Shown here: in pieces, positions 1 to 64,000 of the stretch
Layout of the letters: each line of letters starts with the position of its first letter
Position numbering within the stretch: the first letter of the stretch is position 1
NCBI GenBank assembly: GCA_903882875.1
Contig: CAIRYQ010000042.1
Span: 1 to 64,000, forward strand
From: an uncultured Spartobacteria bacterium
GTDB lineage: Bacteria; Verrucomicrobiota; Verrucomicrobiia; Chthoniobacterales; Chthoniobacteraceae
DNA: 64,000 nt
Direction: 5' to 3'
Notes under the pieces: model-generated
Database searches by the model: none
Told to the model about the DNA's origin: nothing
The model's input: only the letters and a program-made list of their open reading frames with translations
Made by a program: the position numbers and the translations under genes

Positions 1-1
1 C

Positions 2-112
2 TCTCTCGCCGACCTGCGCTCCAAGCTCATGCGCTACATCCGCCAATACAATAAAACGGCAACCCCAATCAAATGGACTTACTCCAATCCCAAACAAAGA
101 ATCAAACCGTAG
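2..112 (+). mobile_element. IS630-family transposase, 3' end only (cut by window edge)
   Basis: An open frame enters the window at base 2 and ends at TAG 110-112, giving 36 residues. The stretch LMRYIRQYNKTATPIKW, followed by a Tyr-Ser-Asn-Pro segment, is the usual C-terminal signature of IS630/Tc1-mariner DDE transposases, where it follows the last catalytic acidic residue. The catalytic core lies outside the window, so intactness cannot be judged, and no terminal inverted repeat could be identified downstream. It marks the left edge of an AT-richer patch reaching to about 2450, consistent with acquired DNA. Confidence 0.72.
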
Positions 113-121
113 CTGATTCAT

Positions 122-874
122 GTGTTACGTTGCACTAGTTTGGACAAGGATGTGTATTCCTTACCAAAAAGGCATGATGATGGAATCATCTCTGCGGTAT
201 TCGAAAACATATCCCCCCCCTCATCGTTTAGATATGGATTCAGTCTCGAAAAAAGCGAAGAGCTACTTAATTCATTGGTGGATTCTGATGGGCGCAAACC
301 ACTGGCGGTCTCAATGCCACCTACCCGACAAAAAGTTGAAACACAATTAACTGCAGCAATCACGGAGGCAGCAAATCTGCCTAAACAATTTGAAAAAAAT
401 TACAAGGAATCGCTGACAGATTGGAAGGGTTACTACATAAAGGTGAGCGCAGCTACTACGGCTGAAATTTCCCGGCGAGAAGTATTGCTCGCCCAGGAAA
501 TGAAAAATGCCGACGACGTTGGCAAACAAATCGCTGAATTGGAAAAGGCCCAGAGCGCAAACGTGGGAGACCTCATCCAAAAGCTGCCTGAGTTGGTCGG
601 CATTCTCTGTGCGCTTTTCGTCGGACTGATCCTGCTCATCCGGTTCTACCCGCCTGAACAGCAAACCGAATGGGTAGCATCAGGACAGGTGATCCAACTC
701 TTGACAGTGGTCACACTCCTCTTGATTATCCTTTGCCTTGCGATCACGCATGTAATCCTTGAAAATACCGTTGGCACACTGCTCGGGGGAATAGGGGGCT
801 ATGTCCTGTCCCAGGGTATTGGCCGTGCCGCCGCACGAGAAGCCTCACGCGCAAAGTCAACAGGCACCCCGTGA
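122..874 (+). CDS. Unknown two-helix membrane protein
   Basis: I do not recognise this family. The longest reading starts at a GTG (122) and gives 250 residues; an ATG at 314 (residue 65) would give a 186-residue form. Residues about 105-150 are charged and helical, possibly a short coiled coil. Two strongly hydrophobic segments follow at about 157-175 and 190-213, and then a Gly-rich tail with Ala/Arg before the stop. Two membrane helices at the C-terminus with a soluble N-terminal part suggest an inner-membrane protein facing the cytoplasm. Base composition is clearly AT-richer than in the main body of the window. It lies directly after the transposase remnant and before an acyl-carrier-like gene; a functional link is not shown. 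Confidence 0.6.
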   Translation: MLRCTSLDKDVYSLPKRHDDGIISAVFENISPPSSFRYGFSLEKSEELLNSLVDSDGRKPLAVSMPPTRQKVETQLTAAITEAANLPKQFEKNYKESLTDWKGYYIKVSAATTAEISRREVLLAQEMKNADDVGKQIAELEKAQSANVGDLIQKLPELVGILCALFVGLILLIRFYPPEQQTEWVASGQVIQLLTVVTLLLIILCLAITHVILENTVGTLLGGIGGYVLSQGIGRAAAREASRAKSTGTP

Positions 875-921
875 TTGACGGTTACAACAGCAACCTCCAA
901 TCTCTCACTCCCGCTTACAGT

Positions 922-964
922 GGATCAGTATGCTTCTTGATCCGGTGTCTGAAGGGCATTTTTT
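922..964 (+). terminator. Weak hairpin plus T-run after the membrane protein
   Basis: GGATCA (922-927) and TGATCC (938-943) form a 6-bp stem with a 10-base loop. A run of six T occurs at 959-964, 15 bases after the stem. The distance is long for an intrinsic terminator, so this is only a candidate end of the 122-874 transcript. Confidence 0.2.
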
Positions 965-1003
965 GAAACAGTCCAACACAACAAACAAACACCACACTTA
1001 TTT

Positions 1004-1267
1004 ATGGCAAAGCCATCAAGAGATAATATTGACGCGGGCGTTGATAAAATCATCGCCAAGGACACGGGATCCATCCCGAACCCACAAGATGAGCTGATTA
1101 ATGACTTAGGCTACGACAGCGATACCGTGAAAGTCCTCGCACCGAAAATCAACAAAAAATTTTTCTTGGATGCAAAGGGACTCAGCACCGGAGATGTCAT
1201 TGATTGCGACACCGTGGACGATCTTGTAAACAAAATTAATCAACACCCCGCCGCCGACTTCCAATGA
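1004..1267 (+). CDS. Acyl-carrier-protein-like small protein
   Basis: Encodes 87 residues with the layout of an acyl carrier protein: an N-terminal helix, the block DELINDLGYDSDTVKVL around Ser39, and a final helix containing TVDDLVNKI. In carrier proteins the Ser of the D-S-L motif receives phosphopantetheine. Here the residue after Ser is Asp rather than Leu, so attachment at Ser39 is plausible but unproven. It overlaps the next gene by four bases (ATGA, 1264-1267), so the two are probably translated together. No fatty-acid or polyketide enzyme lies nearby, which makes the carrier role speculative. Confidence 0.55.
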   Translation: MAKPSRDNIDAGVDKIIAKDTGSIPNPQDELINDLGYDSDTVKVLAPKINKKFFLDAKGLSTGDVIDCDTVDDLVNKINQHPAADFQ

Positions 1268-2442
1268 ACCGCTTCAATTATCCTATCTGCAAGGCCGCCA
1301 CGGCTCTGATTTTGACCGGTGCGTTGCCTCATCCCAGGGCTTGTGCCCAAGAGGGGCTCGATTCCGATCTGCAGAAGCTCATTGACAAATACGGGGCGAA
1401 CTCTGTCGCCCAAAAGCTTCAGGGAAAGATTTCGAAGGCTGGAGCCAAGGCCACTCACACTAAGGTGCCTGACGACGCTGTTGCTGCCGAGAACAAGAAA
1501 AAGGAGCCGGAAGGCCTGTTTCTGGATAGAGCGCATAAGCATCCCATCTATCTCCGTAGATCCTATGATGAGGCTCCTGCTCCCCAGTCTTCCGGCTCAT
1601 CTAAGCAGTCAGCGGGCGAAGACACCCATTCCATCCCTGCCGATGCAGCAATTTTCTCATATTCCTATGATTACCTGACCCATTCGAACCAGTGGTCGGC
1701 CATCGGCTCACTCATTGTGCCAATCAATCTTTGGTCGAGTTCCAAGCCTGCCGCGACTCATGGCTTGGAACTTGACCAGTTCGATTTTCTCCCGAGCGTG
1801 AGCATCAATCGGATCACCAACAGCAGGGACAAGAGCAAAGAGGTGGACGAACTTACATTCCGTGCAGGCTTCTCCGCGGATTGGGTCGGAAGTGCGTGGA
1901 TTCTCAATATGTTGAAATTGACCGGTTATGCAACTTACGTCACGAATACGAACGGCGACAACGGCATCATCGCAGGGGAGTTTGATTTGGAGCCCATCAC
2001 GGATTTGTATGGTAACGCGGCTCGCTACCAAATTAAAGCAATTGACGATTCAAAGAAGGATAAGAGTCGCTCCAATACACTCATCGGCTTCCACTGGCGT
2101 GCTTACCTCCACACCGAATTCGGCGGGAATACGGGTTCTGCATTCAACAAGCCTTCGCAGACTAATACCGGTGAGTTCTTCAGGGTCGGACCGGTCGTGA
2201 AACTGCAACTCGACCCGCTTTTCCTACAACGCATGAATGCCTCGGTGAAATACAGCTATCTCGCGGGCATTAGCGGACAGCCGACGGCGAGCCATTATTT
2301 CTCAGCAAATATCGGTTATATTCTGGACAGCAATCCTGACACCCAGCACTGGACGCTCAATGCCAGCTATGACGACGGTGACACGCCGCTAGTCAAGGAA
2401 CGGGTCCGTTTGTTTGTCCTGAGCCTTGGTGTAAAATACTGA
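1264..2442 (+). CDS. Exported protein, possible outer-membrane beta-barrel, unknown family
   Basis: Encodes 392 residues with an N-terminal signal peptide (hydrophobic core about residues 10-22, likely cleavage after ACA near residue 29). A low-complexity, charged linker to about residue 120 is followed by a domain with many alternating aromatic/hydrophobic segments. These include the SYSYDYLTHSNQWSAIG block, repeated Tyr/Trp girdles and a C-terminal strand ending in Leu-Gly-Val-Lys-Tyr. That pattern is typical of an outer-membrane beta-barrel whose last strand ends in an aromatic residue. The start overlaps the upstream acyl-carrier-like gene by four bases. It lies in the same AT-richer patch as its neighbours. 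The function is unknown; a porin-like or surface role is inference only. Confidence 0.6.
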   Translation: MNRFNYPICKAATALILTGALPHPRACAQEGLDSDLQKLIDKYGANSVAQKLQGKISKAGAKATHTKVPDDAVAAENKKKEPEGLFLDRAHKHPIYLRRSYDEAPAPQSSGSSKQSAGEDTHSIPADAAIFSYSYDYLTHSNQWSAIGSLIVPINLWSSSKPAATHGLELDQFDFLPSVSINRITNSRDKSKEVDELTFRAGFSADWVGSAWILNMLKLTGYATYVTNTNGDNGIIAGEFDLEPITDLYGNAARYQIKAIDDSKKDKSRSNTLIGFHWRAYLHTEFGGNTGSAFNKPSQTNTGEFFRVGPVVKLQLDPLFLQRMNASVKYSYLAGISGQPTASHYFSANIGYILDSNPDTQHWTLNASYDDGDTPLVKERVRLFVLSLGVKY

Positions 2443-3451
2443 TCGAACAAAGAAGACCAAGACCTAGACCGCAAGGAGAAAATGGAGAGGCTGATTGTCG
2501 CCTTCCTATATCCCCTGCGAAGTTTATATGAACCCCCGAATTGTGCCTGATGGCTATTGCGCGGCTGCGTTCCGCTCGGATGTTGCTGCTACGCGCAGGC
2601 ATTCGAATTCTGCCCCGCTTTCCTCTTGTCGTTGTCGGTGTAAGAGATTTGGCGGAGGAGGAGGCCCACGATTTCGGCGTCCTGCTCGGTGGTGCCAGAT
2701 TCGCTGAGGTCGCTGCTCAACGGGCAATGGCAGGGAACAAAGACTCATTACTCCACGGCGGTGCAGGGAACCTCGCCCAAGGGCCTGCTGACCGGCCCGA
2801 GCCCCGCGAACGGAAGCAAGCTGACCGCCGGGCAACTGGCGCTGACTTGGAGCGCCGCAGCCAGCCAGGGGACGCAGTATGCGCTGTATGTGGGCAGCGC
2901 GCCATTGACCGCCGACATTTACGCAAAAGCGGAGGGCAGCAGCCTGTCCGACACAGTGCAGGTGCCGGTGGACGGGCGGAGGCTCTTTGTCACGCTCTGG
3001 ACACTGGTCAACGGCACCTGGCAGCCAGCCACCTATTACTACGACACCACGGAGTAGCGCGCGTGCATCGCGGGAACTGGGTGCGACGGCCTGAGCGCAA
3101 TGCGGAGTTGAGCGATCCGCTTGATCTGAATGGCACGGGCAGCACCCCGTTTGCGGTCACGTTTTACAAAAACCCATTCACGACGGTCGCGGGCAGCCCG
3201 GCGGTGGCCTCTCGGGATTTCCACGGTGCGGTGGTCGCCGCCACCGGGAGAGGCAGTTTCGCGATGAGAATGTGGTGCCTCAGTTTGGAAAAGGATGAAG
3301 CAGGAAGCCATGAACCAATGAGGGAGAGTTCCTGATTTCATGGCCTCCTGCCTCAAAATGAGCCGCCACCGATGAGAATAAGCGATTGACCGCGCGCGGC
3401 GTGGCCCCTAACAACTCGCCCTCACTTTTTCCAAAACACATTTCAACGAAC
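2443..3451. other. About 1 kb without an intact gene, probably decayed
   Basis: Between the exported protein and the Lys-rich gene there is no convincing intact gene. Open frames exist on both strands but lack coherent protein character and contradict one another. The only recognisable coding trace is an Ig-like domain fragment at 2689-3057, annotated separately. A Shine-Dalgarno-like AAGGAG occurs at 2473-2478, but the frame behind it closes after 22 codons. The stretch is best read as the remains of a rearranged larger gene. Confidence 0.5.
2689..3057 (+). pseudogene. Orphan Ig-like/fibronectin-like domain fragment
   Basis: From about residue 35 of this frame the sequence has real protein character: SPANGSKLTAGQLALTWS, then TQYALYVGS, VDGRRLFVTLWTLVNGTW and a Tyr-rich end. 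This matches the single Ig-like repeat seen at the C-terminus of large secreted and adhesin-like proteins, in which a Thr-Trp-Ser strand and a final Val-Thr-Leu-Trp strand alternate. The first 30 codons do not look like a signal peptide or a domain start, the frame begins at a GTG without a visible ribosome binding site, and no parent gene precedes it. I read it as the surviving 3' end of a broken large gene; a very short real gene is possible but less likely. Confidence 0.5.
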
Positions 3452-3610
3452 ATGGGCAAGCAATACAACAAAGTCGAAAAGAAGCGCCGTCGCCTGAATT
3501 ACCTCGCCCGCCGCAAGGCGAAGGCGCTCGCCGCCGGCAAGGGTGGCGCGAAGAAGATCGCGAAGAAGCCCGCGAAAAAGAAGGCAGCAGCGCCTGCGGC
3601 TGCGGCCTAG
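3452..3610 (+). CDS. Small Lys/Arg-rich basic protein
   Basis: Encodes 52 residues starting at the ATG that gives MGKQYNKVEKKRRRLNYL. An upstream in-frame extension to 3386 has no such character and is left out. The N-terminal half is an amphipathic basic helix; the C-terminal half is a Lys-Ala-Pro repeat tail resembling histone-H1/AlgP-like proteins. Small proteins with this beginning are, as I recall, common in Verrucomicrobiota, and nucleic-acid binding is the obvious guess. It stands alone and is followed by a short palindrome that may end its transcript. Confidence 0.7.
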   Translation: MGKQYNKVEKKRRRLNYLARRKAKALAAGKGGAKKIAKKPAKKKAAAPAAAA

Positions 3611-3631
3611 TTCTTTCCGCGGTGCCGGGCT

Positions 3632-3648
3632 GACCGCGCGCGGTCTTT
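3632..3648 (+). terminator. Possible terminator after the basic protein
   Basis: A 14-base perfect palindrome (GACCGC-GC-GCGGTC, 3632-3645) is followed by TTT. The loop would be very small and the T-run is short, so support is weak. Almost the same GACCGCGCGCGG string occurs at about 3389, upstream of the gene. Confidence 0.25.
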
Positions 3649-3674
3649 CACGTCCGCGCAAATGAGGAAATGCG

Positions 3675-4106
3675 ATGCGCTATCTCCTTGTTGATGCGCA
3701 CAGCGCGATTTTTTCGTGGCCGGAATTCCACGGACTCCACCGGCGCAATGGCCTCGCCGCGCGGGAGGAGCTGACGCGCAGGCTCACGGCCTATCAGGAT
3801 GCGTCGGGTGTGCGTGTCGTTGTCGTGTTCGACGGCAAGGGCGTGAGATCAAATTCGGAGACGGTGCCCGGCGGCGTTCAGGTGTTCTATTCGGGCGGCG
3901 GGAAAACGGCGGACTGCATCATCGAGCGGCTTGCGGCGAAATATGCGGGCGAGCACGAAATCACCGTGGCGACAAACGACAACCTCGTGCAGCAGACGGT
4001 GATCACATTTGGCGGACTCGCGATTTCCGTCGAGGCGCTGCGGACGCTCATGGACGAGGGTGAGCGCGATGTGTCGCGGCAGATCCGGCGGCTGAAAAAC
4101 CGCTGA
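3675..4106 (+). CDS. YacP/Rae1-type NYN-domain protein (putative RNase)
   Basis: Encodes 143 residues covering a complete NYN/PIN-like domain of the YacP family. The first strand and acidic residue are in MRYLLVDAHSAIF (Asp7), the second acidic strand is VVVVFDGKG, GKTADCIIERL is the third site, and the last is ITVATNDNLVQQ. In Bacillus the homologue Rae1 is a ribosome-associated endoribonuclease acting on mRNA in the A site; here the role is inferred from the fold. GAGGAAATG just upstream fits a ribosome binding site for the ATG at 3675. The gene is convergent with holA, with four bases between the stop codons. Confidence 0.75.
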   Translation: MRYLLVDAHSAIFSWPEFHGLHRRNGLAAREELTRRLTAYQDASGVRVVVVFDGKGVRSNSETVPGGVQVFYSGGGKTADCIIERLAAKYAGEHEITVATNDNLVQQTVITFGGLAISVEALRTLMDEGERDVSRQIRRLKNR

Positions 4107-4110
4107 GGTG

Positions 4111-5232
4111 TCAGCGCGCGGCGGCGCTCTTTTTTCCGCCGGTGAGCCGTACGAGGAGCTGGCCGAGGACGACCTCGGTCTCCGTCGGCGAGGAGACGAG
4201 CGCGACATTCGCGTCGAGGCACGCCTTCAGTCCGGCCTGCAATTCGGGGAGTGAAAAATTGCGCGCGCCCGCGGCTGCGAAACCGAGTGCGAATGCGTTC
4301 AGCTTGCCTTCCTTCGAGCGCGGAAGATGCGCGGTGGCCGCGGCGGGGAGCCGTTCCAGCGCGCTGCCGAATTGGAACGGATTCGCCGGGGGCGAGAGCT
4401 TGTGCCGTACGAGGAGATCCTTCGCGAGAAGCAGATTTCGCACGGTGGGAATGATCGTCGCGAGCAGGAGGCCGACGGCCTTTTCGCCATTGAACATGAG
4501 CTGCGCGAGGAGTTCCTGCGCGCGCGGGAGCTGGCGTGCGGAGATGGCATTGCCCAGCTCGAAGATGACGCCCGCGCGCGACATCGGCGTAAGCGTTCGC
4601 ACGTCGTCCTGCGTAATGCGGCGCGTGTCCTTGCCGAGATAGAGATCCAGCTTTTCGAGTTCACTGGTGATCGCGTAGCGGTCGCCGCCGGTGTAGAGGG
4701 TGAAAAGATCGAGCGCGTCGTCATTGAATGAGAGGCCCTTCTGTCGCGCGGTTTCTTCGCAGAGGCTCATTGCGGCCTGCTCCCAGCCCGCTTTCGTAGA
4801 GTCGAGGCGGTCGTGCATCTGTACTTCGGCGACCTTGCCGAGTGTCTTGAAAAATGTCCGCCGCTTGTCAATCGCGCCGCCGCTGATGATCAGGCGCGTG
4901 CCCGCGGGCAGACCGCGCTGGAGGAGGCTGGTGAATTTTTCGATCGCTTCAAGCGTGGTCTGAGCGCCGCCGGTGCGGTCGTCTGCGAAAAAATTAACAT
5001 CCTTCAGCCACACGAGCTTCTCGCCGCCGAAAAAGCCGAACGTGTTCAGCGCCTCGATCGTCTGGTAGATCCGCTGCGCCGCCTCGTCCGCATTGCCCGC
5101 CTGGCCGCTGATGATCTCCTGCCCGAAGTCGCCCGGCGGCGTGAGATGCGCGGCCAGCTCCCGCGCCACGCGCTTCACCTCGAAATCGTCCGTGCCGAGG
5201 ATGGCGTGGATGGGAGCGGCGTTTTTTTTCAA
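4111..5232 (-). CDS. holA: DNA polymerase III subunit delta
   Basis: Encodes 373 residues. HolA opens the sliding clamp within the clamp-loader complex. The N-terminal part (IHAILGTDDFEVKRVARELA, then FGGEKLVWLKDVNFF) is the usual RecA-like domain without a working Walker motif. The middle has the family motif GGDRYAITSELEKLDLYLG, followed by ITQDDVRTLTPMSRAGVIFELGNAI. The C-terminal collar domain is normal up to about residue 350. It is translated after the upstream exported protease gene, with a four-base ATGA overlap (5229-5232). Length and order of motifs are standard and no defect is seen. Confidence 0.9.
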   Translation of the reverse strand: MKKNAAPIHAILGTDDFEVKRVARELAAHLTPPGDFGQEIISGQAGNADEAAQRIYQTIEALNTFGFFGGEKLVWLKDVNFFADDRTGGAQTTLEAIEKFTSLLQRGLPAGTRLIISGGAIDKRRTFFKTLGKVAEVQMHDRLDSTKAGWEQAAMSLCEETARQKGLSFNDDALDLFTLYTGGDRYAITSELEKLDLYLGKDTRRITQDDVRTLTPMSRAGVIFELGNAISARQLPRAQELLAQLMFNGEKAVGLLLATIIPTVRNLLLAKDLLVRHKLSPPANPFQFGSALERLPAAATAHLPRSKEGKLNAFALGFAAAGARNFSLPELQAGLKACLDANVALVSSPTETEVVLGQLLVRLTGGKKSAAAR

Positions 5233-6113
5233 GGCGTCGTGGGAATGAGGGGCGATGTCGCGTAGCTCTTAAACTCATGCTCGACGGCATCCAAGTTCAG
5301 AAAACGGTTTCCGAAATGATTCCGCGCGGCGGTCTCGAAGCGCGCACCCTTTCCCATCGCATCGAGGAATGTGAGGAAACCGTTGCGATCCGCCGCGCAG
5401 AGGAAGCGCACGAGCTTCTGCGACTCCTCGTAAAATGCCGCGACGCGCTCATTTTCCGCCGGGTAGGTCATCGCGCCCGTGAGGTCCGCGAGCGGGACGT
5501 ATTGCCCCTCCTTCACCACGTTCGCACGCGGCTTCGCATTGTAGCCGCGTGCGCGGAAAAATGACGCGCGGCACCGGGCCGCGGCATATTCGGCAAAGCC
5601 CTCGTTCAGCCACAGCGGGATGCCGGGGCCGAAGAAACGGTAGATGACGAGGTGCGTGATCTCGTGCGGCAGCGTGCCGTTTTCGGATTTCCATCCGGGG
5701 TTGCGGCGCACGAAAAGCGCGCCTTCCGAGTGGATGCCGCCCGTCCACGGATCGAGTCCGCCATATTTTTGGAACGCCTTCCAGTCATTCGCGTCGTCAA
5801 ACAGGAAGAGGTGGCATTTCCGCTCCCACGTGCTCGTATCCTTTCCGAGTTCCGTGGCAATGACACGGTAGGAGAATTCCGCCTCGACTGAGACGATCGA
5901 GGCCATCGGACGGTCGAAAAAATGGTAGATGAAATGCTCGCTTTCCGCGTGCTTCCATTCGCCCGCGCGAACTTGCAGCGCCTTTTGCCCGAGCGCGGTG
6001 AGCGCGCGGTCCGAGAGCCGATCAAACGGAATCTCAGTCACCGCGCCGACGGGCTGGGCATCCTCCGCGGTCGCTGCGCAGGTGAAAAAAAGGAGGGCTG
6101 TGAGAAATCGCAT
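5229..6113 (-). CDS. Exported zinc metalloprotease-like protein (HEXXH, peptidase MA type)
   Basis: Encodes 294 residues from the ATG at 6113, chosen because it begins a clean signal peptide (MRFLTALLFFTCAATA); a longer frame exists upstream. The zinc motif HEITH is at residues 150-154 and the third ligand is probably Glu171 in LNEGFAEYAA. This is the gluzincin pattern seen in peptidase-MA-like and DUF1570-type proteins. Just before the motif is an aromatic-rich region with a conserved Gly-Gly pair. It is exported and probably acts on peptides or cell-wall-associated proteins; the substrate is unknown. The stop overlaps the holA start, an odd partner for a periplasmic enzyme. Confidence 0.75.
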   Translation of the reverse strand: MRFLTALLFFTCAATAEDAQPVGAVTEIPFDRLSDRALTALGQKALQVRAGEWKHAESEHFIYHFFDRPMASIVSVEAEFSYRVIATELGKDTSTWERKCHLFLFDDANDWKAFQKYGGLDPWTGGIHSEGALFVRRNPGWKSENGTLPHEITHLVIYRFFGPGIPLWLNEGFAEYAAARCRASFFRARGYNAKPRANVVKEGQYVPLADLTGAMTYPAENERVAAFYEESQKLVRFLCAADRNGFLTFLDAMGKGARFETAARNHFGNRFLNLDAVEHEFKSYATSPLIPTTP

Positions 6114-6203
6114 CCTCCGAAGAGAGGCAGACGCCGTGCCAGCGCGCGGAGTGAAACTGCTTCGCAGCAGCGTTGAGCCCAACCGGCATCGTGCTCTTCG
6201 CGC

Positions 6204-7904
6204 CTATTCCGAATCCACGGACTTTGAAAATCCGGGCCCTCCGGCCGCGACGTAGCCCTGACTGATTCCGCTGGCCGCCGGGCTGACCCAGAATGCAAAC
6301 AGCTTTCCACTGCGCAGCGTGAAGCGGAATTTCACGGGCTTTCCGGCGACCCCGGCCAAGTCTTCCGCACCCTGCCAGCGCACGGCGATCTTCGTCGCGT
6401 CGGCGGTGATCGGCGCACATTTCTCCCGCGAAAAGGGCGCGATGACTTCGCCTCGTTCGTCGAGGATTTCCGCGCGCAGTTCACCGCCGGCTGCGGCGGC
6501 GTTCACGAAAAGATGTCTTCCGCTGAAGCGCGACGTGCGCGTGGTGAGCGTGCCTTCCGTGTCGTCCGCATCGAGCGATGCGAATCCATCGCGCCGCAGT
6601 GTGGCCAGTCCGGTGCAGGCGCCGCCATCGGGGAATTCCGCAGTGCCTCCGCGACGGCCGCTGGCGTAGAAGTAAAGTTTGTCCCCGACGACGAGGCAGC
6701 CGCCGCCCGCGGACTGCACGTTGCCCCAGTTCCAGTCGCCCTTTTTTTCCGACATCGCGAGGAATGGCCGGTAGTCGGGCCGCTCGAAGTAAAAACCGTC
6801 CCGGCTGAAACCGGCGCACACGTCGTTCAGTTCGGGGCGTCCGGTCGCGGCGTCCGCCTTGCCGCGATAAAGCGAGAGCAGGCCGAGCATCACGCTCTCG
6901 TAGGCGACGCCGTCAATGTTGGTCAGTTGCGGCGGCAGTTTGGTGTCGTCGCGTGCGATGTCTTCGGCATCGGCGGCGAGCCACCAGCCGCGATCCTCGG
7001 GCTCCTTCGCGGCGTCGGCGATGCCGTCCTTGCACTCGTAGTATCGTCGGCAGCGTCCGACTGCCGTGCTGGAATCCTTGCGGATGCCGAAGCCCCACAC
7101 GCGTCGGAATGGATTTCGGAAAACGGTGCTGCGCGGATAGATCGCATTGCTGCGCCCGACGACATCGCCCCAGTGGACGCCGTCGGCGGAAAGATGAATC
7201 TCGAACCACCACTCTCCGCGGCCATTGATCTCCTCGCGATGCGCGCGGTAGAGGCGGAAGCGGCGCTTTGGATCAGGTTCATCGAGATCCAGCCAAACGG
7301 TCGCTGAGTCGCGGTCACCGGTGTGGACGATGTTCGTGCCGGGCACGACGTCGCGGTTGCGTTTCTGCCATGCGATGCCGTCTTCGGACACCGCAAGCGC
7401 CGTCGCGCGCCGGTAGCCGGCCATGTACCAGAGCTTAAAAAGGCGATCCTGGGGATCCCACCACACGCCGTCGCTGAATGGCGCGGCCATCGGCGCCGGG
7501 CCGAGTTTTTCCCAAGGTTGATCGGGCTGGAGCAGGGGATTCGCCGGATGCCACTCGGGCCGGTGAACGGTGCGCTTCAGCGTCGTCTGCCCGATCAGAA
7601 AATCATCCGTGAACAACTGCCGTCCGACATCAATCGGGATCACAGCCGGCGGCGTCGTGAGATGCAGCGGCGCTTGCGGCGGCCGGCCCGACGGATGAGG
7701 GATTCGCGGTGGCCACATCGTGGGGAGACGGATGCCATTGTAGAGCAATTCGCCCTGCGCGCCGGTCTCCGCCGCCGCGTGGAGAACTGCGGATCGCTGC
7801 GCCGCCGCACCGAGACCCGCGAGGGAAAGCTGGATGAAGCGTCGCCGTTTCACTGGAGGCGGAAATTTTTCAAAGGGGTCGGACGAAGAGCATTGAGATT
7901 GCAT
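6204..7904 (-). CDS. Tat-exported glycosidase-like beta-propeller protein
   Basis: Encodes 566 residues from the ATG at 7904; two further ATGs lie upstream. A twin-arginine leader (KRRRFIQLSLAGLGAAA) begins at about residue 18. The mature part has FTDDFLIGQ, repeated Asp-Gly-x-x-Trp units (SEDGIAWQKRN, SADGVHWGDVV), a Trp-Asp-Pro-Gln-Asp segment and LWYMAGYR. These are typical of five-bladed propeller enzymes of the GH32/GH43/GH117-like class common in PVC bacteria. The C-terminal region from about 440 looks like a beta-sandwich. I cannot assign a substrate or identify catalytic acids with confidence, so it could also be a non-catalytic sugar-binding protein. It is followed by the protease-holA pair, 90 bases away. 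Confidence 0.6.
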   Translation of the reverse strand: MQSQCSSSDPFEKFPPPVKRRRFIQLSLAGLGAAAQRSAVLHAAAETGAQGELLYNGIRLPTMWPPRIPHPSGRPPQAPLHLTTPPAVIPIDVGRQLFTDDFLIGQTTLKRTVHRPEWHPANPLLQPDQPWEKLGPAPMAAPFSDGVWWDPQDRLFKLWYMAGYRRATALAVSEDGIAWQKRNRDVVPGTNIVHTGDRDSATVWLDLDEPDPKRRFRLYRAHREEINGRGEWWFEIHLSADGVHWGDVVGRSNAIYPRSTVFRNPFRRVWGFGIRKDSSTAVGRCRRYYECKDGIADAAKEPEDRGWWLAADAEDIARDDTKLPPQLTNIDGVAYESVMLGLLSLYRGKADAATGRPELNDVCAGFSRDGFYFERPDYRPFLAMSEKKGDWNWGNVQSAGGGCLVVGDKLYFYASGRRGGTAEFPDGGACTGLATLRRDGFASLDADDTEGTLTTRTSRFSGRHLFVNAAAAGGELRAEILDERGEVIAPFSREKCAPITADATKIAVRWQGAEDLAGVAGKPVKFRFTLRSGKLFAFWVSPAASGISQGYVAAGGPGFSKSVDSE

Positions 7905-8104
7905 GCGCGCACGAACTTTGTCCACGAGACATCGGTCCCGAACTCTGACTCTGTTCATCCGACTCGGGTGCGGCAGCAGGAGCTGTTGTCGGAGTAGATT
8001 CGCGCGGCCTCATTCACCGCTCCAGCCTGCGCTCACGCCTTCTCACGCTCCGTCCTCCCTTTTAAGACTCCGCATCCCACCGACAGACTGCCGAGCCTCC
8101 ACAG

Positions 8105-8782
8105 CTAGTTCGTGACGTGGAAATCCTCCAGATCCCGCCCGAATTCCTCGTAGGTTTTCAGTTCGCCGAGCAGCCCTTCCAAATTGTCCAAGTGGATCGT
8201 CATCCGAAGTTCGGCTGCCAGGGGCGCGACAGTCTCACGGAATGCAGCGGCGAGACGGTCTGCTTCGGACTGTGTCCCGTCCGCAGGTGAAGCATTCCCG
8301 TCGGTGCGTGATGCGATGCGGCTGCCGTGCGCGCGGGCGGCCCTTTTCGGAAAGGCAAATGCCAGGAGCCCGAGAATGATCGTGGCTGCGATGAGGCACC
8401 AGGCCACGGTTTTTTCCGGCCGCTCGGCATCGAGCAAGAAGAGCAGCCCTGCGACACCGCAGAGGATGCTCCCGATGAGTGCCGTCGGCACGATCCACGA
8501 GAGCCCGTGCTCCGCGGATTTCGCAGACGTGCCGCCGTTCGGATCCTCGGATGTCCCGCGCCGCAGGCGCAAGAGGACGAGCGGACGGAGTTCCGGTGTG
8601 ACGATCGAGCCGACGATCGAAAGTGCGGACGCGAGCCGTTCCTTTCGCTCCCGGAAAGATTGGAGATCTTTCACCGTGGCGCCCGCCTCGAATTCCCCGG
8701 ATGCGAGAGGATCGGGCGGCGGTGTGAGGCCAGTCGAATGCGCTGGTGCGGGCTGCGCTGGCGGTGTGGATTTTGATTCCAT
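8105..8782 (-). CDS. Unknown inner-membrane protein
   Basis: Encodes 225 residues from the ATG at 8782 (an upstream ATG at 8806 is possible). A Pro-rich, polar N-terminal region of about 85 residues is followed by two membrane helices (WIVPTALIGSILCGVAGLLF and VAWCLIAATIILGLLAFAF). A soluble C-terminal helix rich in Ala and Glu follows, ending in a Leu-Glu-Asp-Phe-His segment. No family is recognised. It lies downstream of the AraC-type regulator in the same direction, 106 bases away, which may mean co-expression. Confidence 0.6.
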   Translation of the reverse strand: MESKSTPPAQPAPAHSTGLTPPPDPLASGEFEAGATVKDLQSFRERKERLASALSIVGSIVTPELRPLVLLRLRRGTSEDPNGGTSAKSAEHGLSWIVPTALIGSILCGVAGLLFLLDAERPEKTVAWCLIAATIILGLLAFAFPKRAARAHGSRIASRTDGNASPADGTQSEADRLAAAFRETVAPLAAELRMTIHLDNLEGLLGELKTYEEFGRDLEDFHVTN

Positions 8783-8888
8783 CTGGAGTGCTGATGGCGG
8801 CGGCAATTACGGGCGTGCCAATCTCCGACGCAAGCGCAAAGCCGCTGCTCTTGCGCCAACTTTCCTCGCGGGCCGCAGGATCCGTCAG

Positions 8889-9815
8889 CTACGTGCGCGC
8901 GATGGTGTGACGGAAATCCGTCGGCGACTGGCCTGTCACTCGGCGGAACATTCGGTTGAAATGCGTGATGGAGGCGAAGCCCGCCTCGAATGCGACCTCT
9001 GAGATGCGCGACTGCGGGTTCGAGAGGAGCTTTTTGGCCTTTGCGATGCGGACCATCGAAAGATACTGGGTGAAGGTCATCCCCGTCGCGCGCTTGAAGG
9101 TCTTGCAAAAATGGAATGTGCTCGCGTGGACGCTGCGCGCGATTTCGGTGAGCGGAAGCGATTCGCCGCTGCGTTCCTCGATGATCTCGCGGGCGCGCGA
9201 GACGAGCGGCGGTTCGGCATGCATCTGCTGCGTGGCGATCTGCTCCGCGGCGATCGAGAGGTGGCGGGCGAAAATTTCGAGCAGCCGGAGGACGGACTCG
9301 TATTGCTTTCGCTCGATGACGCGTGAGCCGAGGTATGCCTTCTCAAGTGTGGCCCAGTCCACATCTGCGCCGCCTTTTTTCAGAAAGTCGGAGATGCGCC
9401 GGAAACTTGCGGGTGTGAGTTTTTTGAGCGCGACCTGTCCGGTCTGGAGAAAGCCGAGCAGCTTGTTCCCGATGCGGACGGGGATGACGGAGTCCGTGAG
9501 GCCCGCGGCGCACGTCGCGGTGTGAGTCGCGCCGTCAGCCCCGGCGGCTGCGAGGGTCGTTTGCATCTCAAGACAAAGTCGGCACCCGGCTTCGGTCTCG
9601 GCCATGTGTGTGCAAAAGGTGTTTGTCTTCGCGCTGCCGCGCATCCCGACTCGCCGCTTGCCGGCCGGCGCGAACTTCAGCGGCAGGCCGGTGGCCTCCG
9701 AGAATGCGGCCCCGTAGTCGCGCAGGATTTGGGACTCGGAGAGTTTTTCTGAGATGATGCTGTTTTCCGTTCCGCTCACAGTGAGTGAGGTAGCAGCGTA
9801 TTTTACGGACGGCAA
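8889..9815 (-). CDS. AraC-family regulator with PocR sensory domain
   Basis: Encodes 308 residues. Residues about 30-180 match the PocR ligand-binding domain: ILRDYGAAFSEATGLPL, a Cys-containing loop TFCTHMAETEAGCRLC, and a GNKLLGFLQTGQV strand. Residues about 205-305 are an AraC double helix-turn-helix, with IARSVHASTFHFCKTFKRATG as the first HTH and ISEVAFEAGFASITHFNRMF as the second. PocR domains bind small hydrocarbon derivatives in known cases, and the clustered cysteines could bind a metal or sense redox, which is inference. The gene is divergent from the cbb3 oxidase operon across only 72 bases, so it may control that operon as well as itself. Confidence 0.85.
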   Translation of the reverse strand: MPSVKYAATSLTVSGTENSIISEKLSESQILRDYGAAFSEATGLPLKFAPAGKRRVGMRGSAKTNTFCTHMAETEAGCRLCLEMQTTLAAAGADGATHTATCAAGLTDSVIPVRIGNKLLGFLQTGQVALKKLTPASFRRISDFLKKGGADVDWATLEKAYLGSRVIERKQYESVLRLLEIFARHLSIAAEQIATQQMHAEPPLVSRAREIIEERSGESLPLTEIARSVHASTFHFCKTFKRATGMTFTQYLSMVRIAKAKKLLSNPQSRISEVAFEAGFASITHFNRMFRRVTGQSPTDFRHTIART

Positions 9816-9887
9816 CGCAATAGGCGGTGAATCTTGCTCAAACTACGGTGAGCACGAATCCGCAAGCCGTGCGAAAGTCTGCGTGTG
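9816..9887. promoter_or_regulatory. Divergent intergenic region, AraC-type regulator / cbb3 operon
   Basis: These 72 bases must hold start signals for both the regulator (minus) and the oxidase operon (plus). I see no clear FNR box (TTGAT, four bases, ATCAA) and no convincing sigma-70 pair, so the position is inferred from gene arrangement only. Confidence 0.3.
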
Positions 9888-10103
9888 ATGGAAACACAAG
9901 CAGTCAACTCCGAGCCCGACCCCGGCGGATGCGCCGGGTGCGGGCAATGCCGCTGTGGTGAAAAGCGAGCGGCACCTCCCCAGATAGAGACGGCATTCCG
10001 TGCCGTTCATGAGAAAGTGTCGCCTTCCGTTTCCATCACAGCGATGCCCGTTGTGAACGGTGCGGAATCCCGTCTCTATCCGGTGGAGGGAGTTCACGGA
10101 TGA
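9888..10103 (+). CDS. Small Cys-rich ORF at the head of the cbb3 operon
   Basis: Encodes 71 residues from the ATG at 9888. Four cysteines are packed in GGCAGCGQCRCGEK (Cys15, 18, 21 and 23), a possible metal or iron-sulfur ligand set. The remainder has no recognised fold. The stop codon overlaps the ccoS start (ATGA, 10100-10103), as at the other junctions in this operon, which argues that it is translated. Against this, a long inverted repeat occupies its 3' half, so part of the peptide may be a by-product of an RNA structure. No name is justified; a copper or redox role in oxidase assembly is a guess from position. Confidence 0.5.
   Translation: METQAVNSEPDPGGCAGCGQCRCGEKRAAPPQIETAFRAVHEKVSPSVSITAMPVVNGAESRLYPVEGVHG
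9980..10083 (+). repeat. 30-bp imperfect inverted repeat (stem-loop) before ccoS
   Basis: Arm 9980-10009 pairs with arm 10054-10083 around a 44-base loop. By hand I count 26 Watson-Crick pairs, two positions that become G-U pairs in RNA (10001/10062 and 10002/10061) and two mismatches (9994/10069 and 9982/10081). The core GATAGAGACGG / CCGTCTCTATC is perfect. It ends 16 bases before the ccoS start codon. Confidence 0.85.
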
Positions 10104-10270
10104 ATGTCCTCGCACTCACCATTTTCGTCGGCCTGCTGCTCGTCGGTTCATTCGTGATCCTTTGGATCGCATCGGCGTGCGACCCGCGCAGTTTCAACGA
10201 ACGGGATGCGCTCCTCCCCCTTGAAGCCGACGCCGATGACTCCTCTTCTTTGCCAAAAAACAAACCATGA
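10100..10270 (+). CDS. ccoS: cbb3 oxidase assembly protein CcoS
   Basis: Encodes 56 residues: one membrane helix (VLALTIFVGLLLVGSFVILW) followed by a short acidic tail with Asp-Pro-Arg-Ser-Phe. CcoS proteins have this single-helix, short-tail form, with the sequence Phe-Asp/Asn-Asp/Glu after the helix; here it reads SFNERDALLPLEAD. CcoS is needed for cofactor insertion into the catalytic subunit. It overlaps the preceding Cys-rich ORF and the following ccoNO by four bases each. ccoS usually lies at the end of such operons near ccoI; here it comes first. Confidence 0.75.
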   Translation: MNVLALTIFVGLLLVGSFVILWIASACDPRSFNERDALLPLEADADDSSSLPKNKP

Positions 10271-12603
10271 GTACCGCAATCACAGGCGCCGGTCCCGGCG
10301 CGAAAACCCGCATCGAATACGACGACACGCCTGTCCGGCAGTTCATGATCGCGTCCATTTTTTGGGGCATCATCGGAATGCTCGTCGGCGTGGTCATCGC
10401 CACACAACTCGGAGTGTGGCAGGCGAATTTTGCAACGCCGTGGCTGACCTTCGGCCGCCTGCGTCCGCTGCATACGAACGCGGTGATCTTCGCGTTCGTC
10501 GGCAACATGATGTTCGCCGGCATCTATTACTCTACGCAGCGGCTCGTGAAGGCGCGCACGGCATCGAAGCTCCTTTCGCGGATCCATTTTTGGGGCTGGC
10601 AGCTCATCATCGTCGCCGCGGCGATCACGCTCCCGCTTGGTCTCACGCGCGGGAAGGAATACGCCGAGCTGATCTGGCCGATCAATATCGCCGTCGCGCT
10701 CATCTGGGTCGTCTTCGCGGTCAATTTTTTCTGGACGCTTGCGCGGCGCAACGAGCCGAGCCTCTACGTGGCGATCTGGTTTTACATCGCGACGATCATC
10801 ACCGTGGCCATGCTCTACATCGTCAACCACCTCTCGATCCCGACGAGTTGGACGCACAGCTACCCGATCTTCGGCGGCGTGCAGGATGCGCTCGTGCAGT
10901 GGTGGTACGGGCACAACGCCGTCGCGTTCTTCCTCACGACGCCGATCCTCGGGATCATGTATTACTTTCTGCCGAAGGCGGCGGAACGGCCCGTGTATTC
11001 GTATCGGCTCTCGATCGTTCATTTCTGGTCGCTGGTCTTCATCTACATCTGGGCGGGGCCGCATCATCTGCTGAACACCTCGCTGCCCGTGTGGCTCCAG
11101 TCGCTGGGAATGATTTTCTCGCTCATGCTCTGGGCACCGAGTTGGGGCGGAATGCTCAACGGCCTGCTCACGTTGCGCGGCGCGTGGCACAAGCTCCGCA
11201 CGGATCACGTGCTGAAATTTTTCGTCGCAGCCGTGACCTTCTACGGCATGGCGACATTCGAGGGGCCGCTCATGTCCATCCGCTCGGTGAACGCGCTCTC
11301 GCACTACAGCGACTGGACCATCGCGCACGTCCACGGCGGCGCGCTCGGCTGGAATGGCTTCATGGCTGCGGGAATGTTTTACTGGCTCGCGCCGCGGCTG
11401 TGGCGTCGCCCGCTGCATTCGCCCGCCGCCGCGAACATGCACTTCTGGCTCGGGACCGTCGGCATCCTCATCTACATGCTCTCGATGTATGTCTCCGGCA
11501 TCACGCAGGGCCTCATGCTCAGTGCGACGCGCGAAGGCGGCACGGTGCTCGCGTATCCGAATTTCCTCGATGCCGTGACCTCGACGAAAGTGCTCATGCA
11601 CGTCCGCGCACTCGGCGGTCTGATGTATCTCGTCGGCTTCGTCATGCTCGCCTGGAATATTTGGAAAACGGCGCGCGGTGCGGAGGCTGTGAACGGCAGC
11701 ATCGAAGTGTTCGTGCCGGAAAAGGAAAAGGGCATGGGCATTGTCGCCGGTTTCCTGAATGCGCCGGTCATCTACACCACACTGCTTTTCGTCTTCGCCG
11801 CAGGCTGGGCCGCGCTGCCGGGCGCGTGGAGTGCGATGTGCATCGTCGGACTCATCGCGACGGCGGCGATGATGAGCATGAACTTCGAGTTCTCCAAAAA
11901 AGGCTGGAGCAGCTGGTACGATCGGCTGCTCGTGAATGCTCTGCCGTTCACCGTGCTCACCGTGGTCGCGGTTTTCATCGGCGGTCTCGTGCAAATCATC
12001 CCGACTGTGATGGTGAACACCGCCAAGAGCATCGAGGGCGTGCGCCAGATTCCATACACACCGCTCGAACTCGCGGGCCGCGACATCTACATCCGCGAGG
12101 GCTGCTATCTCTGCCACTCGCAGCAGATCCGCACGCTCGTCGGCGACGTGCTGCGCTACGGCGACTACTCGAAGCTCGGCGAGTCCATCTACGATCATCC
12201 GTTCCAGTGGGGATCGAAGCGCATCGGCCCCGACCTCTCGCGCGAAGGCGGCAAGTATCCGAACTCGTGGCACTTTTTCCACATGCGCGACCCGCGGCAA
12301 ATCAGCCCCGGCTCGACGATGCCGACTTATCCGTGGCTCTACACCGACAAGACCGACACCGCCGCCCTGCCGAACAAACTTTCCGTGCAGCGCAAAATCG
12401 GCGTCCCGTACGGGCCGATGACCGACGCGGAAATCCAGCAAGACTGCGACAAGCAGGCCGCGGGCATCGTCGCCGATCTCAAGGCCGCCGGCGCGGAAGT
12501 CCCGCCCGAGCGCGAGATCGTCGCACTCATTTCCTATCTCCAAAAACTCGGCAAGTCCGAAAAAGTCGCCCCCGCCGACGCACCGAAAACCGCAGCCAAC
12601 TAA
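10267..12603 (+). CDS. ccoNO: cbb3 cytochrome oxidase, fused subunits I and II (CcoN-CcoO)
   Basis: Encodes 778 residues joining two normally separate proteins. Residues 1-about 480 are CcoN: haem-b ligand His69 in RLRPLHTNAV, Cu-B ligands His216 (WWYGHNAV) and His266-His267 (GPHHLLNT), and His354/His356 (IAHVHGGALGWNG). Two extra helices near 495-580 bridge to CcoO, which has the haem-c motif CYLCH at 613-617 and a likely axial Met in GSTMPTYPWL. The enzyme reduces O2 to water with high affinity and pumps protons. There is no sign of frameshift; the fused form is, to my knowledge, known in some non-proteobacterial phyla. It heads the structural genes of the operon. Confidence 0.95.
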   Translation: MSTAITGAGPGAKTRIEYDDTPVRQFMIASIFWGIIGMLVGVVIATQLGVWQANFATPWLTFGRLRPLHTNAVIFAFVGNMMFAGIYYSTQRLVKARTASKLLSRIHFWGWQLIIVAAAITLPLGLTRGKEYAELIWPINIAVALIWVVFAVNFFWTLARRNEPSLYVAIWFYIATIITVAMLYIVNHLSIPTSWTHSYPIFGGVQDALVQWWYGHNAVAFFLTTPILGIMYYFLPKAAERPVYSYRLSIVHFWSLVFIYIWAGPHHLLNTSLPVWLQSLGMIFSLMLWAPSWGGMLNGLLTLRGAWHKLRTDHVLKFFVAAVTFYGMATFEGPLMSIRSVNALSHYSDWTIAHVHGGALGWNGFMAAGMFYWLAPRLWRRPLHSPAAANMHFWLGTVGILIYMLSMYVSGITQGLMLSATREGGTVLAYPNFLDAVTSTKVLMHVRALGGLMYLVGFVMLAWNIWKTARGAEAVNGSIEVFVPEKEKGMGIVAGFLNAPVIYTTLLFVFAAGWAALPGAWSAMCIVGLIATAAMMSMNFEFSKKGWSSWYDRLLVNALPFTVLTVVAVFIGGLVQIIPTVMVNTAKSIEGVRQIPYTPLELAGRDIYIREGCYLCHSQQIRTLVGDVLRYGDYSKLGESIYDHPFQWGSKRIGPDLSREGGKYPNSWHFFHMRDPRQISPGSTMPTYPWLYTDKTDTAALPNKLSVQRKIGVPYGPMTDAEIQQDCDKQAAGIVADLKAAGAEVPPEREIVALISYLQKLGKSEKVAPADAPKTAAN

Positions 12604-12609
12604 CACGCC

Positions 12610-12777
12610 ATGTTTCACCGCATCCTCGTCGAAGAATGGCAGCGCGTGCTCAGCATCGTGAGCATCACGCTCTTCTTCGCAGTCTTCGTCATCCACTTCA
12701 TCCGCGTCCGCCGCATCCCGCGCGAGACCATCGCGCACATGGAAAAACTACCGCTCGAAAACGACGATCATGAATAA
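12610..12777 (+). CDS. ccoQ: CcoQ-like single-helix protein
   Basis: Encodes 55 residues, starting six bases after the ccoNO stop and ending eight bases inside ccoP. One membrane helix (VLSIVSITLFFAVFVIHFI) is followed by an Arg-rich turn and an acidic tail ending in Asp-Asp-His-Glu. Position between CcoO and CcoP and the one-helix form fit CcoQ/FixQ, a small subunit that stabilises the complex. Sequence conservation in this family is weak, so the name rests mainly on position and topology. Confidence 0.7.
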   Translation: MFHRILVEEWQRVLSIVSITLFFAVFVIHFIRVRRIPRETIAHMEKLPLENDDHE

Positions 12778-13387
12778 TCCAGCCGACCATTCACCCGATG
12801 CGCCGCTCGACGGCGACCTGCGCCCGCACAGCTTCGACGGCATCCAGGAATACGACAAGCGCCTGCCGCGCTGGTGGCTGCTCACACTCTATGGCGCGAT
12901 GGTTTTCGCAGTCATCTACTGGGCCTACTACCACGCCTACAGCATCGGCACGCCGCCCGCGCTCGCACTCGAAAAGGAGATGGCGGAAAACGCCGTCCTA
13001 GCCGCGCAGAAGTCCGGCGTGATTGACGACGACACGCTGTGGAAAATGAGCCTCGATCCGAAAATAGTCTCAGCGGGCAAACTCACCTTCGACACCACCT
13101 GCGCCGTCTGCCACAAGCCCGACATGACCGGCCTCATCGGCCCGAACCTCGTGGATCACGAATGGATTCACGGTGGCAAACCGATGGATGCATTCAAGAC
13201 CGTCAACGAAGGCGTGCTCGTGAAAGGAATGCCCGCGTGGGGCCCGATGCTCGGTCGGCAAAAGATCAGCGAAGCCGTCGCCTACATCTTTTCACATCAC
13301 AAACCCGGCGAGGAAGTCATCATCGTCCCCGGCTGGACACCGCCGCCCGGTGTCATGGCGATTCCACCTCCGCCACCGGCAAAATGA
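12770..13387 (+). CDS. ccoP: cbb3 oxidase subunit III (CcoP), monohaem form
   Basis: Encodes 205 residues. The N-terminal FDGIQEYDKRLPRWW segment followed by a membrane helix (about 36-53) is the classic CcoP/FixP anchor. Only one haem-c site is present, CAVCH at residues 111-115, with a likely axial Met in KGMPAWGPML. Proteobacterial CcoP has two haem domains and about 290-310 residues, so one whole domain is absent here. A Pro-rich tail ends the protein. It overlaps ccoQ by eight bases and ccoG by four (13384-13387). Confidence 0.9.
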   Translation: MNNPADHSPDAPLDGDLRPHSFDGIQEYDKRLPRWWLLTLYGAMVFAVIYWAYYHAYSIGTPPALALEKEMAENAVLAAQKSGVIDDDTLWKMSLDPKIVSAGKLTFDTTCAVCHKPDMTGLIGPNLVDHEWIHGGKPMDAFKTVNEGVLVKGMPAWGPMLGRQKISEAVAYIFSHHKPGEEVIIVPGWTPPPGVMAIPPPPPAK

Positions 13388-14766
13388 CCGCCACTCCGCC
13401 ACGCCCCTCGCTCGATTCCGTCACGACGATCAACGAGGATGGTTCGCGGCGTTTCATCCACGCGGCCTCGGTGCGAGGGCGCTTCTCGCGCTGGCGCGCG
13501 TTGCTCGCCGTGGTGCTCACCGCGATCTACGTGGCGATGCCGTGGATTCAGATCAACGGCAACCCGGCGCTCTTCCTCGATGTCGCGCACCGGCAGTTCC
13601 ACTACTTCGGCCTCACGTTCGTCAGCCAGGACATCTGGATCGTCTTCTTCGTGATGAGCGGAATCGGCTTCTGCCTTTTCTTCCTCACCGCGCTGCTCGG
13701 CCGCGTGTGGTGCGGATGGGCCTGCCCGCAGACCGTCTTCCTCGACATCGCACGCCGCATCGAGCGTTGGTGCGAAGGCGATGCGACCGAAAGGCGGAAG
13801 CTCGATCGCTCCCCGTGGACCTTCACCAAGACCGTGCGTCGTGGTGCCAAGCACATCCTCTACGCGCTCTTCTCGCTGCTCCTCGCGCACGTGCTCCTCT
13901 CGTACTTCGTCTCGCTGCCGCGCCTCTATGCGATGATGCGCCACTCGCCCGGCGAAAACTTCGCCTCGTTCGCATTCGTTTTCTTGATCGCCGGTGCGCT
14001 GTGGTTCGACATCGCCTGGTTTCGTGAACAATTTTGCATCGTCCTGTGCCCGTACGGCCGCCTCCAGTCCGCACTCATTGACAGCGACTCGCTTGGCGTC
14101 GGTTACGACACAAAGCGCGGCGAACCTCGCGGACGCAAGGGCACGCAGGGCGCGGGCGATTGCGTGGATTGCCTGCGCTGCGTGCAGGTGTGCCCGACCG
14201 GCATAGACATCCGTCAGGGCCTGCAAATGGAGTGCATCGGCTGCACCGCATGCATTGACGCGTGCGACTCGGTGATGGCGAAACTCGATCGCAAGCCCGG
14301 CCTCATCCGCTACGACTCGCGCCACGGCTTCGAGGGGAAACGCACCCGCTGGCTGCGTCCGCGCACGCTGCTCTACACCGTTCTTGCGCTCCTCGGCGCG
14401 ACCGCGCTGACGTTTGAGACCTCGTCGCTCAAGTCCGCCACCGTGAGCCTCACGCGCGTCACCGGTATTCCTTACGTCGTCGAGGGCGGCGTCGTGCGAA
14501 ACCAGTTCCTCGTCCGCGTGCTGAACAAGCGCAATGCGCCCATCACCTTCAAACTCGAAATCGCCGACGGCCCGCAAAGCCTGCACTGGAATGGCATGGA
14601 GGGCGGCATCATCGTCGCGCCTCTCGGCGAGGAAATCCGCACGGTCGTGCTCACGCTTCCGCGCTCCGATTTGAAAAAGGAGCTGCCGCTGCGCTTCCGC
14701 GTGCTGTCGAGCGACGGCACGATCATCGAAAAATCGGCCACATTCCTCGGCCCCATCACACTATGA
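13384..14766 (+). CDS. ccoG: cbb3 oxidase accessory iron-sulfur protein CcoG (FixG/RdxA)
   Basis: Encodes 460 residues from the ATG in the ccoP overlap; a longer open frame upstream is the shadow of ccoP. Features in order: membrane helix in LLAVVLTAIYVAMPWIQI, the conserved RVWCGWACPQTVFLD, further helices, REQFCIVLCPYGRLQ, and two four-cysteine clusters (CVDCLRCVQVCP and CIGCTACIDAC) for two 4Fe-4S centres. A last helix and a C-terminal Ig-like domain end the chain. CcoG proteins act as copper-reducing assembly factors for cbb3 oxidase. The stop overlaps the next small ORF by four bases. Confidence 0.92.
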   Translation: MTATPPRPSLDSVTTINEDGSRRFIHAASVRGRFSRWRALLAVVLTAIYVAMPWIQINGNPALFLDVAHRQFHYFGLTFVSQDIWIVFFVMSGIGFCLFFLTALLGRVWCGWACPQTVFLDIARRIERWCEGDATERRKLDRSPWTFTKTVRRGAKHILYALFSLLLAHVLLSYFVSLPRLYAMMRHSPGENFASFAFVFLIAGALWFDIAWFREQFCIVLCPYGRLQSALIDSDSLGVGYDTKRGEPRGRKGTQGAGDCVDCLRCVQVCPTGIDIRQGLQMECIGCTACIDACDSVMAKLDRKPGLIRYDSRHGFEGKRTRWLRPRTLLYTVLALLGATALTFETSSLKSATVSLTRVTGIPYVVEGGVVRNQFLVRVLNKRNAPITFKLEIADGPQSLHWNGMEGGIIVAPLGEEIRTVVLTLPRSDLKKELPLRFRVLSSDGTIIEKSATFLGPITL

Positions 14767-14894
14767 AAAACCGTCCCTGGATCTGGCTCGTCATCGCCAA
14801 CGTCATCTTCATCATCGGCATGATCACGATGGTCGTGATCGCCATTCGCAATAAACAGCCGGACGTCGTCGGCGCAGTCGGTCATGGAGACTGA
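14763..14894 (+). CDS. 43-residue single-helix protein in the CcoH/FixH position
   Basis: Starts inside the ccoG stop (ATGA, 14763-14766) and ends 11 bases inside the next gene. It consists of Met-Lys-Asn-Arg-Pro-Trp, one membrane helix (IWLVIANVIFIIGMITMVVI) and a short polar tail. FixH/CcoH lies here in most cbb3 operons but is about 150-170 residues long with a periplasmic domain. This is therefore either a shrunken FixH that kept only its membrane anchor or an unrelated small subunit. The overlapping start and stop favour real translation. Confidence 0.6.
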   Translation: MKNRPWIWLVIANVIFIIGMITMVVIAIRNKQPDVVGAVGHGD

Positions 14895-15492
14895 AATCGC
14901 CACGCCCATCGCCGCACTCGTCGCCGGACTCGCTACCAGCGTGCATTGCACCGTGATGTGCGGCCCGCTCGCATGCGCGATGCGCGTGCGTCCTGCCGAG
15001 TATCACGCCTCGCGCTTTGCCTCCTACGCCATCGCCGGCGCGCTGTGCGGCGCGGCGGGTCAGACGGTCGCCGTATTTCTGCAGGGCAGCACAGCGCGCA
15101 TCGTGCCGTGGGTGTTTGTCGCCGTGCTCGTCATGCTCGGGTTCGGGCTTGAAAAAAAAATCCCACAGCCGCGTTTCATCGCGAACCTTCTCCTCCGCGC
15201 GCGGCTGAACCGCTCGCTCGGCTGGCTCACGCCGCTGCTCCCGTGCGGTCCGCTCTGGCTTATGTTCGGCGCGGCGGCGCTCACCGGATCGTGGACGAGC
15301 GGTGCGCTGCACATGGCGGCCTTTGCGCTCGGCACGATCCCACTTCCGCTTCTGCTCCAGATGCAGGCGTTGCACGCGCAACGCAGACTTTCACCGCGCG
15401 TCGCGCGCTGGATGCAGCAGGCGCTCGCATTCGGCTCCGCGGGAATCCTCGTCTGGCGCGCAGTGCTTCCACTCCATGCGAGCTGCCATTGA
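14884..15492 (+). CDS. TauE/SafE-like membrane protein of the cbb3 cluster
   Basis: Encodes 202 residues, nearly all membrane helices. The first is in PIAALVAGLATSVHCTVMCGPLACAM, whose His-Cys-x-x-Met-Cys-Gly-Pro motif is typical of the heavy-metal/TauE (DsbD-like) proteins encoded next to ccoI. A second conserved turn is PLLPCGPLWLM. Such proteins are thought to take part in copper or thiol handling during oxidase assembly; this is by analogy. It ends with His-Ala-Ser-Cys-His, possibly a metal site. It overlaps the 43-aa ORF by 11 bases and ccoI by 17. Confidence 0.75.
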   Translation: METEIATPIAALVAGLATSVHCTVMCGPLACAMRVRPAEYHASRFASYAIAGALCGAAGQTVAVFLQGSTARIVPWVFVAVLVMLGFGLEKKIPQPRFIANLLLRARLNRSLGWLTPLLPCGPLWLMFGAAALTGSWTSGALHMAAFALGTIPLPLLLQMQALHAQRRLSPRVARWMQQALAFGSAGILVWRAVLPLHASCH

Positions 15493-17836
15493 TCAACACG
15501 TCTGCATCCACTGCGGCACGCCGTTCCGTCCGACGGCGCACCGCCCGGATTTCTGCTGCGCAGGTTGCCAGTTCGTCCATGACCTGATCGCGAAAAACGG
15601 CCTCGGGCAGTTCTACGATTTGCAGGAAGGCGGCGTGCCGCCCGTACAATCGCTCGTCTTTCAAAAGCGCGACTATGCGTGGCTTGAAGATCTCTCGCGC
15701 GTCTCCAACGGCACGCTGACGCTCGACGTGCAGGGCCTCTCGTGCATCGGCTGCGCGTGGCTCATCGAAAAACTCTTCACGCGCAAACCCGGCGCGCTCG
15801 CCATCCACGTGGACCCAACGCTCGGCCAGCTCGCGCTCCGCTGGCAGCCCGGCCTATTCGATGTCGTCGCGTTTGCACGCGAACTGCAAACCTTCGGTTA
15901 CCTCGTCGGCCTGCCGGGAAAATCCGCGGCACCCGCAAGCCGCTCGCTGAATCTCCGCCTCGGTATCTGCGGCGCACTGGCGATGAACGTGATGCTCTTC
16001 ACGCTGCCGCGCTACCTCGGCATGGAGAGCGACTTCGAGTTCGCGCCACTTTTCCAACGCCTCTCGCTCATCCTCGGCACGCTCAGCTTTCTCATCGGCG
16101 GCAGCTATTTTTTCATCCGCTCATGGCACAGCCTGCGCCAGCGCGTGCTGCACATTGATCTACCGATTTCGATCGGCCTCATCGCCGCGTATGCCGGCTC
16201 AGTCTTCGCGTGGATGCGCGGCGCGCGCGGCTTCGTCTATTTCGATTTCGTCTCCACGTTCACCTTCCTCATGCTCGCCGGCCGCTGGCTCCAGCAAAAG
16301 GCCGTCGAGCGCAACCGCCACCAACTCCTCGCCGCGCAATCCGAGCCGCCGCCCGTGCGGCTCGCTTCGGGCGAGAAAGTGCCCGTCGCGCGTGTCGCCG
16401 TCGGCGATGTCTTCGCGATCGATCCCGGTCAAGTCGTGCCGGTGCTCGCGCGCCTGTGCTCCGAAGGCGCGATGCTTGGCATGGAGTGGATCAATGGCGA
16501 AAGCGAAGCCTCCAGCGCGTGTCGTGGACGCCTCGTCCCGGCGGGCGCGATGAACTGCGGACAATCCGCCATCGAACTCGAAGCCCGCGAGCCGTGGTCC
16601 GATTCGCTGCTCGCGAAACTTCTCCGCGTCACACCCTCCGGCACTACGCGCGACGCCACGCTGGAGCGATTTCTCCGCGGCTACATCGGCGTCGTCCTTT
16701 GCCTCGCGGTCGCGGGCTTTTGCGCGTGGTGGGTTGTCACCGGCGCACTGCTGCCCGCGCTGCAAGTGCTCATCTCGGTCCTCGTCGTCTCGTGCCCGTG
16801 CGCGTCCGGCGTCGCGCTCCCGCTGTGCCGTGACCTCGCCACGTCGCGGATGCGCCAGCTCGGCGTTTTCATCCGCGACGGCGAACTGTGGGCGAAGCTG
16901 GATCGCGTCCGCAAAATCATCTTCGACAAAACCGGCACGCTCACACTCGAAGCCATGTCGCTGCTGAATCCCGAATCGCTGCGCCATCTCCGCGCCGACG
17001 AGCGCGCGGTTCTGCTCGCGATGGTGAACGACAGTCTGCATCCCGTCGCCGGCTGCCTGCGCGAGCAACTCCTGGCCGACCGTGTCGCGCCAGCGCCCGC
17101 ATCCGCGATTCACGAGACCATCGGTTTCGGATTGGAAATGGATCACGACGGCGCGACGTGGCGTCTCGGCCGCGCCGAATGGGCTGCACCCGCAGCGCCC
17201 GCAGCCGACTGCGTGTTCTCCCGCGACGGCGAACCGCTCGCCGCATTCCGCTTCGGCGAAGCCGCGCGCGACGACGCCCGCGAGGAAATCGCCGCCCTGC
17301 GCGAACGCGGCTGCGAAGTTTTCATCCTCAGCGGCGACCGCCGTGCGAAAGTGGACGCGATGGCCGACCGTCTCCATCTCCCGCGCGAACAATGCCTCGG
17401 CGAACTTTCGCCCGATGAAAAAGCCGAGCGCGTCCGCGAACTCGACTCGCGCGACACGCTCTACCTCGGCGATGGCGCGAATGACTCACTTGCATTCGAC
17501 GCCGCATGGATCAGCGGCACGCCCGCGATTGACCGCGGCCTGCTGGAGCAAAAGGCCGGCTTCTATTTCTTGGGCCGCGGACTCGGCGGCGTGCGCGCAT
17601 TGCTCGACACCGCATCGCAGCGCCGCCGCACCGCGCGCGCCGTGGTCACATTCGCAATCGCCTACAACGCCGTCGCCGTCGCGCTTTGCCTCGCGGGATT
17701 CATGAGCCCGCTGCTCGCCGCCATCCTCATGCCTGCGAGTTCGCTCGTGTCGCTCGCGATTGTTTTCGCGGGATTCTCCAGCCGCCGCCCACGAGAGAAA
17801 TCCGGGCCCGTTCCGTCCAGCTATGCTGCGCCGTGA
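15476..17836 (+). CDS. ccoI: Copper-transporting P-type ATPase CcoI (FixI)
   Basis: Encodes 786 residues, taking the ATG at 15476. The N-terminus has a Cys-rich site (HVCIHCG, then FCCAGC at 26-31), followed by a heavy-metal-associated domain with CIGC (90-93). Eight membrane helices surround the CPC metal motif (440-442). The actuator motif reads NGES (340-343), the phosphorylation site is DKTGTLT (Asp484), and the HP and GDGAND motifs follow. CcoI pumps Cu(I) outward for the Cu-B centre of the oxidase. It ends the overlapping operon and runs 16 bases into the 3' end of the convergent gene at 17821. Confidence 0.93.
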   Translation: MRAAIDQHVCIHCGTPFRPTAHRPDFCCAGCQFVHDLIAKNGLGQFYDLQEGGVPPVQSLVFQKRDYAWLEDLSRVSNGTLTLDVQGLSCIGCAWLIEKLFTRKPGALAIHVDPTLGQLALRWQPGLFDVVAFARELQTFGYLVGLPGKSAAPASRSLNLRLGICGALAMNVMLFTLPRYLGMESDFEFAPLFQRLSLILGTLSFLIGGSYFFIRSWHSLRQRVLHIDLPISIGLIAAYAGSVFAWMRGARGFVYFDFVSTFTFLMLAGRWLQQKAVERNRHQLLAAQSEPPPVRLASGEKVPVARVAVGDVFAIDPGQVVPVLARLCSEGAMLGMEWINGESEASSACRGRLVPAGAMNCGQSAIELEAREPWSDSLLAKLLRVTPSGTTRDATLERFLRGYIGVVLCLAVAGFCAWWVVTGALLPALQVLISVLVVSCPCASGVALPLCRDLATSRMRQLGVFIRDGELWAKLDRVRKIIFDKTGTLTLEAMSLLNPESLRHLRADERAVLLAMVNDSLHPVAGCLREQLLADRVAPAPASAIHETIGFGLEMDHDGATWRLGRAEWAAPAAPAADCVFSRDGEPLAAFRFGEAARDDAREEIAALRERGCEVFILSGDRRAKVDAMADRLHLPREQCLGELSPDEKAERVRELDSRDTLYLGDGANDSLAFDAAWISGTPAIDRGLLEQKAGFYFLGRGLGGVRALLDTASQRRRTARAVVTFAIAYNAVAVALCLAGFMSPLLAAILMPASSLVSLAIVFAGFSSRRPREKSGPVPSSYAAP

Positions 17837-18183
17837 TGCACGCGATCGTCGGCAATGGCTGCGGCTTCCTCGCGAAGCGAGATGCGCAACTGCCGCACCA
17901 GCCGGACGACCAATCCGCCAAACGAGATTGCGGCGATGAGCGCCGCGCACACGCCCACGCTCGTCACGCCGAGCACCGTGAGCACCTCCAGCGGCGACGG
18001 GACGGTCATTTCCGCTGACGCACCGCCGCGCACGCTTTCCTCGAAGAGTCGGAAGCCGTGATCCTCCGCAAAATAGAGCGCGAAGCAGGCTGCGGACACT
18101 GCGGCGCTCACGCAGAGCGTCCTGATGTCTTCCTTGGGGGAACTCAGTGCAGGTTCATTGTTGGATCCGTGTTGTGAGTTCAT
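17821..18183 (-). CDS. Unknown small membrane protein
   Basis: Encodes 120 residues from the ATG at 18183, chosen over a longer start because the upstream residues are only basic. Two membrane helices are likely: about 25-42 (LCVSAAVSAACFALYFA) and about 68-95 (VLTVLGVTSVGVCAALIAAI, running into FGGLVVRLV). The C-terminal tail has Arg-Gln-Leu-Arg and an acidic patch. No family is recognised. Its 3' end overlaps ccoI tail to tail by 16 bases. Confidence 0.5.
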   Translation of the reverse strand: MNSQHGSNNEPALSSPKEDIRTLCVSAAVSAACFALYFAEDHGFRLFEESVRGGASAEMTVPSPLEVLTVLGVTSVGVCAALIAAISFGGLVVRLVRQLRISLREEAAAIADDRVHHGAA

Positions 18184-18553
18184 GGTTTGTTTTCTCCCAT
18201 CGCGCTTCCTCATTTTTTGCTTTTGACGCCGGTGGCGTTTGTTTCCGAAAGCGCACCTCGTCCGTTAGCATCTGCGATGCCAGCCAGCCGCCGCACCGTT
18301 TTCTCCTCTGAAAATGAGCATGCACCGTGAAACCTGTCGCGTGTCCCGCTGCACAAAAGCGGTCGGTGTGTTCAAATCCGGCCAATTCCTGAGTTTGTGC
18401 GCCGCTGCTGCCAAGCCATCATGCGAAAGTGGGTGGATTGCCAAACAAGCGACAGACTTCGGAGCCAAAGTGGTCCGCATTTCACCGGGATCGCTCACGG
18501 GGCGATTCGCCGATCTGCCCGGTCAACTCCAGAGCCTGGAGCTTCCGCCTCCG
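18184..18553. other. 370 bp without a supported gene
   Basis: Short open frames exist on both strands, but none has coherent protein character, a good ribosome binding site or a matching neighbour. I see no tRNA-like cloverleaf and no repeat. It lies upstream of the 17821-18183 gene and downstream of the phosphatase, so it may carry the promoter of the former. Confidence 0.4.
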
Positions 18554-19105
18554 TCACTTCGCCAATGACTCCACGCCGCGCCGGATTTTTTCCACGTCCA
18601 CTTTCCGCAGGTAGCGCGGGATGTTCGTCCACATCTTGTGAAAGCCATAGCCGCCGTCCTTCAGTTCGCTGATCGCATCCTCGCGGCTCCAGTGCTGCTC
18701 GACGATCCGGAACATCGCGCACACCACGCCCGTGCGATCCGAGCCGTGGTGGCAATGCACGAGGAACGGCCCGTCGCCCTTGCGCCGCCGCATCGCGAGC
18801 ACGCGGACGATGTCCCCGTCTTCGATGTGCCACGCGTCCGTCTTCACATGGCGCAGTTGCAGTTTCGTGCCGCGTGCCGCGTCTTTGTCGTCATGCAGAT
18901 CCCGCAGATCGATCACGGTGCGAATGCCGAGGCTCTCGATTGCGCGCATCCCGGCCGCATCCGGCTGTGCCGAACGAAAAAGCTGCGGCGTCACGCGGTT
19001 GAGGTTTTTCACGGCGGTTCCTTTCACCGGCTGCGCCCATTCCTCCGGGCGTTCCCCGAACGCGGCGGATGCGAGAAGGATGAGCGCCATGAAAATGCGG
19101 AGCAT
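18554..19105 (-). CDS. Exported tyrosine/dual-specificity phosphatase-like protein
   Basis: Encodes 183 residues from the ATG at 19105, which begins a signal peptide (MLRIFMALILLASAAFG). The active-site loop VHCHHGSDRTG supplies Cys118 and Arg124 of the C-x5-R signature. The upstream IRTVIDLRDLHDD carries the usual general-acid strand region of this fold, and LFRSAQP is a common family block. It is probably a periplasmic protein or inositol-phosphate phosphatase; the substrate is not visible. The next gene is divergent, with 110 bases between starts. Confidence 0.8.
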   Translation of the reverse strand: MLRIFMALILLASAAFGERPEEWAQPVKGTAVKNLNRVTPQLFRSAQPDAAGMRAIESLGIRTVIDLRDLHDDKDAARGTKLQLRHVKTDAWHIEDGDIVRVLAMRRRKGDGPFLVHCHHGSDRTGVVCAMFRIVEQHWSREDAISELKDGGYGFHKMWTNIPRYLRKVDVEKIRRGVESLAK

Positions 19106-19215
19106 CCGCACACCCTGGATGCGGTGCGTGACGATGAAAAGATCACAAGTTGCATGGTCGTTCGGTTCCGAGCGGCTTGCCAATCAGCGGCATTACGGGA
19201 GATTGTCTTCACGCG

Positions 19216-21972
19216 ATGAAACGCCTTTTCCTCCTGCTCGCACCCGCCGCCGCATTTGCCGTGGAGCTTCCGCCGCCCGCGAACCGGCCCGTGGATTTTG
19301 CGGGGGACATCCAGCCGTTGCTCGAGTCGTCCTGCATCAAGTGCCATGCGAAGGGGAAGGACCGCGGCGGCTTTTCGCTGGAGACGCGCGAGGGATTTTT
19401 CAAGGGCGGCGACACGGGTGAGGCGATGCTGCCGGGCAACAGCGCGAAGAGCCTCATCGTCGAACTCGTCGCGAGCACGGATGTGGAGACCGCGATGCCG
19501 CGCCGCGGCAAACGCTGGACGCCTGAGCAGATCGGGCTGCTGCGCGCGTGGATCGATCAAGGTGCGAAGTGGCCGGACGGGATCACTTTTGCAAAACCCA
19601 CGCCGCAGAACCTCACGCCTCGAAAAGTCGAGACGCCTGTAGGCGAGGGGAATCCGGTGGATCGCGTGCTCGCGGCGTATTTTGCGGAGCGCAAGATCGC
19701 TCGCGCGGAGCCGGTGAGCGATGCGGCGTTCGCGCGCCGCGTGTATCTCGACACGATCGGACTGCTGCCGAGCGCGGAGCAGCTCGACGCTTTTGAAAAA
19801 GACACGGCTGTGGAAAAGCGCTCGTCGCTCGTGAGTTCGTTGCTCGCGGACAAGCGCGGCTACGCGGACCACTGGCTCACTTTTTGGAACGACCTGCTGC
19901 GAAACGATTACAAGGGCACGGGCTTCATTGATGGCGGGCGCAAGCAGATCACCGGCTGGCTGCACGCTGCGTTGCGCGAAAATTTGCCGTATGATCGCTT
20001 CGTCGCCGAGCTGGTGAATCCCGGCTACGCGACCGAGGGATTCACGAGCGGCATCCTGTGGCGCGGCAATGTGAACGCCTCGATGACGCGCCCGATGCAG
20101 GCGGCGCAGAGTGTGTCGCAGGTTTTTCTCGGAGTGAATTTGAAATGTGCGAGCTGCCACGACAGCTTCATTAACGACTGGGCGCTCGCGGACTGCTACG
20201 GCCTCGCCGCGGTGTACAGCGACGAGGAAATGGAACTCGTGCGCTGCGACAAGCCGCAGGGAAAAAATGCGAAGGTGCGTTTTCTTTACCCGGAAATCGG
20301 AAGCATCGCCGCGGGCCTCGACCGCAGCGCGCGCGCGCAGCGCCTCGCCGAGCTGATGGTGAGTCCGAAAAACGGACGCCTCTCGCGCACAGTCGTGAAC
20401 CGGCTGTGGGCGCGGCTGCTTGGGCGCGGTCTCGTCGAGCCGCTCGACGACATGGACAAGCCCGCGTGGAATCGCGACCTGCTCGACTGGCTCGCGGAGG
20501 ATCTCGTCGCCCACGGCTGGGACTTGAAGCACACGATTGAAACGATCCTCAAGTCGCGCGCCTACGCGCTCCCGAGCGTGGAAGGGCCGAAGGATGAAAA
20601 GGACGAGTTCATTTTCAAAGGTCCGCTCACGCGACGCATCACGGCGGAGCAATTCAGCGATGCGGTGACTTCGCTCACGGGCGACTGGGCGAAGCTGCCG
20701 TCGTCGCCGGAGTTTGACTTCGGCGCGGACGATCTCGAAGGCGGCCTCACGATGCCGAAGTGGATCTGGACGGACGAGCCGCTCGACCTCGGCCCGCGGC
20801 GCGAGGCGGTCCACAGCGCGCGTCGCGCAATCGCGTCGGCCACGGCCAGTCTTGAAAAGGCAAGCGAGCAGGCCGCCGCCGCAATCGTCGGCGGACCGGG
20901 GCAGATTGTTGCGGCGAATGCCGCAATCACCGAAGCAGGTGAGCGGATGAAGCGCGCCCAGGAACAGTTGAACATCGCGGCAACCGTGAAGGCGGTCGGC
21001 GATCCCGGCGCGGTCAAAGTGCGGCCCTCGAGTGACAGGCACCACATCGTTTTCCGCAGGCACTTCGTGCTCCCGCAGCCGCCGACGGGCGCGATCGCGA
21101 TGATCGCGGCGAGCCAGGCATTCGACATTGAGGTGAACGGCAAGCCCGTGAAGCCCGCGCTGATTGACAGCTTCCGCCTCGGACGTGTGCGGCTCTTCGA
21201 CATCGGGCCGATGCTGAGGACAGGCGACAACCTCGTGACGATCTCGGTGATGAGCCACACGGAGAAAGGCATGAACACGACGGAGCGCGAGCAGCATCCC
21301 GAGTCGCTGCAACACCTCAATCGCACGCCCGGCATGGCCTTCCATACCCGCATCACGCTTGCCGGGAAGCACGCGCCGGTGCAGATCGGCAGCGATGAAA
21401 AATGGCGCGTGTTCCGCGCGCCGGACAGCGGATGGGGCGACGTGAAGCTCGATGACAAAGCATGGCCCGCAGCCGTGCCGCTGCCCGACGGAGTCGCGCC
21501 GATCGAGGAAGCGCCGTCGCTCGAACCGATCAAGCGGAAGGACTTCGCGAACATCCCGATTGATCTCGGCCCGATCCTGCGGCCCGCGGTGAGCACCGCG
21601 GCGCACTCCGGAAAAATCCGCGCGCCGCTGCTCGCCGCCGATCCGCTGCAACTCGCGCTGGATCGTCCGAACCGCGAGATCGTCACGCCCGCGCGCATCA
21701 CCGCAGCGACGACGATCCAGGCGCTCGAACTCACGAACGGTGCGACGCTCGATGCCCGCCTGAAAATGGCTGCGACGAAACTTTTGCCAGATGCCGCGAA
21801 AGATCCCACCGCATGGATCGCGCAGACGTATCGTTCGCTGCTCAACCGCGAGCCCTCGGCGGATGAGAAACAGATCGCGCTCGAATTTCTCAGCACCGTT
21901 CCAAAGCTTGAGGCGCTCGAGGATTTCCTGTGGGCCATCGTGAACCTCCCCGAATTTCAACTCATCAACTGA
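19216..21972 (+). CDS. DUF1549/DUF1553 protein with planctomycete-type cytochrome c domain
   Basis: Encodes 918 residues from the ATG at 19216, where a signal peptide begins (KRLFLLLAPAAAFA). The haem motif CIKCH is at 40-44 in the PSCyt1 setting (FAGDIQPLLESSCIKCH), followed by the Trp-Ile-Asp-Gln-Gly-Ala-Lys-Trp-Pro end of that domain. A DUF1549 block follows (RRVYLDTIGLLPSAEQLDAF, with NDLLRNDYKG), then DUF1553 with VNRLWARLLGRGLVEPLDDM. The middle has a long insert, with a helical stretch near 530-590 and a jelly-roll-like part near 610-740. The protein is probably periplasmic and works with the DUF1501 protein two bases downstream; the reaction is unknown for the family. Confidence 0.88.
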   Translation: MKRLFLLLAPAAAFAVELPPPANRPVDFAGDIQPLLESSCIKCHAKGKDRGGFSLETREGFFKGGDTGEAMLPGNSAKSLIVELVASTDVETAMPRRGKRWTPEQIGLLRAWIDQGAKWPDGITFAKPTPQNLTPRKVETPVGEGNPVDRVLAAYFAERKIARAEPVSDAAFARRVYLDTIGLLPSAEQLDAFEKDTAVEKRSSLVSSLLADKRGYADHWLTFWNDLLRNDYKGTGFIDGGRKQITGWLHAALRENLPYDRFVAELVNPGYATEGFTSGILWRGNVNASMTRPMQAAQSVSQVFLGVNLKCASCHDSFINDWALADCYGLAAVYSDEEMELVRCDKPQGKNAKVRFLYPEIGSIAAGLDRSARAQRLAELMVSPKNGRLSRTVVNRLWARLLGRGLVEPLDDMDKPAWNRDLLDWLAEDLVAHGWDLKHTIETILKSRAYALPSVEGPKDEKDEFIFKGPLTRRITAEQFSDAVTSLTGDWAKLPSSPEFDFGADDLEGGLTMPKWIWTDEPLDLGPRREAVHSARRAIASATASLEKASEQAAAAIVGGPGQIVAANAAITEAGERMKRAQEQLNIAATVKAVGDPGAVKVRPSSDRHHIVFRRHFVLPQPPTGAIAMIAASQAFDIEVNGKPVKPALIDSFRLGRVRLFDIGPMLRTGDNLVTISVMSHTEKGMNTTEREQHPESLQHLNRTPGMAFHTRITLAGKHAPVQIGSDEKWRVFRAPDSGWGDVKLDDKAWPAAVPLPDGVAPIEEAPSLEPIKRKDFANIPIDLGPILRPAVSTAAHSGKIRAPLLAADPLQLALDRPNREIVTPARITAATTIQALELTNGATLDARLKMAATKLLPDAAKDPTAWIAQTYRSLLNREPSADEKQIALEFLSTVPKLEALEDFLWAIVNLPEFQLIN

Positions 21973-21974
21973 CC

Positions 21975-23459
21975 ATGCTCCCGCACACCCGCCGCGATTT
22001 CCTGAAGACCGCATCCGCCGCCACGCTCGGCGCGCTGGCCGCACGTTCGCCGCAACTTTTCGCAGAGCCGCTGGAAAAAATTACGCCGCGCGCGGATTGC
22101 ATCATCGTGCTCTGGATGGCGGGTGGGATGGCGAGCACGGAGACTTTTGATCCGAAGCGCTACACGGCTTACGAGAGCGGTGTGGAATCGAAGCGCGTGC
22201 TCTCGACTTTCCCGAGCATCCCGACGGCGGTGGATGGTATCCGCTTTTCCGAGGGGCTGGAGAAGATGGCGTCGGTGATGGACCGCGGCACGCTCATCCG
22301 CACGCAGCAGGGCGCGGACTTGGGATTCATTTTGCATTCGCGGCATCAGTTCCACTGGCACACGGGCTACGTGCCGCCGCAGAGCGTGGCGGCGCCGCAC
22401 ATCGGCGCGTTCATGGCGAAGGCGCTCGGGCCGCGCGATCCGGCGATGCCGGCGTTCATCAATATCGGCCAGCGCTTCGATCTCGGCGAAGGCGAGGAGC
22501 TGAAGGCATTCACGACCGCGGGTTTTCTTGGGAGCGAATTCGGGCCGTTCAATATTCCGTTTCCGCACGAGGCTGCGACGGCGGTGCGTCCCCCTGCGGG
22601 GATGACCCCGGGGCGCTTCGAGGACCGGAACAAGTTTTACAAGCGACTGCTCGAAGCGAGCCCGGTCGGGAAATACGGGAGCACGTTCCAGCGCGAGAGT
22701 TTCGTGCGCGCGATGGACAATGCGCACCGCCTTCTCGCGTCGCCGTCGGCGAAGGCGTTCGACCTTTCGCTCGAACCGGCGGAGAACGTGGCGGAGTATG
22801 TGCCTGCGGGCTTTGATCCGAAGAACATCAATTCCGCAAAGCAGAACCGCGAGGGCGACTACGAGGCAGGGACGATCGGGCGCTTCGGCCTCGGCTGCCT
22901 GCTCGCGCGTCGGCTCGCGGAGTCGGGCGCGCGCTACATTGAGGTGACGACGGAATACATTCCGTTTTTGAATTGGGACACGCACGAGGGCGGGCACGCG
23001 CGGCTCGTGAACATGAAGAAGATGATTGATGCGCCGATCGCACAACTGATCCTCGACCTCGAAGCGCGCGGGCTTTTGAACCGCACGCTCGTGGTCCTCG
23101 CGAGCGAGTTTTCGCGCGACATGCTCATCGAGGGAAAAGAGAAGAGCCAGCAGCGCGAGCAGGCACGCGTGCCGGACAAGATCGCGGATCCGAAATTCTA
23201 CGGAATGCACCGCCATTTCACCGAGGCCGGCAGCGTGCTGATGTGGGGCGGTGGCATGAAGCGCGGTCACGGCCATGGCGAGACTGCGGACGAGCGGCCA
23301 TGCAAGGCGGTGAAGGACGCCGTGAGCATCACCGATCTCCACGCGACGATTTACAAGGCGATGGGCGTCTCGCCGAAACTCTCGTATCTCGTCGAGGAGC
23401 GCCCGTTCTACACGACGCAGGATGGCAAGGGCGTGCCGATCGAGAGCCTCTACGCCTGA
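21975..23459 (+). CDS. DUF1501 family protein, Tat-exported
   Basis: Encodes 494 residues from the ATG at 21975, two bases after the upstream stop, so the pair is one operon. A twin-arginine leader is clear (TRRDFLKTASAATLGALAA). Family blocks are CIIVLWMAGGMASTETFDPK, the region around HSRHQFHWHTGYVPP, and GRHFTEAGS-like GMHRHFTEAGSVLMWGGGM near the C-terminus. DUF1501 has an alkaline-phosphatase/sulfatase-like fold and is nearly always paired with DUF1549/DUF1553 cytochromes in PVC bacteria. Export by Tat suggests that a cofactor or metal is bound before export. Confidence 0.9.
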   Translation: MLPHTRRDFLKTASAATLGALAARSPQLFAEPLEKITPRADCIIVLWMAGGMASTETFDPKRYTAYESGVESKRVLSTFPSIPTAVDGIRFSEGLEKMASVMDRGTLIRTQQGADLGFILHSRHQFHWHTGYVPPQSVAAPHIGAFMAKALGPRDPAMPAFINIGQRFDLGEGEELKAFTTAGFLGSEFGPFNIPFPHEAATAVRPPAGMTPGRFEDRNKFYKRLLEASPVGKYGSTFQRESFVRAMDNAHRLLASPSAKAFDLSLEPAENVAEYVPAGFDPKNINSAKQNREGDYEAGTIGRFGLGCLLARRLAESGARYIEVTTEYIPFLNWDTHEGGHARLVNMKKMIDAPIAQLILDLEARGLLNRTLVVLASEFSRDMLIEGKEKSQQREQARVPDKIADPKFYGMHRHFTEAGSVLMWGGGMKRGHGHGETADERPCKAVKDAVSITDLHATIYKAMGVSPKLSYLVEERPFYTTQDGKGVPIESLYA

Positions 23460-23604
23460 GCGTCGTGCGGAGGTTCCGTCCATTGTCTCTTGGAAGGCTT
23501 GAACGATGTGGGTGGCAATGGCGGAACTGCCTGCGGGCATGTGACTCGGTCCTCATGCACGGTCTGAAAGTTGCTTTCTCAATCACGATCGCCCACAGCC
23601 CCGA

Positions 23605-26600
23605 ATGTACCGCCACCTAGAAAAGAAGCTTCGCATTGGAATCGCGGCCGCCCTGGCCGCCTTTCTTGCAATGGCGGCGGTTGTGATCTGGCTTGGAGCG
23701 CGGTATCCTGCGGTGCGGGTTTCCGGGGTGATGGCGCTGCTGGGGATCGCGACGTACTGGGGATTGCTAGGTTATGCGCTGGTGCTGGTGAGGAGGGCCT
23801 CGCACGAAAGCAAGGAGGCGGAGCGCGGGATGCGGGATGCGGAGGAACTGACCGCGAGGATGATCGAGAGCAGCACGGATTGCATCGCGCTGCTCGATCC
23901 CGCGGGCCGCTGCAAGATGATCAATTCGGCGATGTGGCGCTGGATCGAGGAGGTCGGGCTGCGGCCGGTCGAGGGGATGCCGTGGGTGGAGGCGTGGAGC
24001 GGCGAGCCGCGCCGCGCCGCGGAAACCGTCATGGCCTCGGCTCTGGCGGGAAAGGTGGGGCGGTTCCAGGGGCTGTGCCATGTGCGATCCGGCGAGGGAC
24101 GGTGGTACGATGTCTCGGTCACGCCGGTGTGCGATTCACAGGGCCGGCCCGAGCAGTTGCTGGTGGTCGCGCACGATGTGACGGCGAGCCATTCGGCGGA
24201 GGAAAAATTCAATGTGCTATTCGACAATTCGGCGAACGCACACATCATCTTCGACGGGAGTCGGGTGCTGGCCTGCAACTCTTCGGCGGTGGAAATGCTC
24301 GGGTTTTCGACGAAGGCGGAGATGCTCGGAATGGATGTCGCGGCGCTTTCCCCGGAGCTGCAGCCGGACGGCTCGGACTCCGAAACGAAGCGGGCGGAGA
24401 TATGGGAGATTGTACGGCAGGTCGGCCATTTCCGCTACGAGTGGCAGGCGAGAAAGTTGAACGGGGAGGAGGTGCCTGTGGAAATCGCGATCACGCCGGT
24501 GTGGGCCGACGGGCGCGAGGTGATGCTCGCGGTGTGGACGGATCTCACGGAGCGCCGGCAGGCGAAGACGCTGCTCCAGGAGAGCGAGATGCGCTTCCAT
24601 GCCTTCATGGAGCACAGTCCCACGATTTGCTTCATCAAGGACGAAGAGGGCAGGATGCTTTTTGTGAACCGGGTGATGGCAAAGGCGTTCAGCGTTTCGG
24701 GCGAGGAAATGATCGGCAAGACGGACTTCGACTGGCTCCCGCCGGAGACGGCCAGGGCCATCATGGAGACAGACCGGAGCATCCTCGAAAACAACCGGGC
24801 CTCCAAGCAGGTCGAATTGATCTCGACTCCCGACGGGACGACGCATGAGTGGCTGGTGATGAAGTTCCCCATCGTGAGTCCGGACGGCCGGAAATTCCTC
24901 GGCGGAGTCGGCATGGACGTGCGTGATCAGCGCAGCGTCGAGCGCGCGCTGAAGCTCAGCGAGTCCACGTTCCGTGAACTTTTTCACGATGCTCCGGTGG
25001 CCTACCACGAGCTGGACACCGAGGGACGCATCGTCCGGGTGAACAAGACGGAACTCGCGCTGCTGGGCTACACGGCGGAGGAGATGGTCGGGCAGCATGT
25101 GTGGGAGTTTTGTGTGGAGCCGGTTGCGAAAGAGGCGGTCGCGGCGAAGCTCCACGGCGGCGGCAACATTGAGGAGGCGTTCCAGCGCCATTTTCTGCAC
25201 AAGGACGGAAGCAGGATTCCGGTGCTCATCCGCGACCGGCTGATCCGCGATGCGGCCGGGGCGATCTGCGGTATCCGGACTACAATGCAGGACATCAGCG
25301 ATCTGAAGCGGACGGAAAGCTCTCTGCGCGCCGCGGAGGAGAACTACCGGAAGATTTTCGAGAATGCGGTCGAGGGCATTTTCCAAATCAGCCCGCAGGG
25401 GCACTTCATCAATGCAAACCGCGCTCTGGCGGCCGTGCTGGGATACGCGTCGTCTGCGGAACTTCTCGCGGAGGTCAAGGACATCGGGGGGCAGATCTAC
25501 GTGCGGCCTGGGCGATGGGTGGAGTTTTGTGCCTCAATGGAGCGCAGCGACTCCGTCAACAATTTCGAGTGCGAAATGCGGTGCCGGAACGGCTCGGTGA
25601 TCCTGGTGTCGCAGTGCGCCAGGCCTGTGTGCGATCCTGACGGGAACGTGCTCCACTACGAGGGAACGATCGAAAACGTGACTGCGAGAAGGCAGGCCGA
25701 GGCGGCGCTCGCCGCGGCGAGGGATTCCGCGGTGGAGTCCGTGCGTCTGAAGACGGAGTTCCTCGCGAACATGAGCCACGAGATCCGCACGCCGATGAAC
25801 GGCATCATCGGCATGACGGGGCTGCTGCTCGATACGGAGCTCACGCCGCGCCAGCGCGACTTTGCGGACACGATCGTGGACAGCTCCGAGGCGCTGCTGG
25901 AGATCATCAACGACATTCTGGACTTCTCGAAAATCGAGGCCGGCATGCTCACGTTCGAGGAGATTGACTTCAACCTCAACGATGTCGCCGAGGGCGTCGT
26001 GGATCTATTCTCCGAACGCGCCCATTCAAAGGGCATCGAGCTGTCGCTCTTCATCGAGGAAGACGTGCCGGACGTGCTCACCGGCGATCCGGGGCGGCTG
26101 CGCCAGGTGATCTTGAACCTCGTGGGAAATGCGCTGAAATTCACCGCAAAAGGCGAGGTGCGTGTCGTTGTGCAGATGCACCAGGAATCCGCTGAGGCAC
26201 CCAAGGTGAGGTTCGAGATCATGGACACGGGCATTGGGATTTCAAAGGAGCAGCAGGGGCGGCTGTTCCAGCCGTTTGTTCAGGCGGACGGCTCGACCAC
26301 GCGGCGTTACGGGGGAACCGGGCTCGGGCTCGCGATCTGCCGCCGGCTGGTCACGCAGATGGGTGGCGAGGTGTGGATCGAAAGCGAGGTCGGTCAGGGA
26401 GCGCGTTTCTTTTTCACGGCGGTGTTCCGGAGGCCAGCGATCGCACCGGTCCGCTGTCCGCATGAGTTCCAAGGGCTGCGGATGCTCGTCGTCGAGCCCG
26501 ACGCCCGGTGCTCCAATGTGCTTGCGCGGATGATCGGAAACCGTGGCGCAAAGGTCGAGCGTGCCAGTGGGGCCGATGTGGCGATGAAAATCCTGCGCGA

Positions 26601-27693
26601 GAGCGGCGGAGGTGATCTGAAATTCGATGTGGTGATTTTTAATGCCGATGAACGCTGTGCAGGAGGCGCGGGTATCGCGCGCACAATCCGTGACGATCCC
26701 GGGCTGGCAGGCGTCCGGCTGGTGCGGATGGTCTCGATCAATCCCGGCGATGAATCCAAGTCCCTGGACGCAACCGCGGTGGACGGACAAATCGCCAAGC
26801 CGCTCAAGAGCCGGAGCGTCACGTCCTGCATCGAGAATGTGATGGAGTCTTTGCCGGGCGCGTCGTCCCGGATTGTGAGGCAGGCCGCGGTCAAGGGCGA
26901 ACCTTTCGGCGAGGCCGCCCTCGCTTCGTTGCGCGTCCTGGTGGCGGAGGACAGTGTGGTCAACCAGAAGGTCGTGCAGTTCCAGCTCCGGAAACTCGGG
27001 TGTCACATGGAAGCCGTGCTCGACGGAGAGGCGGCGCTGGAGGCAGTCCGCCAGAATTCGTACGACGTGATCCTGATGGATTGCCAGATGCCAAAGCTGG
27101 ATGGCTGGGAGACCACGCGCCGGATCCGCGAGATGGAAAGCGGCGGCGCCGAACGGACATGGATCATCGCGATGACCGCCCATTCGCTCGCCGGTGACCG
27201 GGAACGGTGCATCGAGGGAGGCATGGACGATTACCTGAGCAAGCCCGTGCGGTTTGCGGATCTCTCCAACGCTCTGGCGCAAAGCCCGGCTGCTGCGCGA
27301 GCCGTGCTGATGGACGCCGTCCGGTCTCCGGCCAATGTCGTCTGCCAGGACAAAATCAGCAGCTTCCGCCAGCTCGAGCAGGAGAGCGGCCAGCCGATCC
27401 TCGGCAGCGTGGTGGATCTTTTCATCGAACGCACACCGCCGATGTTCGCGGAGGTCAGGCGCGCATTGTCCAGCGGTGACACGGCGCTGATTTCCCGCGT
27501 CGCGCACACGATCAAGGGGAGCTGCAGCAACTTCGGCGCGCACCGCATGAGGGCCGCGTGCGAGCGGATCGAGGCTGCAGTGGCCGACGGCGAAAACAGC
27601 GTGAAGCTGGAGGAAATCCTCGACGAAATCGAACGCGAGTTTGGCTACGTCCGCATGGCGTTGCGCAACGAAATGGAGGCGAAATCCGCGTGA
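23605..27693 (+). CDS. Hybrid histidine kinase: 2 TM, five PAS, HisKA, HATPase, two REC, HPt
   Basis: Encodes 1362 residues. Two membrane helices lie within residues 10-62. Five PAS domains run from about 80 to 700 (starts near 85, 195, 320, 445 and 575). The H-box [15 protein letters not shown] gives His725; the N-box is near 840, the G1 box MDTGIGI near 874 and the G2 box GGTGLGLAI near 905. The first receiver (about 955-1075) has Asn1013 where the phospho-Asp should be and looks inactive. The second (about 1110-1230) has Asp1159 in [13 protein letters not shown]. The C-terminal HPt carries His1301 in [12 protein letters not shown]. Signal would run His725 to Asp1159 to His1301 and probably on to the regulator whose GTG start overlaps this stop. 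Confidence 0.93.
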
Positions 27694-28244
27694 AAATCCT
27701 GATCGCCGAGGACGACATGGTCTCCGCAAAAGTCCTCCAGATCGCTCTGGAAAGCAGCGGCCATACGGTCGTGACGACCGAGTGCGGTGAGACCGCATGG
27801 GAGGCATTCAATGCCGATCCTGTCCGCGTGATCGTGAGTGACTGGATGATGCCCGGCATGGACGGCCTGGAGTTCTGCCGCCAAGTGCGCGCGCGGCCGA
27901 AAACCGACTACACGTATTTCATCCTCCTCACGGCAAACCACACGGGGAGGGAAAATCTGCGCAAGGCGATGGACGCCGGCGTGGACGACTTTCTGCCGAA
28001 GCCGCTGGATCGCGAGGCCATCGCGATGCGCCTGCGCGTGGCCGAGCGGATCATCGAGTTCGCCACGCAGATCCGGCAGCTGAAGGAACTGCTGCCGATC
28101 TGCATGTATTGCAAAAAGATCCGCGACGACGAGAACTTCTGGCACGGCGTGGAGACGTACATCTCGCAGCAGACCGGCAGCAATTTCAGCCACGGCATCT
28201 GCCCTGAGTGCTTCGAGAAGCACGTCAAGTTCCGCCGACACTAG
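27690..28244 (+). CDS. Response regulator with Cys-rich C-terminal tail
   Basis: Encodes 184 residues from a GTG at 27690; GTGA overlaps the kinase stop by four bases. No ATG start gives a complete receiver. The receiver has the acidic pair at 8-9, phospho-acceptor Asp51 in [13 protein letters not shown], a Thr switch in ILLTANHTG and Lys in FLPKPLD. After about residue 120 there is a helix and then [20 protein letters not shown] and a [11 protein letters not shown] block. The two Cys-x-x-Cys pairs would suit one zinc. No DNA-binding domain is present, so output is through protein contact. It is the likely phosphate acceptor of the kinase's HPt domain. Confidence 0.88.
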
Positions 28245-28253
28245 CCGAGGAAT

Positions 28254-28287
28254 GGCAGACACCGCCGCTTGTCACCTGCCTCTTTTT
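28254..28287 (+). terminator. Candidate terminator of the kinase-regulator pair
   Basis: GGCAG (28254-28258) pairs with CTGCC (28276-28280), directly followed by TCTTTTT. The loop is 17 bases, longer than usual, but the stem-plus-T-run order and the position ten bases after the regulator stop are right. Confidence 0.4.
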
Positions 28288-28329
28288 GATCAGAACTACA
28301 TGGCAAATCACACCGCTCCATATCCTTTG

Positions 28330-30276
28330 TCACAAGGTTGGAGCGCGATAGAGGAAGGAATCGGAGCTTAGCAGCGATGCCGCCAGCGCCTTCATGCTGC
28401 CGCCGCTTTTTTCGTAGGCCTGGTCGGCCTCCCGGAGTGTTTTGGCGTCGCGGATGGTTTCGTTGCGGCCGAGGAAGAAACGGAAGGCGTAACGCACGAA
28501 CATTTCCTGCGAGCGCTTTGATTTTGTGAGGCGATGGATGAGTTCGACTGCATTAGTGACTTCGCCATCCACGGCCTTGTCGTCAATTTCCACGACGGCA
28601 CCGGTGGCGTTGATGGGGCGGTCCAGCTCCATCAGGCGGAAGCGGCCAAAGTGATCGTAATTCTCGAACGGCATCCCAAGCGGATTCATCTGGTAGTGGC
28701 ACTTCCAACAATAGGCCTTGGTGCGGACGCCTTCGAATCGTTCGTGCAGCGTCTTCTGTTTGTCCTCGGGCACGACGGCGCAGACGGAAATGGGAATATC
28801 CATGACCACTCCGCCGAGCAGGTGGTCGAGAATCCATTTTCCGCGGCGGACGGGGTCGTTGTCGAAGTTTCCTGAGTGCGCGACGAGCCAGGCGGGCTGC
28901 GTGAGGATGCCGGCGCGCTCGTCGGCGGGGAGGTCTATGAGGCCGTCACGCCACTTCCAATCGGGCGGCAGATTATACAAACGATGGCCGCGCGGCAGCT
29001 CGCCATTGCCATCGATGTAAGTCTGCGTCGTGGTGAGCAGGCGGCGCAGCACGTCCTTGTCTGCGCCGACGATTGTCTCGATCAGCCGCTGCGTGTCGCG
29101 GACGAGATTGTTGGCGTTGAAATGCACGTTGGCGGGCGGTTCCTTGAACACGTCCTTGGCCTTCCGGTAGTCGAAATATTCGTCGAAAAAATCGAGCACA
29201 CGACTGTTCGGCCATTTGCCGTCAAGCAGTGTCATTACCAGCGCCGAGACTTCCTCGCGGGTCGCCAGGTCGTATCCGCGCCGCGCGGCTTCGAGCGCGG
29301 GATGAGCCGCCGTGCTGAAGAGCGTGTGTTGCAGTGCGGTGAGGATCTCCGGCTTGGTCAGACGGCGGCGGCCATGCTCGTCGAGCGGGCCCGCGCCGAG
29401 TTCGAAGCGGTAGAGGGACTCGGGCATCAGCAGCGGGATGATCAATGCGGCACGCGCGGCTTGCAGGCGGCCATGCGCGGCGCTCACGTCTGCGTAGAAC
29501 TTGCCGATTCGTGCGAGTTCCTCATCGGTGGGAGCACGTTGCAGCACTTGTTGGAACTGCCAGTTCATCACCTGCCGGAACTCGTCGGGCGTCGGCACCT
29601 TTTCCGGATGCAGCAGCGGGAAAAATACGCATTGCGATCTCGCGTCCTTGGCCACGACCTTGCCATCGCGCAATTCGGTGCGTGTGCTGGCATCAATGAG
29701 CTGCTGCGCGTTGCGCAGGACGATTTCAGCCGACGGTTCGTCCACCGAGTAGAGCGTGCTGAAGTCGCTGATCTGCTGGCCGGGCAGGATCGAGAAAGGC
29801 TGGATGCCGGATGGATTTTTTGCGGCGTAGATCGCGGGCCGCTTGCGCCAGATGCGGACGAGCGTGGCGGGCGCGGGATGCGCGGGCGAATGGAACAGCG
29901 CCTCGTGTGAAATCCGGTTGGCGTAGTTTGGCAATTCGAGCCAGTTCACGACATGGTGTCCCTCGGCCCGCAGCGAGGCGGCGATCCACTCGGTGATCTG
30001 TTTTTTCTCCTCCGCGCCGGGCTGCGTCTTTTTCTTCGGCGGCATCTGGCCGAGCAGGAGTTGCTCGCGCACCGACGCCCAAATCTCCGGCGTGGTGTTT
30101 CTGAATGTCGTGATTCCCTCAAACGAAACGCCGCCCTTTTTTTCCGCCTTGTCATGGCAATCCACGCAATAGCGATCGAAGAACGGCCCCGGCGCGATTT
30201 CAGCCGCGGGCGCTCCACCGCAGCACGCCATGCTGAACGCGATGAGGAAGCGCAATGGATTTGCAGGACGTGTCAT
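28330..30276 (-). CDS. DUF1592/DUF1588/DUF1585 cytochrome-like exported protein
   Basis: Encodes 648 residues with a signal peptide ending near Ala-Pro-Ala-Ala-Glu (about residue 26). The haem site CVDCH is at 37-41 in FFDRYCVDCHDKAEKKGG, followed by the usual Gly-Gln-Met-Pro-Pro segment. DUF1592 runs from about 215 to 350. DUF1588 contains the second Cys-x-x-Cys-His, YCWKCHYQMNPLGMPFENYD, and DUF1585 has FVRYAFRFFLGRNE near the end. The protein has the end domains of the larger family member at 58516 but lacks the DUF1587/DUF1595 region in between. It is the last gene of a three-gene operon after the DUF1552 and caspase-FGE genes; the spacing is four bases. The substrate is unknown. Confidence 0.88.
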   Translation of the reverse strand: MTRPANPLRFLIAFSMACCGGAPAAEIAPGPFFDRYCVDCHDKAEKKGGVSFEGITTFRNTTPEIWASVREQLLLGQMPPKKKTQPGAEEKKQITEWIAASLRAEGHHVVNWLELPNYANRISHEALFHSPAHPAPATLVRIWRKRPAIYAAKNPSGIQPFSILPGQQISDFSTLYSVDEPSAEIVLRNAQQLIDASTRTELRDGKVVAKDARSQCVFFPLLHPEKVPTPDEFRQVMNWQFQQVLQRAPTDEELARIGKFYADVSAAHGRLQAARAALIIPLLMPESLYRFELGAGPLDEHGRRRLTKPEILTALQHTLFSTAAHPALEAARRGYDLATREEVSALVMTLLDGKWPNSRVLDFFDEYFDYRKAKDVFKEPPANVHFNANNLVRDTQRLIETIVGADKDVLRRLLTTTQTYIDGNGELPRGHRLYNLPPDWKWRDGLIDLPADERAGILTQPAWLVAHSGNFDNDPVRRGKWILDHLLGGVVMDIPISVCAVVPEDKQKTLHERFEGVRTKAYCWKCHYQMNPLGMPFENYDHFGRFRLMELDRPINATGAVVEIDDKAVDGEVTNAVELIHRLTKSKRSQEMFVRYAFRFFLGRNETIRDAKTLREADQAYEKSGGSMKALAASLLSSDSFLYRAPTL

Positions 30277-30280
30277 TGGC

Positions 30281-31870
30281 CTACTTCCTTTTCAAAATGA
30301 ACCGCAGCCCTAGATAATTCTCGGTCTGGTTTTCGCGCGCGAGGAAAGTGAACTGCCCGCGTGCCGCCGAACGGCAACTGGACGCGGTGCTGATCCAGCT
30401 TCCGCCTTTGCAGACCCAGCCGCTCCTCGCGTCGAATTTCTCCGGCGGCGTACGCTGCGCGTGATACGGCGTCGAGGTGAGTTCCGCCATGTTGCCGCAC
30501 ATGTCGTGCAGTCCCCACGGATTCGGCGGATAGCTGCCGACCAGCGCCATGTTCGCGACACCGTCGCTCCACGTCTTGTGCGCATAGGTGAAAAGGCCCG
30601 CCTGCCGGTCTCCCATGAATGGCGGAGTCTTCATCGTCTTGCCCACTTCGCCGACCGAGGTGCTCTCGCGCAGCGTGCGATCGGCGAAGTTGCCGTGCTT
30701 GCCGAGTTCCGAGCCATCGTTGCCGAAGTAATACGCCGTCGTCGTTCCCGCGCGCGCTGCGTATTCCCACTCGGTCTCGCTCGGCAGCATATACTGCCAG
30801 CCGGCGGGCGCTGTTTCGTTGAGCTTCGCGAGCAGCGTCGCCGGAAAATCCGCGCGGAATTTGTTCAACGGGTAAAGCCTGTGATCTCCCGTCGAAAGAT
30901 ACATCCCGGCCTGCTTCGTCAGCGCCTTGAGTTCGCTGCGCGTGAACTCGTATTTGCTCATCCAGAAGCCTTGTGGAATCGCGACCTCGACGGGGATATC
31001 ATCGTCGTCCCGCCCCGGCTCATCTGCCGGGCTGCCCATCGTAAATTTGCCCGGCGGGCACCAGCAGAAGACCATCCCCTCAGCGTTCACCCATTCGTCG
31101 CCAGCCTTGCTTCCCGCCTGAAAATTCGCGGGCGGCGAGATCGCCTGCGATGCCGGCGCCGCGAGATCCGCGAGATCGGTCAGCGTGGATTCCTGCGTCA
31201 GCGAGATGCCGTCGAGGATCGCAGCGAGTGGCTTCGGCGACATCAGATCGGCGGTCAGTTTTTTGGCCAATGGCGAGATGCCTTCGGTCGAAGGCGCGAT
31301 CACTTCGCCCATCGGCGCAGCGAAGATGACGCGGCTGTCCGCCGGAAGTTTAGCCGCCATTTTTGCCAAACCCGTCGGCGTAACCGCGGTGCGCGCGGGA
31401 TGACGGACGCATCCGTCCACAATCAAGATATTGCGCGCACTGCCGCTGTCGGTCACGAGCCGGTTCAGCAACTGCACGACTCCGGTCTGCGAGCCGTTCA
31501 CCGTGCTGGCGTGCGCGGGATTTCCGTCAATCGGCAGCAGCGAATTGTCCGCATTCGGATCGCCGTCATTCCGATTCGGCAACGCATAACCCGAAAAATA
31601 GATCAGCGCCGTTCCGCGCGTGGGTACCGTCCTCGCGAACGCATCAAACGCCGTCCGCATCTTTTCCGCGGTGAGATCTTCGAGCTGAGTCACCACGAAG
31701 CCACGCCTTTTCAGCGCATCGCCAATGGTGCGGATGTCATTCGCCGGAGTCACAAGCTCGGCTTTCGGATATTTGCCGTTGCCGATCAGCAAGGCATGAC
31801 GGTGCTCGCCACGAGCAACGCCGATGAGCGCGCCTGCGAGAAAAAACAAACAGACGACAAGCAGTCTCAC
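30281..31870 (-). CDS. Exported caspase-like domain fused to an FGE-sulfatase-type domain
   Basis: Encodes 529 residues. A signal peptide (RLLVVCLFFLAGALIGVARG) precedes a peptidase C14 domain: RHALLIGNGKYPKAELVTP, the strand ALIYFSGYA and the strand NILIVDGCVRHP. The caspase His of Ser-Gly-His-Gly is Tyr95 here; Cys154 is retained. From about 262 to 527 is an FGE/SUMF1-type domain (MVFCWCPPGKFTMGSP, LPSETEWEYAARAG, GLHDMCGNMAELT, CKGGSWIST). The first catalytic Cys of true formylglycine enzyme is replaced in GGSWIST. The caspase part is therefore probably not a classic protease. The gene overlaps the DUF1552 gene by four bases and lies four bases before the DUF1592 gene. Confidence 0.85.
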   Translation of the reverse strand: MRLLVVCLFFLAGALIGVARGEHRHALLIGNGKYPKAELVTPANDIRTIGDALKRRGFVVTQLEDLTAEKMRTAFDAFARTVPTRGTALIYFSGYALPNRNDGDPNADNSLLPIDGNPAHASTVNGSQTGVVQLLNRLVTDSGSARNILIVDGCVRHPARTAVTPTGLAKMAAKLPADSRVIFAAPMGEVIAPSTEGISPLAKKLTADLMSPKPLAAILDGISLTQESTLTDLADLAAPASQAISPPANFQAGSKAGDEWVNAEGMVFCWCPPGKFTMGSPADEPGRDDDDIPVEVAIPQGFWMSKYEFTRSELKALTKQAGMYLSTGDHRLYPLNKFRADFPATLLAKLNETAPAGWQYMLPSETEWEYAARAGTTTAYYFGNDGSELGKHGNFADRTLRESTSVGEVGKTMKTPPFMGDRQAGLFTYAHKTWSDGVANMALVGSYPPNPWGLHDMCGNMAELTSTPYHAQRTPPEKFDARSGWVCKGGSWISTASSCRSAARGQFTFLARENQTENYLGLRFILKRK

Positions 31871-33255
31871 GCGAGCAACTCACCGATTGGCCCGGCCTGT
31901 TCGATCGCGCCTTTCAATTCCGGATCCTGCTGGCCGAAGTGATTCACCTGCACGCCCGCGGCGTGGAGCAGCGTGGTGTAAAAGCCGGCAACTGTGTGAT
32001 GCCCTTTCGCGCCATACTTGGGCACGTTCACGAAGCGATCTCCCGCCTTCAGCTTCCCGCCGAGATTGCCCAGCATGAGCATCGGCCATTCGTAGCACGT
32101 CGAGTGGTGGTTCTCCGCGCTGTCGCTGAGATACAGGATGACCGTGTTGTCCATCATTGTGCCATTGCCCTCGGGAACTGCCTCCAGCAGGTCCACGAGC
32201 TTCGCGATCAGATCCATGTGAAACTGGCGCGTCTTGAGTTCCATCTTTTCCGCGCCTTCCACCGAGCGGTGTCCGATCTCGTGCTTGTCCACGGTGATGC
32301 CGAGGCCCTTGAACGTGACCTCGAAGTTCGGGCTGCCCGCGCCCGATGCGAGCGTGACCGTGTTGGTGAGCCCTGTGATCAGCGCCGTCGCCGCCATTTC
32401 AAAGTGCGCTTCGAGCCGCTTGATCTCCACCTCCGATTTGTAGATCTCGGCGCGAAGGGCGGGGATCCGGTGCGGATCCACGTCGGTCAGATTCGACTGA
32501 CGTTTTGCGATGGTCGCGAAGGCATCGGCGTAGCGCTCCAGCTTTTCCGCGTCCTCGTGCGGCAACTGACTTTTCAGCCGCCTGATGTCGCCAGCCATGA
32601 AGTCGAGCACCATGGACTGAGCGCCCACTTCCGCCTTCGTGTTGCCGCCGAGGATCCTGCCGAAAAGCATGTCATACGCGAGCGCCGGATCCTGATAGTG
32701 CGGCACCTTTTGATCCGGCCCGGAAGCCGAGCAGCAGTAGATGATGCTCGCCTTCGGATCCCGCGCGATGCCGAGCGCGACGTGCCGGAAGATGCCGGGA
32801 TTCGCGCGTGCCAATGCGGCATCTATCGTGATGTCCTTCGCACCGGCGCGCGCCGAATACGCACCCAGCGCGCCGAAGTCATTGGAATGCCCGCCGCCGC
32901 AAACGCGTCCCGAGAGCCCCTGCAAAATCGTGAGGCGTTTGCGATGCCGGTCCAAAGGTGCGAGCGCTTCGGGCAGGCTGACTCCCGGAGCGGACAGCCG
33001 CTGTTCGATCAGTGTTTCCGCAGCGTTCTGCTTGGACACTCCCGCATTGCGCATGTTCGGCATCTCCGGGCGGACGATGCCGCCGGGCTGCGCTTGCACC
33101 GCGGGGAACCCGTTGCCCTCGATCACAAAAACAAACCGCATCGGCTTCACGCCACGGCTTTCCGCATCGAGGCGGGAAACCAACGGTGCGAGCAACGGCG
33201 CACTCACGCCGAGAGACACGGCCTTGAGAAAGGAGCGGCGGTCGAGGTGGTTCAT
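31867..33255 (-). CDS. DUF1552 family protein, Tat-exported
   Basis: Encodes 462 residues. A twin-arginine leader is visible (LDRRSFLKAVSLGVSAPLLA). Family blocks are MRFVFVIEGNGFPAV, RLTILQGLSGRVCGGGHSND, ASIIYCCSASGPDQ, and the C-terminal NTVILYLSDSAENHHSTCYE and KGHHTVAGFYTTLLHAAG. DUF1552 proteins usually travel with DUF1592-type cytochromes, as here, and share the DUF1501-like fold; their reaction is not established. It is first in a three-gene operon and its stop overlaps the caspase-FGE start (ATGA). Confidence 0.88.
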   Translation of the reverse strand: MNHLDRRSFLKAVSLGVSAPLLAPLVSRLDAESRGVKPMRFVFVIEGNGFPAVQAQPGGIVRPEMPNMRNAGVSKQNAAETLIEQRLSAPGVSLPEALAPLDRHRKRLTILQGLSGRVCGGGHSNDFGALGAYSARAGAKDITIDAALARANPGIFRHVALGIARDPKASIIYCCSASGPDQKVPHYQDPALAYDMLFGRILGGNTKAEVGAQSMVLDFMAGDIRRLKSQLPHEDAEKLERYADAFATIAKRQSNLTDVDPHRIPALRAEIYKSEVEIKRLEAHFEMAATALITGLTNTVTLASGAGSPNFEVTFKGLGITVDKHEIGHRSVEGAEKMELKTRQFHMDLIAKLVDLLEAVPEGNGTMMDNTVILYLSDSAENHHSTCYEWPMLMLGNLGGKLKAGDRFVNVPKYGAKGHHTVAGFYTTLLHAAGVQVNHFGQQDPELKGAIEQAGPIGELLA

Positions 33256-33378
33256 AGAGAATGTAACTTTGCGAAGATCAAGATACGGCAGAAGCTGTCC
33301 ATGCTTATTCGGATTGTTGTCAAAAGTGATTTTTCTTCGTTATCGCATCCTAGATTGCAGCCGTATTGATTTCGGGAT

Positions 33379-34080
33379 TTACTTACTTTGCTTCTCCTGC
33401 GGGGGCGTGGAGAGCGGCGGTGCAGAGTCATTGAGCCGGTTCACGACTGTAATCTTCACCGCCGACCGAATCTCTTGCTGACCACGCATGCTCCCGAAAA
33501 ATTCGTATCCCGCCCGCAGTTCATATTTGCCGGGAGCCAGCATATCTTTCGGCTTGAACGGCCAGTGGTAAATGCCGCCGCCTTGGATCGGCCAGACCAG
33601 CCTGCCTCCTTCAAACTCGACGGTGTTCTCGAACACGCACGTCGCACCCGCTGCCAGTTCAACCTGTGGCACTGGGACGGGAGCCGGGGCATTCTTATCG
33701 GGAGTCGGGATGGCTGCGGGAACTTCCGGGCGGGCTGTTTCCCCCTTTGCGGGATCGATCAGCACATTGCTCCCGCCGCCCCATTCGACGAGCCTGCCGG
33801 ATTCGTAGGCCATCAGCAGCGCCCCCGGCTGCCGGCGCCAATCGCTGACGGTAATGGGCTTTTGCGACACATTCTGGACATGCAATTTCAACACGATGGC
33901 CAACGGCTTGTTGTCGTGAGTGTGCAATGGCCATGTGATCTGCTTGACCTCAAGAGCGACACGCATCCCGTTTGCCGGTTCACTCCAGGGCAGGCTGGCT
34001 TCGGCTTGCGCGGCGGGAGGGGCCGCCGGAGCAGCATAGGTGGCGATTAGCGTGAGCATGGCACAGGCAATGGGTTTCAT
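33379..34080 (-). CDS. Exported protein of unknown function
   Basis: Encodes 233 residues with a signal peptide (MKPIACAMLTLIATYAAPAAP). The mature part is mainly beta: a strand-rich core (IVLKLHVQNVSQKPITVSDW), a Pro-rich loop (IPTPDKNAPAPVPVPQ) and a second sheet ending in GKYELRAGYEF. An Ig-like fold is likely. It may serve the same exported system as its neighbours, but no family is recognised. It precedes the DUF1552 operon by 123 bases in the same direction, so they may share a transcript. Confidence 0.6.
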   Translation of the reverse strand: MKPIACAMLTLIATYAAPAAPPAAQAEASLPWSEPANGMRVALEVKQITWPLHTHDNKPLAIVLKLHVQNVSQKPITVSDWRRQPGALLMAYESGRLVEWGGGSNVLIDPAKGETARPEVPAAIPTPDKNAPAPVPVPQVELAAGATCVFENTVEFEGGRLVWPIQGGGIYHWPFKPKDMLAPGKYELRAGYEFFGSMRGQQEIRSAVKITVVNRLNDSAPPLSTPPQEKQSK

Positions 34081-34132
34081 GAGTGGTTGCTTATGTGTCT
34101 ATCCACCTTTGGATGGATGAAAAGTGCGCAAG

Positions 34133-35014
34133 TTACCTCGGTGAGGGCATAACTTTCACCTCGGGAAGCTTCTCTCCGCGAGTCCATGCGCCGATGAGCT
34201 TCAAACACTCCGCGGGCTGCTCGTGGCCGAAGCCGTGCATGACAATGTGGATGAGGTCGAGCTGTGCGGCTTTAGCCTGCTGCTCAAGCAACTGAATCAT
34301 GGGGACGACGAATAGCGTGCGCTGGCCCTGCTGGCCCGGGTCTTTGTCCTGATCGCCAAACAGCAGGAGGAAGCGGTGGCCTTTCAACTCGGGAGCCTGG
34401 AGGGATGCGGGGTTCAGCGCGAAGCCGACTCCGCCTTCCAGCAGCACGAATGCGGTGAAGTGGCTCAGGATGAATTCGTCCTTGGCCGCGGCGAGGGCGC
34501 TGGTGGCGTGCGCGCCATTCGAGAACCCGCCCAAGGTGCTGCGCCCGGTAGCGATGTTCGGAACGGTCTGTGCGAGCTTTTCCAGCATCACGCGGTAGGT
34601 GTTGCCGAGGATGGCTGCGTCGTTGGAATGGATCAGATTGCCGAGTTTCACCGGGATGCCGGGCAGCACGGGAGGCTTGGCTTTTGCATCCTTGAAAAGC
34701 GGGAGGCTCACCGCGATGAAGTCGCGCGGGCCGACGATCCGCCGGGCGAAAGAGGCGTCGCCGCCGGTGCCGCCACTGCCGCCGTTGATGAAGACAAAGA
34801 GCGGGAATGCACTGTCTGCGGAGTAGTTCTCCGGGAGCTGTGCCGAGAGCATGGGGACGGTTTTCTTCCCGGTCTGCTGCTCGAAATAGGTGGCGGGCAG
34901 ATCGGGAAATTCGAGCGTGAGCTTTGCATTCGGCGCGAGCTTCGCCGGGTCCGCGCGCAGGGCTGCGAGTGGGGCAAGAAGCAGTGCGCTGAGAATTGTG
35001 AGGATGGGTCTCAT
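34133..35014 (-). CDS. Exported alpha/beta hydrolase (esterase-like)
   Basis: Encodes 293 residues from the ATG at 35014, where a clean signal peptide begins (MRPILTILSALLLAPLAALRA). An oxyanion-hole strand FVFINGGSGGTGG precedes the nucleophile elbow GFSNG (Ser165), with a likely acid Asp221 in LLLFGDQDKD and base His264 in HGFGHEQP. Order and spacing fit a complete catalytic triad. It resembles feruloyl or acetyl xylan esterase-like PVC proteins, but the substrate is not evident. It lies between two other exported proteins in a minus-strand run. Confidence 0.7.
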   Translation of the reverse strand: MRPILTILSALLLAPLAALRADPAKLAPNAKLTLEFPDLPATYFEQQTGKKTVPMLSAQLPENYSADSAFPLFVFINGGSGGTGGDASFARRIVGPRDFIAVSLPLFKDAKAKPPVLPGIPVKLGNLIHSNDAAILGNTYRVMLEKLAQTVPNIATGRSTLGGFSNGAHATSALAAAKDEFILSHFTAFVLLEGGVGFALNPASLQAPELKGHRFLLLFGDQDKDPGQQGQRTLFVVPMIQLLEQQAKAAQLDLIHIVMHGFGHEQPAECLKLIGAWTRGEKLPEVKVMPSPR

Positions 35015-35090
35015 GGCGGAGCGGATAGGATTTTCCTGCAATGACGATGCAGGCGCTCTCGAAGAGTTTGCGGGCAGCGGCTAGCGGCGG

Positions 35091-36248
35091 CTACAACTGC
35101 GCGTAGAGTATCTCCAGCGTGAGCACCGAGTAGGTCGTCACGAGCACGCCGTTGTTTTCCTTCCATCGCGGCGTCTCGTTCAGCCAGGAGCCGTCCTGCT
35201 GCTGGAGCTTCATGAGCCGCAGCGCGAGGTCGCGGCGCCAGTCGGAATTTTTGCCGCCCGCGCCGATGTCGCTGACGCCCGCGGCGGTGAGGCCCTTGGC
35301 CATGAGGTGCAGGTAGTAAAAGTAGCCCGCTTTTTCGAGGCCGGGGTTTTCCTCAAGCGTGTAGTTTTTGTTCAGCCACTCGACGGCGGCGATCACGCGC
35401 GGGTCGTCCTTTTTCACATCGGCGTAGATGAAGCTGAGCAGGCCCGCGTAGCTCATCGTGCCGGAACTGCGCAGCGCCTTGCCGCCGCCTTCGAGCGTGA
35501 CTTCGCCCGCGTTGCTGTAGCCGGGGTAATAGACGAAGCCGCCTTTGTTCGCCGCGTCGCCGCTTGCCCACGGTTGTTTGTTCGAGGGCAGGTTCTGGCA
35601 GCGGCTGACAAATTCGATCGCAGCGTTCCAGTTGAGATCCTTTGTGCCGGGGCGATCGGCGACGAGGTGCTTCGTCGCGCGCAACGCTTCGAGCGCGATG
35701 ACCGTGTTGTCGAGGTCGGGATGCCCGCGCTTCGCGCTCGTGCCGACGCTGCCGTACGCGATGCCGCCGTCCGTCTCCGGCTTTGCCATGCCGCTCGCCT
35801 GCTGGCCGACGACGTAGGCGCGCGCCTTCAGCAATGTGTCGAGGTCCTTCGGCTCATTCGCGCCGTCGAGCGCGAGCAGGCAGACGGATGTGTTGTAGTT
35901 CGCGAGGCCGGATTCCTTGTTGTAGATGCCGCCGTCCGGCTGCGTGAAGCCGCGCAGATACGCGTAGCCCTTCGTGACAAAATCCGCACTGGCAAAACGC
36001 CGCGTGGGCTCGCGCTGAAACGCGACTAGCGGCAGCGCACTCAGCGCGGGATGCAGCGTGTCCTTGCCGAAGCTGCCGTCCGCATTCTGCTGCGCGCGCA
36101 GCCATGCGAGGCCGCGTTCGAGCGCGTCGCGGACTTCGTTGCGGAAGGAGAGATTTTTTTCGTCCCTCGGGAGCGGCTCGTTGGCGGCGCGCGTCCATGC
36201 GGCGGCTGCAAGCGTGATCGTGGTGGCGAGGAAATGGCGGCGTTTCAT
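35091..36248 (-). CDS. Prenyltransferase/squalene-cyclase-fold exported protein (A)
   Basis: Encodes 385 residues from the ATG at 36248; the ATG sits in an ATGA overlap with the upstream YdjY gene. A Tat-like leader KRRHFLATTITLAAAAW is present. Repeats with a QxxDGSF/GGxxY signature mark the alpha-alpha toroid: RAQQNADGSFGKDTLHPAL, FTQPDGGIYNKESG, SNKQPWASGDAANKGGFVYY and KLQQQDGSWLNETP. No DxDD or aspartate-rich catalytic motif of true terpene cyclases is evident, so a binding or scaffold role is more likely than cyclisation. A relative lies at 38261 in the same run. Confidence 0.75.
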   Translation of the reverse strand: MKRRHFLATTITLAAAAWTRAANEPLPRDEKNLSFRNEVRDALERGLAWLRAQQNADGSFGKDTLHPALSALPLVAFQREPTRRFASADFVTKGYAYLRGFTQPDGGIYNKESGLANYNTSVCLLALDGANEPKDLDTLLKARAYVVGQQASGMAKPETDGGIAYGSVGTSAKRGHPDLDNTVIALEALRATKHLVADRPGTKDLNWNAAIEFVSRCQNLPSNKQPWASGDAANKGGFVYYPGYSNAGEVTLEGGGKALRSSGTMSYAGLLSFIYADVKKDDPRVIAAVEWLNKNYTLEENPGLEKAGYFYYLHLMAKGLTAAGVSDIGAGGKNSDWRRDLALRLMKLQQQDGSWLNETPRWKENNGVLVTTYSVLTLEILYAQL

Positions 36249-36982
36249 TTGGCGGGTTTTTCTGCGGGTTCGAGTTTGATGGAGAATTCCACGGGCGTTC
36301 CTTTTGGCGGCACGGCCTCTTTTTTGACGAACCAAATTTGATCGTCATTCGCACCGGTGCGCGGGTTGTTGATGAGCGCGCCGGGATACGTGACCATCGC
36401 GGCGAACGTTCCATCCGCCTGAGCGATGAAACGGTTCTCGTAAAAATAGCTGCCAGTGTAGAGCCAAGGGCCGTCCTCGGCATCCATGATCTTCACGGTT
36501 TTTTTTGGCGTGAAAAATTTCCGCACGATCCAGCGTTCCACCGGCGAAGTCTGTTCCTTCCCGCTCTTGTCCGTCCATTTTACGCTGAGGAAAATGCGGT
36601 CGCCCGTGAGCTTCGGCGCGTGCGCGAGATACTCGGCGTCAATGCGCGGCGGTTCCTTGCCTGCTTGCTTCTGGATCATGCCGCGCGCGCCGAGCAGCAG
36701 CATCGCCATGTGGACATCCTGCGGCGCGGCCTCGCTCGTGAGCAGCGTTTCATGCACCGGGCCCTGCGGGGAGACGAGCAGGTATTCGAGCAGCCCGTCG
36801 TCCATCTGCACCTTTGCTGGGAAAGTCACCGTGGATGTGTTTTTATCGAGCCTCACGGTGCCGACATTGAAAATCCCCGGCGCGATTTCCTTCGGCGAGG
36901 AAAATTCCGGCTGCGGCTGTGCGCGAAGTGATGCGGGATTTGCGAGGAGCAGGACGGCGGCGATGGCAATTCGGGCGGGCAT
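36245..36982 (-). CDS. YdjY-domain exported protein
   Basis: Encodes 245 residues with a signal peptide (MPARIAIAAVLLLANPASLRA). Residues about 40-100 match the YdjY domain: a strand block containing STVTFPAKVQMDDGLLEYLL, then HETLLTSEAAPQDVHMAML. A Trp-containing sheet follows (YTGSYFYENRF), and a Lys/Pro-rich tail ends the protein. YdjY-domain proteins occur in PVC secreted gene clusters; their function is unknown. It overlaps the prenyltransferase-fold gene by four bases, which points to a shared pathway or complex. Confidence 0.75.
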   Translation of the reverse strand: MPARIAIAAVLLLANPASLRAQPQPEFSSPKEIAPGIFNVGTVRLDKNTSTVTFPAKVQMDDGLLEYLLVSPQGPVHETLLTSEAAPQDVHMAMLLLGARGMIQKQAGKEPPRIDAEYLAHAPKLTGDRIFLSVKWTDKSGKEQTSPVERWIVRKFFTPKKTVKIMDAEDGPWLYTGSYFYENRFIAQADGTFAAMVTYPGALINNPRTGANDDQIWFVKKEAVPPKGTPVEFSIKLEPAEKPAK

Positions 36983-37012
36983 GATTCGGGAACGAGGAAA
37001 CTAAGCCGGTTT

Positions 37013-38140
37013 TCAGTGGCGGAGCAACATCGGTTCCGCCCATGTGCCGCTGCCCGCGCCGCCCTCGATGCGGAGCACGAGGCTGTCCGTGCCCTGCACC
37101 GCGCAGCGAAGCACCGCGGGCGGATCCCCGGCGCCCAGCGGCGCGCTGTGACCCGCGAGCTTGCCATCGGAGTACACAGAGAAGGTGAGCTTTTGTCCCG
37201 CGGGCGTCTCCCTGCCCGCCGCGACAATCGCAGAAAATGTGCCTGCGCCCGGCGGCGGCTTCCACCACACGGTTGCACTCACCGCGCATTCGAAGCCGGC
37301 GCTTACCGGCGAAATTCCGAGCTTCAGTTCGCCGCCGTCGAGCGCGCGGTTTGCGGCGAAGCTCTTTGCTGCATCGCCGTTCGGCGCCGGGTCTATGCGC
37401 GCGGGCTTGAAGCCGTCCATCGGCACCATGCGCGATGCACCGGCGCGGATTTCGACAAGTTCGGAGACGGGAATGCGGAGGCCGTTGTAGAGCGGATGGC
37501 GCAGCGTGACGTCCGCGCCGTCTCCGGTGATCACGTCGAGCGCCGGATAGATGCTGCCGTCGATCGTCACGACATCGAACGCCGCGGGCTGTGGCAGGAA
37601 ATCGCGCAGGACGAGCGCGTGCATTTCTCCCGCCGCAAAAGTGCGCGGGCCGAAAATTGGATTGAGGATTTTCGCCGATGCCGCCTCCGCGCTGCGCACG
37701 GTGCCCTCGAAAAAATCCCCGCCTTCGAGCAGTGCGCCCGCTTTTCCCCGCGGTGCTTGCAACGCGAGCGCGGGCGGCAGCGGGCGGTAGATCGCCCACG
37801 CGATTTCCTTCGACGGGATCGAGATTCGTTTCGCGGGAAATTTTACGACCGCATCGTTGAGCGACGAAAATGCGCCTGCGATGCGTCCGCCGTTCACGAG
37901 CAGCACGCCGGGCTGGAGATCCGGATTCGGTGCGGCAAACCGCGCACGTAGGATCGCCTGGAGCGTCAGCTTCAGCGTCGGCGAACCTCGGACGGTGATG
38001 CCATGTTCGAGTGTGACCTCGCCCTCGTGCAGCACGCCGTCCGCGGTGATCACCGTGCCCGCGCGAAGCATCGGCGTGCAGGGCGCGAATGCCGCTGCGA
38101 ACGCGAGGACGGTGCTGACTTTGGATGCGATGAATCTCAT
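37013..38140 (-). CDS. Exported beta-rich protein with possible NPCBM-like C-terminal domain
   Basis: Encodes 375 residues with a signal peptide (about 1-27). The N-terminal part has two related beta modules (GTVITADGVLHEGEVTLEHG and AGALLEGGDFFEGTVRS), the second of which opens a run with an IDGSIYPALDVITGDG strand. The C-terminal 120 residues (CAVSATVWWK to LRIEGGAGSGTWAEPMLL) resemble the NPCBM carbohydrate-binding fold. The protein is probably surface or periplasmic. It lies 30 bases upstream of the YdjY gene, suggesting one operon of 37013, 36245 and 35091. Confidence 0.6.
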   Translation of the reverse strand: MRFIASKVSTVLAFAAAFAPCTPMLRAGTVITADGVLHEGEVTLEHGITVRGSPTLKLTLQAILRARFAAPNPDLQPGVLLVNGGRIAGAFSSLNDAVVKFPAKRISIPSKEIAWAIYRPLPPALALQAPRGKAGALLEGGDFFEGTVRSAEAASAKILNPIFGPRTFAAGEMHALVLRDFLPQPAAFDVVTIDGSIYPALDVITGDGADVTLRHPLYNGLRIPVSELVEIRAGASRMVPMDGFKPARIDPAPNGDAAKSFAANRALDGGELKLGISPVSAGFECAVSATVWWKPPPGAGTFSAIVAAGRETPAGQKLTFSVYSDGKLAGHSAPLGAGDPPAVLRCAVQGTDSLVLRIEGGAGSGTWAEPMLLRH

Positions 38141-38260
38141 GCAGCCGCTCCATTCTTGATCCCAACCATCATCTTCGTCTTACCCGGTCGGACGGTGTGC
38201 CTCACGGTGCGGGGAGGGGATTCGGATTCAGAAAAAGATGAGGATTGAGGCACTGCCGCA

Positions 38261-39295
38261 TCACCGCTGGTAGAGCGGGATGTAATGCCACGGCATCGCG
38301 AGGATCGTCGTGTAGCATGCGGTGGTGTAGATGTTGCCGATCTCGTGGTCGTCCCACGAGCACATCTCGCCGTTGCGCTGCACGCGCGGGAGCAGTTCGG
38401 CCTTCATGATGTCGTACCATCGCCGCCAGGTTTCGCCGCCGATCATGTATTGCGCGGGCGCGGCGTAGTTCGCGCCGTAGGTCCAGAAGCGGCGTTCGCT
38501 GTGGTGTTGAAAAAGAAATTCGCTGCCCGGCTGCACGAGCGGGTCGTCGTAGTGGCCGCAGACTTGCAGCGAGTAGATCGCCGCCGCCGTCCGTGAAAAT
38601 CCGGTGCCCCTTTGACCGGCCTGATAAACGAAGCCGCCGCCGGGATCGGAGCAGCGGCGCACGTAGTCCACCGCGTCGTCAATCGTCTTCTGCGGAACGT
38701 CGAGGCCCGCGTTTTTCGCCGCACGCAGCGCGACGACCTGGAGCACCGTCACGGAAATGTCCGCATCGCCGGGCCGGGGCTGGTAGCGCCAGCCTCCCTT
38801 GTTGCTGCCTCGGTCGCTCTGCGTGGTGACGATCAGGCGGATGGCGCGCTGCAGTTTCTCCCGGATGATCGGGCTGCGCGACTGGCCGTACAGTTCGCCG
38901 AGCGCGATGGTGGCGATGCCGTGGTTGTACATGTACTGCCCGCCGGCCACGCCGCGGTACTGGCCGTCCGCGCCGATGCTATCGAGGAGGAAATCGAGGC
39001 CGGCCTTCACCGGCTTCGCATACTCACCCTCGTCCGGGAGGTTGCCCGTCGCCATGAATGCGAGCAGCACGTAGCCCGTGATCGCCACGGGATGAATTGC
39101 GCGGCGCGAGTCGCTCTCATTCCACGAGCCGTTCACATTTTGCTTCGATGCGAGCCATCGCAGCGCACCGCGCAGGATGTCCTCGGTGTTCGCGTTCACG
39201 GTCACCGCATCCTCCGCGGCAGGTTCCGCCGCGCTTGCGGGGAAATGCGCGTGCAAGCATAGCGCGGCGGACGCACAGAGGCTTCGGAGGAACAT
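38261..39295 (-). CDS. Prenyltransferase/squalene-cyclase-fold exported protein (B)
   Basis: Encodes 344 residues with a signal peptide (LRSLCASAALCLHAHFPASA). Toroid repeats are ALRWLASKQNVNGSWNESD, FLLDSIGADGQYRGVAGG, NKGGWRYQPRPGDADISV and RRCSDPGGGFVYQAG. As in the relative at 35091, no classic terpene-cyclase acid motif is seen. The GDADISVTVLQ element is the usual closing repeat of this PVC family. It stands before the 37013-35091 operon with a 120-base gap, so a separate promoter is possible. Confidence 0.78.
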   Translation of the reverse strand: MFLRSLCASAALCLHAHFPASAAEPAAEDAVTVNANTEDILRGALRWLASKQNVNGSWNESDSRRAIHPVAITGYVLLAFMATGNLPDEGEYAKPVKAGLDFLLDSIGADGQYRGVAGGQYMYNHGIATIALGELYGQSRSPIIREKLQRAIRLIVTTQSDRGSNKGGWRYQPRPGDADISVTVLQVVALRAAKNAGLDVPQKTIDDAVDYVRRCSDPGGGFVYQAGQRGTGFSRTAAAIYSLQVCGHYDDPLVQPGSEFLFQHHSERRFWTYGANYAAPAQYMIGGETWRRWYDIMKAELLPRVQRNGEMCSWDDHEIGNIYTTACYTTILAMPWHYIPLYQR

Positions 39296-39344
39296 GCGGC
39301 AAGACTACACGGCGGCAGCGCGCGGGCCAGCCCCAATGCCGCGA

Positions 39345-40445
39345 TTATTGAATCCGGATGAAATGCCCGAGGTCGTCGAAGATGAAGACCAGTCCTCCGG
39401 GCTGCGCCACGGTGATCACGCCGCCGCTTGCGGATGAGCCGCCGCCGGATGTCCCCGGGATGTTTCCAAATCCGAGCGCAGGAAGATACGGCCCGAGATC
39501 CGTGCCGGAGTAGCCTGTGTCATGTCCGGTGTCGTCCAGTCCAAAGGTCTTCACATTTCCAAAGAGCGCGATCGCGGTCACCGGCTCGTTGTCGCCGCCG
39601 CCGATCCGCACGCGCGAGAGTTTTTCAATCGAGATCTCGCCGCCGCCGATCACGATGATGATGGCCGTCACGTCCCCGGTGGTTTCGATGATGTCCCCGG
39701 TGCGGATGGTGTCGCCATTCTGCGCCGGCTTCTTGTTCACGAGGACGATGCCATTCGTCTTGAGCGTGCCGATTGCGCCGAAGTCCAGCCCTTCCTGCGC
39801 GGCGAGTGCCGCGGCGAGGTGGGTCTGATCGAGCTTCACACTCCAGTTGCCGGCGAGCAGCGGCGAGTTCCTGAAGAGCGCGCGCAGACTGATCCGCCGC
39901 GGCCTCGGAATTTGCGTCGCATTCACGGAGAAGCGCACCTGCTGCCCGGCGGTGACGACGGTTTCCCGGCCGAGCAGATCATTTTTCAGGACGATTGCAC
40001 AGGTGCCCTCGAGCACCGTGAGCTTCACAATTCCGTTCACGATTTCAAAGAGGATGGTGGTGCCGGTGATGGCGGCGGTCACCGCGCTGGTCTGAATCTT
40101 CGCGCCGCCTGCGCCCTTCGGCACCTGGAGCAAAACGGAGCCTTTCGAGAGCGATATTTCGCGTGTGCCGCTGCTCACTGCGAAATGCGAGTTTGCCCCG
40201 AGGCGCGTGATCGTCTGGTCGGCGAAGAGCAGTTCGGCCCGCGAATCAATCCCGGTGCGCACGGCGTTCCCCGGCTCCACGAGTTCGTTCACCGTTGCGG
40301 GCCGCGGCGGCTTGTCCGGGCCCACGGTTTTCACATCGTTGATGATGTGCGTGATCCTGGCCCCGGTGAGCGGCGCGGCATGAGCCGCGGGCGATGCAAG
40401 CCCGGTCAGGACAGCGAGGACAAAAAGCAGGATCGGCCTTTTCAT
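39345..40445 (-). CDS. FecR-domain exported protein
   Basis: Encodes 366 residues with a signal peptide (MKRPILLFVLAVLTGLASPAAHA). The FecR core lies at about 45-155: ELVEPGNAVRTGIDSRAELL, SLSKGSVLLQVPKGAG, and AAITGTTILFEI, followed by LTVLEGTCAI. A second half repeats the pattern (ENGDTIRTGDIIETT-like NGDTIRTGDIIETTGD, then KLSRVRIGGG). The end is Gly/Ser-rich. In this type the FecR domain is free-standing, without an anti-sigma helix, so a structural or surface role is more likely than iron signalling. It heads the long minus-strand run of exported proteins. Confidence 0.8.
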   Translation of the reverse strand: MKRPILLFVLAVLTGLASPAAHAAPLTGARITHIINDVKTVGPDKPPRPATVNELVEPGNAVRTGIDSRAELLFADQTITRLGANSHFAVSSGTREISLSKGSVLLQVPKGAGGAKIQTSAVTAAITGTTILFEIVNGIVKLTVLEGTCAIVLKNDLLGRETVVTAGQQVRFSVNATQIPRPRRISLRALFRNSPLLAGNWSVKLDQTHLAAALAAQEGLDFGAIGTLKTNGIVLVNKKPAQNGDTIRTGDIIETTGDVTAIIIVIGGGEISIEKLSRVRIGGGDNEPVTAIALFGNVKTFGLDDTGHDTGYSGTDLGPYLPALGFGNIPGTSGGGSSASGGVITVAQPGGLVFIFDDLGHFIRIQ

Positions 40446-40711
40446 GAGGGGAAGGCAGCCGCCGCATGGGATGCCAGGGCGTGGGCCGGATTTGGGAAGT
40501 CGTGCGGCATCGGGAGGTGTGGTGAAAGCGGGGCGGCTGTGGTCGGGAACCGGCGCGATTCCCGGATCTTTGAAATGCGTTTTGGACGCGTGGCATCTTC
40601 CCTCCCGGTTTGCAAGAATTATCGCGCGTCCGGTTGCGGGCGCTGGCGGTCTCCGCGGATTCGCGCATAAAAAAGGAGTGGAAAAAATCCGCCGCCAGCT
40701 ATCCTGCGCGG

Positions 40712-41566
40712 ATGTTCAACCCGGTGAACACCAAGAACCCGCGCGCCGTCGAGGCCGTGGCCGTGGCGATTTACAAGGAACTGTTTCCACTGGGAGACGC
40801 GGAGGTCGTCCGGCAGGCGTTCGGCTGGGCCGCGCAATGTTTCGAGGGGAGGTTCGAGGGCTACCAGGCGATTGATTCCGTCTATCACGATTTCGAGCAC
40901 ACGCTGCAGGGCACCCTCTGCCTGGTGCGCCTGCTCCGCGGGCGGCATCACGCAAATGCGACGCCGGCCATCTCGCAGCGGATGTTCGAGCTGGCCCTTG
41001 TCGCCATCCTGTTTCACGACACCGGCTACCTGAAGGTCATCGGCGACAACGAGGGGACCGGTGCCAAATACACCGCGATCCACGTCGCCCGCAGCGGTAC
41101 GTTTGCCGAAAACTTTCTCACGCTCCAAGGTTGGGCAAAGTCCGACATCGAGCCTGTCCGGCACATGATCCGGTGTACGGGCGTCAATGTGAACGTCGCA
41201 GCGATCCCGTTCTCGAGCGCCGAGGAAAAGATCGCCGGTTTCGCACTCGCCACGGCGGATTTGCTCGGGCAGATGGCGGCGGAAAACTACATCGAACGGC
41301 TGCCGGATCTTTATGCCGAATTCGACGAGGCGGCGCGTTTCGACGCGGGCAGTTCGCCGAGGGTGTTCCGCTTCGAGAGCGCAGAGGACATGATGGGAAA
41401 ATCCCAGGGCTTCTGGCAGTTTTACGTCGTCCCAAAGATCACGAATGAATTCGAGGGCGTGTGCAATTACCTCAACGACCCGTACCCCGGCGGCCCGAAC
41501 GAATACATGGACCGCATCGAGCGCAACCTCGGGCGGCTGAAGCAGCGGCTGAAAAGTGCGGAGTGA
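40712..41566 (+). CDS. HD/PDEase-type metal-dependent phosphohydrolase domain protein
   Basis: Encodes 284 residues from the ATG at 40712; the in-frame upstream part has no protein character. The pattern YHDFEHTLQ (His59, His63) and FHDTGY (His102-Asp103) is the HD metal site, with further His in IRCTGVNVN-preceding VRHMIRC and Asp in FALATADLLGQM. Layout resembles cyclic-nucleotide phosphodiesterase-like HD proteins, so cleavage of a nucleotide second messenger is a reasonable guess. It is cytoplasmic, with no signal peptide. Upstream, 40446-40711 holds nothing else that I can support. Confidence 0.7.
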   Translation: MFNPVNTKNPRAVEAVAVAIYKELFPLGDAEVVRQAFGWAAQCFEGRFEGYQAIDSVYHDFEHTLQGTLCLVRLLRGRHHANATPAISQRMFELALVAILFHDTGYLKVIGDNEGTGAKYTAIHVARSGTFAENFLTLQGWAKSDIEPVRHMIRCTGVNVNVAAIPFSSAEEKIAGFALATADLLGQMAAENYIERLPDLYAEFDEAARFDAGSSPRVFRFESAEDMMGKSQGFWQFYVVPKITNEFEGVCNYLNDPYPGGPNEYMDRIERNLGRLKQRLKSAE

Positions 41567-41713
41567 GGCGATTGCGAAATGTGCAGTCGGGCCCGTGCCC
41601 CTGCCTGACTCAGCCGCGGGCGGCGGTCTGATGTAAGCACGCAAAGGAGAAGATTCCTCGCATCGCGAGTTTTCCGTTGCCCGCGCGGGCGTCTCCGCGG
41701 CTATGCTCGCGCA

Positions 41714-42874
41714 ATGCCAAATAGCGCCGCATCGAGGCTCGTGATCTCCGCGTATTCCGAATCCGTCGTCGCGGAGGCGGCTCGCTCGGTGCTGCTCGAA
41801 GCGGGCGGGCGCGTGAGCTGCGCGTTCGTATTCTGCTCGCCGGACTATCGCGCGCAGCTCGGCGAATTCCTCGAAGTGCTCCAGGTACACGGCCACATCC
41901 CGCTCATCATCGGCAGCAGCGGCGGCGGGCTTGTCGGCGCCGGGGCGGAGGCGGAATCCGCGCGCGGCTTCTCCATCCTCGCGCTGAACCTGCCTTGCAC
42001 GCAGCTCATGCCGCTCGCATTTTCCGGCCCGGATGCTCCCGCGTGGGACGATCCCGCCGCGTGGCGCAAGGCCGCGGGCGGAAATGATGCCGACGCATGG
42101 CTGCTGCTCGCCGACCCGAGCGCGGTGCCCGCCGAGCAGTGGCTCGCGACGTGGGAGCACGCATTTCCCGGTGCGCCGTGCTTTGGCGGACTCGCGAGCG
42201 GGGGGCGTTCGCTGGAGGACATGTTCGTCTTCCGCGACCGCGAGCTTCTCGATGGCGGCGTCGCGCTCGGCTTCCGCGGTGGCGTGAAAATCCACACGCT
42301 CGTGAGCCAGGGCTGCCGACCCATCGGCGAGGCGCTGCCCGTCACGGGCGTCGCGGAGAATGTGATCCAGACGCTCGGTTCGCGTCCCGCATGGCGGATT
42401 CTCGACGACGCATTCCAGTCGCTCTCGAATGCCGAGAAGGCCGCGGCAAAAGGCAACCTCTTCGCCGGTCTCGCGATGACCGAGTACCGCGACGAATTCC
42501 ATCGCGGCGATTTTTTGATCCGCAACATCCTCGGCGCCGACGAGCAGAGCGGCACGGTCGCCGTCGCCGCATTTCCGCGCGTCGGCCAGACCGTGCAATA
42601 CCAACTGCGCGACGCCGTCGCCGCGGACGAGGATCTCGCGCGGCTCGCCGACGCGATCCGCGCACGTGGCGTGAAGCCCTTTGCATCGCTCGTCTTCTCG
42701 TGCGGCGGACGCGGACGCGGCCTCTTCGGCGCACCAAACCACGACGCCGGCGTGCTTGCCGCGACATTCGGCGAACACGCGAGCGCGGGTTTTTTCTGCA
42801 ACGGCGAGATCGGCCCCGTCGGTGGGAAAAATTTCGTCCACGGCTACACGGCGAGCGTCGCGCTGTTCGAGTGA
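41714..42874 (+). CDS. FIST domain protein
   Basis: Encodes 386 residues covering FIST-N and FIST-C. Seen: SCAFVFCSPDYRAQLGEFLE and IIGSSGGGLVGAGAE in the N-terminal half, and FGGLASGG, FRGGVKIHTLVSQGCRPIGE, FLIRNILGADEQSG and VFSCGGRGRGLFG in the C-terminal half. The last contains the Cys-Gly-Gly-Arg-Gly block typical of FIST-C. FIST is a sensory domain thought to bind small ligands such as amino acids. Here it is free-standing, with no kinase or cyclase fused. The next gene starts 58 bases downstream in the same direction. Confidence 0.85.
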   Translation: MPNSAASRLVISAYSESVVAEAARSVLLEAGGRVSCAFVFCSPDYRAQLGEFLEVLQVHGHIPLIIGSSGGGLVGAGAEAESARGFSILALNLPCTQLMPLAFSGPDAPAWDDPAAWRKAAGGNDADAWLLLADPSAVPAEQWLATWEHAFPGAPCFGGLASGGRSLEDMFVFRDRELLDGGVALGFRGGVKIHTLVSQGCRPIGEALPVTGVAENVIQTLGSRPAWRILDDAFQSLSNAEKAAAKGNLFAGLAMTEYRDEFHRGDFLIRNILGADEQSGTVAVAAFPRVGQTVQYQLRDAVAADEDLARLADAIRARGVKPFASLVFSCGGRGRGLFGAPNHDAGVLAATFGEHASAGFFCNGEIGPVGGKNFVHGYTASVALFE

Positions 42875-42932
42875 ACGCGGGGCGGGGGATTTTCCGTCTC
42901 GCCGCACTGAATGCGCGCGGTTAGACGCAGCC

Positions 42933-43625
42933 ATGCCGCAGCCCCAGACCGTCTCCGGGATTTCCAATCGCGAATTCATCCACACGTATGCCGCGCCGGG
43001 GCGCATCGGGCTCGCGGGCGGTTCGGATGTCGTGAGCAGACTCATCGAATTTGCGCAGCGGCAGCTCAACGACGCGCGCGAATCGAGCCTCTGGTCGCAC
43101 GCGTTTCTTTTCCAGGGCACGCGGCACGACGGGCACCACTGGGTCTTCGAGAGCGACCTCGAGCTGCACCGGAAAAACATCCGCCTCGGCGTGCAGGAAA
43201 ATCGCATCGAAAAATTTTGCAGCGAGAAAAGCTACCCCGTGCTCGCGGTGCTCGACTTCGGCCTCGGCGAAGGCGAAGTGGCAGCAATGTTCCGCGAATC
43301 GCTCGACATGGTCGCCGGGCGCACGCGCTACTCGCTCCGCGAACTCATGGGCACGCTCATCGCGCTGCGCCGCCCCGCGATGCGGGCGAAGCCGAACCCG
43401 CTCTCGCGGCCCGCGTCATTTTTCTGCTCGGCATTCGTCACGCATGTGCTGCGAAAGGCGGGCGTGGATCCCGTGCCGGGCCTCGATGTGAAGCACGCCG
43501 CGCCGGAGGATCTGTTTCGCTCGGAGCGCGCGGCGAACATCTGGCTGCTCGAACCGGTGCGTCCCGGGAAAGTGCCGCTGAAGCAGCGCATCGTCGCGCG
43601 GATCAGGAAGAGGCTCGGTCGTTGA
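42933..43625 (+). CDS. Permuted NlpC/P60 (YiiX-like) amidase or peptidase
   Basis: Encodes 230 residues from the ATG at 42933. The His of LWSHAFLF (His56) comes before the Cys of FFCSAFVTHVL (Cys165); this reversed order marks circularly permuted NlpC/P60 papain-like proteins. Glu73 in WVFESDLEL is a good third residue. There is no signal peptide, so it may act in the cytoplasm or on lipids as LRAT-like relatives do. The C-terminus is basic. It is in line with the FIST gene and may be co-transcribed. Confidence 0.7.
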   Translation: MPQPQTVSGISNREFIHTYAAPGRIGLAGGSDVVSRLIEFAQRQLNDARESSLWSHAFLFQGTRHDGHHWVFESDLELHRKNIRLGVQENRIEKFCSEKSYPVLAVLDFGLGEGEVAAMFRESLDMVAGRTRYSLRELMGTLIALRRPAMRAKPNPLSRPASFFCSAFVTHVLRKAGVDPVPGLDVKHAAPEDLFRSERAANIWLLEPVRPGKVPLKQRIVARIRKRLGR

Positions 43626-43656
43626 GAATGCAGATCCGCCGCAAGCTCCGCCTGAC

Positions 43657-45384
43657 TTACAGTGGCGCGATCTTCAGCGCCTTCACCCGCAGCTCCGCGC
43701 CTCCGCCGAGCAGATGAAATGACGGTGAGACTCGGCCGCGGCGGTGCGGATCTTCGTTCTCGAATTCCACTTTGCCGTCCACGCTCACTGTCAGCTTGCC
43801 ATTCTTGCGGGCGACTTCGATCGCGTGCCACCGGTCATCGCCGAGCGCGCGGCTGCCAGACTTTTTAGCGGGTTCCGAAGCAGCGCGGTAGTCCACAAGC
43901 GCGAGTGCGGAAGGACCGCCGAATGCAAGCGTGATGCCGTGGAAGCCCGTCGCATCGCGCTCGCCGCATAGCACGAGTTCCGCCGCCGCCTTTTCGCCGC
44001 GGATGCGCACCTGCGCGGTGAGCTTGTAATCGCCGGCGATCATTTCGCTCGTGAGCGCGGTGGGTGCGGCCGCGCTCCCGGTGCCGATGAGTTCACCATT
44101 TTCGGCGCGCCACAATTCGGCCCGTGCCCCGCCGGCTTCGGCGAACCAGTTGTGCAGATCGCTGCCGTTGAAAAAGTCGTTCACATTCGCCTCTGTGACG
44201 AGCATCGGCACCTGCTGCTTTTGCCGCAGGTAGAGGAAAAGGTCGCGCACGTCCTGCTCGGCGAACGGCGTGAGCAGGCCCTCGGGCATCATGCTCAGCG
44301 GGCTGATTTCCGTGGAGGCGACATCCGCGCGCTGCACGGTGACGACTCCGCCGCCGAGCGTCTTCAGCGAGATCGCGCGCTCGGTGTCCTCGGCGATGAT
44401 GCCCGCAACGATCTGGCCGTCATTCGTCTTCACGAACGTCTGCTGGTAGTCCTTTCCGATGATCGCGTTCGGATCGAGAATGTTGAGCAGCAGGTATTCG
44501 AGATCCTCGAATGAGCCGGGCAGTTCGGGGCCGATTTTTCCGCCGGTGCCGAAGAGCGTGTGGCAGGCCGCGCAAGTCTGCGCGAAGAGCGCGCGCCCGT
44601 GCTGCGCGTCGGCGCGCAGCACGAGGTCGGTCGTCACGAACTCGCGGTATTTTGCGATGAGCTTCTGCTTGTCCTCATTCGGCGCGTTGACTGCGCCGAA
44701 GTTTTTCGCGAGCCATGCGTCGAGCGTCGCGTCCTTCAGTCCCTGAATCTGCCGTGCGACGGGCGCGGTGAGTTCGGCCTTCGGGATTTTCCCGCTCTCG
44801 ATGGCCGAGGTGAAAACCTTTGCGCCATTCGGACGCGCGAGCATCGCCTGCATCGCCGCGCGTTTTTCCGCGGTGTCGAGTTTGGAAAATGCGTCGGCTG
44901 CAGCCTGCGCGACACGCGGGTCGTCGTAACCGGTGAGTCCGCGCAGCGCGGGTTCGCGCAGCGGGCCGGGCTGTGCGACGAGCGCGAGCAGTGCATCGAG
45001 GGATGCTGCGTCGCGCTGTGCGACGAGCGCATCGAGCGCCTGCTTGCGTGCGTCGAGTGGGGCGTTTGCATCAGCGAGTTTCTTGCGCATCTCATCGAGC
45101 GCTCCGCTGCCGCCGAAAATCACCGCGAGAGCTTGCGCATGCTCTCGCACGTTCGCGTCGGGGCTGTCCTTGAGCTTTGCATACACTTCGGTCCAGCCCT
45201 TCGGCTCGGCGATTCCGCGCTGTCCTTGCAGCGAATCGCGCATGCCCTTGAGGATGCTCGCCTGCGCGACGGGCGCGGAAATTTTCCCGAGCGTGGAGAC
45301 GAGCAGATCGAGCCTCGAGTTTTCCTGTGTGTGGGCTACGGCGGAGAGCGCGAATGCGATGATGAGCGAGAGCGTGCGTTTCAT
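43657..45384 (-). CDS. HEAT-repeat / CxxCH haem / DUF1080 exported protein
   Basis: Encodes 575 residues with its own signal peptide (LSLIIAFALSAVAHT). Helical HEAT-type repeats fill about 25-230. The haem site CAACH is at 271-275 (GRALFAQTCAACHTLFG), in the PVC-type setting with EDLEYLLLNILDPNAII and a following beta strand DGQIVAGIIAED. From about 395 a DUF1080/LamG-like sandwich begins (VNDFFNGSDLHNWF). In most relatives the propeller, HEAT and haem parts form one chain of about 1000 residues; here the propeller is on the upstream gene, with a four-base overlap (45381-45384). Confidence 0.85.
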   Translation of the reverse strand: MKRTLSLIIAFALSAVAHTQENSRLDLLVSTLGKISAPVAQASILKGMRDSLQGQRGIAEPKGWTEVYAKLKDSPDANVREHAQALAVIFGGSGALDEMRKKLADANAPLDARKQALDALVAQRDAASLDALLALVAQPGPLREPALRGLTGYDDPRVAQAAADAFSKLDTAEKRAAMQAMLARPNGAKVFTSAIESGKIPKAELTAPVARQIQGLKDATLDAWLAKNFGAVNAPNEDKQKLIAKYREFVTTDLVLRADAQHGRALFAQTCAACHTLFGTGGKIGPELPGSFEDLEYLLLNILDPNAIIGKDYQQTFVKTNDGQIVAGIIAEDTERAISLKTLGGGVVTVQRADVASTEISPLSMMPEGLLTPFAEQDVRDLFLYLRQKQQVPMLVTEANVNDFFNGSDLHNWFAEAGGARAELWRAENGELIGTGSAAAPTALTSEMIAGDYKLTAQVRIRGEKAAAELVLCGERDATGFHGITLAFGGPSALALVDYRAASEPAKKSGSRALGDDRWHAIEVARKNGKLTVSVDGKVEFENEDPHRRGRVSPSFHLLGGGAELRVKALKIAPL

Positions 45385-47243
45385 TTTCCGGAAGCGATGC
45401 GGCGAGTGATGAATTCCTGCACCTTCGGAATCTGGCAGCTTGCGAGAAGCTCGGCGGCCTTTGCGGTATCGGCGGCGACGGCGGGCTCGGCGGCATACCA
45501 GAGCATGAGCGGGAGGTTCTGGTCATTCGCATCTTCGGCGTGCGATGCGAGCGCGGTGAGGATGGGCCAGCGCCACTGCACCGGGATGCGCTGCGCCGCG
45601 CTCGCGATGCGCAGGCGCACGCTCGGGCTCTTGTCCTCCTTTGCGAGGCGCGCGATTTCGCCGAGGAACACCGGCGGATCGATCTGCTGAACTGATCCGC
45701 CGAGTGACAGTGTCGCGCGTCCGGGCATGTCTTCGCACAGCAGAGTGATCGCCCAGCCGCGAACCCACTCGCTATCCGCCTTCAACGCCTTCAGTGCCGT
45801 TGCTTCCGACAGCGTGCCGCCGCAGTGCAGCGTCCAGAGCGCGCGGAGCTGGCGTGTGTCATCGGGATTTTCAAAAAGGATTTTCTCCAGCGCGGCGCTA
45901 CCGTCTTTCGTCAGCCCGCGCTCTTGCAGGATGCGGCGCGCGTGGCGCACATACCAGTCGTTCGCGTGGAGCTGATACTGCACGAGTTCGGCTTCGCTCG
46001 ATTTTGAAAGGTCCACCTGCACGGGCTTCACGGAGTCCATTGTGACTTTGTAGATGCGCCCGTTCGTGCGGTCGGTGAACTCGCGCTGCTGGTGGCAGGG
46101 CACCTTGTCATACCAGTCGTTCACGAAGACCGAGCCGTCCGGCCCGTATTGCGGCGAGAGGCCGCGGAACCACTTGTCGCCGCTGTCCATGAAGTCGCCG
46201 TTGCGCTCGCTCTTGAATCCCGAGCCGCTGCGCACCACGCGCTCGTTGCGCTGCTTGTTCATGTGGATGTCGTGGAAGAACAGCGTGTCGCGCCACTCGG
46301 GCGGGAAGAGGTCGCCGAGATAGACCATCATCCCGCAGTAGCCGGCCTTTTCGTAGCGGCCCCACGCGATGGTCTTGATGTCGTCATACGTGTTCGGGTC
46401 CGCGTGCTGTCCGCCCTGGCGTGCGTAGCGCGCGCCCTGGATCGCGTGCCACAGGTGCGGGATCACGCACGCGGCGAAGAACGCCTCGCCGTGATCATTC
46501 CAGTCAATGCCCCACTGGTTGCTCGCGCCCTCGGCCCAGCGCTCGAAGATTTTCTTCACGGGATGATAGCGCCACACCGCTGCGTTGATTTCCGTGCGCT
46601 CGTTCTTCGCCGCGCCGGGCTTGCCGACGTGCGAGAAAGTGAACACGCCGTGCGTGCCGTAGAGCCAGCCGTCCGGTCCCCACGTGAAATCATTCAGCAT
46701 CTCGTGCGTGTCCTCATTTCCCCAGCCGTCGAGCACGACCTGCGGTTCGCCCTCGAATTTGTCCACGCCGTCCTTGAGCGGGAAAAAGAGCAGGTTCGGC
46801 GGAGCACCGACCCACACACCGCCGTGGCCGATGGCGATGCCACTGGCAAAGGTGAGCTTGTCGTAAAAAACCGTGCGCTTGTCCGCGCGCCCGTCGCCGC
46901 GCGTGGACTCGAAGATGATGATGCTGTCCTGCGGCTTGCCGGGGCAGACGGGGTAGTTCGTGTTCGTCACCACCCACAGCCGCCCGCGATCGTCCTGCGT
47001 GTAGGCAATGGGCTGCACGAGGTCCGGCTCGCCGGTCACCACCTGCACCTTGAATCCCGGCGGCAGCTTGAACGCCTTCGCCGTCTCGTCCGGTGTCATC
47101 GAGGGCGTGGTGGCGACGGGACGGCCCTTGTCGTGCAGCGGATCCGTTGGCGGCGGCTTGCCGCCGGGTGGCAGCGGTTTTGCGTTGGGCTCGGCGGCGA
47201 ATGCAGCGGTGGCGGTGGCGAGGATGATGAGGAAGTGACGCAT
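45381..47243 (-). CDS. Exported sorbosone/glucose-dehydrogenase-like propeller protein with HEAT end
   Basis: Encodes 620 residues from the ATG at 47243, chosen for its signal peptide (MRHFLIILATATAAFAAEP). Another ATG at 47297 is in frame but non-hydrophobic. The mature part begins with FKLPPGFKVQVVTGEPDLVQP and continues with propeller blades (DDRGRLWVVTNTNYP, TWGPDGWLYGTHGVF, SPQYGPDGSVFVNDWYDK). HEAT-like helices fill the last 200 residues (NDWYVRHARRILQERG). It probably binds or oxidises a sugar-like substrate and passes electrons to the haem protein encoded by the overlapping next gene. No catalytic His or Arg could be fixed from sequence alone. Confidence 0.82.
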   Translation of the reverse strand: MRHFLIILATATAAFAAEPNAKPLPPGGKPPPTDPLHDKGRPVATTPSMTPDETAKAFKLPPGFKVQVVTGEPDLVQPIAYTQDDRGRLWVVTNTNYPVCPGKPQDSIIIFESTRGDGRADKRTVFYDKLTFASGIAIGHGGVWVGAPPNLLFFPLKDGVDKFEGEPQVVLDGWGNEDTHEMLNDFTWGPDGWLYGTHGVFTFSHVGKPGAAKNERTEINAAVWRYHPVKKIFERWAEGASNQWGIDWNDHGEAFFAACVIPHLWHAIQGARYARQGGQHADPNTYDDIKTIAWGRYEKAGYCGMMVYLGDLFPPEWRDTLFFHDIHMNKQRNERVVRSGSGFKSERNGDFMDSGDKWFRGLSPQYGPDGSVFVNDWYDKVPCHQQREFTDRTNGRIYKVTMDSVKPVQVDLSKSSEAELVQYQLHANDWYVRHARRILQERGLTKDGSAALEKILFENPDDTRQLRALWTLHCGGTLSEATALKALKADSEWVRGWAITLLCEDMPGRATLSLGGSVQQIDPPVFLGEIARLAKEDKSPSVRLRIASAAQRIPVQWRWPILTALASHAEDANDQNLPLMLWYAAEPAVAADTAKAAELLASCQIPKVQEFITRRIASGK

Positions 47244-47710
47244 TGGGAGTGAAGCTGAACAGCCCGCGAATCCGCGGGTCTTAGCGGTGTGATTCATTTG
47301 AAAGTGTGCTTCCGATGTCGAGACATCTCGCGCATTGGCTGGCCCCAGTTTGCCGCCAGACTTTGCTTCCGTGCTTGAGGAAATCCAGATGGCGATTTGC
47401 GTGGAAAGCAACTTGCCAAATGCGAAATCAATGCCCGTACAGAATGCGCGCCACACTTTTTGTGGAGCCTGTCGAAGGGAGGCTTTGGGATTGGATGAAG
47501 ATCACCAAATACCCGTCATCTGGCGATGAGGATAAAAGCTCGGAACACGCCACCCTCGAAAAAAGTAAAGCCAGTGATCGCCTGAACAGGATGAGTTAAG
47601 AATCGGTGCTGACATCCTACGAATACAAGTGCCGGCGGAAAGCGCAGCGCAGCGGACGCGGTCGAAGATTTCTTTGCGCTGCCGTACACCTCTGCTAGCT
47701 ACGCGGCCCC
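47244..47710. other. 467 bp without a supported gene
   Basis: The region between the divergent propeller and rfbB genes shows no coherent open frame. A short palindrome GATGTC-GA-GACATC lies near 47313-47326 and could be an operator-like site. No tRNA, repeat or clear promoter was found. It must contain the start signals of both flanking genes. Confidence 0.4.
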
Positions 47711-48688
47711 ATGCGAATCCTTGTCACTGGCGGCTGCGGCTTTATCGGCAGCAATTTTGTCCGGCTCCTGCTCTCGGCGCGGCCGACGTGGACGGTCCAT
47801 AATCTCGACGCGCTCACGTACGCCGGCAACCCCGCGAACCTCGCGGATGTCGCGCCGCAGGCGGGCGCGCGCTACGTTTTCCACAAGGCGGACATCGCGG
47901 ACGCGCCGGCGGTCGAGCGCATTTTCGAGGAGGGGAAATTTGACGCCGTGGTGAACTTCGCCGCGGAGTCGCACGTGGACCGCTCCATCACCGGGCCGCT
48001 CGCATTCATCCAGACGAATGTCGTCGGCACGGCGGTGATGCTCGATGCGGCTCGGCGGCACAAGGTCGCGCGCTTTTTGCAAATCGGGACGGACGAGGTG
48101 TACGGCTCGCTCGGGCCGACGGGGCGCTTCACGGAGCAGTCGCCGCTGCAGCCGAGTTCGCCCTACTCGGCGAGCAAGACGAGCGCGGACCTGCTCGCGC
48201 TGGCGCACTTTCACACGTTCAAGCAGGAGGTGCTCGTGACGCGCTGCTCGAACAACTACGGGCCGTACCAGTTTCCCGAGAAGCTCATCCCGCTGATGAT
48301 CACGAACGCGCTCGCGGACATCCAACTGCCCGTCTATGGCGACGGCCTGAATGTGCGCGACTGGATCCACGTCCACGATCACAACGAGGCCGCGCTCGCG
48401 GTCTTGGAGAAAGGACGCGCGGGCGGGGTGTACAACATCGGCGGCGATGGCGAGATGACGAACATCGAGGTGGTGAAGATGATCCTTTCGGAACTGAAGA
48501 AGCCCGACTCGCTCATCAAGTACGTGCAGGATCGGCTGGGCCACGACCGGCGCTACGCGATTGATTCCAGCAAGACGCAAAAGGAACTCGGCTGGGCGCC
48601 GAAGCACCGTCCTGCGCAGGGAATCAAGGAGACGATCGAATGGTACGTCGCAAACCGCGCGTGGTGGGAACCGCTGAGAAAAAGGTAA
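47711..48688 (+). CDS. rfbB: dTDP-glucose 4,6-dehydratase
   Basis: Encodes 325 residues. It has the NAD-binding GGCGFIGSNFVRLLL motif at the start, NFAAESHVDRSI, the catalytic Thr-Asp-Glu in QIGTDEVYGSL, and the YSASK Tyr/Lys pair. NNYGPYQFPEKLIP and VRDWIHVHDHNEA are diagnostic of RfbB rather than other sugar epimerases. It converts dTDP-glucose to dTDP-4-keto-6-deoxyglucose, the second step of dTDP-rhamnose synthesis. RfbA and RfbC are not in the window. The stop codon is the first base triplet of an inverted-repeat element lying before rfbD. Confidence 0.93.
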   Translation: MRILVTGGCGFIGSNFVRLLLSARPTWTVHNLDALTYAGNPANLADVAPQAGARYVFHKADIADAPAVERIFEEGKFDAVVNFAAESHVDRSITGPLAFIQTNVVGTAVMLDAARRHKVARFLQIGTDEVYGSLGPTGRFTEQSPLQPSSPYSASKTSADLLALAHFHTFKQEVLVTRCSNNYGPYQFPEKLIPLMITNALADIQLPVYGDGLNVRDWIHVHDHNEAALAVLEKGRAGGVYNIGGDGEMTNIEVVKMILSELKKPDSLIKYVQDRLGHDRRYAIDSSKTQKELGWAPKHRPAQGIKETIEWYVANRAWWEPLRKR

Positions 48689-48794
48689 GATTTAGGATTT
48701 AAGATTTAAGATTTCCCCATTCTATCCGCCCGTGCTTTTACCAACGCCGTTTGCTCCCTGCACGGAGCAAATCCTAAATCCTAAATCTTAAATC
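48686..48794. repeat. Heptamer-repeat inverted element between rfbB and rfbD
   Basis: The left arm (48686-48714) is four units of TAAGATT/TAGGATT, beginning with the rfbB stop. The right arm (48769-48794) is the complement, AATCCTA/AATCTTA units, ending two bases before the rfbD ATG. Bases 48689-48714 and 48769-48794 match in 23 of 26 positions as an inverted repeat. In between, TTGCTCC (48751-48757) and GGAGCAA (48764-48770) form a second, perfect stem with a 6-base loop. Confidence 0.9.
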
Positions 48795-48796
48795 CC

Positions 48797-49678
48797 ATGC
48801 CTCGCATCATTGTCACTGGAGCAGGAGGCCGTCTGGGTGCTGCGCTCGTGCGCGAGTGGAATACCGCGGGGCTCGATGTGATTGGCTTTGGCCGGCAGGA
48901 ACTCGATCTCGCACAGCCCGAGCAGATGCGCCGCGCACTCGAAGCGGTGGAGTTTGGCGTGCTGGTGAACTGCGCCGCGCAGACAAACGTGGATCGCTGT
49001 GAGACGGAGCGCGACGAGGCGATGCGGATCAACGCCGACGCCGTCCGCACGCTCGCGGAAATCTGCAAGGCGAAGGGCGCGCGCTGCGTGCAGATCAGCA
49101 CGGACTACGTTTTCGACGGGGCGAAGACTTCACCTTACACGGAGGAGGATCCCGTCGTGCCCATCAGCCATTACGGCGAATCCAAGCGCGCGGGTGAACT
49201 CGCGGTGCTGGAGGTGTCGGACAATAATCTCGCGGTACGCGTGTCGTGGGTCTTCGGGCCGGACAGGCCGAGCTTTGTGGATGGCATCGTAAAACGTGCG
49301 CTCACTGAGGAAAAAGTCGAGGCCATCGCGGACAAGATTGCCGTGCCCACCTACACGCTCGACGCGGCGCGTTTGCTCAAGCCGTTCCTTTTTGACGTGC
49401 CCGTTGGCGGTGTGCTGCATCTGTGCAACGGCGGCTCATGCACTTGGCAGGAGTACGGTCAGTATGCGCTCGACTGCGCGGTGGAGGCGGGAATGCCGCT
49501 GAAGGCGCGCACCGTCGGCCCGCTGAAAATGACGGACCTGAAGGCGTTCATCGCGAAGCGTCCGCCGAACACCGCGATGTCAACTGCACGGCTGACGAAG
49601 CTCACCGGCGTGCATCCGCGCGACTGGCGCGAGGCGGTGCGAGAATACATCGCGAAGCATGTCGCAGTGAAACCGTAG
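48797..49678 (+). CDS. rfbD: dTDP-4-dehydrorhamnose reductase
   Basis: Encodes 293 residues. The NADP-binding start RIIVTGAGGRLGAALVREW, ELDLAQPEQM, NCAAQTNVDRCE, the STDYVFDG motif and the YGESKRAGE Tyr/Lys catalytic pair are all present. WVFGPDRPSFVDGIVKRA and a Pro-rich C-terminal substrate loop complete the family pattern. It reduces dTDP-4-keto-rhamnose to dTDP-rhamnose. It is separated from rfbB by a 108-base repeat element instead of the short gap expected, and has no clear ribosome binding site because the repeat arm reaches to two bases before the ATG. Confidence 0.92.
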   Translation: MPRIIVTGAGGRLGAALVREWNTAGLDVIGFGRQELDLAQPEQMRRALEAVEFGVLVNCAAQTNVDRCETERDEAMRINADAVRTLAEICKAKGARCVQISTDYVFDGAKTSPYTEEDPVVPISHYGESKRAGELAVLEVSDNNLAVRVSWVFGPDRPSFVDGIVKRALTEEKVEAIADKIAVPTYTLDAARLLKPFLFDVPVGGVLHLCNGGSCTWQEYGQYALDCAVEAGMPLKARTVGPLKMTDLKAFIAKRPPNTAMSTARLTKLTGVHPRDWREAVREYIAKHVAVKP

Positions 49679-49700
49679 CCGCGGGGGAACGAGGCGGGCG

Positions 49701-49800
49701 CTCTGAAACGCAAAACGCAAAAAATTCGCAGGCAACGCTTTTCTGTCTGCGCTCCGCGTTCCGAGTGCCGCGTTTGAATTTGCCCGCTTTCCGGAAAGCG
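49701..49800. repeat. AACGC-rich degenerate repeat and 16-bp perfect palindrome
   Basis: Left part GAAACGCAAAACGCAAAA (49705-49722) and right part around 49751-49776 (GCGTT and GCGTTT units) are roughly complementary. They are followed by an exact 16-bp palindrome CGCTTTCCGGAAAGCG (49785-49800). The palindrome lies between the convergent rfbD and TPR genes, so it may act as a two-way terminator, although no T-run follows on either side. Confidence 0.5.
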
Positions 49801-49817
49801 TCGGCTGCGGCTGCGGC

Positions 49818-50315
49818 TCAGTTCCAGAGTTCCGCGAGATCGGGATCCTGCCGGGCGTTCTTTTTGATCGAGGAGTTCAGTTCGATCGCGGCCTGCACGC
49901 ATTGCCGCGCGACGGTGAGATTGCCCCAGCGCGCCTCGTAGCAGGCGAGATTGTAGTGAAGGATGCCGGTGCGGCGCAGCCACTCGGGCGCGTCGAGGAG
50001 CACGCGTGCGGCCTGTTCGCCGAGGTTGAGCTGATGCAGCGCAAAGGCGCGCTGTACGGTGAATTCATCCTCGGAATTGTGAAGCGCCGCTCCGCGCACG
50101 GAGAGCTGCGCGGCCTTTCTCCAGCGGCCAAGGTGGAGGAGCACGCGGATGCGTGCGATGAGCACGTCGCAGTCGTCCTGCTCGTATTCGGGGATGGAAT
50201 CGAGTTCGCGGAGCGCATCGCGGTGGAGGCCGAAGAACACGTAGCCTTCCGCGGCCTGGAGCGCCCGGCAGGTGGCTTCGGGGTGCTGCTTTGGATTGTT
50301 CGTCAGCGTCAGCAT
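49818..50315 (-). CDS. TPR-repeat protein
   Basis: Encodes 165 residues made of helical hairpins: CRALQAAEGYVFFGLHRDAL, CDVLIARIRVLLHLGRWRKA, and ILHYNLACYEARWGNLTVARQ. The last fits the TPR consensus well (Leu-Tyr-Asn-Leu-Ala-Cys). There is no signal peptide or membrane helix, so it should be cytoplasmic and act in protein contacts. The next gene (phosphofructokinase) is divergent, with 131 bases between starts. No partner can be named. Confidence 0.75.
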   Translation of the reverse strand: MLTLTNNPKQHPEATCRALQAAEGYVFFGLHRDALRELDSIPEYEQDDCDVLIARIRVLLHLGRWRKAAQLSVRGAALHNSEDEFTVQRAFALHQLNLGEQAARVLLDAPEWLRRTGILHYNLACYEARWGNLTVARQCVQAAIELNSSIKKNARQDPDLAELWN

Positions 50316-50446
50316 GGTGCTGCGTGTGGTTTAGCATCGCCCATGCCACGGGAATTTCAAACGCGTGCGAGCGAAAGGGGCGGATGCGCTGCGGTGGAAA
50401 ATTCGCTTGCGCCGATTGCAGCAGGGTTGCACACCGACGCGCTTCA

Positions 50447-51748
50447 ATGAGCACAAGGATCAAGAATCTCGGACCGTGTGAGTTTGCTTCACCACTTCAG
50501 ACTGCGAGCAGCCTGGAGATCAAATTCCGCAGCGACGACGAGCGCGTGCTGCTCGAACACAAGGTCAACATCCAAGGGCCACCGATTGATCCGCGCGAGG
50601 ACGGCGCGCCGAGTTTCGAGATGGCCGGGCCGCGGGCAAGAATGTTCTTTGATCCCTCGCGCACCACTGCGGGGATCGTGACCTGCGGCGGCCTTTGTCC
50701 CGGCCTGAACGACATCATCAAGGGACTCGTTACGCAGTTGTGGACGCGCTACGGCGTGACAAAAATCTTCGGCTTCCGCTACGGCTACCAGGGGCTCGTG
50801 CAGAGCATGGGCCACACGCCGATCACGCTGCGCCCGGAGTCGGTGAAGCAGATCCATCTGCTCGGCGGAACCGTGCTCGGCAGCTCGCGCGGCAACCAGC
50901 CGGTGGACCAGATGGTGGACACGCTCGAGGACATGGGGGTGGACATTCTTTTCGTCGTCGGCGGCGACGGTTCGCTGAGGGGCGCGGAAGCGATCTCGGA
51001 CGAGATCGAGCGGCGCGGCCTGAGGAAGTCGGTCGTCGGCATCCCGAAGACGATTGATAACGACATCCGGTATCTCGACAAGTCGTTCGGCTTCGAGACG
51101 GCGTTTGCGGAGGCGGTGAAAGTCGTGCGCACGGCACATGCGGAGGCGCTCGGCGCGCCGAACGGCATCGGGCTCGTGCGGCTCATGGGACGCGCCTCGG
51201 GCTTCATCGCGTGCTACGCGGCGCTCGCGGATGGGAATGTGGACTTCGTCCTGATTCCCGAGATTGATTTTCAGCTCGACGGCGAGCGCGGACTGCTCGA
51301 GGCGATCCGCTACAAGATCGCGAAGAAAAAAAGCGCCGTGATCGTGGTCGCCGAGGGCGCGGGGCAGAGGCTGATGGAAGGTTACGAGGAAAGGGACGCC
51401 AGCGGAAACGTGCGCCCGAAGGACATCGGCATTTTCCTGCGCGACAAGATCACGGGGTTTTTCAAGGATCGGCGGCTCGACCTTTCGCTGAAGTACATCG
51501 ATCCAAGCTACGCAATCCGCAGCGTGCCGGCGAATGCCCAGGACAATTTCTACTGCCAGCATCTCGCGCAGCAGGCCGTCCACGCCGCGATGGCGGGCAA
51601 GACCGCGATGCTTGTCGGTCGCTGGCACGGGGCGTACGTCCATGTGCCGATTTCGTTTGTGACTGACGGTCGCAGCCATGTGGATCCACACGGCGAACTT
51701 TGGCGCGCGGTGCTCGAAAGCACAAACCAGCCGGCAAATCTGCTCTGA
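50447..51748 (+). CDS. 6-phosphofructokinase, probably ATP-dependent (long group)
   Basis: Encodes 433 residues from the ATG at 50447. It catalyses fructose-6-phosphate phosphorylation in glycolysis. Motifs: GIVTCGGLCPGLNDIIKGLV, the nucleotide/PPi loop VVGGDGSLRGA (Gly172-Gly175), VGIPKTIDNDI (Lys201, Asp204, Asp206), LMGRASGFIA and a C-terminal Gly-Arg-Trp-His loop. In this superfamily Gly in the fourth position of GGDG points to ATP rather than PPi, while Lys201 is the residue found in PPi enzymes but also in trypanosomal ATP enzymes. Length and start match the trypanosomal type. A short N-terminal extension before residue 70 is normal for this group. Confidence 0.88.
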   Translation: MSTRIKNLGPCEFASPLQTASSLEIKFRSDDERVLLEHKVNIQGPPIDPREDGAPSFEMAGPRARMFFDPSRTTAGIVTCGGLCPGLNDIIKGLVTQLWTRYGVTKIFGFRYGYQGLVQSMGHTPITLRPESVKQIHLLGGTVLGSSRGNQPVDQMVDTLEDMGVDILFVVGGDGSLRGAEAISDEIERRGLRKSVVGIPKTIDNDIRYLDKSFGFETAFAEAVKVVRTAHAEALGAPNGIGLVRLMGRASGFIACYAALADGNVDFVLIPEIDFQLDGERGLLEAIRYKIAKKKSAVIVVAEGAGQRLMEGYEERDASGNVRPKDIGIFLRDKITGFFKDRRLDLSLKYIDPSYAIRSVPANAQDNFYCQHLAQQAVHAAMAGKTAMLVGRWHGAYVHVPISFVTDGRSHVDPHGELWRAVLESTNQPANLL

Positions 51749-51768
51749 TCTGCCGTGAGGCGGGCGCG

Positions 51769-52524
51769 TCAGCCTTTTTGCGCGGGATTCCTCGTGATGA
51801 TGCTCGCAAAGGTGAGCAGCACGATCACTCCGGCGACGCAGGCCCAGATCAATTTTGCATTGGAATTTTCCTCTGCGGGTGCGGCTGGCTGATTGGACTT
51901 GCCCGCTGGCGATGCGTTGGCGGATTGCGTGCGCGGCGTGGCTTTTGCAGGAGCTGAGTCGTGCGTCGGTGAAGTCGGTGAAACCGATGCAACCGGCACC
52001 GCCGGGGGAGTGGGCGTCGTTGCGGGAAGAATCCGAAAACTCGCTGCGGCCTGCTGAAGCTCGACATCCTGTGCGGCCTCCTGCCCGCCGCCCCGCAGCA
52101 TCGTGATGCCGAAGACGTAGCCGCCGGCGGAGGCATAGCGGATCACGCCGCGGACCTGTTGTGTTCCCGCGCCGGCGCGGACGGGATATTGCAGCCAGTC
52201 AAAGCCCCCGGCCTTAACGGTCGCATGACCGACGAATTCGTATCCGAACTGCCGCAGCATCGCCTCGAGTTCTTTCTGCAGTGTGATGTCGGAAATTTTT
52301 GCATCGCGATATTTTTCCACGACACTGATGCCGAAGACCGCCTGCTTCGCCGCGTTCTGCATCGTGAGCACGGGGGCGATGCCGGTCGCGGGCGGCGCAT
52401 CAATCACCTGCCAGCCGGGGCTCTCCGGGATGTTTGCGGCGCAGTGGAAGATTTCATTTTTCCATTCCGCCGCACGGGCGGAAACGGCGAGGCAGAAGGA
52501 CAGAATGGGGACAAGTGCGCGCAT
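51769..52524 (-). CDS. Exported membrane-anchored protein (paralogue of 52558)
   Basis: Encodes 251 residues: signal peptide (MRALVPILSFCLAVSARA), a soluble domain to about 165 starting with AEWKNEIFHCAANIPES, then a Pro/Ala/Thr-rich linker and a C-terminal membrane helix (LIWACVAGVIVLLTFASII). The layout and opening (x-Glu-Trp-x-x-Glu/Ser, Tyr/Phe-x-Cys-Ala-x-x-Ile-Pro) are shared with the next gene, so the two probably arose by duplication. The soluble domain faces the periplasm. No family name is known to me. Confidence 0.6.
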   Translation of the reverse strand: MRALVPILSFCLAVSARAAEWKNEIFHCAANIPESPGWQVIDAPPATGIAPVLTMQNAAKQAVFGISVVEKYRDAKISDITLQKELEAMLRQFGYEFVGHATVKAGGFDWLQYPVRAGAGTQQVRGVIRYASAGGYVFGITMLRGGGQEAAQDVELQQAAASFRILPATTPTPPAVPVASVSPTSPTHDSAPAKATPRTQSANASPAGKSNQPAAPAEENSNAKLIWACVAGVIVLLTFASIITRNPAQKG

Positions 52525-52557
52525 GAACGGATAGCGAATGGTTTTGCAGCCGCAGGC

Positions 52558-53226
52558 TCAAGCCCGCTCTTTCGCATCGCGCAGGCTGGCGAGCGACATC
52601 GCGACGAAGGCAAGGATCAGCACCGCTGCCGCGCCTGCGGTTCCGAGCATGGCGATCCTGAACACACGCTCCGAGGGCTTCATCGGCTCGGTGCGTGTGG
52701 CCAGCGGCTGCTCCATGAAACGGAACGTCTCCGCCACCCGCATGAACTCCGGGTCGTCCGCGCGATCCGCCTCACCCTTTCCGTAAGCGGTGATCACATA
52801 CAGGCTTTTCCCGCGCATCAGGGCGCGCGCGACGCCGATCTGTTTTCCGGCGACGAGATCCCTCCGCTGCGTGATGAACTGGATGCACGCACGGCCCTTC
52901 CACGTGAGCGGCGAGGAAGTCTCGGTGCGCCAGCCCTGCGATTCGAGCACTTCGGAGATCCGTTTTACGAGCGCTGGATTCTTGAGGTCGCCGGAGGGCA
53001 TCTCCTGAACGTAGGTCAGCATCACGCCCTGGCTCGTGGTCATCGAGGCGGCGTTGAGAATCACTTCGCCGACCGGAAGCTGCTGCCTCATCCCGGCAGT
53101 CCAAGACTCCTGCGTCGGGATCGTGAGCGCGCACCGGTATTGTTCCGAGATCCATTCGTCTGCCGCCGCGCGCGGGAGGGGCGTGGTGAAAATCAGCAGA
53201 AATGCGCAGAGGAGGATCGTCTTCAA
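52558..53226 (-). CDS. Exported membrane-anchored protein (paralogue of 51769)
   Basis: Encodes 222 residues: a signal peptide (TILLCAFLLIFTTPLPRAAA), a mature start DEWISEQYRCALTIPTQESW like that of the neighbouring gene, and a core with ACIQFITQRR and LYVITAYGKGEA. A C-terminal membrane helix (AAAVLILAFVAMSL) is followed by a basic tail. It lies 33 bases upstream of 51769 in the same direction, consistent with an operon of two related proteins. The function is unknown. Confidence 0.6.
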   Translation of the reverse strand: MKTILLCAFLLIFTTPLPRAAADEWISEQYRCALTIPTQESWTAGMRQQLPVGEVILNAASMTTSQGVMLTYVQEMPSGDLKNPALVKRISEVLESQGWRTETSSPLTWKGRACIQFITQRRDLVAGKQIGVARALMRGKSLYVITAYGKGEADRADDPEFMRVAETFRFMEQPLATRTEPMKPSERVFRIAMLGTAGAAAVLILAFVAMSLASLRDAKERA

Positions 53227-53320
53227 GTCGGCGCGAACAAATCACAGCGCCGCGGATTTTGCCAGCATCCGGCATGAATCTGCTCGCGCGGCATCGCGGC
53301 ATCGCGGCAGTGTTCACGTC

Positions 53321-54625
53321 ATGCGCATTTCTGAAATCGCCGTCCACCGCATCGCCATCGCCGACCCGCCGCTCCGATCGAGCTACGGTCTCCACCAGCC
53401 GTACGCGCTGCGCACGATCCTCGAAATCAAGAGCGACGACGGCATCACCGGCATCGCGGAGACCTACGGCGGCGAGGCCCCGGCGGATGCCCTGGAAAAA
53501 TTGCGCCCGCGCCTGATCGGAGCGAATCCTTTCAGACTGACTGGCACGCTCGCGGACATGGTCGAGGGCAAAGGGAGCGGCGACGCGCGTTCGCAGACGA
53601 TGCTCGTGCCTGGCGAAAATCCGCTCGATGCCACGGCGCGCACTTATTCCGCGGTCGAGACGGCGTGCCTCGATCTCATCGGACGTGCGACCGGCCAGCC
53701 GCTTTGCGATCTCATCGGCGGGCGCGTGCGCGACGCAGTGCCGTTCAGCGCGTATCCATTTTACAAGCACGCCGGCGGCGGCGGGGAAGGGGACGACAAG
53801 CGCGAGGATGAATACGGCGAGGCGCTTTCGCCCGAGGGAATCGTCGCGCAGGTGCGCCAGCTCATCGCGAAGTACGGATTCAAGGACATCAAGTTCAAGA
53901 CCGGCGTGCTCGATCCGGACATCGAGATCGAAAGCGTGCGCGCGCTGCGCAAGGCATTCGGCCTGCCCGTGCGGATGGATCCGAACTGCGCGTGGAGCGT
54001 CGAGACGAGCATCCGCGTTGGCAAGGAACTGCGCGAGGAACTCGGCTCCGCGACCGGCGGCTATCTCGAGGATCCGACCGCGAGCATCTCGGGCATGACG
54101 GCCGTGCGCCGCGCGCTGCTCGACGCGGGCTGCAATGTCCCGCTCGCGAGCAATGTCGCCGTGACGTGCTTCGCCGATCTGCCGCAGGCCATCCGCGAAG
54201 ACGCGGTGCAGATCGTCCTTTGCGATCACCACTACTGGGGCGGCATGAGGCAGGTGCAGCATCTTGCGAAAATCTGCGCGACGTGGGGTCTCGGCCTTTC
54301 GATGCACAGCAATTCGCACCTCGGCGTCTCGCTCATGGCGATGGCGCACGTCGCCGCCGCGACGCCGCACCTCAGCTACGCGTGCGACACGCATTACCCG
54401 TGGAGCCAGGCGAAGGATGAGATCGTCGTGGGCGGGCGCATCAAGTTTGTGGAAGGCAGCGTCGTCATCCCGGAAAAGCCCGGCCTCGGCGTGGATCTCG
54501 ACCACGATCAGCTCGCACGCGGACGCGAACGCTATGCGAAGTGCCCCTATCGAAAACGCGACGACACCGCGGAGATGCGCAAACATGTGGATCCGAACTG
54601 GGAGCGGCTGCTGCCACGCTGGTGA
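53321..54625 (+). CDS. Glucarate dehydratase-type enolase-superfamily enzyme
   Basis: Encodes 434 residues from the ATG at 53321. It removes water from D-glucarate to give 5-dehydro-4-deoxyglucarate. The N-terminal capping domain is followed by the barrel: Lys191-x-Lys193 in KDIKFKTGVL, metal ligand Asp220 with Asn222 (RMDPNCAWS), Glu250 (YLEDPT), a third site near Asn278 (LASNVAVT) and His329 in SMHSNSHLG. These are the glucarate dehydratase group residues. The downstream gene at 55900 makes the next enzyme of the pathway, which strengthens the assignment. Related acid sugars cannot be excluded as substrate. Confidence 0.85.
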   Translation: MRISEIAVHRIAIADPPLRSSYGLHQPYALRTILEIKSDDGITGIAETYGGEAPADALEKLRPRLIGANPFRLTGTLADMVEGKGSGDARSQTMLVPGENPLDATARTYSAVETACLDLIGRATGQPLCDLIGGRVRDAVPFSAYPFYKHAGGGGEGDDKREDEYGEALSPEGIVAQVRQLIAKYGFKDIKFKTGVLDPDIEIESVRALRKAFGLPVRMDPNCAWSVETSIRVGKELREELGSATGGYLEDPTASISGMTAVRRALLDAGCNVPLASNVAVTCFADLPQAIREDAVQIVLCDHHYWGGMRQVQHLAKICATWGLGLSMHSNSHLGVSLMAMAHVAAATPHLSYACDTHYPWSQAKDEIVVGGRIKFVEGSVVIPEKPGLGVDLDHDQLARGRERYAKCPYRKRDDTAEMRKHVDPNWERLLPRW

Positions 54626-54725
54626 CGATGATGAATTTCACGGGCGGCTTGTTTCTGCAACCGGTTCTGGATGCCCGATGCCCGTTGTGCGTTCCTATTG
54701 CCACCGGGTATCGTGCAAAAATCAC

Positions 54726-55754
54726 ATGAGGCGTTTCACAAGGGAGGTCGCAAGTTTCACGCTCCTCGCAGCCGTCCTCGTCGGCTGCACCGTGCATTCC
54801 GTACCGATTTCGACCGGCTCCGAAGCGCAACTCCGGGCACACGCGATCTCCGGCGAGAAGCTTGGCTTTCACGTTCTGCCCGGCGGGCAAAAATATCGCA
54901 TCCAGCTTTTCCGTGCGGATCTTCCGAAGCATCCCATCGAGGTGCCGATGGATCGCAGTGTCGCGGGTCTGCCGACGATTCACATGAGCCTGAACCGCGG
55001 GAAGCCCGTGAGCTTCATCGCGGACACCGGTGCGCAGCTCAGTGTCGTCGAAGCCGGCACCGCGCTCGGTGTGAAGGCCGATGTGTATGTGCCGTCCGAT
55101 GGCACGTTGCGCGTCCAGGGAATCGGCGGGGAGGAACCCGCGTGGCTCGCGCGTTTTTCCAGCGCAAAGCTCGGCGAGATCGAGTTCAGCGATCTCGTCA
55201 CCATCGTCCGCCGCGAAACATCGGCGATGCGTTGGGGCGGCGTGAGTGTCGGCGGTTTCGAGGTGAACCTGCTCGGCGCGCCGGTGCTCTCCGCGTTTTC
55301 GTTTGTCACGTTCGACTACCGCGGGAAGCGGATGATGTTCTCCGCCTCCACGCCATTCGTTCCGTCGCGCGGGGCCGTGCGAGTGCCGATGGAGATGCGC
55401 GATTCGCTGCCCTACGTCCCTGTGCAGATCAACGGCCGCACGTACTCCGCGCTCGTGGATACCGGTGCGCGCGACCAGCTTTTCGTCAATGATCAGATCG
55501 TCCGCGAACTCGGCCTCGAAGCAAACGCAAGCGCAGGCGGAACCTTCAAGGCCGCGGGACTTGGCGGAATGATCCGGGGCCGCACATTTCGCCTCGGCGT
55601 GATCTATCTTGGCGGGATGCCCGTGCCGAACGTCCTCGTGGACAGCAGCGGCGGCCCGTGGAAAGTGCGGATCGGCTCCGAACTGCTCGAACGCTGGCGC
55701 ACGACATTCGACTTCCGCAACCGCGCGCTCTGGCTTGAGATGCCCGCGCTGTGA
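54726..55754 (+). CDS. Lipoprotein with two retropepsin-like aspartic protease domains
   Basis: Encodes 342 residues with a lipobox (LVGC, Cys21). Two copies of a retropepsin-type domain follow: FIADTGAQLSVV (Asp100-Thr-Gly) and ALVDTGARDQLF (Asp245-Thr-Gly), each with a later hydrophobic Gly motif (VNLLGAPVLSAFSFVTFDYR in the first, VRIGSELLERWRTTFDFR in the second). In retroviral-type proteases two such halves pair to build one active site, so this chain may be an internal dimer acting at the outer membrane or in the periplasm. It lies between two glucarate-pathway genes; a direct role in sugar use is not obvious. Confidence 0.75.
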   Translation: MRRFTREVASFTLLAAVLVGCTVHSVPISTGSEAQLRAHAISGEKLGFHVLPGGQKYRIQLFRADLPKHPIEVPMDRSVAGLPTIHMSLNRGKPVSFIADTGAQLSVVEAGTALGVKADVYVPSDGTLRVQGIGGEEPAWLARFSSAKLGEIEFSDLVTIVRRETSAMRWGGVSVGGFEVNLLGAPVLSAFSFVTFDYRGKRMMFSASTPFVPSRGAVRVPMEMRDSLPYVPVQINGRTYSALVDTGARDQLFVNDQIVRELGLEANASAGGTFKAAGLGGMIRGRTFRLGVIYLGGMPVPNVLVDSSGGPWKVRIGSELLERWRTTFDFRNRALWLEMPAL

Positions 55755-55788
55755 GCCGTGCAATCTGTCTTGGACGTATCCGCAAAAA

Positions 55789-55882
55789 GTGCTCACTACT
55801 CAGTTCTCGCTCTTCTCGCTCGCCAATCTGAGTTCGCGGACGTGCTTGCAATGCCTCGCACCGAGCACTGAAAACTGAACAC
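55789..55882. repeat. Inverted repeat of short CTCA/CAGTT-type units
   Basis: The left arm GTGCTCACTACTCAGTTCTC (55790-55809 approx.) and the right arm GAGCACTGAAAACTGAACAC (55863-55882) are complementary in about 15 of 20 positions. The loop of about 54 bases is pyrimidine-rich. It ends 17 bases before the dehydratase start. It has the same architecture as the 48686 element but a different repeat unit. Confidence 0.6.
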
Positions 55883-55899
55883 GCACCACTTTCCAAACC

Positions 55900-56820
55900 A
55901 TGCCACTCACACCCGCACAACTCCGCGCCCGCCTCGGCGGCGTCATCGCATTTCCCGTCACGCCGTTCAAAAAAAATCTCGCGCTCGATCTCGCAGGCCT
56001 GCGCGCGAACATCCGCAAGCTCGCCGGCCAGCAGGTCTGCGCCATCGTCGCCGGTGCGGGCACGGGCGAACTTCATTCACTTTCCACGGAAGAGCATCTC
56101 GCCGTCGTGAAGGCCACGATCGAGGAGGTGAAGGGCCGCCATCCCGTGCTCGCGGGCGTCGGCTTCAGCCCGCAGACCGCCGTGGACATGGCGCGCTCCT
56201 GCACCGCCGCGGGCGTGGATGGCATCCTCATTTTTCCGCCGTATTACCCAGGCGATGCGAATGACGAAGGCTTCTTCAACTACTACCGCAACGTCGCCGC
56301 CGCGACGAAACGCGGCGTGCTGATCTACAGCCGCGACCACGCGAATTTTTCCCCCGCCGCCGTCGTGCGCCTCGCGACCATTCCGAACTTCATCGCCTAC
56401 AAGGACGGCCAGGGCGACATCCGCCGCTTCCAGCAGATCATCACGCGTGTCGGCGACCGGCTCCACTGGATCGGCGGTGCGGGCGACGACTGTGTCCCTG
56501 CGTACTACAGCCTCGGCGTGCGCACTTACACGAGCAGCATTGCAAATGTCGCCCCGCGCCTCTCGCATCGGCTGCATGAACTCGCCTCTGCGCGCACCGC
56601 TGAAGCCGATGCGGAACTCGCCGGAATCATGCGCGAACTCGTCGTCCCGCTCTACGCGTTCCGTGGGCGGAAAAAGGGCTACGAAGTCAGCGTGATGAAA
56701 ACGATGATGGACCTCACCGGGCAGGTCGGTGGCTTCGTCCGCCCGCCGCTGAACGATCTCGCTCCCGCCGAGGTGAGCGAATGGCGCGCGCTGCTGAAGC
56801 CGTGGAAAAAGTGGCTGTAA
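55900..56820 (+). CDS. 5-dehydro-4-deoxyglucarate dehydratase (KDGDH), DapA family
   Basis: Encodes 306 residues. It turns 5-dehydro-4-deoxyglucarate into 2-oxoglutarate semialdehyde with loss of CO2 and water. Motifs: GVIAFPVTPFKKN at the start, the catalytic Tyr143 in LIYSRDHANF, and the Schiff-base Lys168 in IAYKDGQGDIRRF, which is diagnostic for this branch of the DapA family. GAGTGELHSLSTEEH is the usual phosphate/carboxylate loop. It forms a two-step pathway with the glucarate dehydratase upstream, separated by the lipoprotein gene and a repeat. The dehydrogenase for the next step is not in the window. Confidence 0.9.
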   Translation: MPLTPAQLRARLGGVIAFPVTPFKKNLALDLAGLRANIRKLAGQQVCAIVAGAGTGELHSLSTEEHLAVVKATIEEVKGRHPVLAGVGFSPQTAVDMARSCTAAGVDGILIFPPYYPGDANDEGFFNYYRNVAAATKRGVLIYSRDHANFSPAAVVRLATIPNFIAYKDGQGDIRRFQQIITRVGDRLHWIGGAGDDCVPAYYSLGVRTYTSSIANVAPRLSHRLHELASARTAEADAELAGIMRELVVPLYAFRGRKKGYEVSVMKTMMDLTGQVGGFVRPPLNDLAPAEVSEWRALLKPWKKWL

Positions 56821-56844
56821 GCTAGCGTCCGATTTTCGCGCGCC

Positions 56845-58500
56845 ATGCTCGTCTCCCTGCGCATCCGCAATCTCGCGCTCGTCGAGGAACTCGAATGGCA
56901 GCCCGGCCCCGGCTTCGTCGCGATCACTGGCGAGACGGGCTCTGGAAAGAGCATCATCGTCGGCGCGCTGAAGCTCGTGCTCGGCGAACGCGCCGACAAA
57001 TCGCTCATCCGCAGCGGCGCTGAAAGCTGCACGGTCGAGGCCGTGTTCCATCCGCCCGAGGTGAAAAAGCTGAACGCATGGCTGGAAGAGCAGGGGATCG
57101 AACCGTGCGAGGACGGGCAGCTCATCGTGAAGCGCGCCTTTGCAAGCGCGGGGACGAACCGCCAGTTCATCAACGGAAGCGCGACGACGCTGAACGTGCT
57201 CAAGGAACTAGGCGACGGCCTCGTGGATCTGCACGGCCCGCACGATCACCAGTCGTTGCTCTCGATCGAGCGCCAGCTTGATCTGCTGGATTCCTTCGCG
57301 GGCGCGGAGGCGCTTCGCGAAAAATACGCGGAGCAGTACCGTGCGCTCAACCGCACCATCGCGGAGCACGCCGAACTCGCGGGCAGCGAAGCTGCGCTCG
57401 AACGCGAGGTGGATCTGCTGCGGCACCAGGTGAACGAAATCGAAGCCGCACATCTGATCGCTGACGAAGAGGAAGAAACCGTCGCGCGCTACCACACCGC
57501 GTCGAACGGCAAGCGCCTGCTCGAACTTTGCAGCGGCGCGCTTGGGCGGCTCTCCGAGTCGGACGACTCCGCAATGGTGCGCCTGAATGAAGTCGGCAAA
57601 GTGCTGCGTGATCTCGAACGCGTGGATCCTGCTGCAAAGCGATTTTCCGACACCCTTCTCCGCGGCCTCGCGGAGATCGAAGACCTCGTATCGGGTCTCT
57701 CGCGTTATGCCGAGGATCTCGACCTCGAACCTGCTGCGCTTGCGGAACTCGAAGAGCGCGTGTCGCTCTTCGAGACGCTGAAGCGAAAATACGGCGGCAC
57801 CCTCGCGGAGGTGATCACATTTGGCGAAGCCGCGGCGGAGCGTCTGCGGAAAATCGAATCGCGCGGTGAGGAATTGAATCGCCTCGAGTCCGAGATCGCC
57901 GCGCAGCGCAAAGCGATGCTCGACACTGCGCGCAAACTTTCGGCGAAGCGCGGCACCACCGCGCCGAAGCTCGCTGCGGCAGTGACCGCACACCTGCGCG
58001 ATCTCGGTTTCAAGAAATCAGATTTTTCCGTCGCGCTCGCATCCGTGCAGGAGCCTGGGCCGCACGGCATGGAGTCCGTGGAATTTGTCTTTGCGCCCAA
58101 TCCCGGCGAGCCCGCGAAGCCGCTCAAGGCCATCGCGAGTAGCGGTGAAATCTCGCGCGTGATGCTCGCCGTGAAATCCGCGCTCGCCACGCAGGACACT
58201 ATCGCGCTGCTCGTGTTTGACGAGATTGACGCCAACGTCGGCGGCGAGATTGCGCACGCCGTCGGCGCGAAGATGAAGGCCGTCGCCGCCGAGCGGCAGG
58301 TGCTCGCGATCACGCATCTCCCGCAGGTCGCCGCCGCCGCGCGCTCGCAGTTTGTCGTCACAAAGGAATTCACCGGCGGGCGCACCGTTTCCAGCCTCAC
58401 CGCCGTGGAGGGCGCAGCGCGCGCGGAGGAGATCGCACGAATGCTCGGCGGCAAAGGCTCATCCGCGCTCGCGCACGCGAAGACCTTGCTGGCAGGATAA
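56845..58500 (+). CDS. recN: DNA repair protein RecN
   Basis: Encodes 551 residues of a complete SMC-like ATPase. The N-terminal Walker A is GETGSGKSIIVGAL near residue 35, preceded by SLRIRNLALVEEL. A long coiled-coil region spans about 165-370. The C-terminal half has the ABC-like signature SSGEISRVMLAVKSAL, the Walker B LLVFDEIDANVGG, and the D-loop His segment LAITHLPQVAAAA. RecN gathers broken DNA ends in double-strand break repair. Spacing of 24 bases from the upstream gene suggests read-through, but no functional link is expected. Confidence 0.95.
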   Translation: MLVSLRIRNLALVEELEWQPGPGFVAITGETGSGKSIIVGALKLVLGERADKSLIRSGAESCTVEAVFHPPEVKKLNAWLEEQGIEPCEDGQLIVKRAFASAGTNRQFINGSATTLNVLKELGDGLVDLHGPHDHQSLLSIERQLDLLDSFAGAEALREKYAEQYRALNRTIAEHAELAGSEAALEREVDLLRHQVNEIEAAHLIADEEEETVARYHTASNGKRLLELCSGALGRLSESDDSAMVRLNEVGKVLRDLERVDPAAKRFSDTLLRGLAEIEDLVSGLSRYAEDLDLEPAALAELEERVSLFETLKRKYGGTLAEVITFGEAAAERLRKIESRGEELNRLESEIAAQRKAMLDTARKLSAKRGTTAPKLAAAVTAHLRDLGFKKSDFSVALASVQEPGPHGMESVEFVFAPNPGEPAKPLKAIASSGEISRVMLAVKSALATQDTIALLVFDEIDANVGGEIAHAVGAKMKAVAAERQVLAITHLPQVAAAARSQFVVTKEFTGGRTVSSLTAVEGAARAEEIARMLGGKGSSALAHAKTLLAG

Positions 58501-58515
58501 TCTTTCGTCGTCGGC

Positions 58516-60894
58516 TTACTGCGCCTCTGCCTGCGCCGCGCCGCGTCGCATGAGGAATGCCGGGCTCTTCACGATGCCTCCGATGAGCGAGGTGAAACGG
58601 TAGTCGTTCTTTTCAAGACTGAAGAGGATACGCGAGATCGTCGGCTCATCGTACCAGTCGAGCCCTCGTCCGAGTGCGTAGATGAGTGTTTTTTCCGTGA
58701 GGCAGCGAGCGAAGTCCTGCTTGCGGCTGCGCAGGAGCACCTTCATGTCGGCGAGCCCGTTGATGATGCGGCCCGTGCCGAGCTTGCCCGAGGGATCGAT
58801 GGCCGCGCCGGTCTCGTCGCGATCGCGCCACTGCCCGATGCCGGTGAAATTTTCGAGGGCAAATCCGAACGCGTCCATCTTCGCGTGGCAGTTCGCGCAT
58901 TTCGGATCGGCTCGGTGCTGTTCGAGCTTCTGGCGGAATGTGCCGGTGAGTTCCTTGCGCTTGCTGTCGTCGAGCGAGGGGACGTTCGGCGGCGGCGCGG
59001 GCGGCGGCGTGCCGAGGATTTGTTCGAGGATCCATTTGCCGCGTTTCACGGGCGAGGTGCGTGTGGGGTTCGAGGTCACGGTGAGGACGCTCGCCTGCGT
59101 GAGCAGCCCGCCGCGCTGTGTGCCCGCGAGCGGCACGCGTTTCCATTCGTCCTTTTGAAAACTGCCTGCGCTCTTGATTCCGTAGAGTTCCGCGAGTCGC
59201 TGGTTCACCCATGTGAAATCGCCGTCGAGCAGGTCGAGGATGCTGCGATCCGTCCGCACGATCTCGCCGAAGAATCTGCGCGTCTCCTCGACCATCGCCC
59301 TGCCGAGTTCGGGCTTCCAGTTTGGAAATGTCTTCGGGTCGGTGCTGTGCGTGGCGAGGCGTCCGAGCTGGAGCCATTGCAGTGCGAAATTTTCGGTGAG
59401 CGCGTCGGCCCGTGCGTCGGCGATCATGCGTTTGATCTGTGCATCGAGATTTGCCGTCAGCTTTTTTTCCGCTGCGAGGCGCAGCAGTTCGTCGTCGGGG
59501 CATGAACTCCACAGGAAATACGAGAGCCGTGTGGCAAGCTGGAATTCGTCCACGGGATGCGGCTCCGGATTCTGCGGCTGATCGTCGGGCTCGATGCGGA
59601 AGACAAATTTCGGCGATGCGAGGATCGCGCTCACCGCGCGGCGCATCGCCTCCTCCCAGGTGTCGTTGTGCCCCATCGCGTAGGCGACGAGCTTTGCCAG
59701 CCGGTCGAGTTCCTCGGCTGTGACGGGCCGCCGCCACGCGCGCACGGCAAAGCGCGCGAGGACTTCGCGCGTCTGTTCGGCCTGCGATTTGCCGGGCGTG
59801 ACGGTGAGCAGCGTTTTTGTCGCGGCAGTGCGTGTGTCCATCGGCCCCTCGTATTCGAGGAACTCGACGAAAATCGTCGGCGCAGGCTGGCCGTCCTGCG
59901 GCTTGAACGCGGCAAGCATGATCCGCTCGACGCCCGCGATGTGCCGCACTTTCGTCTCGATGAGCTGCGCCTCCTGCTCGGACTTTGCGCCGATGGCGGC
60001 AGTCGTGAGGATTTGCGCGCCGTGCAAATTCTCGAGCCACACACCGTCGAGCTTTGCGATGTCCTGACGCGGCGTGGGCCGTTCGAGCGCGTTGCCGCTC
60101 AGCATCAGCGCCACGCGCACCGGTTTGCCATCGGCGGACTTCGCATAAAGCCGCGCGCGCACGATGTATTCGCCGTCGGCGGCGATGCGCGCGGGAGTGT
60201 TGATGGGGCCGGATTTCACAGCGTCCTTCTCGCTTGCGGTGAAGGGGCGAAATTTCGACTGCGGCACATTGGCCGACGCGGGCTCGCAGAATTTCGCGGC
60301 CATGGTGCGTTTCGGCGGCGTCGTGGCGCTGAGCGGGATCGCCTGTGCAGCGATCTTGTCCGCGGCATCGAGGTATCGCTCCATGAGCACCGGCGAGACA
60401 GTGAGCACATCCGCGATGTTGTCGAAGCCGTGGCCCACGTCGTCGCTCGGAAAATCATCCGCAGGCCGGAACTCGATGTGCAGCAGATCGCGGATCGTGT
60501 TGTTGTATTCGTTGCGGTTCAGACGGCGCACGGTGAGGCGGCCTGGGTCGGGCTTGCCGCTGTCCGCCTTTGCGAAGACGCCCGCGACCGACGCGAGAAA
60601 GCGCCGCTTTTCCTCCGCGGAAGGCTGCGGCTTGTCATCCGGCGGCATCTCGCCGGAACGCACCATCTCGACGACATCACGCCAGCGCTTGCGCGCACGC
60701 AGCACGGAGATGTCGTCGCGGAATTCATGCAGCGCGAAGTCGCCTTTCTGCTTGTCCTTCCCGTGGCACGAGACGCAGTGCTTCTGGAGAAAAGGCACGC
60801 CATCCGTGGCAAATGCGGACGTGTCCGCGAACGCCGCGCGGCACGGGAGCAGCAGGCAGATGGCGGCGAAGATTGCGGGACGCAGGCGGAGCAT
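58516..60894 (-). CDS. Large DUF1587/DUF1592/DUF1595/DUF1588/DUF1585 cytochrome-type exported protein
   Basis: Encodes 792 residues from the ATG at 60894, chosen for its signal peptide (LRPAIFAAICLLLPCRAAFA). The haem site CVSCH is at 40-44 (FLQKHCVSCHGKDKQKG). DUF1587 follows with RRLNRNEYNNTIRDLL and then a carbohydrate-binding-like beta section (about 180-330). DUF1592/1595 has FRIEPDDQPQNPEPHPVDEF and ATRLSYFLWSSCPDDELLRL. DUF1588 carries a second Cys-x-x-Cys-His (PKCANCHAKMDAFGFALENF), and DUF1585 ends the chain. It stands alone here, without an adjacent DUF1552 gene, though such a partner is usual. Convergent with recN, 15 bases apart. Confidence 0.9.
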   Translation of the reverse strand: MLRLRPAIFAAICLLLPCRAAFADTSAFATDGVPFLQKHCVSCHGKDKQKGDFALHEFRDDISVLRARKRWRDVVEMVRSGEMPPDDKPQPSAEEKRRFLASVAGVFAKADSGKPDPGRLTVRRLNRNEYNNTIRDLLHIEFRPADDFPSDDVGHGFDNIADVLTVSPVLMERYLDAADKIAAQAIPLSATTPPKRTMAAKFCEPASANVPQSKFRPFTASEKDAVKSGPINTPARIAADGEYIVRARLYAKSADGKPVRVALMLSGNALERPTPRQDIAKLDGVWLENLHGAQILTTAAIGAKSEQEAQLIETKVRHIAGVERIMLAAFKPQDGQPAPTIFVEFLEYEGPMDTRTAATKTLLTVTPGKSQAEQTREVLARFAVRAWRRPVTAEELDRLAKLVAYAMGHNDTWEEAMRRAVSAILASPKFVFRIEPDDQPQNPEPHPVDEFQLATRLSYFLWSSCPDDELLRLAAEKKLTANLDAQIKRMIADARADALTENFALQWLQLGRLATHSTDPKTFPNWKPELGRAMVEETRRFFGEIVRTDRSILDLLDGDFTWVNQRLAELYGIKSAGSFQKDEWKRVPLAGTQRGGLLTQASVLTVTSNPTRTSPVKRGKWILEQILGTPPPAPPPNVPSLDDSKRKELTGTFRQKLEQHRADPKCANCHAKMDAFGFALENFTGIGQWRDRDETGAAIDPSGKLGTGRIINGLADMKVLLRSRKQDFARCLTEKTLIYALGRGLDWYDEPTISRILFSLEKNDYRFTSLIGGIVKSPAFLMRRGAAQAEAQ

Positions 60895-60953
60895 ATGCAC
60901 ACCGGTAGCCTGCGGAAGCCGCGCGCTCAAGCGCCGTGCGGGGTAGCGTCAAT

Positions 60954-61054
60954 TTGAACCACGAACAGACACAAATGAAGCAAAGACGCCTCCTTGAGAT
61001 GCTCTGTGCCGCCTTGAATCCCATTCGTGTGCCTTCGTTTCCATTCGTGATTCC
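60954..61054. repeat. CACGAA-type inverted repeat upstream of the BI-1 gene
   Basis: The left arm (60954-60980) holds ACCACGAACAGACACAAATG, and the right arm (61019-61054) holds the complement units CCATTCGTG twice, with a third near CTTCG. About 15 of 20 positions pair. Such ACCACGAATGGACACGAATGG-like units are, as I recall, spread widely in PVC genomes, but I cannot check that here. Confidence 0.6.
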
Positions 61055-61122
61055 CTCCAAAGCGATTCACTGCCGTGCAGCCGTGTATTGCATCTTTCGG
61101 CGGCCCCGCTATCTTCCGTCGC

Positions 61123-61863
61123 ATGATCCGCACATCCAATCCCACACTGTCTCCGCAAACATTCCAGCAGCCCGTCTCCGTCGGCGAGCAGCGCATGACG
61201 ATTCAGGGCGCGGTGAACAAGACCGGCATCCTCCTCGCCATCTGCTCCATCGCGGCCGTCTTCACATGGAACCGCTTCGGTGCGGATGGCCAGCAGGTCA
61301 TGCCGCTGGTGATTGGCGGTTCCGTCGGCGGACTCATCATGGCCCTCATCACCTGCTTCAAAAAGGAATGGTCCGCCGTGACCGCGCCGATTTACGCGGC
61401 GTGCGAGGGCCTCTTCATCGGCGGCATTTCCGCGCTGTTCAATGCGAAGTGGCCCGGCATCGTGATGCAGGCCGGGATGCTCACTTTCGGCACTCTCTTC
61501 GCGATGCTCGCCGCGTACCGCAGCGGGTTCATCCGTGTGACGGAGAAATTCAAGCTCGGCGTCGTCGCCGCGACCGGCGGCATCTGTCTCATGTATCTCG
61601 TCGGGTGGATCCTCAGCCTTTTCCACATGAACATGTCGTTCCTCTACGGCAACGGCATGCTCAGCATCGGCATCAGCGTCGTGGTCGTCGTGGTGGCCGC
61701 GCTGAATCTCGTGCTCGACTTCGACCTCATTGAGCAGGGCGCGAAGCTCGGCGCTCCGAAATATCTCGAATGGTATTCCGGCTTCAGCCTGCTGGTCACG
61801 CTCGTGTGGCTCTACATCGAAATCCTCCGCCTCCTCGCAAAGCTGAACTCGCGGCGGGACTAG
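61123..61863 (+). CDS. Bax inhibitor-1/YccA family membrane protein
   Basis: Encodes 246 residues from the ATG at 61123. After a 30-residue polar head come seven hydrophobic helices, the first in TGILLAICSIAAVFTW. Family blocks are APIYAACEGLFIGGISALFN, TLFAMLAAYRSGFIRVTEKF, and the C-terminal NLVLDFDLIEQGAKLGAPKY, with the conserved Asp pair of the YccA/BI-1 proton-sensing site. These proteins act as calcium or proton leak channels. The stop codon overlaps that of the convergent NIPSNAP gene (CTAG, 61860-61863). Confidence 0.9.
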   Translation: MIRTSNPTLSPQTFQQPVSVGEQRMTIQGAVNKTGILLAICSIAAVFTWNRFGADGQQVMPLVIGGSVGGLIMALITCFKKEWSAVTAPIYAACEGLFIGGISALFNAKWPGIVMQAGMLTFGTLFAMLAAYRSGFIRVTEKFKLGVVAATGGICLMYLVGWILSLFHMNMSFLYGNGMLSIGISVVVVVVAALNLVLDFDLIEQGAKLGAPKYLEWYSGFSLLVTLVWLYIEILRLLAKLNSRRD

Positions 61864-62654
61864 ATCTCCGAATACGGCTCAGGCGTCAGCAGCTTGTTCG
61901 TGATGTGTGAGACGATTTCCTTGTCGGCGTATTCCGGCACTGCTTTCAGTTGTTTCCACGCATCGTCGCCGCCGAAACTTTTCCACGCCGCCTTGCGCGC
62001 GTCGTCGTCGGGGAACACGAGCAGGTAGGTGAGGTTCGGCATCTTCGCGCCGCCGAGGGCTTCGCCGAAGAGCACGGGCGTGAGGCCCACGCGCTTGAAG
62101 ATCGCCAGCTCATGTTCGTTGAACATTTCGATCTTCTTCAAAGCCGCGCGCTCATTGTGGCTCTCGTAGATGCGCAGGTTCAGCAGCCGCGCCTTCGTCG
62201 TGTCGGGCTTCGCAAGATGCGGGAATCCCTCGATGGCGCCGAGGAAGGAACTCTCGATGCGGTCGTACACCGGGTCGCTCGCCGGCGCGGCGAGGTAATC
62301 GGCGGCGGCGTTTTTGTAATCCGCATCCGCGGCGAGGTGCGAGGAGAGCGTGGCGGCTTCGTCGGGGGACTTGAGGACGATGAGGACGTACACCGCCAGC
62401 TTGCCATCCGGCAGCGTCTCGCTGAACACGCCGACCGGCCCGATGCCCGCGCGCCGCAGCGCCGGGATGAACGCCTTGCCGAGATACGTGTCGAGCACCG
62501 GCTTCTTCGCGGCGTTCAGCGTATAGGTGCTCAGCTTGTAGTATTCGCGCGCCTTGCCATCGGCGGCGGATGCGGCGTTGGAAAGTGCGGCGAGTGCGGC
62601 GGAACCGGCGACGGCCTGCGCGACGGAGGATTGGAGGAAGGTGCGGCGTTTCAT
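61860..62654 (-). CDS. NIPSNAP family protein, exported
   Basis: Encodes 264 residues from the ATG at 62654, where a Tat-type leader begins (KRRTFLQSSVAQAVAGSAAL). Two NIPSNAP-like ferredoxin-fold halves follow: YYKLSTYTLNAAKKPVLDTYL with GVFSETLPDGKLAVYVLIVL, then LLNLRIYESHNERAALKKIEMF and LTYLLVFPDDDARKAAWKSF. The duplicated layout is standard for the family. Function is not established; binding of small aromatic molecules or protein contacts is assumed in relatives. The stop overlaps the convergent BI-1 gene's stop. Confidence 0.82.
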   Translation of the reverse strand: MKRRTFLQSSVAQAVAGSAALAALSNAASAADGKAREYYKLSTYTLNAAKKPVLDTYLGKAFIPALRRAGIGPVGVFSETLPDGKLAVYVLIVLKSPDEAATLSSHLAADADYKNAAADYLAAPASDPVYDRIESSFLGAIEGFPHLAKPDTTKARLLNLRIYESHNERAALKKIEMFNEHELAIFKRVGLTPVLFGEALGGAKMPNLTYLLVFPDDDARKAAWKSFGGDDAWKQLKAVPEYADKEIVSHITNKLLTPEPYSEI

Positions 62655-62813
62655 GGGCCGCGAGCGATACGCGGTCGCGAACGGGAAGGCAATACCGGGC
62701 ATCGCGCGCCCCACCACGCTACGCCTTGCCCAAGACTCCCGAAAACTGCGGACAACGTGATGAGGTACAACAGTTAGGCGATTCGGCTTTGTTCACGGTT
62801 TCTTGAACCAAGG

Positions 62814-63179
62814 TTAGGCATTAAGAGCCTCGACTAGCTGAGGACGCATGACCCACTGAAAATGTGCATCCTCCGGCTGGTCTGGGTTGCTGGTGGCTAG
62901 AATCGTAGTCCAAATCTTAGAGCCGTCCTTGCGCTTCTCGGGCTGGAGGCTCAATCGCGCGCCGAGCGTCTTGCCAAGTTGTCCGTATTGTAGATTGGCG
63001 GTACCGTAGTCCGAGTAGCCAGCGGCTTGCGCGAGTTGCGTGGCTGTGAGCGTGTGGTTGGATGCCTGGAAGTGAGCCTCAAGCATGTCGCGCTGCTGCT
63101 TGCTGATGTCTGCGCGACTCGCTAAAAGAGCATTCTTGAAATCTTTGCTGGTAACGGCGTCGCTTGCGGAGTTGTTCAT
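62814..63179 (-). CDS. Unknown small protein (resembles partners of HNH nucleases)
   Basis: Encodes 121 residues from the ATG at 63179. The upstream in-frame extension runs into the palindromic array and is rejected. A helical N-terminal region (SKDFKNALLASRADISKQQR) is followed by TATQLAQAAGYSDYGTANLQYGQLGKTL, which I recall from proteins next to or fused with HNH endonucleases; this is a memory of pattern, not a match. The C-terminus is strand-like (SKIWTTILATS). There is no signal peptide. It lies immediately downstream, in its own direction, of the palindrome array. Confidence 0.5.
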   Translation of the reverse strand: MNNSASDAVTSKDFKNALLASRADISKQQRDMLEAHFQASNHTLTATQLAQAAGYSDYGTANLQYGQLGKTLGARLSLQPEKRKDGSKIWTTILATSNPDQPEDAHFQWVMRPQLVEALNA

Positions 63180-63260
63180 AGGTTGATTTATCGGAGTGGA
63201 CGGAGAATCGCCAGTCGTATAGCTGGAAAGGCGGGGATGTCGAGCGGTTCCGGGATGTGC

Positions 63261-63466
63261 GGAGGCATCATGGTTGATGCCGCTCGGTATCAACCATGAT
63301 GCGTTTGGAATCAGCGTTGTTCCGATGGGAATCACCGTTGATGCCCATCCGTATCAATGGTGATGCGTTTTGGTTCATCGTTGATGCGCAGCCGTATCTT
63401 TGATGATGCGTTTTGAATCATCATTGATGCCATCCGGCATCAACGTTGATGCCCTGTGGCATCAAT
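63261..63466. repeat. Tandem array of about nine 21-22 bp imperfect palindromes
   Basis: Units run at 63273, 63295, 63316, 63337, 63358, 63380, 63401, 63423 and 63445, each 21-22 bases, after a half unit at 63261-63271. The idealised unit is GTTGATGCC, four variable bases, GGCATCAAC, so each unit is itself a near palindrome. Units 1, 8 and 9 fit best; 2 and 3 are decayed. There are no spacers, so this is not a CRISPR. It fills the gap between the two flanking minus-strand genes. Confidence 0.92.
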
Positions 63467-63487
63467 TTGGGCGCTTTTTGCCCCGGC

Positions 63488-63973
63488 TCAGGGCTTCTTG
63501 GTGGCGGGCTTGGGGGTGGTGGGGCCGCGGCCGGGGTAGCTGGCCTTGAGGTCGCTGTGGATGTCTTCGGCTCCCGCGGTGCCGGCTTTGGCGGCGAGGG
63601 GGAGGTAGTTGTAGTAGAAGAGGTCGGCGTTGAGCATGTCGGCGCCGGCGACGGTCTGGGTGTCCACGAGGGGCTGGAGGATGGTGTTGACCTTGGCGAT
63701 GATGCGGCCGAGGGCGTCCCATGCGGCCTGCTCCTTGTCGTATTCGGTGAGGTCTATGGTGCCGGGGACGGTGGCGGCCTGCTGGTGCATGTAGTCGCGG
63801 CATTTTTCGTGGAAGGGGAGGCGCTGGTCGCTGAGCTTGAAGTAGCCCGCGCGCTGGTCGTCGGTGATGGTCATGGCAAAGGCGGCGATTTTCGCGATGA
63901 GCGCGTCGGCGGCGGCGATGATGTCGGCTTCCTGCTGGGAGGTGATGACGATGGAGAGGTCGTTCTGTTGCAT
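63488..63973 (-). CDS. Unknown helical protein with Lys/Pro-rich tail
   Basis: Encodes 161 residues, starting at the ATG at 63973. The body looks helical (EADIIAAADALIAKIAAFAM, DKEQAAWDALGRIIAKVN). A conserved-looking NADLFYYNYLPLAAKAG segment and a basic Pro/Thr/Lys tail end the protein. There is no signal peptide or membrane helix. The palindromic array lies 22 bases after its stop. I do not recognise the family; similar proteins may be multi-copy in Verrucomicrobiota, but that is recollection only. Confidence 0.55.
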   Translation of the reverse strand: MQQNDLSIVITSQQEADIIAAADALIAKIAAFAMTITDDQRAGYFKLSDQRLPFHEKCRDYMHQQAATVPGTIDLTEYDKEQAAWDALGRIIAKVNTILQPLVDTQTVAGADMLNADLFYYNYLPLAAKAGTAGAEDIHSDLKASYPGRGPTTPKPATKKP

Positions 63974-64000
63974 GGGAGTGTGTTGGTTTTGGTAGGAGCG

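Follow-up and report, generated by a model that had tools for sequence, protein, structure and literature searches.

A caspase-FGE fusion without a catalytic dyad in a three-gene DUF1552/DUF1592 cassette of Verrucomicrobiota and Planctomycetota

An uncultured Spartobacteria bacterium encodes a protein in which a caspase-like domain is joined to a domain of the formylglycine-generating enzyme (FGE) type, and its gene lies between those for a DUF1552 protein and a diheme cytochrome of the PSCyt kind. Fusions of this family recur in the same context in two phyla, and the His-Cys dyad is absent from every one of them. We consider that the fusion probably does not cut proteins and instead serves for binding or as a scaffold, as one subunit of an exported module that also comprises the DUF1552 and PSCyt proteins. 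The non-proteolytic reading is based on the absence of the dyad in 20 of 20 fusions, purifying selection, gene linkage, co-divergence of the three genes, the caspase fold and the special sub-types of the two partners. The window, meaning the whole stretch of DNA analysed, comprises 64,000 nt (assembly GCA_903882875.1, contig CAIRYQ010000042.1, positions 1-64,000).

Pfam searches place a Peptidase_C14 domain at residues 24-213 of the fusion (E 1.2e-15) and an FGE-sulfatase domain at residues 270-524 (E 4.9e-27; PF03781, 95.6 bits against a cut-off of 23.3), and these are its only domains above the Pfam cut-off. The protein is the sole PF00656 match in the 5.78-Mb assembly. A hydrophobic N-terminal signal, MRLLVVCLFFLAGALIGVARG, was recognised by eye, with the caspase domain beginning directly behind it, and is consistent with the export predicted in a first-pass annotation of this DNA. 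That annotation also held the gene to be translationally linked to both neighbours, as is borne out by a 4-nt stop/start overlap with the DUF1552 gene and a gap of four bases, the length originally given, before the DUF1592 gene (Table 1), although the overlap reads GTGA and not ATGA. Its description of the locus as a DUF1552/DUF1592 operon holds for the linkage, but both partners represent a distinct sub-type rather than the ordinary one.

Table 1. Coordinates of the cassette genes and their junctions in the window
Feature	Position	Strand	Details
DUF1552 (HXXSHH) partner, distinct clade	31867..33255	minus	motif HEIGHR and SDSAENHH; N-terminal RRSFLK
Overlap (GTGA) of DUF1552 gene end and fusion GTG start, 4 nt	31867..31870	minus	sequence
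Caspase-FGE fusion gene	31870..30281	minus	529 aa; GTG start; ORF list
4-base gap between fusion stop and DUF1592 start	30277..30280	minus	sequence
Diheme PSCyt protein (DUF1592, DUF1588, DUF1585)	28330..30276	minus	CVDCH at 37, CWKCH at 523; without DUF1587 (PSD3)

Where Ser-Gly-His-Gly is expected, the window fusion reads YFSG-Y95-A, and the cysteine is kept in IVDG-C154-VRH; both features had been described correctly at the outset. The protein therefore has Tyr95/Cys154 in place of the His-Cys dyad of an active orthocaspase peptidase. With a p20-type domain, no dyad and no p10 domain (the last judged from Pfam only), it has the features of a pseudo-orthocaspase, and its caspase half is a probable pseudo-caspase as judged from sequence. 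Alignment of 20 cassette fusions showed that none retains His and Cys together. The family falls into three clades: that of the window (the window, L026, L027, L079, L028, L033 and L029), that of L030 (L030, L031a, L032, L094, L095 and L097) and a third (L031b, L080, L081, L092, L093, L096 and L100). The pair is Y/C in the window and five relatives of its clade, with H/A in L079, so that the Cys154 position is retained in six of seven members. It is Q/P in L030, L031a and L032, Q/A in L094, A/A in L095 and H/P in L097. Third-clade pairs are Y/G (L031b), Y/A (L092), F/A (L080), L/C (L081 and L093), L/A (L096) and K/L (L100).

Both residues are present in 55 of 59 control caspase domains from other loci of the two phyla (one has Arg for Cys, and three are unaligned at one or both dyad columns), a contrast with 0 of 20 that is not a count of independent events, as the cassette members are related. 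The controls, mostly the best-scoring matches of their genomes, lean towards intact. According to the part of a published survey drawn on here (PMC3501461), the dyad is intact in only 64% of Planctomycetes caspase homologues, and Tyr is the commonest substitute for His. Genome G375 encodes three caspase-FGE-like genes in a row over ~8 kb (L078a-c, contig C18), all with an intact His-Cys pair and without DUF1552, DUF1592 or other PSCyt neighbours. The occurrence of H/A within the Y/C clade and of H/P within the Q clade implies that the dyad was lost several times or that His was regained. Several independent losses are the simpler account, and they point to release from catalysis with the fold conserved.

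In an AlphaFold model built from nine sequences, pLDDT is mostly 54-94 for the caspase half and often <50 for the FGE half, which is poorly predicted. The modelled caspase half matches the MALT1 paracaspase (Z 21.9, 198 residues, 2.9 A), and this match and the Pfam hit (Peptidase_C14) both identify a caspase fold. In the model, Tyr95 comes after strand 87-93 and Cys154 after strand 146-152, where the dyad residues belong. Comparison of the window with L026 gives a dN of about 0.13 and a dS of 0.68-0.99 for the caspase half (dN/dS about 0.13-0.2), and a dN of 0.08 for the FGE half. Purifying selection acts on the dead caspase domain, somewhat less strongly than on the FGE half. For the near-identical pair L026 and L027, dN = dS = 0.013 in the caspase half, from changes too few to weigh much.

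Sequence alignment pairs Asp45 and Asp152 of the window fusion with D365 and D462 of MALT1, which we take to be the residues that bind the P1 Arg. Two acidic residues of a P1-Arg pocket are thus represented by alignment, with a third acidic residue unplaced. All 13 fusions of the window's and L030 clades have Asp45, and 12 of the 13 have Asp152; in the third clade, every sequence that can be read at the Asp45 position has another residue there. These residues could instead be structural or inherited.

Profile searches covered 387 Verrucomicrobiota and 392 Planctomycetota genomes and the genomes in which the loci themselves lie. Together, the searches, the relatives and the GTDB genomes yielded 20 fusions of the cassette family in 13 Verrucomicrobiota and Planctomycetota genomes. 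Homologues in the same context occur in 12 genomes besides that of the window, so the arrangement is far above chance; the recurrence of the gene order in other PVC genomes, which the first-pass annotation had made a test of its proposal, was thus found. Identity to the window fusion is 80% for L026 and L027, ~58% for L028 and L033, 45% for L029 and 33-36% for L030-L032. A special-sub-type DUF1552 and/or DUF1592 gene adjoins 18 of the 20 fusions, and the contig ends on the expected partner side in the other two (L081 and L094). The order is DUF1552-fusion-DUF1592 in the window's clade, DUF1592-DUF1552-fusion in the L030 clade and fusion-DUF1592-DUF1552 in L080, L096 and L031b. Five of 392 Planctomycetota genomes carry the fusion (G523, G593, G677, G749 and G878), and among the 387 sampled Verrucomicrobiota genomes it occurs only in that of the window; the cassette spans two phyla yet is uncommon. 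The three genes co-diverge, with pairwise distances of fusion, DUF1552 and DUF1592 correlated across 15 cassettes (Mantel r 0.90-0.96, 0 of 5000 permutations). Bare DUF1552/DUF1592 pairs of the cassette sub-type also exist, with no FGE or caspase gene (L159 and L161-L174), so that the pair can do without the fusion.

None of the genes at 33379-40445, upstream of the cassette, recurs at the eight relatives' loci examined, and a promoter and terminator scan of 28100-34200 gave counts near those of shuffled sequence and was uninformative. Convergent with the cassette is a gene for a hybrid histidine kinase of 1362 aa (window 23605-27693) with several PAS domains, a receiver and an Hpt domain, overlapped and followed by a response-regulator ORF (27558-28244). 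The L029 fusion ORF (about 9670-10277) extends ~200 residues beyond the FGE-like domain, an extension that the other members lack. L027 and L028 are titled Klebsiella pneumoniae and Akkermansia muciniphila, but their cassettes are 58-80% identical to this Verrucomicrobiota one, and these metagenome bins have probably been mislabelled.

Both partners differ from the ordinary members of their families. The window's genome has >30 DUF1552 matches, and in a tree a branch with 100/100 support separates the cassette DUF1552 proteins from 30 other DUF1552 proteins of that genome. All 19 cassette-type DUF1552 proteins have HxxGHx or, in L029, HxxAHx, not HxxSHH, and most have an SD[SA]AExHH motif. The window's copy (HEIGHR) lacks canonical HxxSHH and still matches the Pfam profile at 134.6 bits. 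Its AlphaFold model (pLDDT only 62) best matches arylsulfatase A (Z 13.4, 235 residues, 3.8 A), and all 50 structural matches listed belong to the sulfatase/alkaline phosphatase superfamily (Foldseek E about 0.05), which is suggestive of that fold. The sulfatase motif (C/S)xPxR is absent from the cassette DUF1552 partners, except for SLPRR in L033, and the DUF1552 profile found no match among PDB sequences. One DUF1552 gene, in L035 (3288-4578; G000:C84 about 59940-60760), is broken into pieces in overlapping reading frames, one of them interrupted by a TGA; either a frameshift in this copy or a mistake in the assembly may explain this.

The cassette DUF1592 proteins have two CxxCH sites and lack the DUF1587 domain of canonical PSCyt proteins; the absence was recorded for the window cassette, L026, L028, L030 and L032. 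DUF1587 is present in ordinary copies in L034, in L027 (6822-10028) and at window 58516-60930. The last, away from the cassette, is a canonical PSCyt protein with PSCyt1, DUF1587, DUF1595, DUF1592, DUF1588 and DUF1585.

The FGE-like domain of the window fusion reads GGSWI-S494-TASS-C499. Ser occupies the first of the two catalytic positions and Cys the second, so the domain lacks the complete pair of Cu(I)-binding Cys of a SUMF1-type formylglycine-generating enzyme. The loss of the first Cys had been noted originally; it is real but nothing special, being shared by 43 of 48 related PVC FGE-like domains (both Cys in 5, the second only in 27, the first only in none). The original view that the fusion joins two pseudoenzymes is sustained, as probable, for the caspase half with its lost dyad, but not for the FGE half, because PvdO, a Cys-less protein of the FGE fold, can have another activity. 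Stand-alone FGE-like proteins occupy the same cassette slot in G910 (L098 and L099). In the window's own genome, stand-alone FGE-like genes adjoin ordinary DUF1552/DUF1592 genes and, as identified by eye, genes of the DUF1501 type (L034 5829-6626, L036 3363-4187 and L035 2036-3217), and PSCyt systems thus seem to be accompanied repeatedly by FGE-like proteins. The FGE-only slot and these FGE genes beside ordinary partners imply that what stays constant is the FGE-like half, and that the caspase fold was added or can be lost.

We propose that the three gene products belong to a single exported module, located in the periplasm or on the cell surface. The fusion would act there together with a diheme PSCyt protein and a DUF1552 protein of specialised type, whose fold is probably that of the sulfatase/alkaline phosphatase superfamily. 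The caspase fold would be retained as a recognition or assembly surface, its cutting dyad gone, and in the window's clade it could perhaps provide a basic-peptide pocket that does not cut. The FGE-like half, of C-type-lectin fold, would be the constant part contacting partners or ligand. From these patterns we infer that the proteins form a physical complex, that a ligand or peptide is bound and that the cytochrome transfers electrons, as well as the exact role of the fusion, including that of an adaptor for the cytochrome system, one reading offered in the first-pass annotation. Some thiol chemistry is possible given that Cys154 is kept in most of the window's clade. More tentatively, an exported complex of a cytochrome and a sulfatase-fold protein may have recruited a caspase fold that lost its protease dyad in all lineages, leaving a subunit with a structural or peptide-binding part in a machine linked to redox chemistry or polysaccharides. 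If true, the recruited fold would have a use unrelated to proteolysis or cell death.

The chief rival, which we judge unlikely, assigns the activity to the FGE-like half. This would be an active periplasmic oxidoreductase resembling PvdO, without the Cu-binding Cys pair, that passes electrons to the diheme DUF1592 protein, the dead caspase domain serving only to dock it. The best PDB sequence match of the whole fusion is indeed PvdO (5hha, E 6.8e-13), and the two CxxCH sites of the DUF1592 partner would suit such a role, as would the constancy of the FGE-like half within the third subunit. The NCBIfam PvdO model, named dihydropyoverdine dehydrogenase, also hits the fusion (E 5e-20), but the 71.7 bits are far under its cut-off of 500 bits. 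No cofactor site was identified in the FGE-like half, and both phyla have many FGE-like domains, most of them uncharacterised. It is decidedly improbable that the caspase half has kept peptidase activity in the window's clade by means of an atypical dyad, either Tyr/Cys or another His reaching Cys154. The first-pass annotation had called for a search for such a His, and H23, H25, H120 and H157 each vary among the Cys-keeping members, none being common to all; on this conservation test we rejected an intact dyad formed through another His. L079, of the same clade, has H/A, and the other clades mostly lack the Cys too. The persistence of Cys154, the retained acidic S1 pair and the placement of H157 three residues from Cys154 would each favour a peptidase.

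Still less credible is a part in a caspase/FGS-type conflict or defence system, as an effector decoy or a DGR-diversified binder, although FGS domains and inactive enzyme domains serve as effectors in such systems (PMC7159879). NTPase, MoxR, vWA and reverse transcriptase partners are all missing from the cassette; the fusion is predicted to be exported, and its FGE half shows conservation instead of hypervariability. Assignment to a defence system was rejected, PADLOC having given only a weak caspase match (E 3.3e-5). Assignment as a DGR variable protein or target was also rejected, since no direct repeat of at least 40 bases occurs in window 24000-40000, the 16 kb around the gene. A last reading, in which the gene is what decay has left of a caspase-FGE protease and no longer serves any purpose, is hardly tenable. 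Decay would fit the different dyad losses in different lineages and the patchy distribution among Planctomycetota, but it accords poorly with open frames throughout the fusions and with their tight, conserved linkage to and co-divergence with their neighbours, and it is largely refuted by the selection on the caspase half.

The fusion and its cassette have parallels among known systems. In animals, c-FLIP-like pseudo-caspases keep the caspase fold as an adaptor after loss of the dyad; this is analogy only, the protein here being bacterial, apparently exported and FGE-linked, with no homologous partners. Bacterial caspase homologue-FGE-sulfatase fusions combine the same two domains in one protein, and 33 of 671 prokaryotic caspase homologues carry FGE (PMC3501461, in the part drawn on here); unlike the present case, that part of the survey describes no DUF1552/DUF1592 cassette and no clade wholly without the dyad. 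Pseudo-orthocaspases likewise have a p20-type fold without the His-Cys dyad, often with His replaced by Tyr (PMC6426788; SyOC, PMC7889975), and for one of them a knockout phenotype has been described in Synechocystis (PMC7889975). Of those known, 90% are alphaproteobacterial or cyanobacterial, with YS, YA, FS, YG and others; the study in question (PMC6426788) does not mention Planctomycetes or Verrucomicrobia and links no pseudo-orthocaspase to PSCyt genes. The cassette fusions differ in having Y/C, Q/P, L/C, K/L and other pairs, a predicted export signal and a fused FGE domain.

We found no report of the three-gene caspase-FGE/DUF1552/DUF1592 cassette in the open-access literature, which is weak evidence of absence, and no paper there that treats DUF1552 and DUF1592 together. 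Caspase-FGE fusions and degenerate Planctomycetes dyads (both from the consulted part of PMC3501461), pseudo-orthocaspases and PSCyt genes with unexplained neighbours are already known. The family is a clean case in which to ask what use a dead caspase fold has in bacteria, with the dyad absent from every member found and selection visible. PSCyt and DUF1552 genes are strongly multiplied in Planctomycetota and Verrucomicrobiota, their function unknown, and pairs of PSCyt3 with a neighbour gene likewise place a DUF1588/DUF1592/DUF1585 cytochrome beside a family of unknown function (PMC5615132). The cassette differs from these pairs in its cytochrome without DUF1587, its DUF1552 protein with HxxGHx and its third, caspase-FGE subunit, and this sub-type with a fixed third subunit offers a compact three-gene handle on PSCyt/DUF1552 systems.
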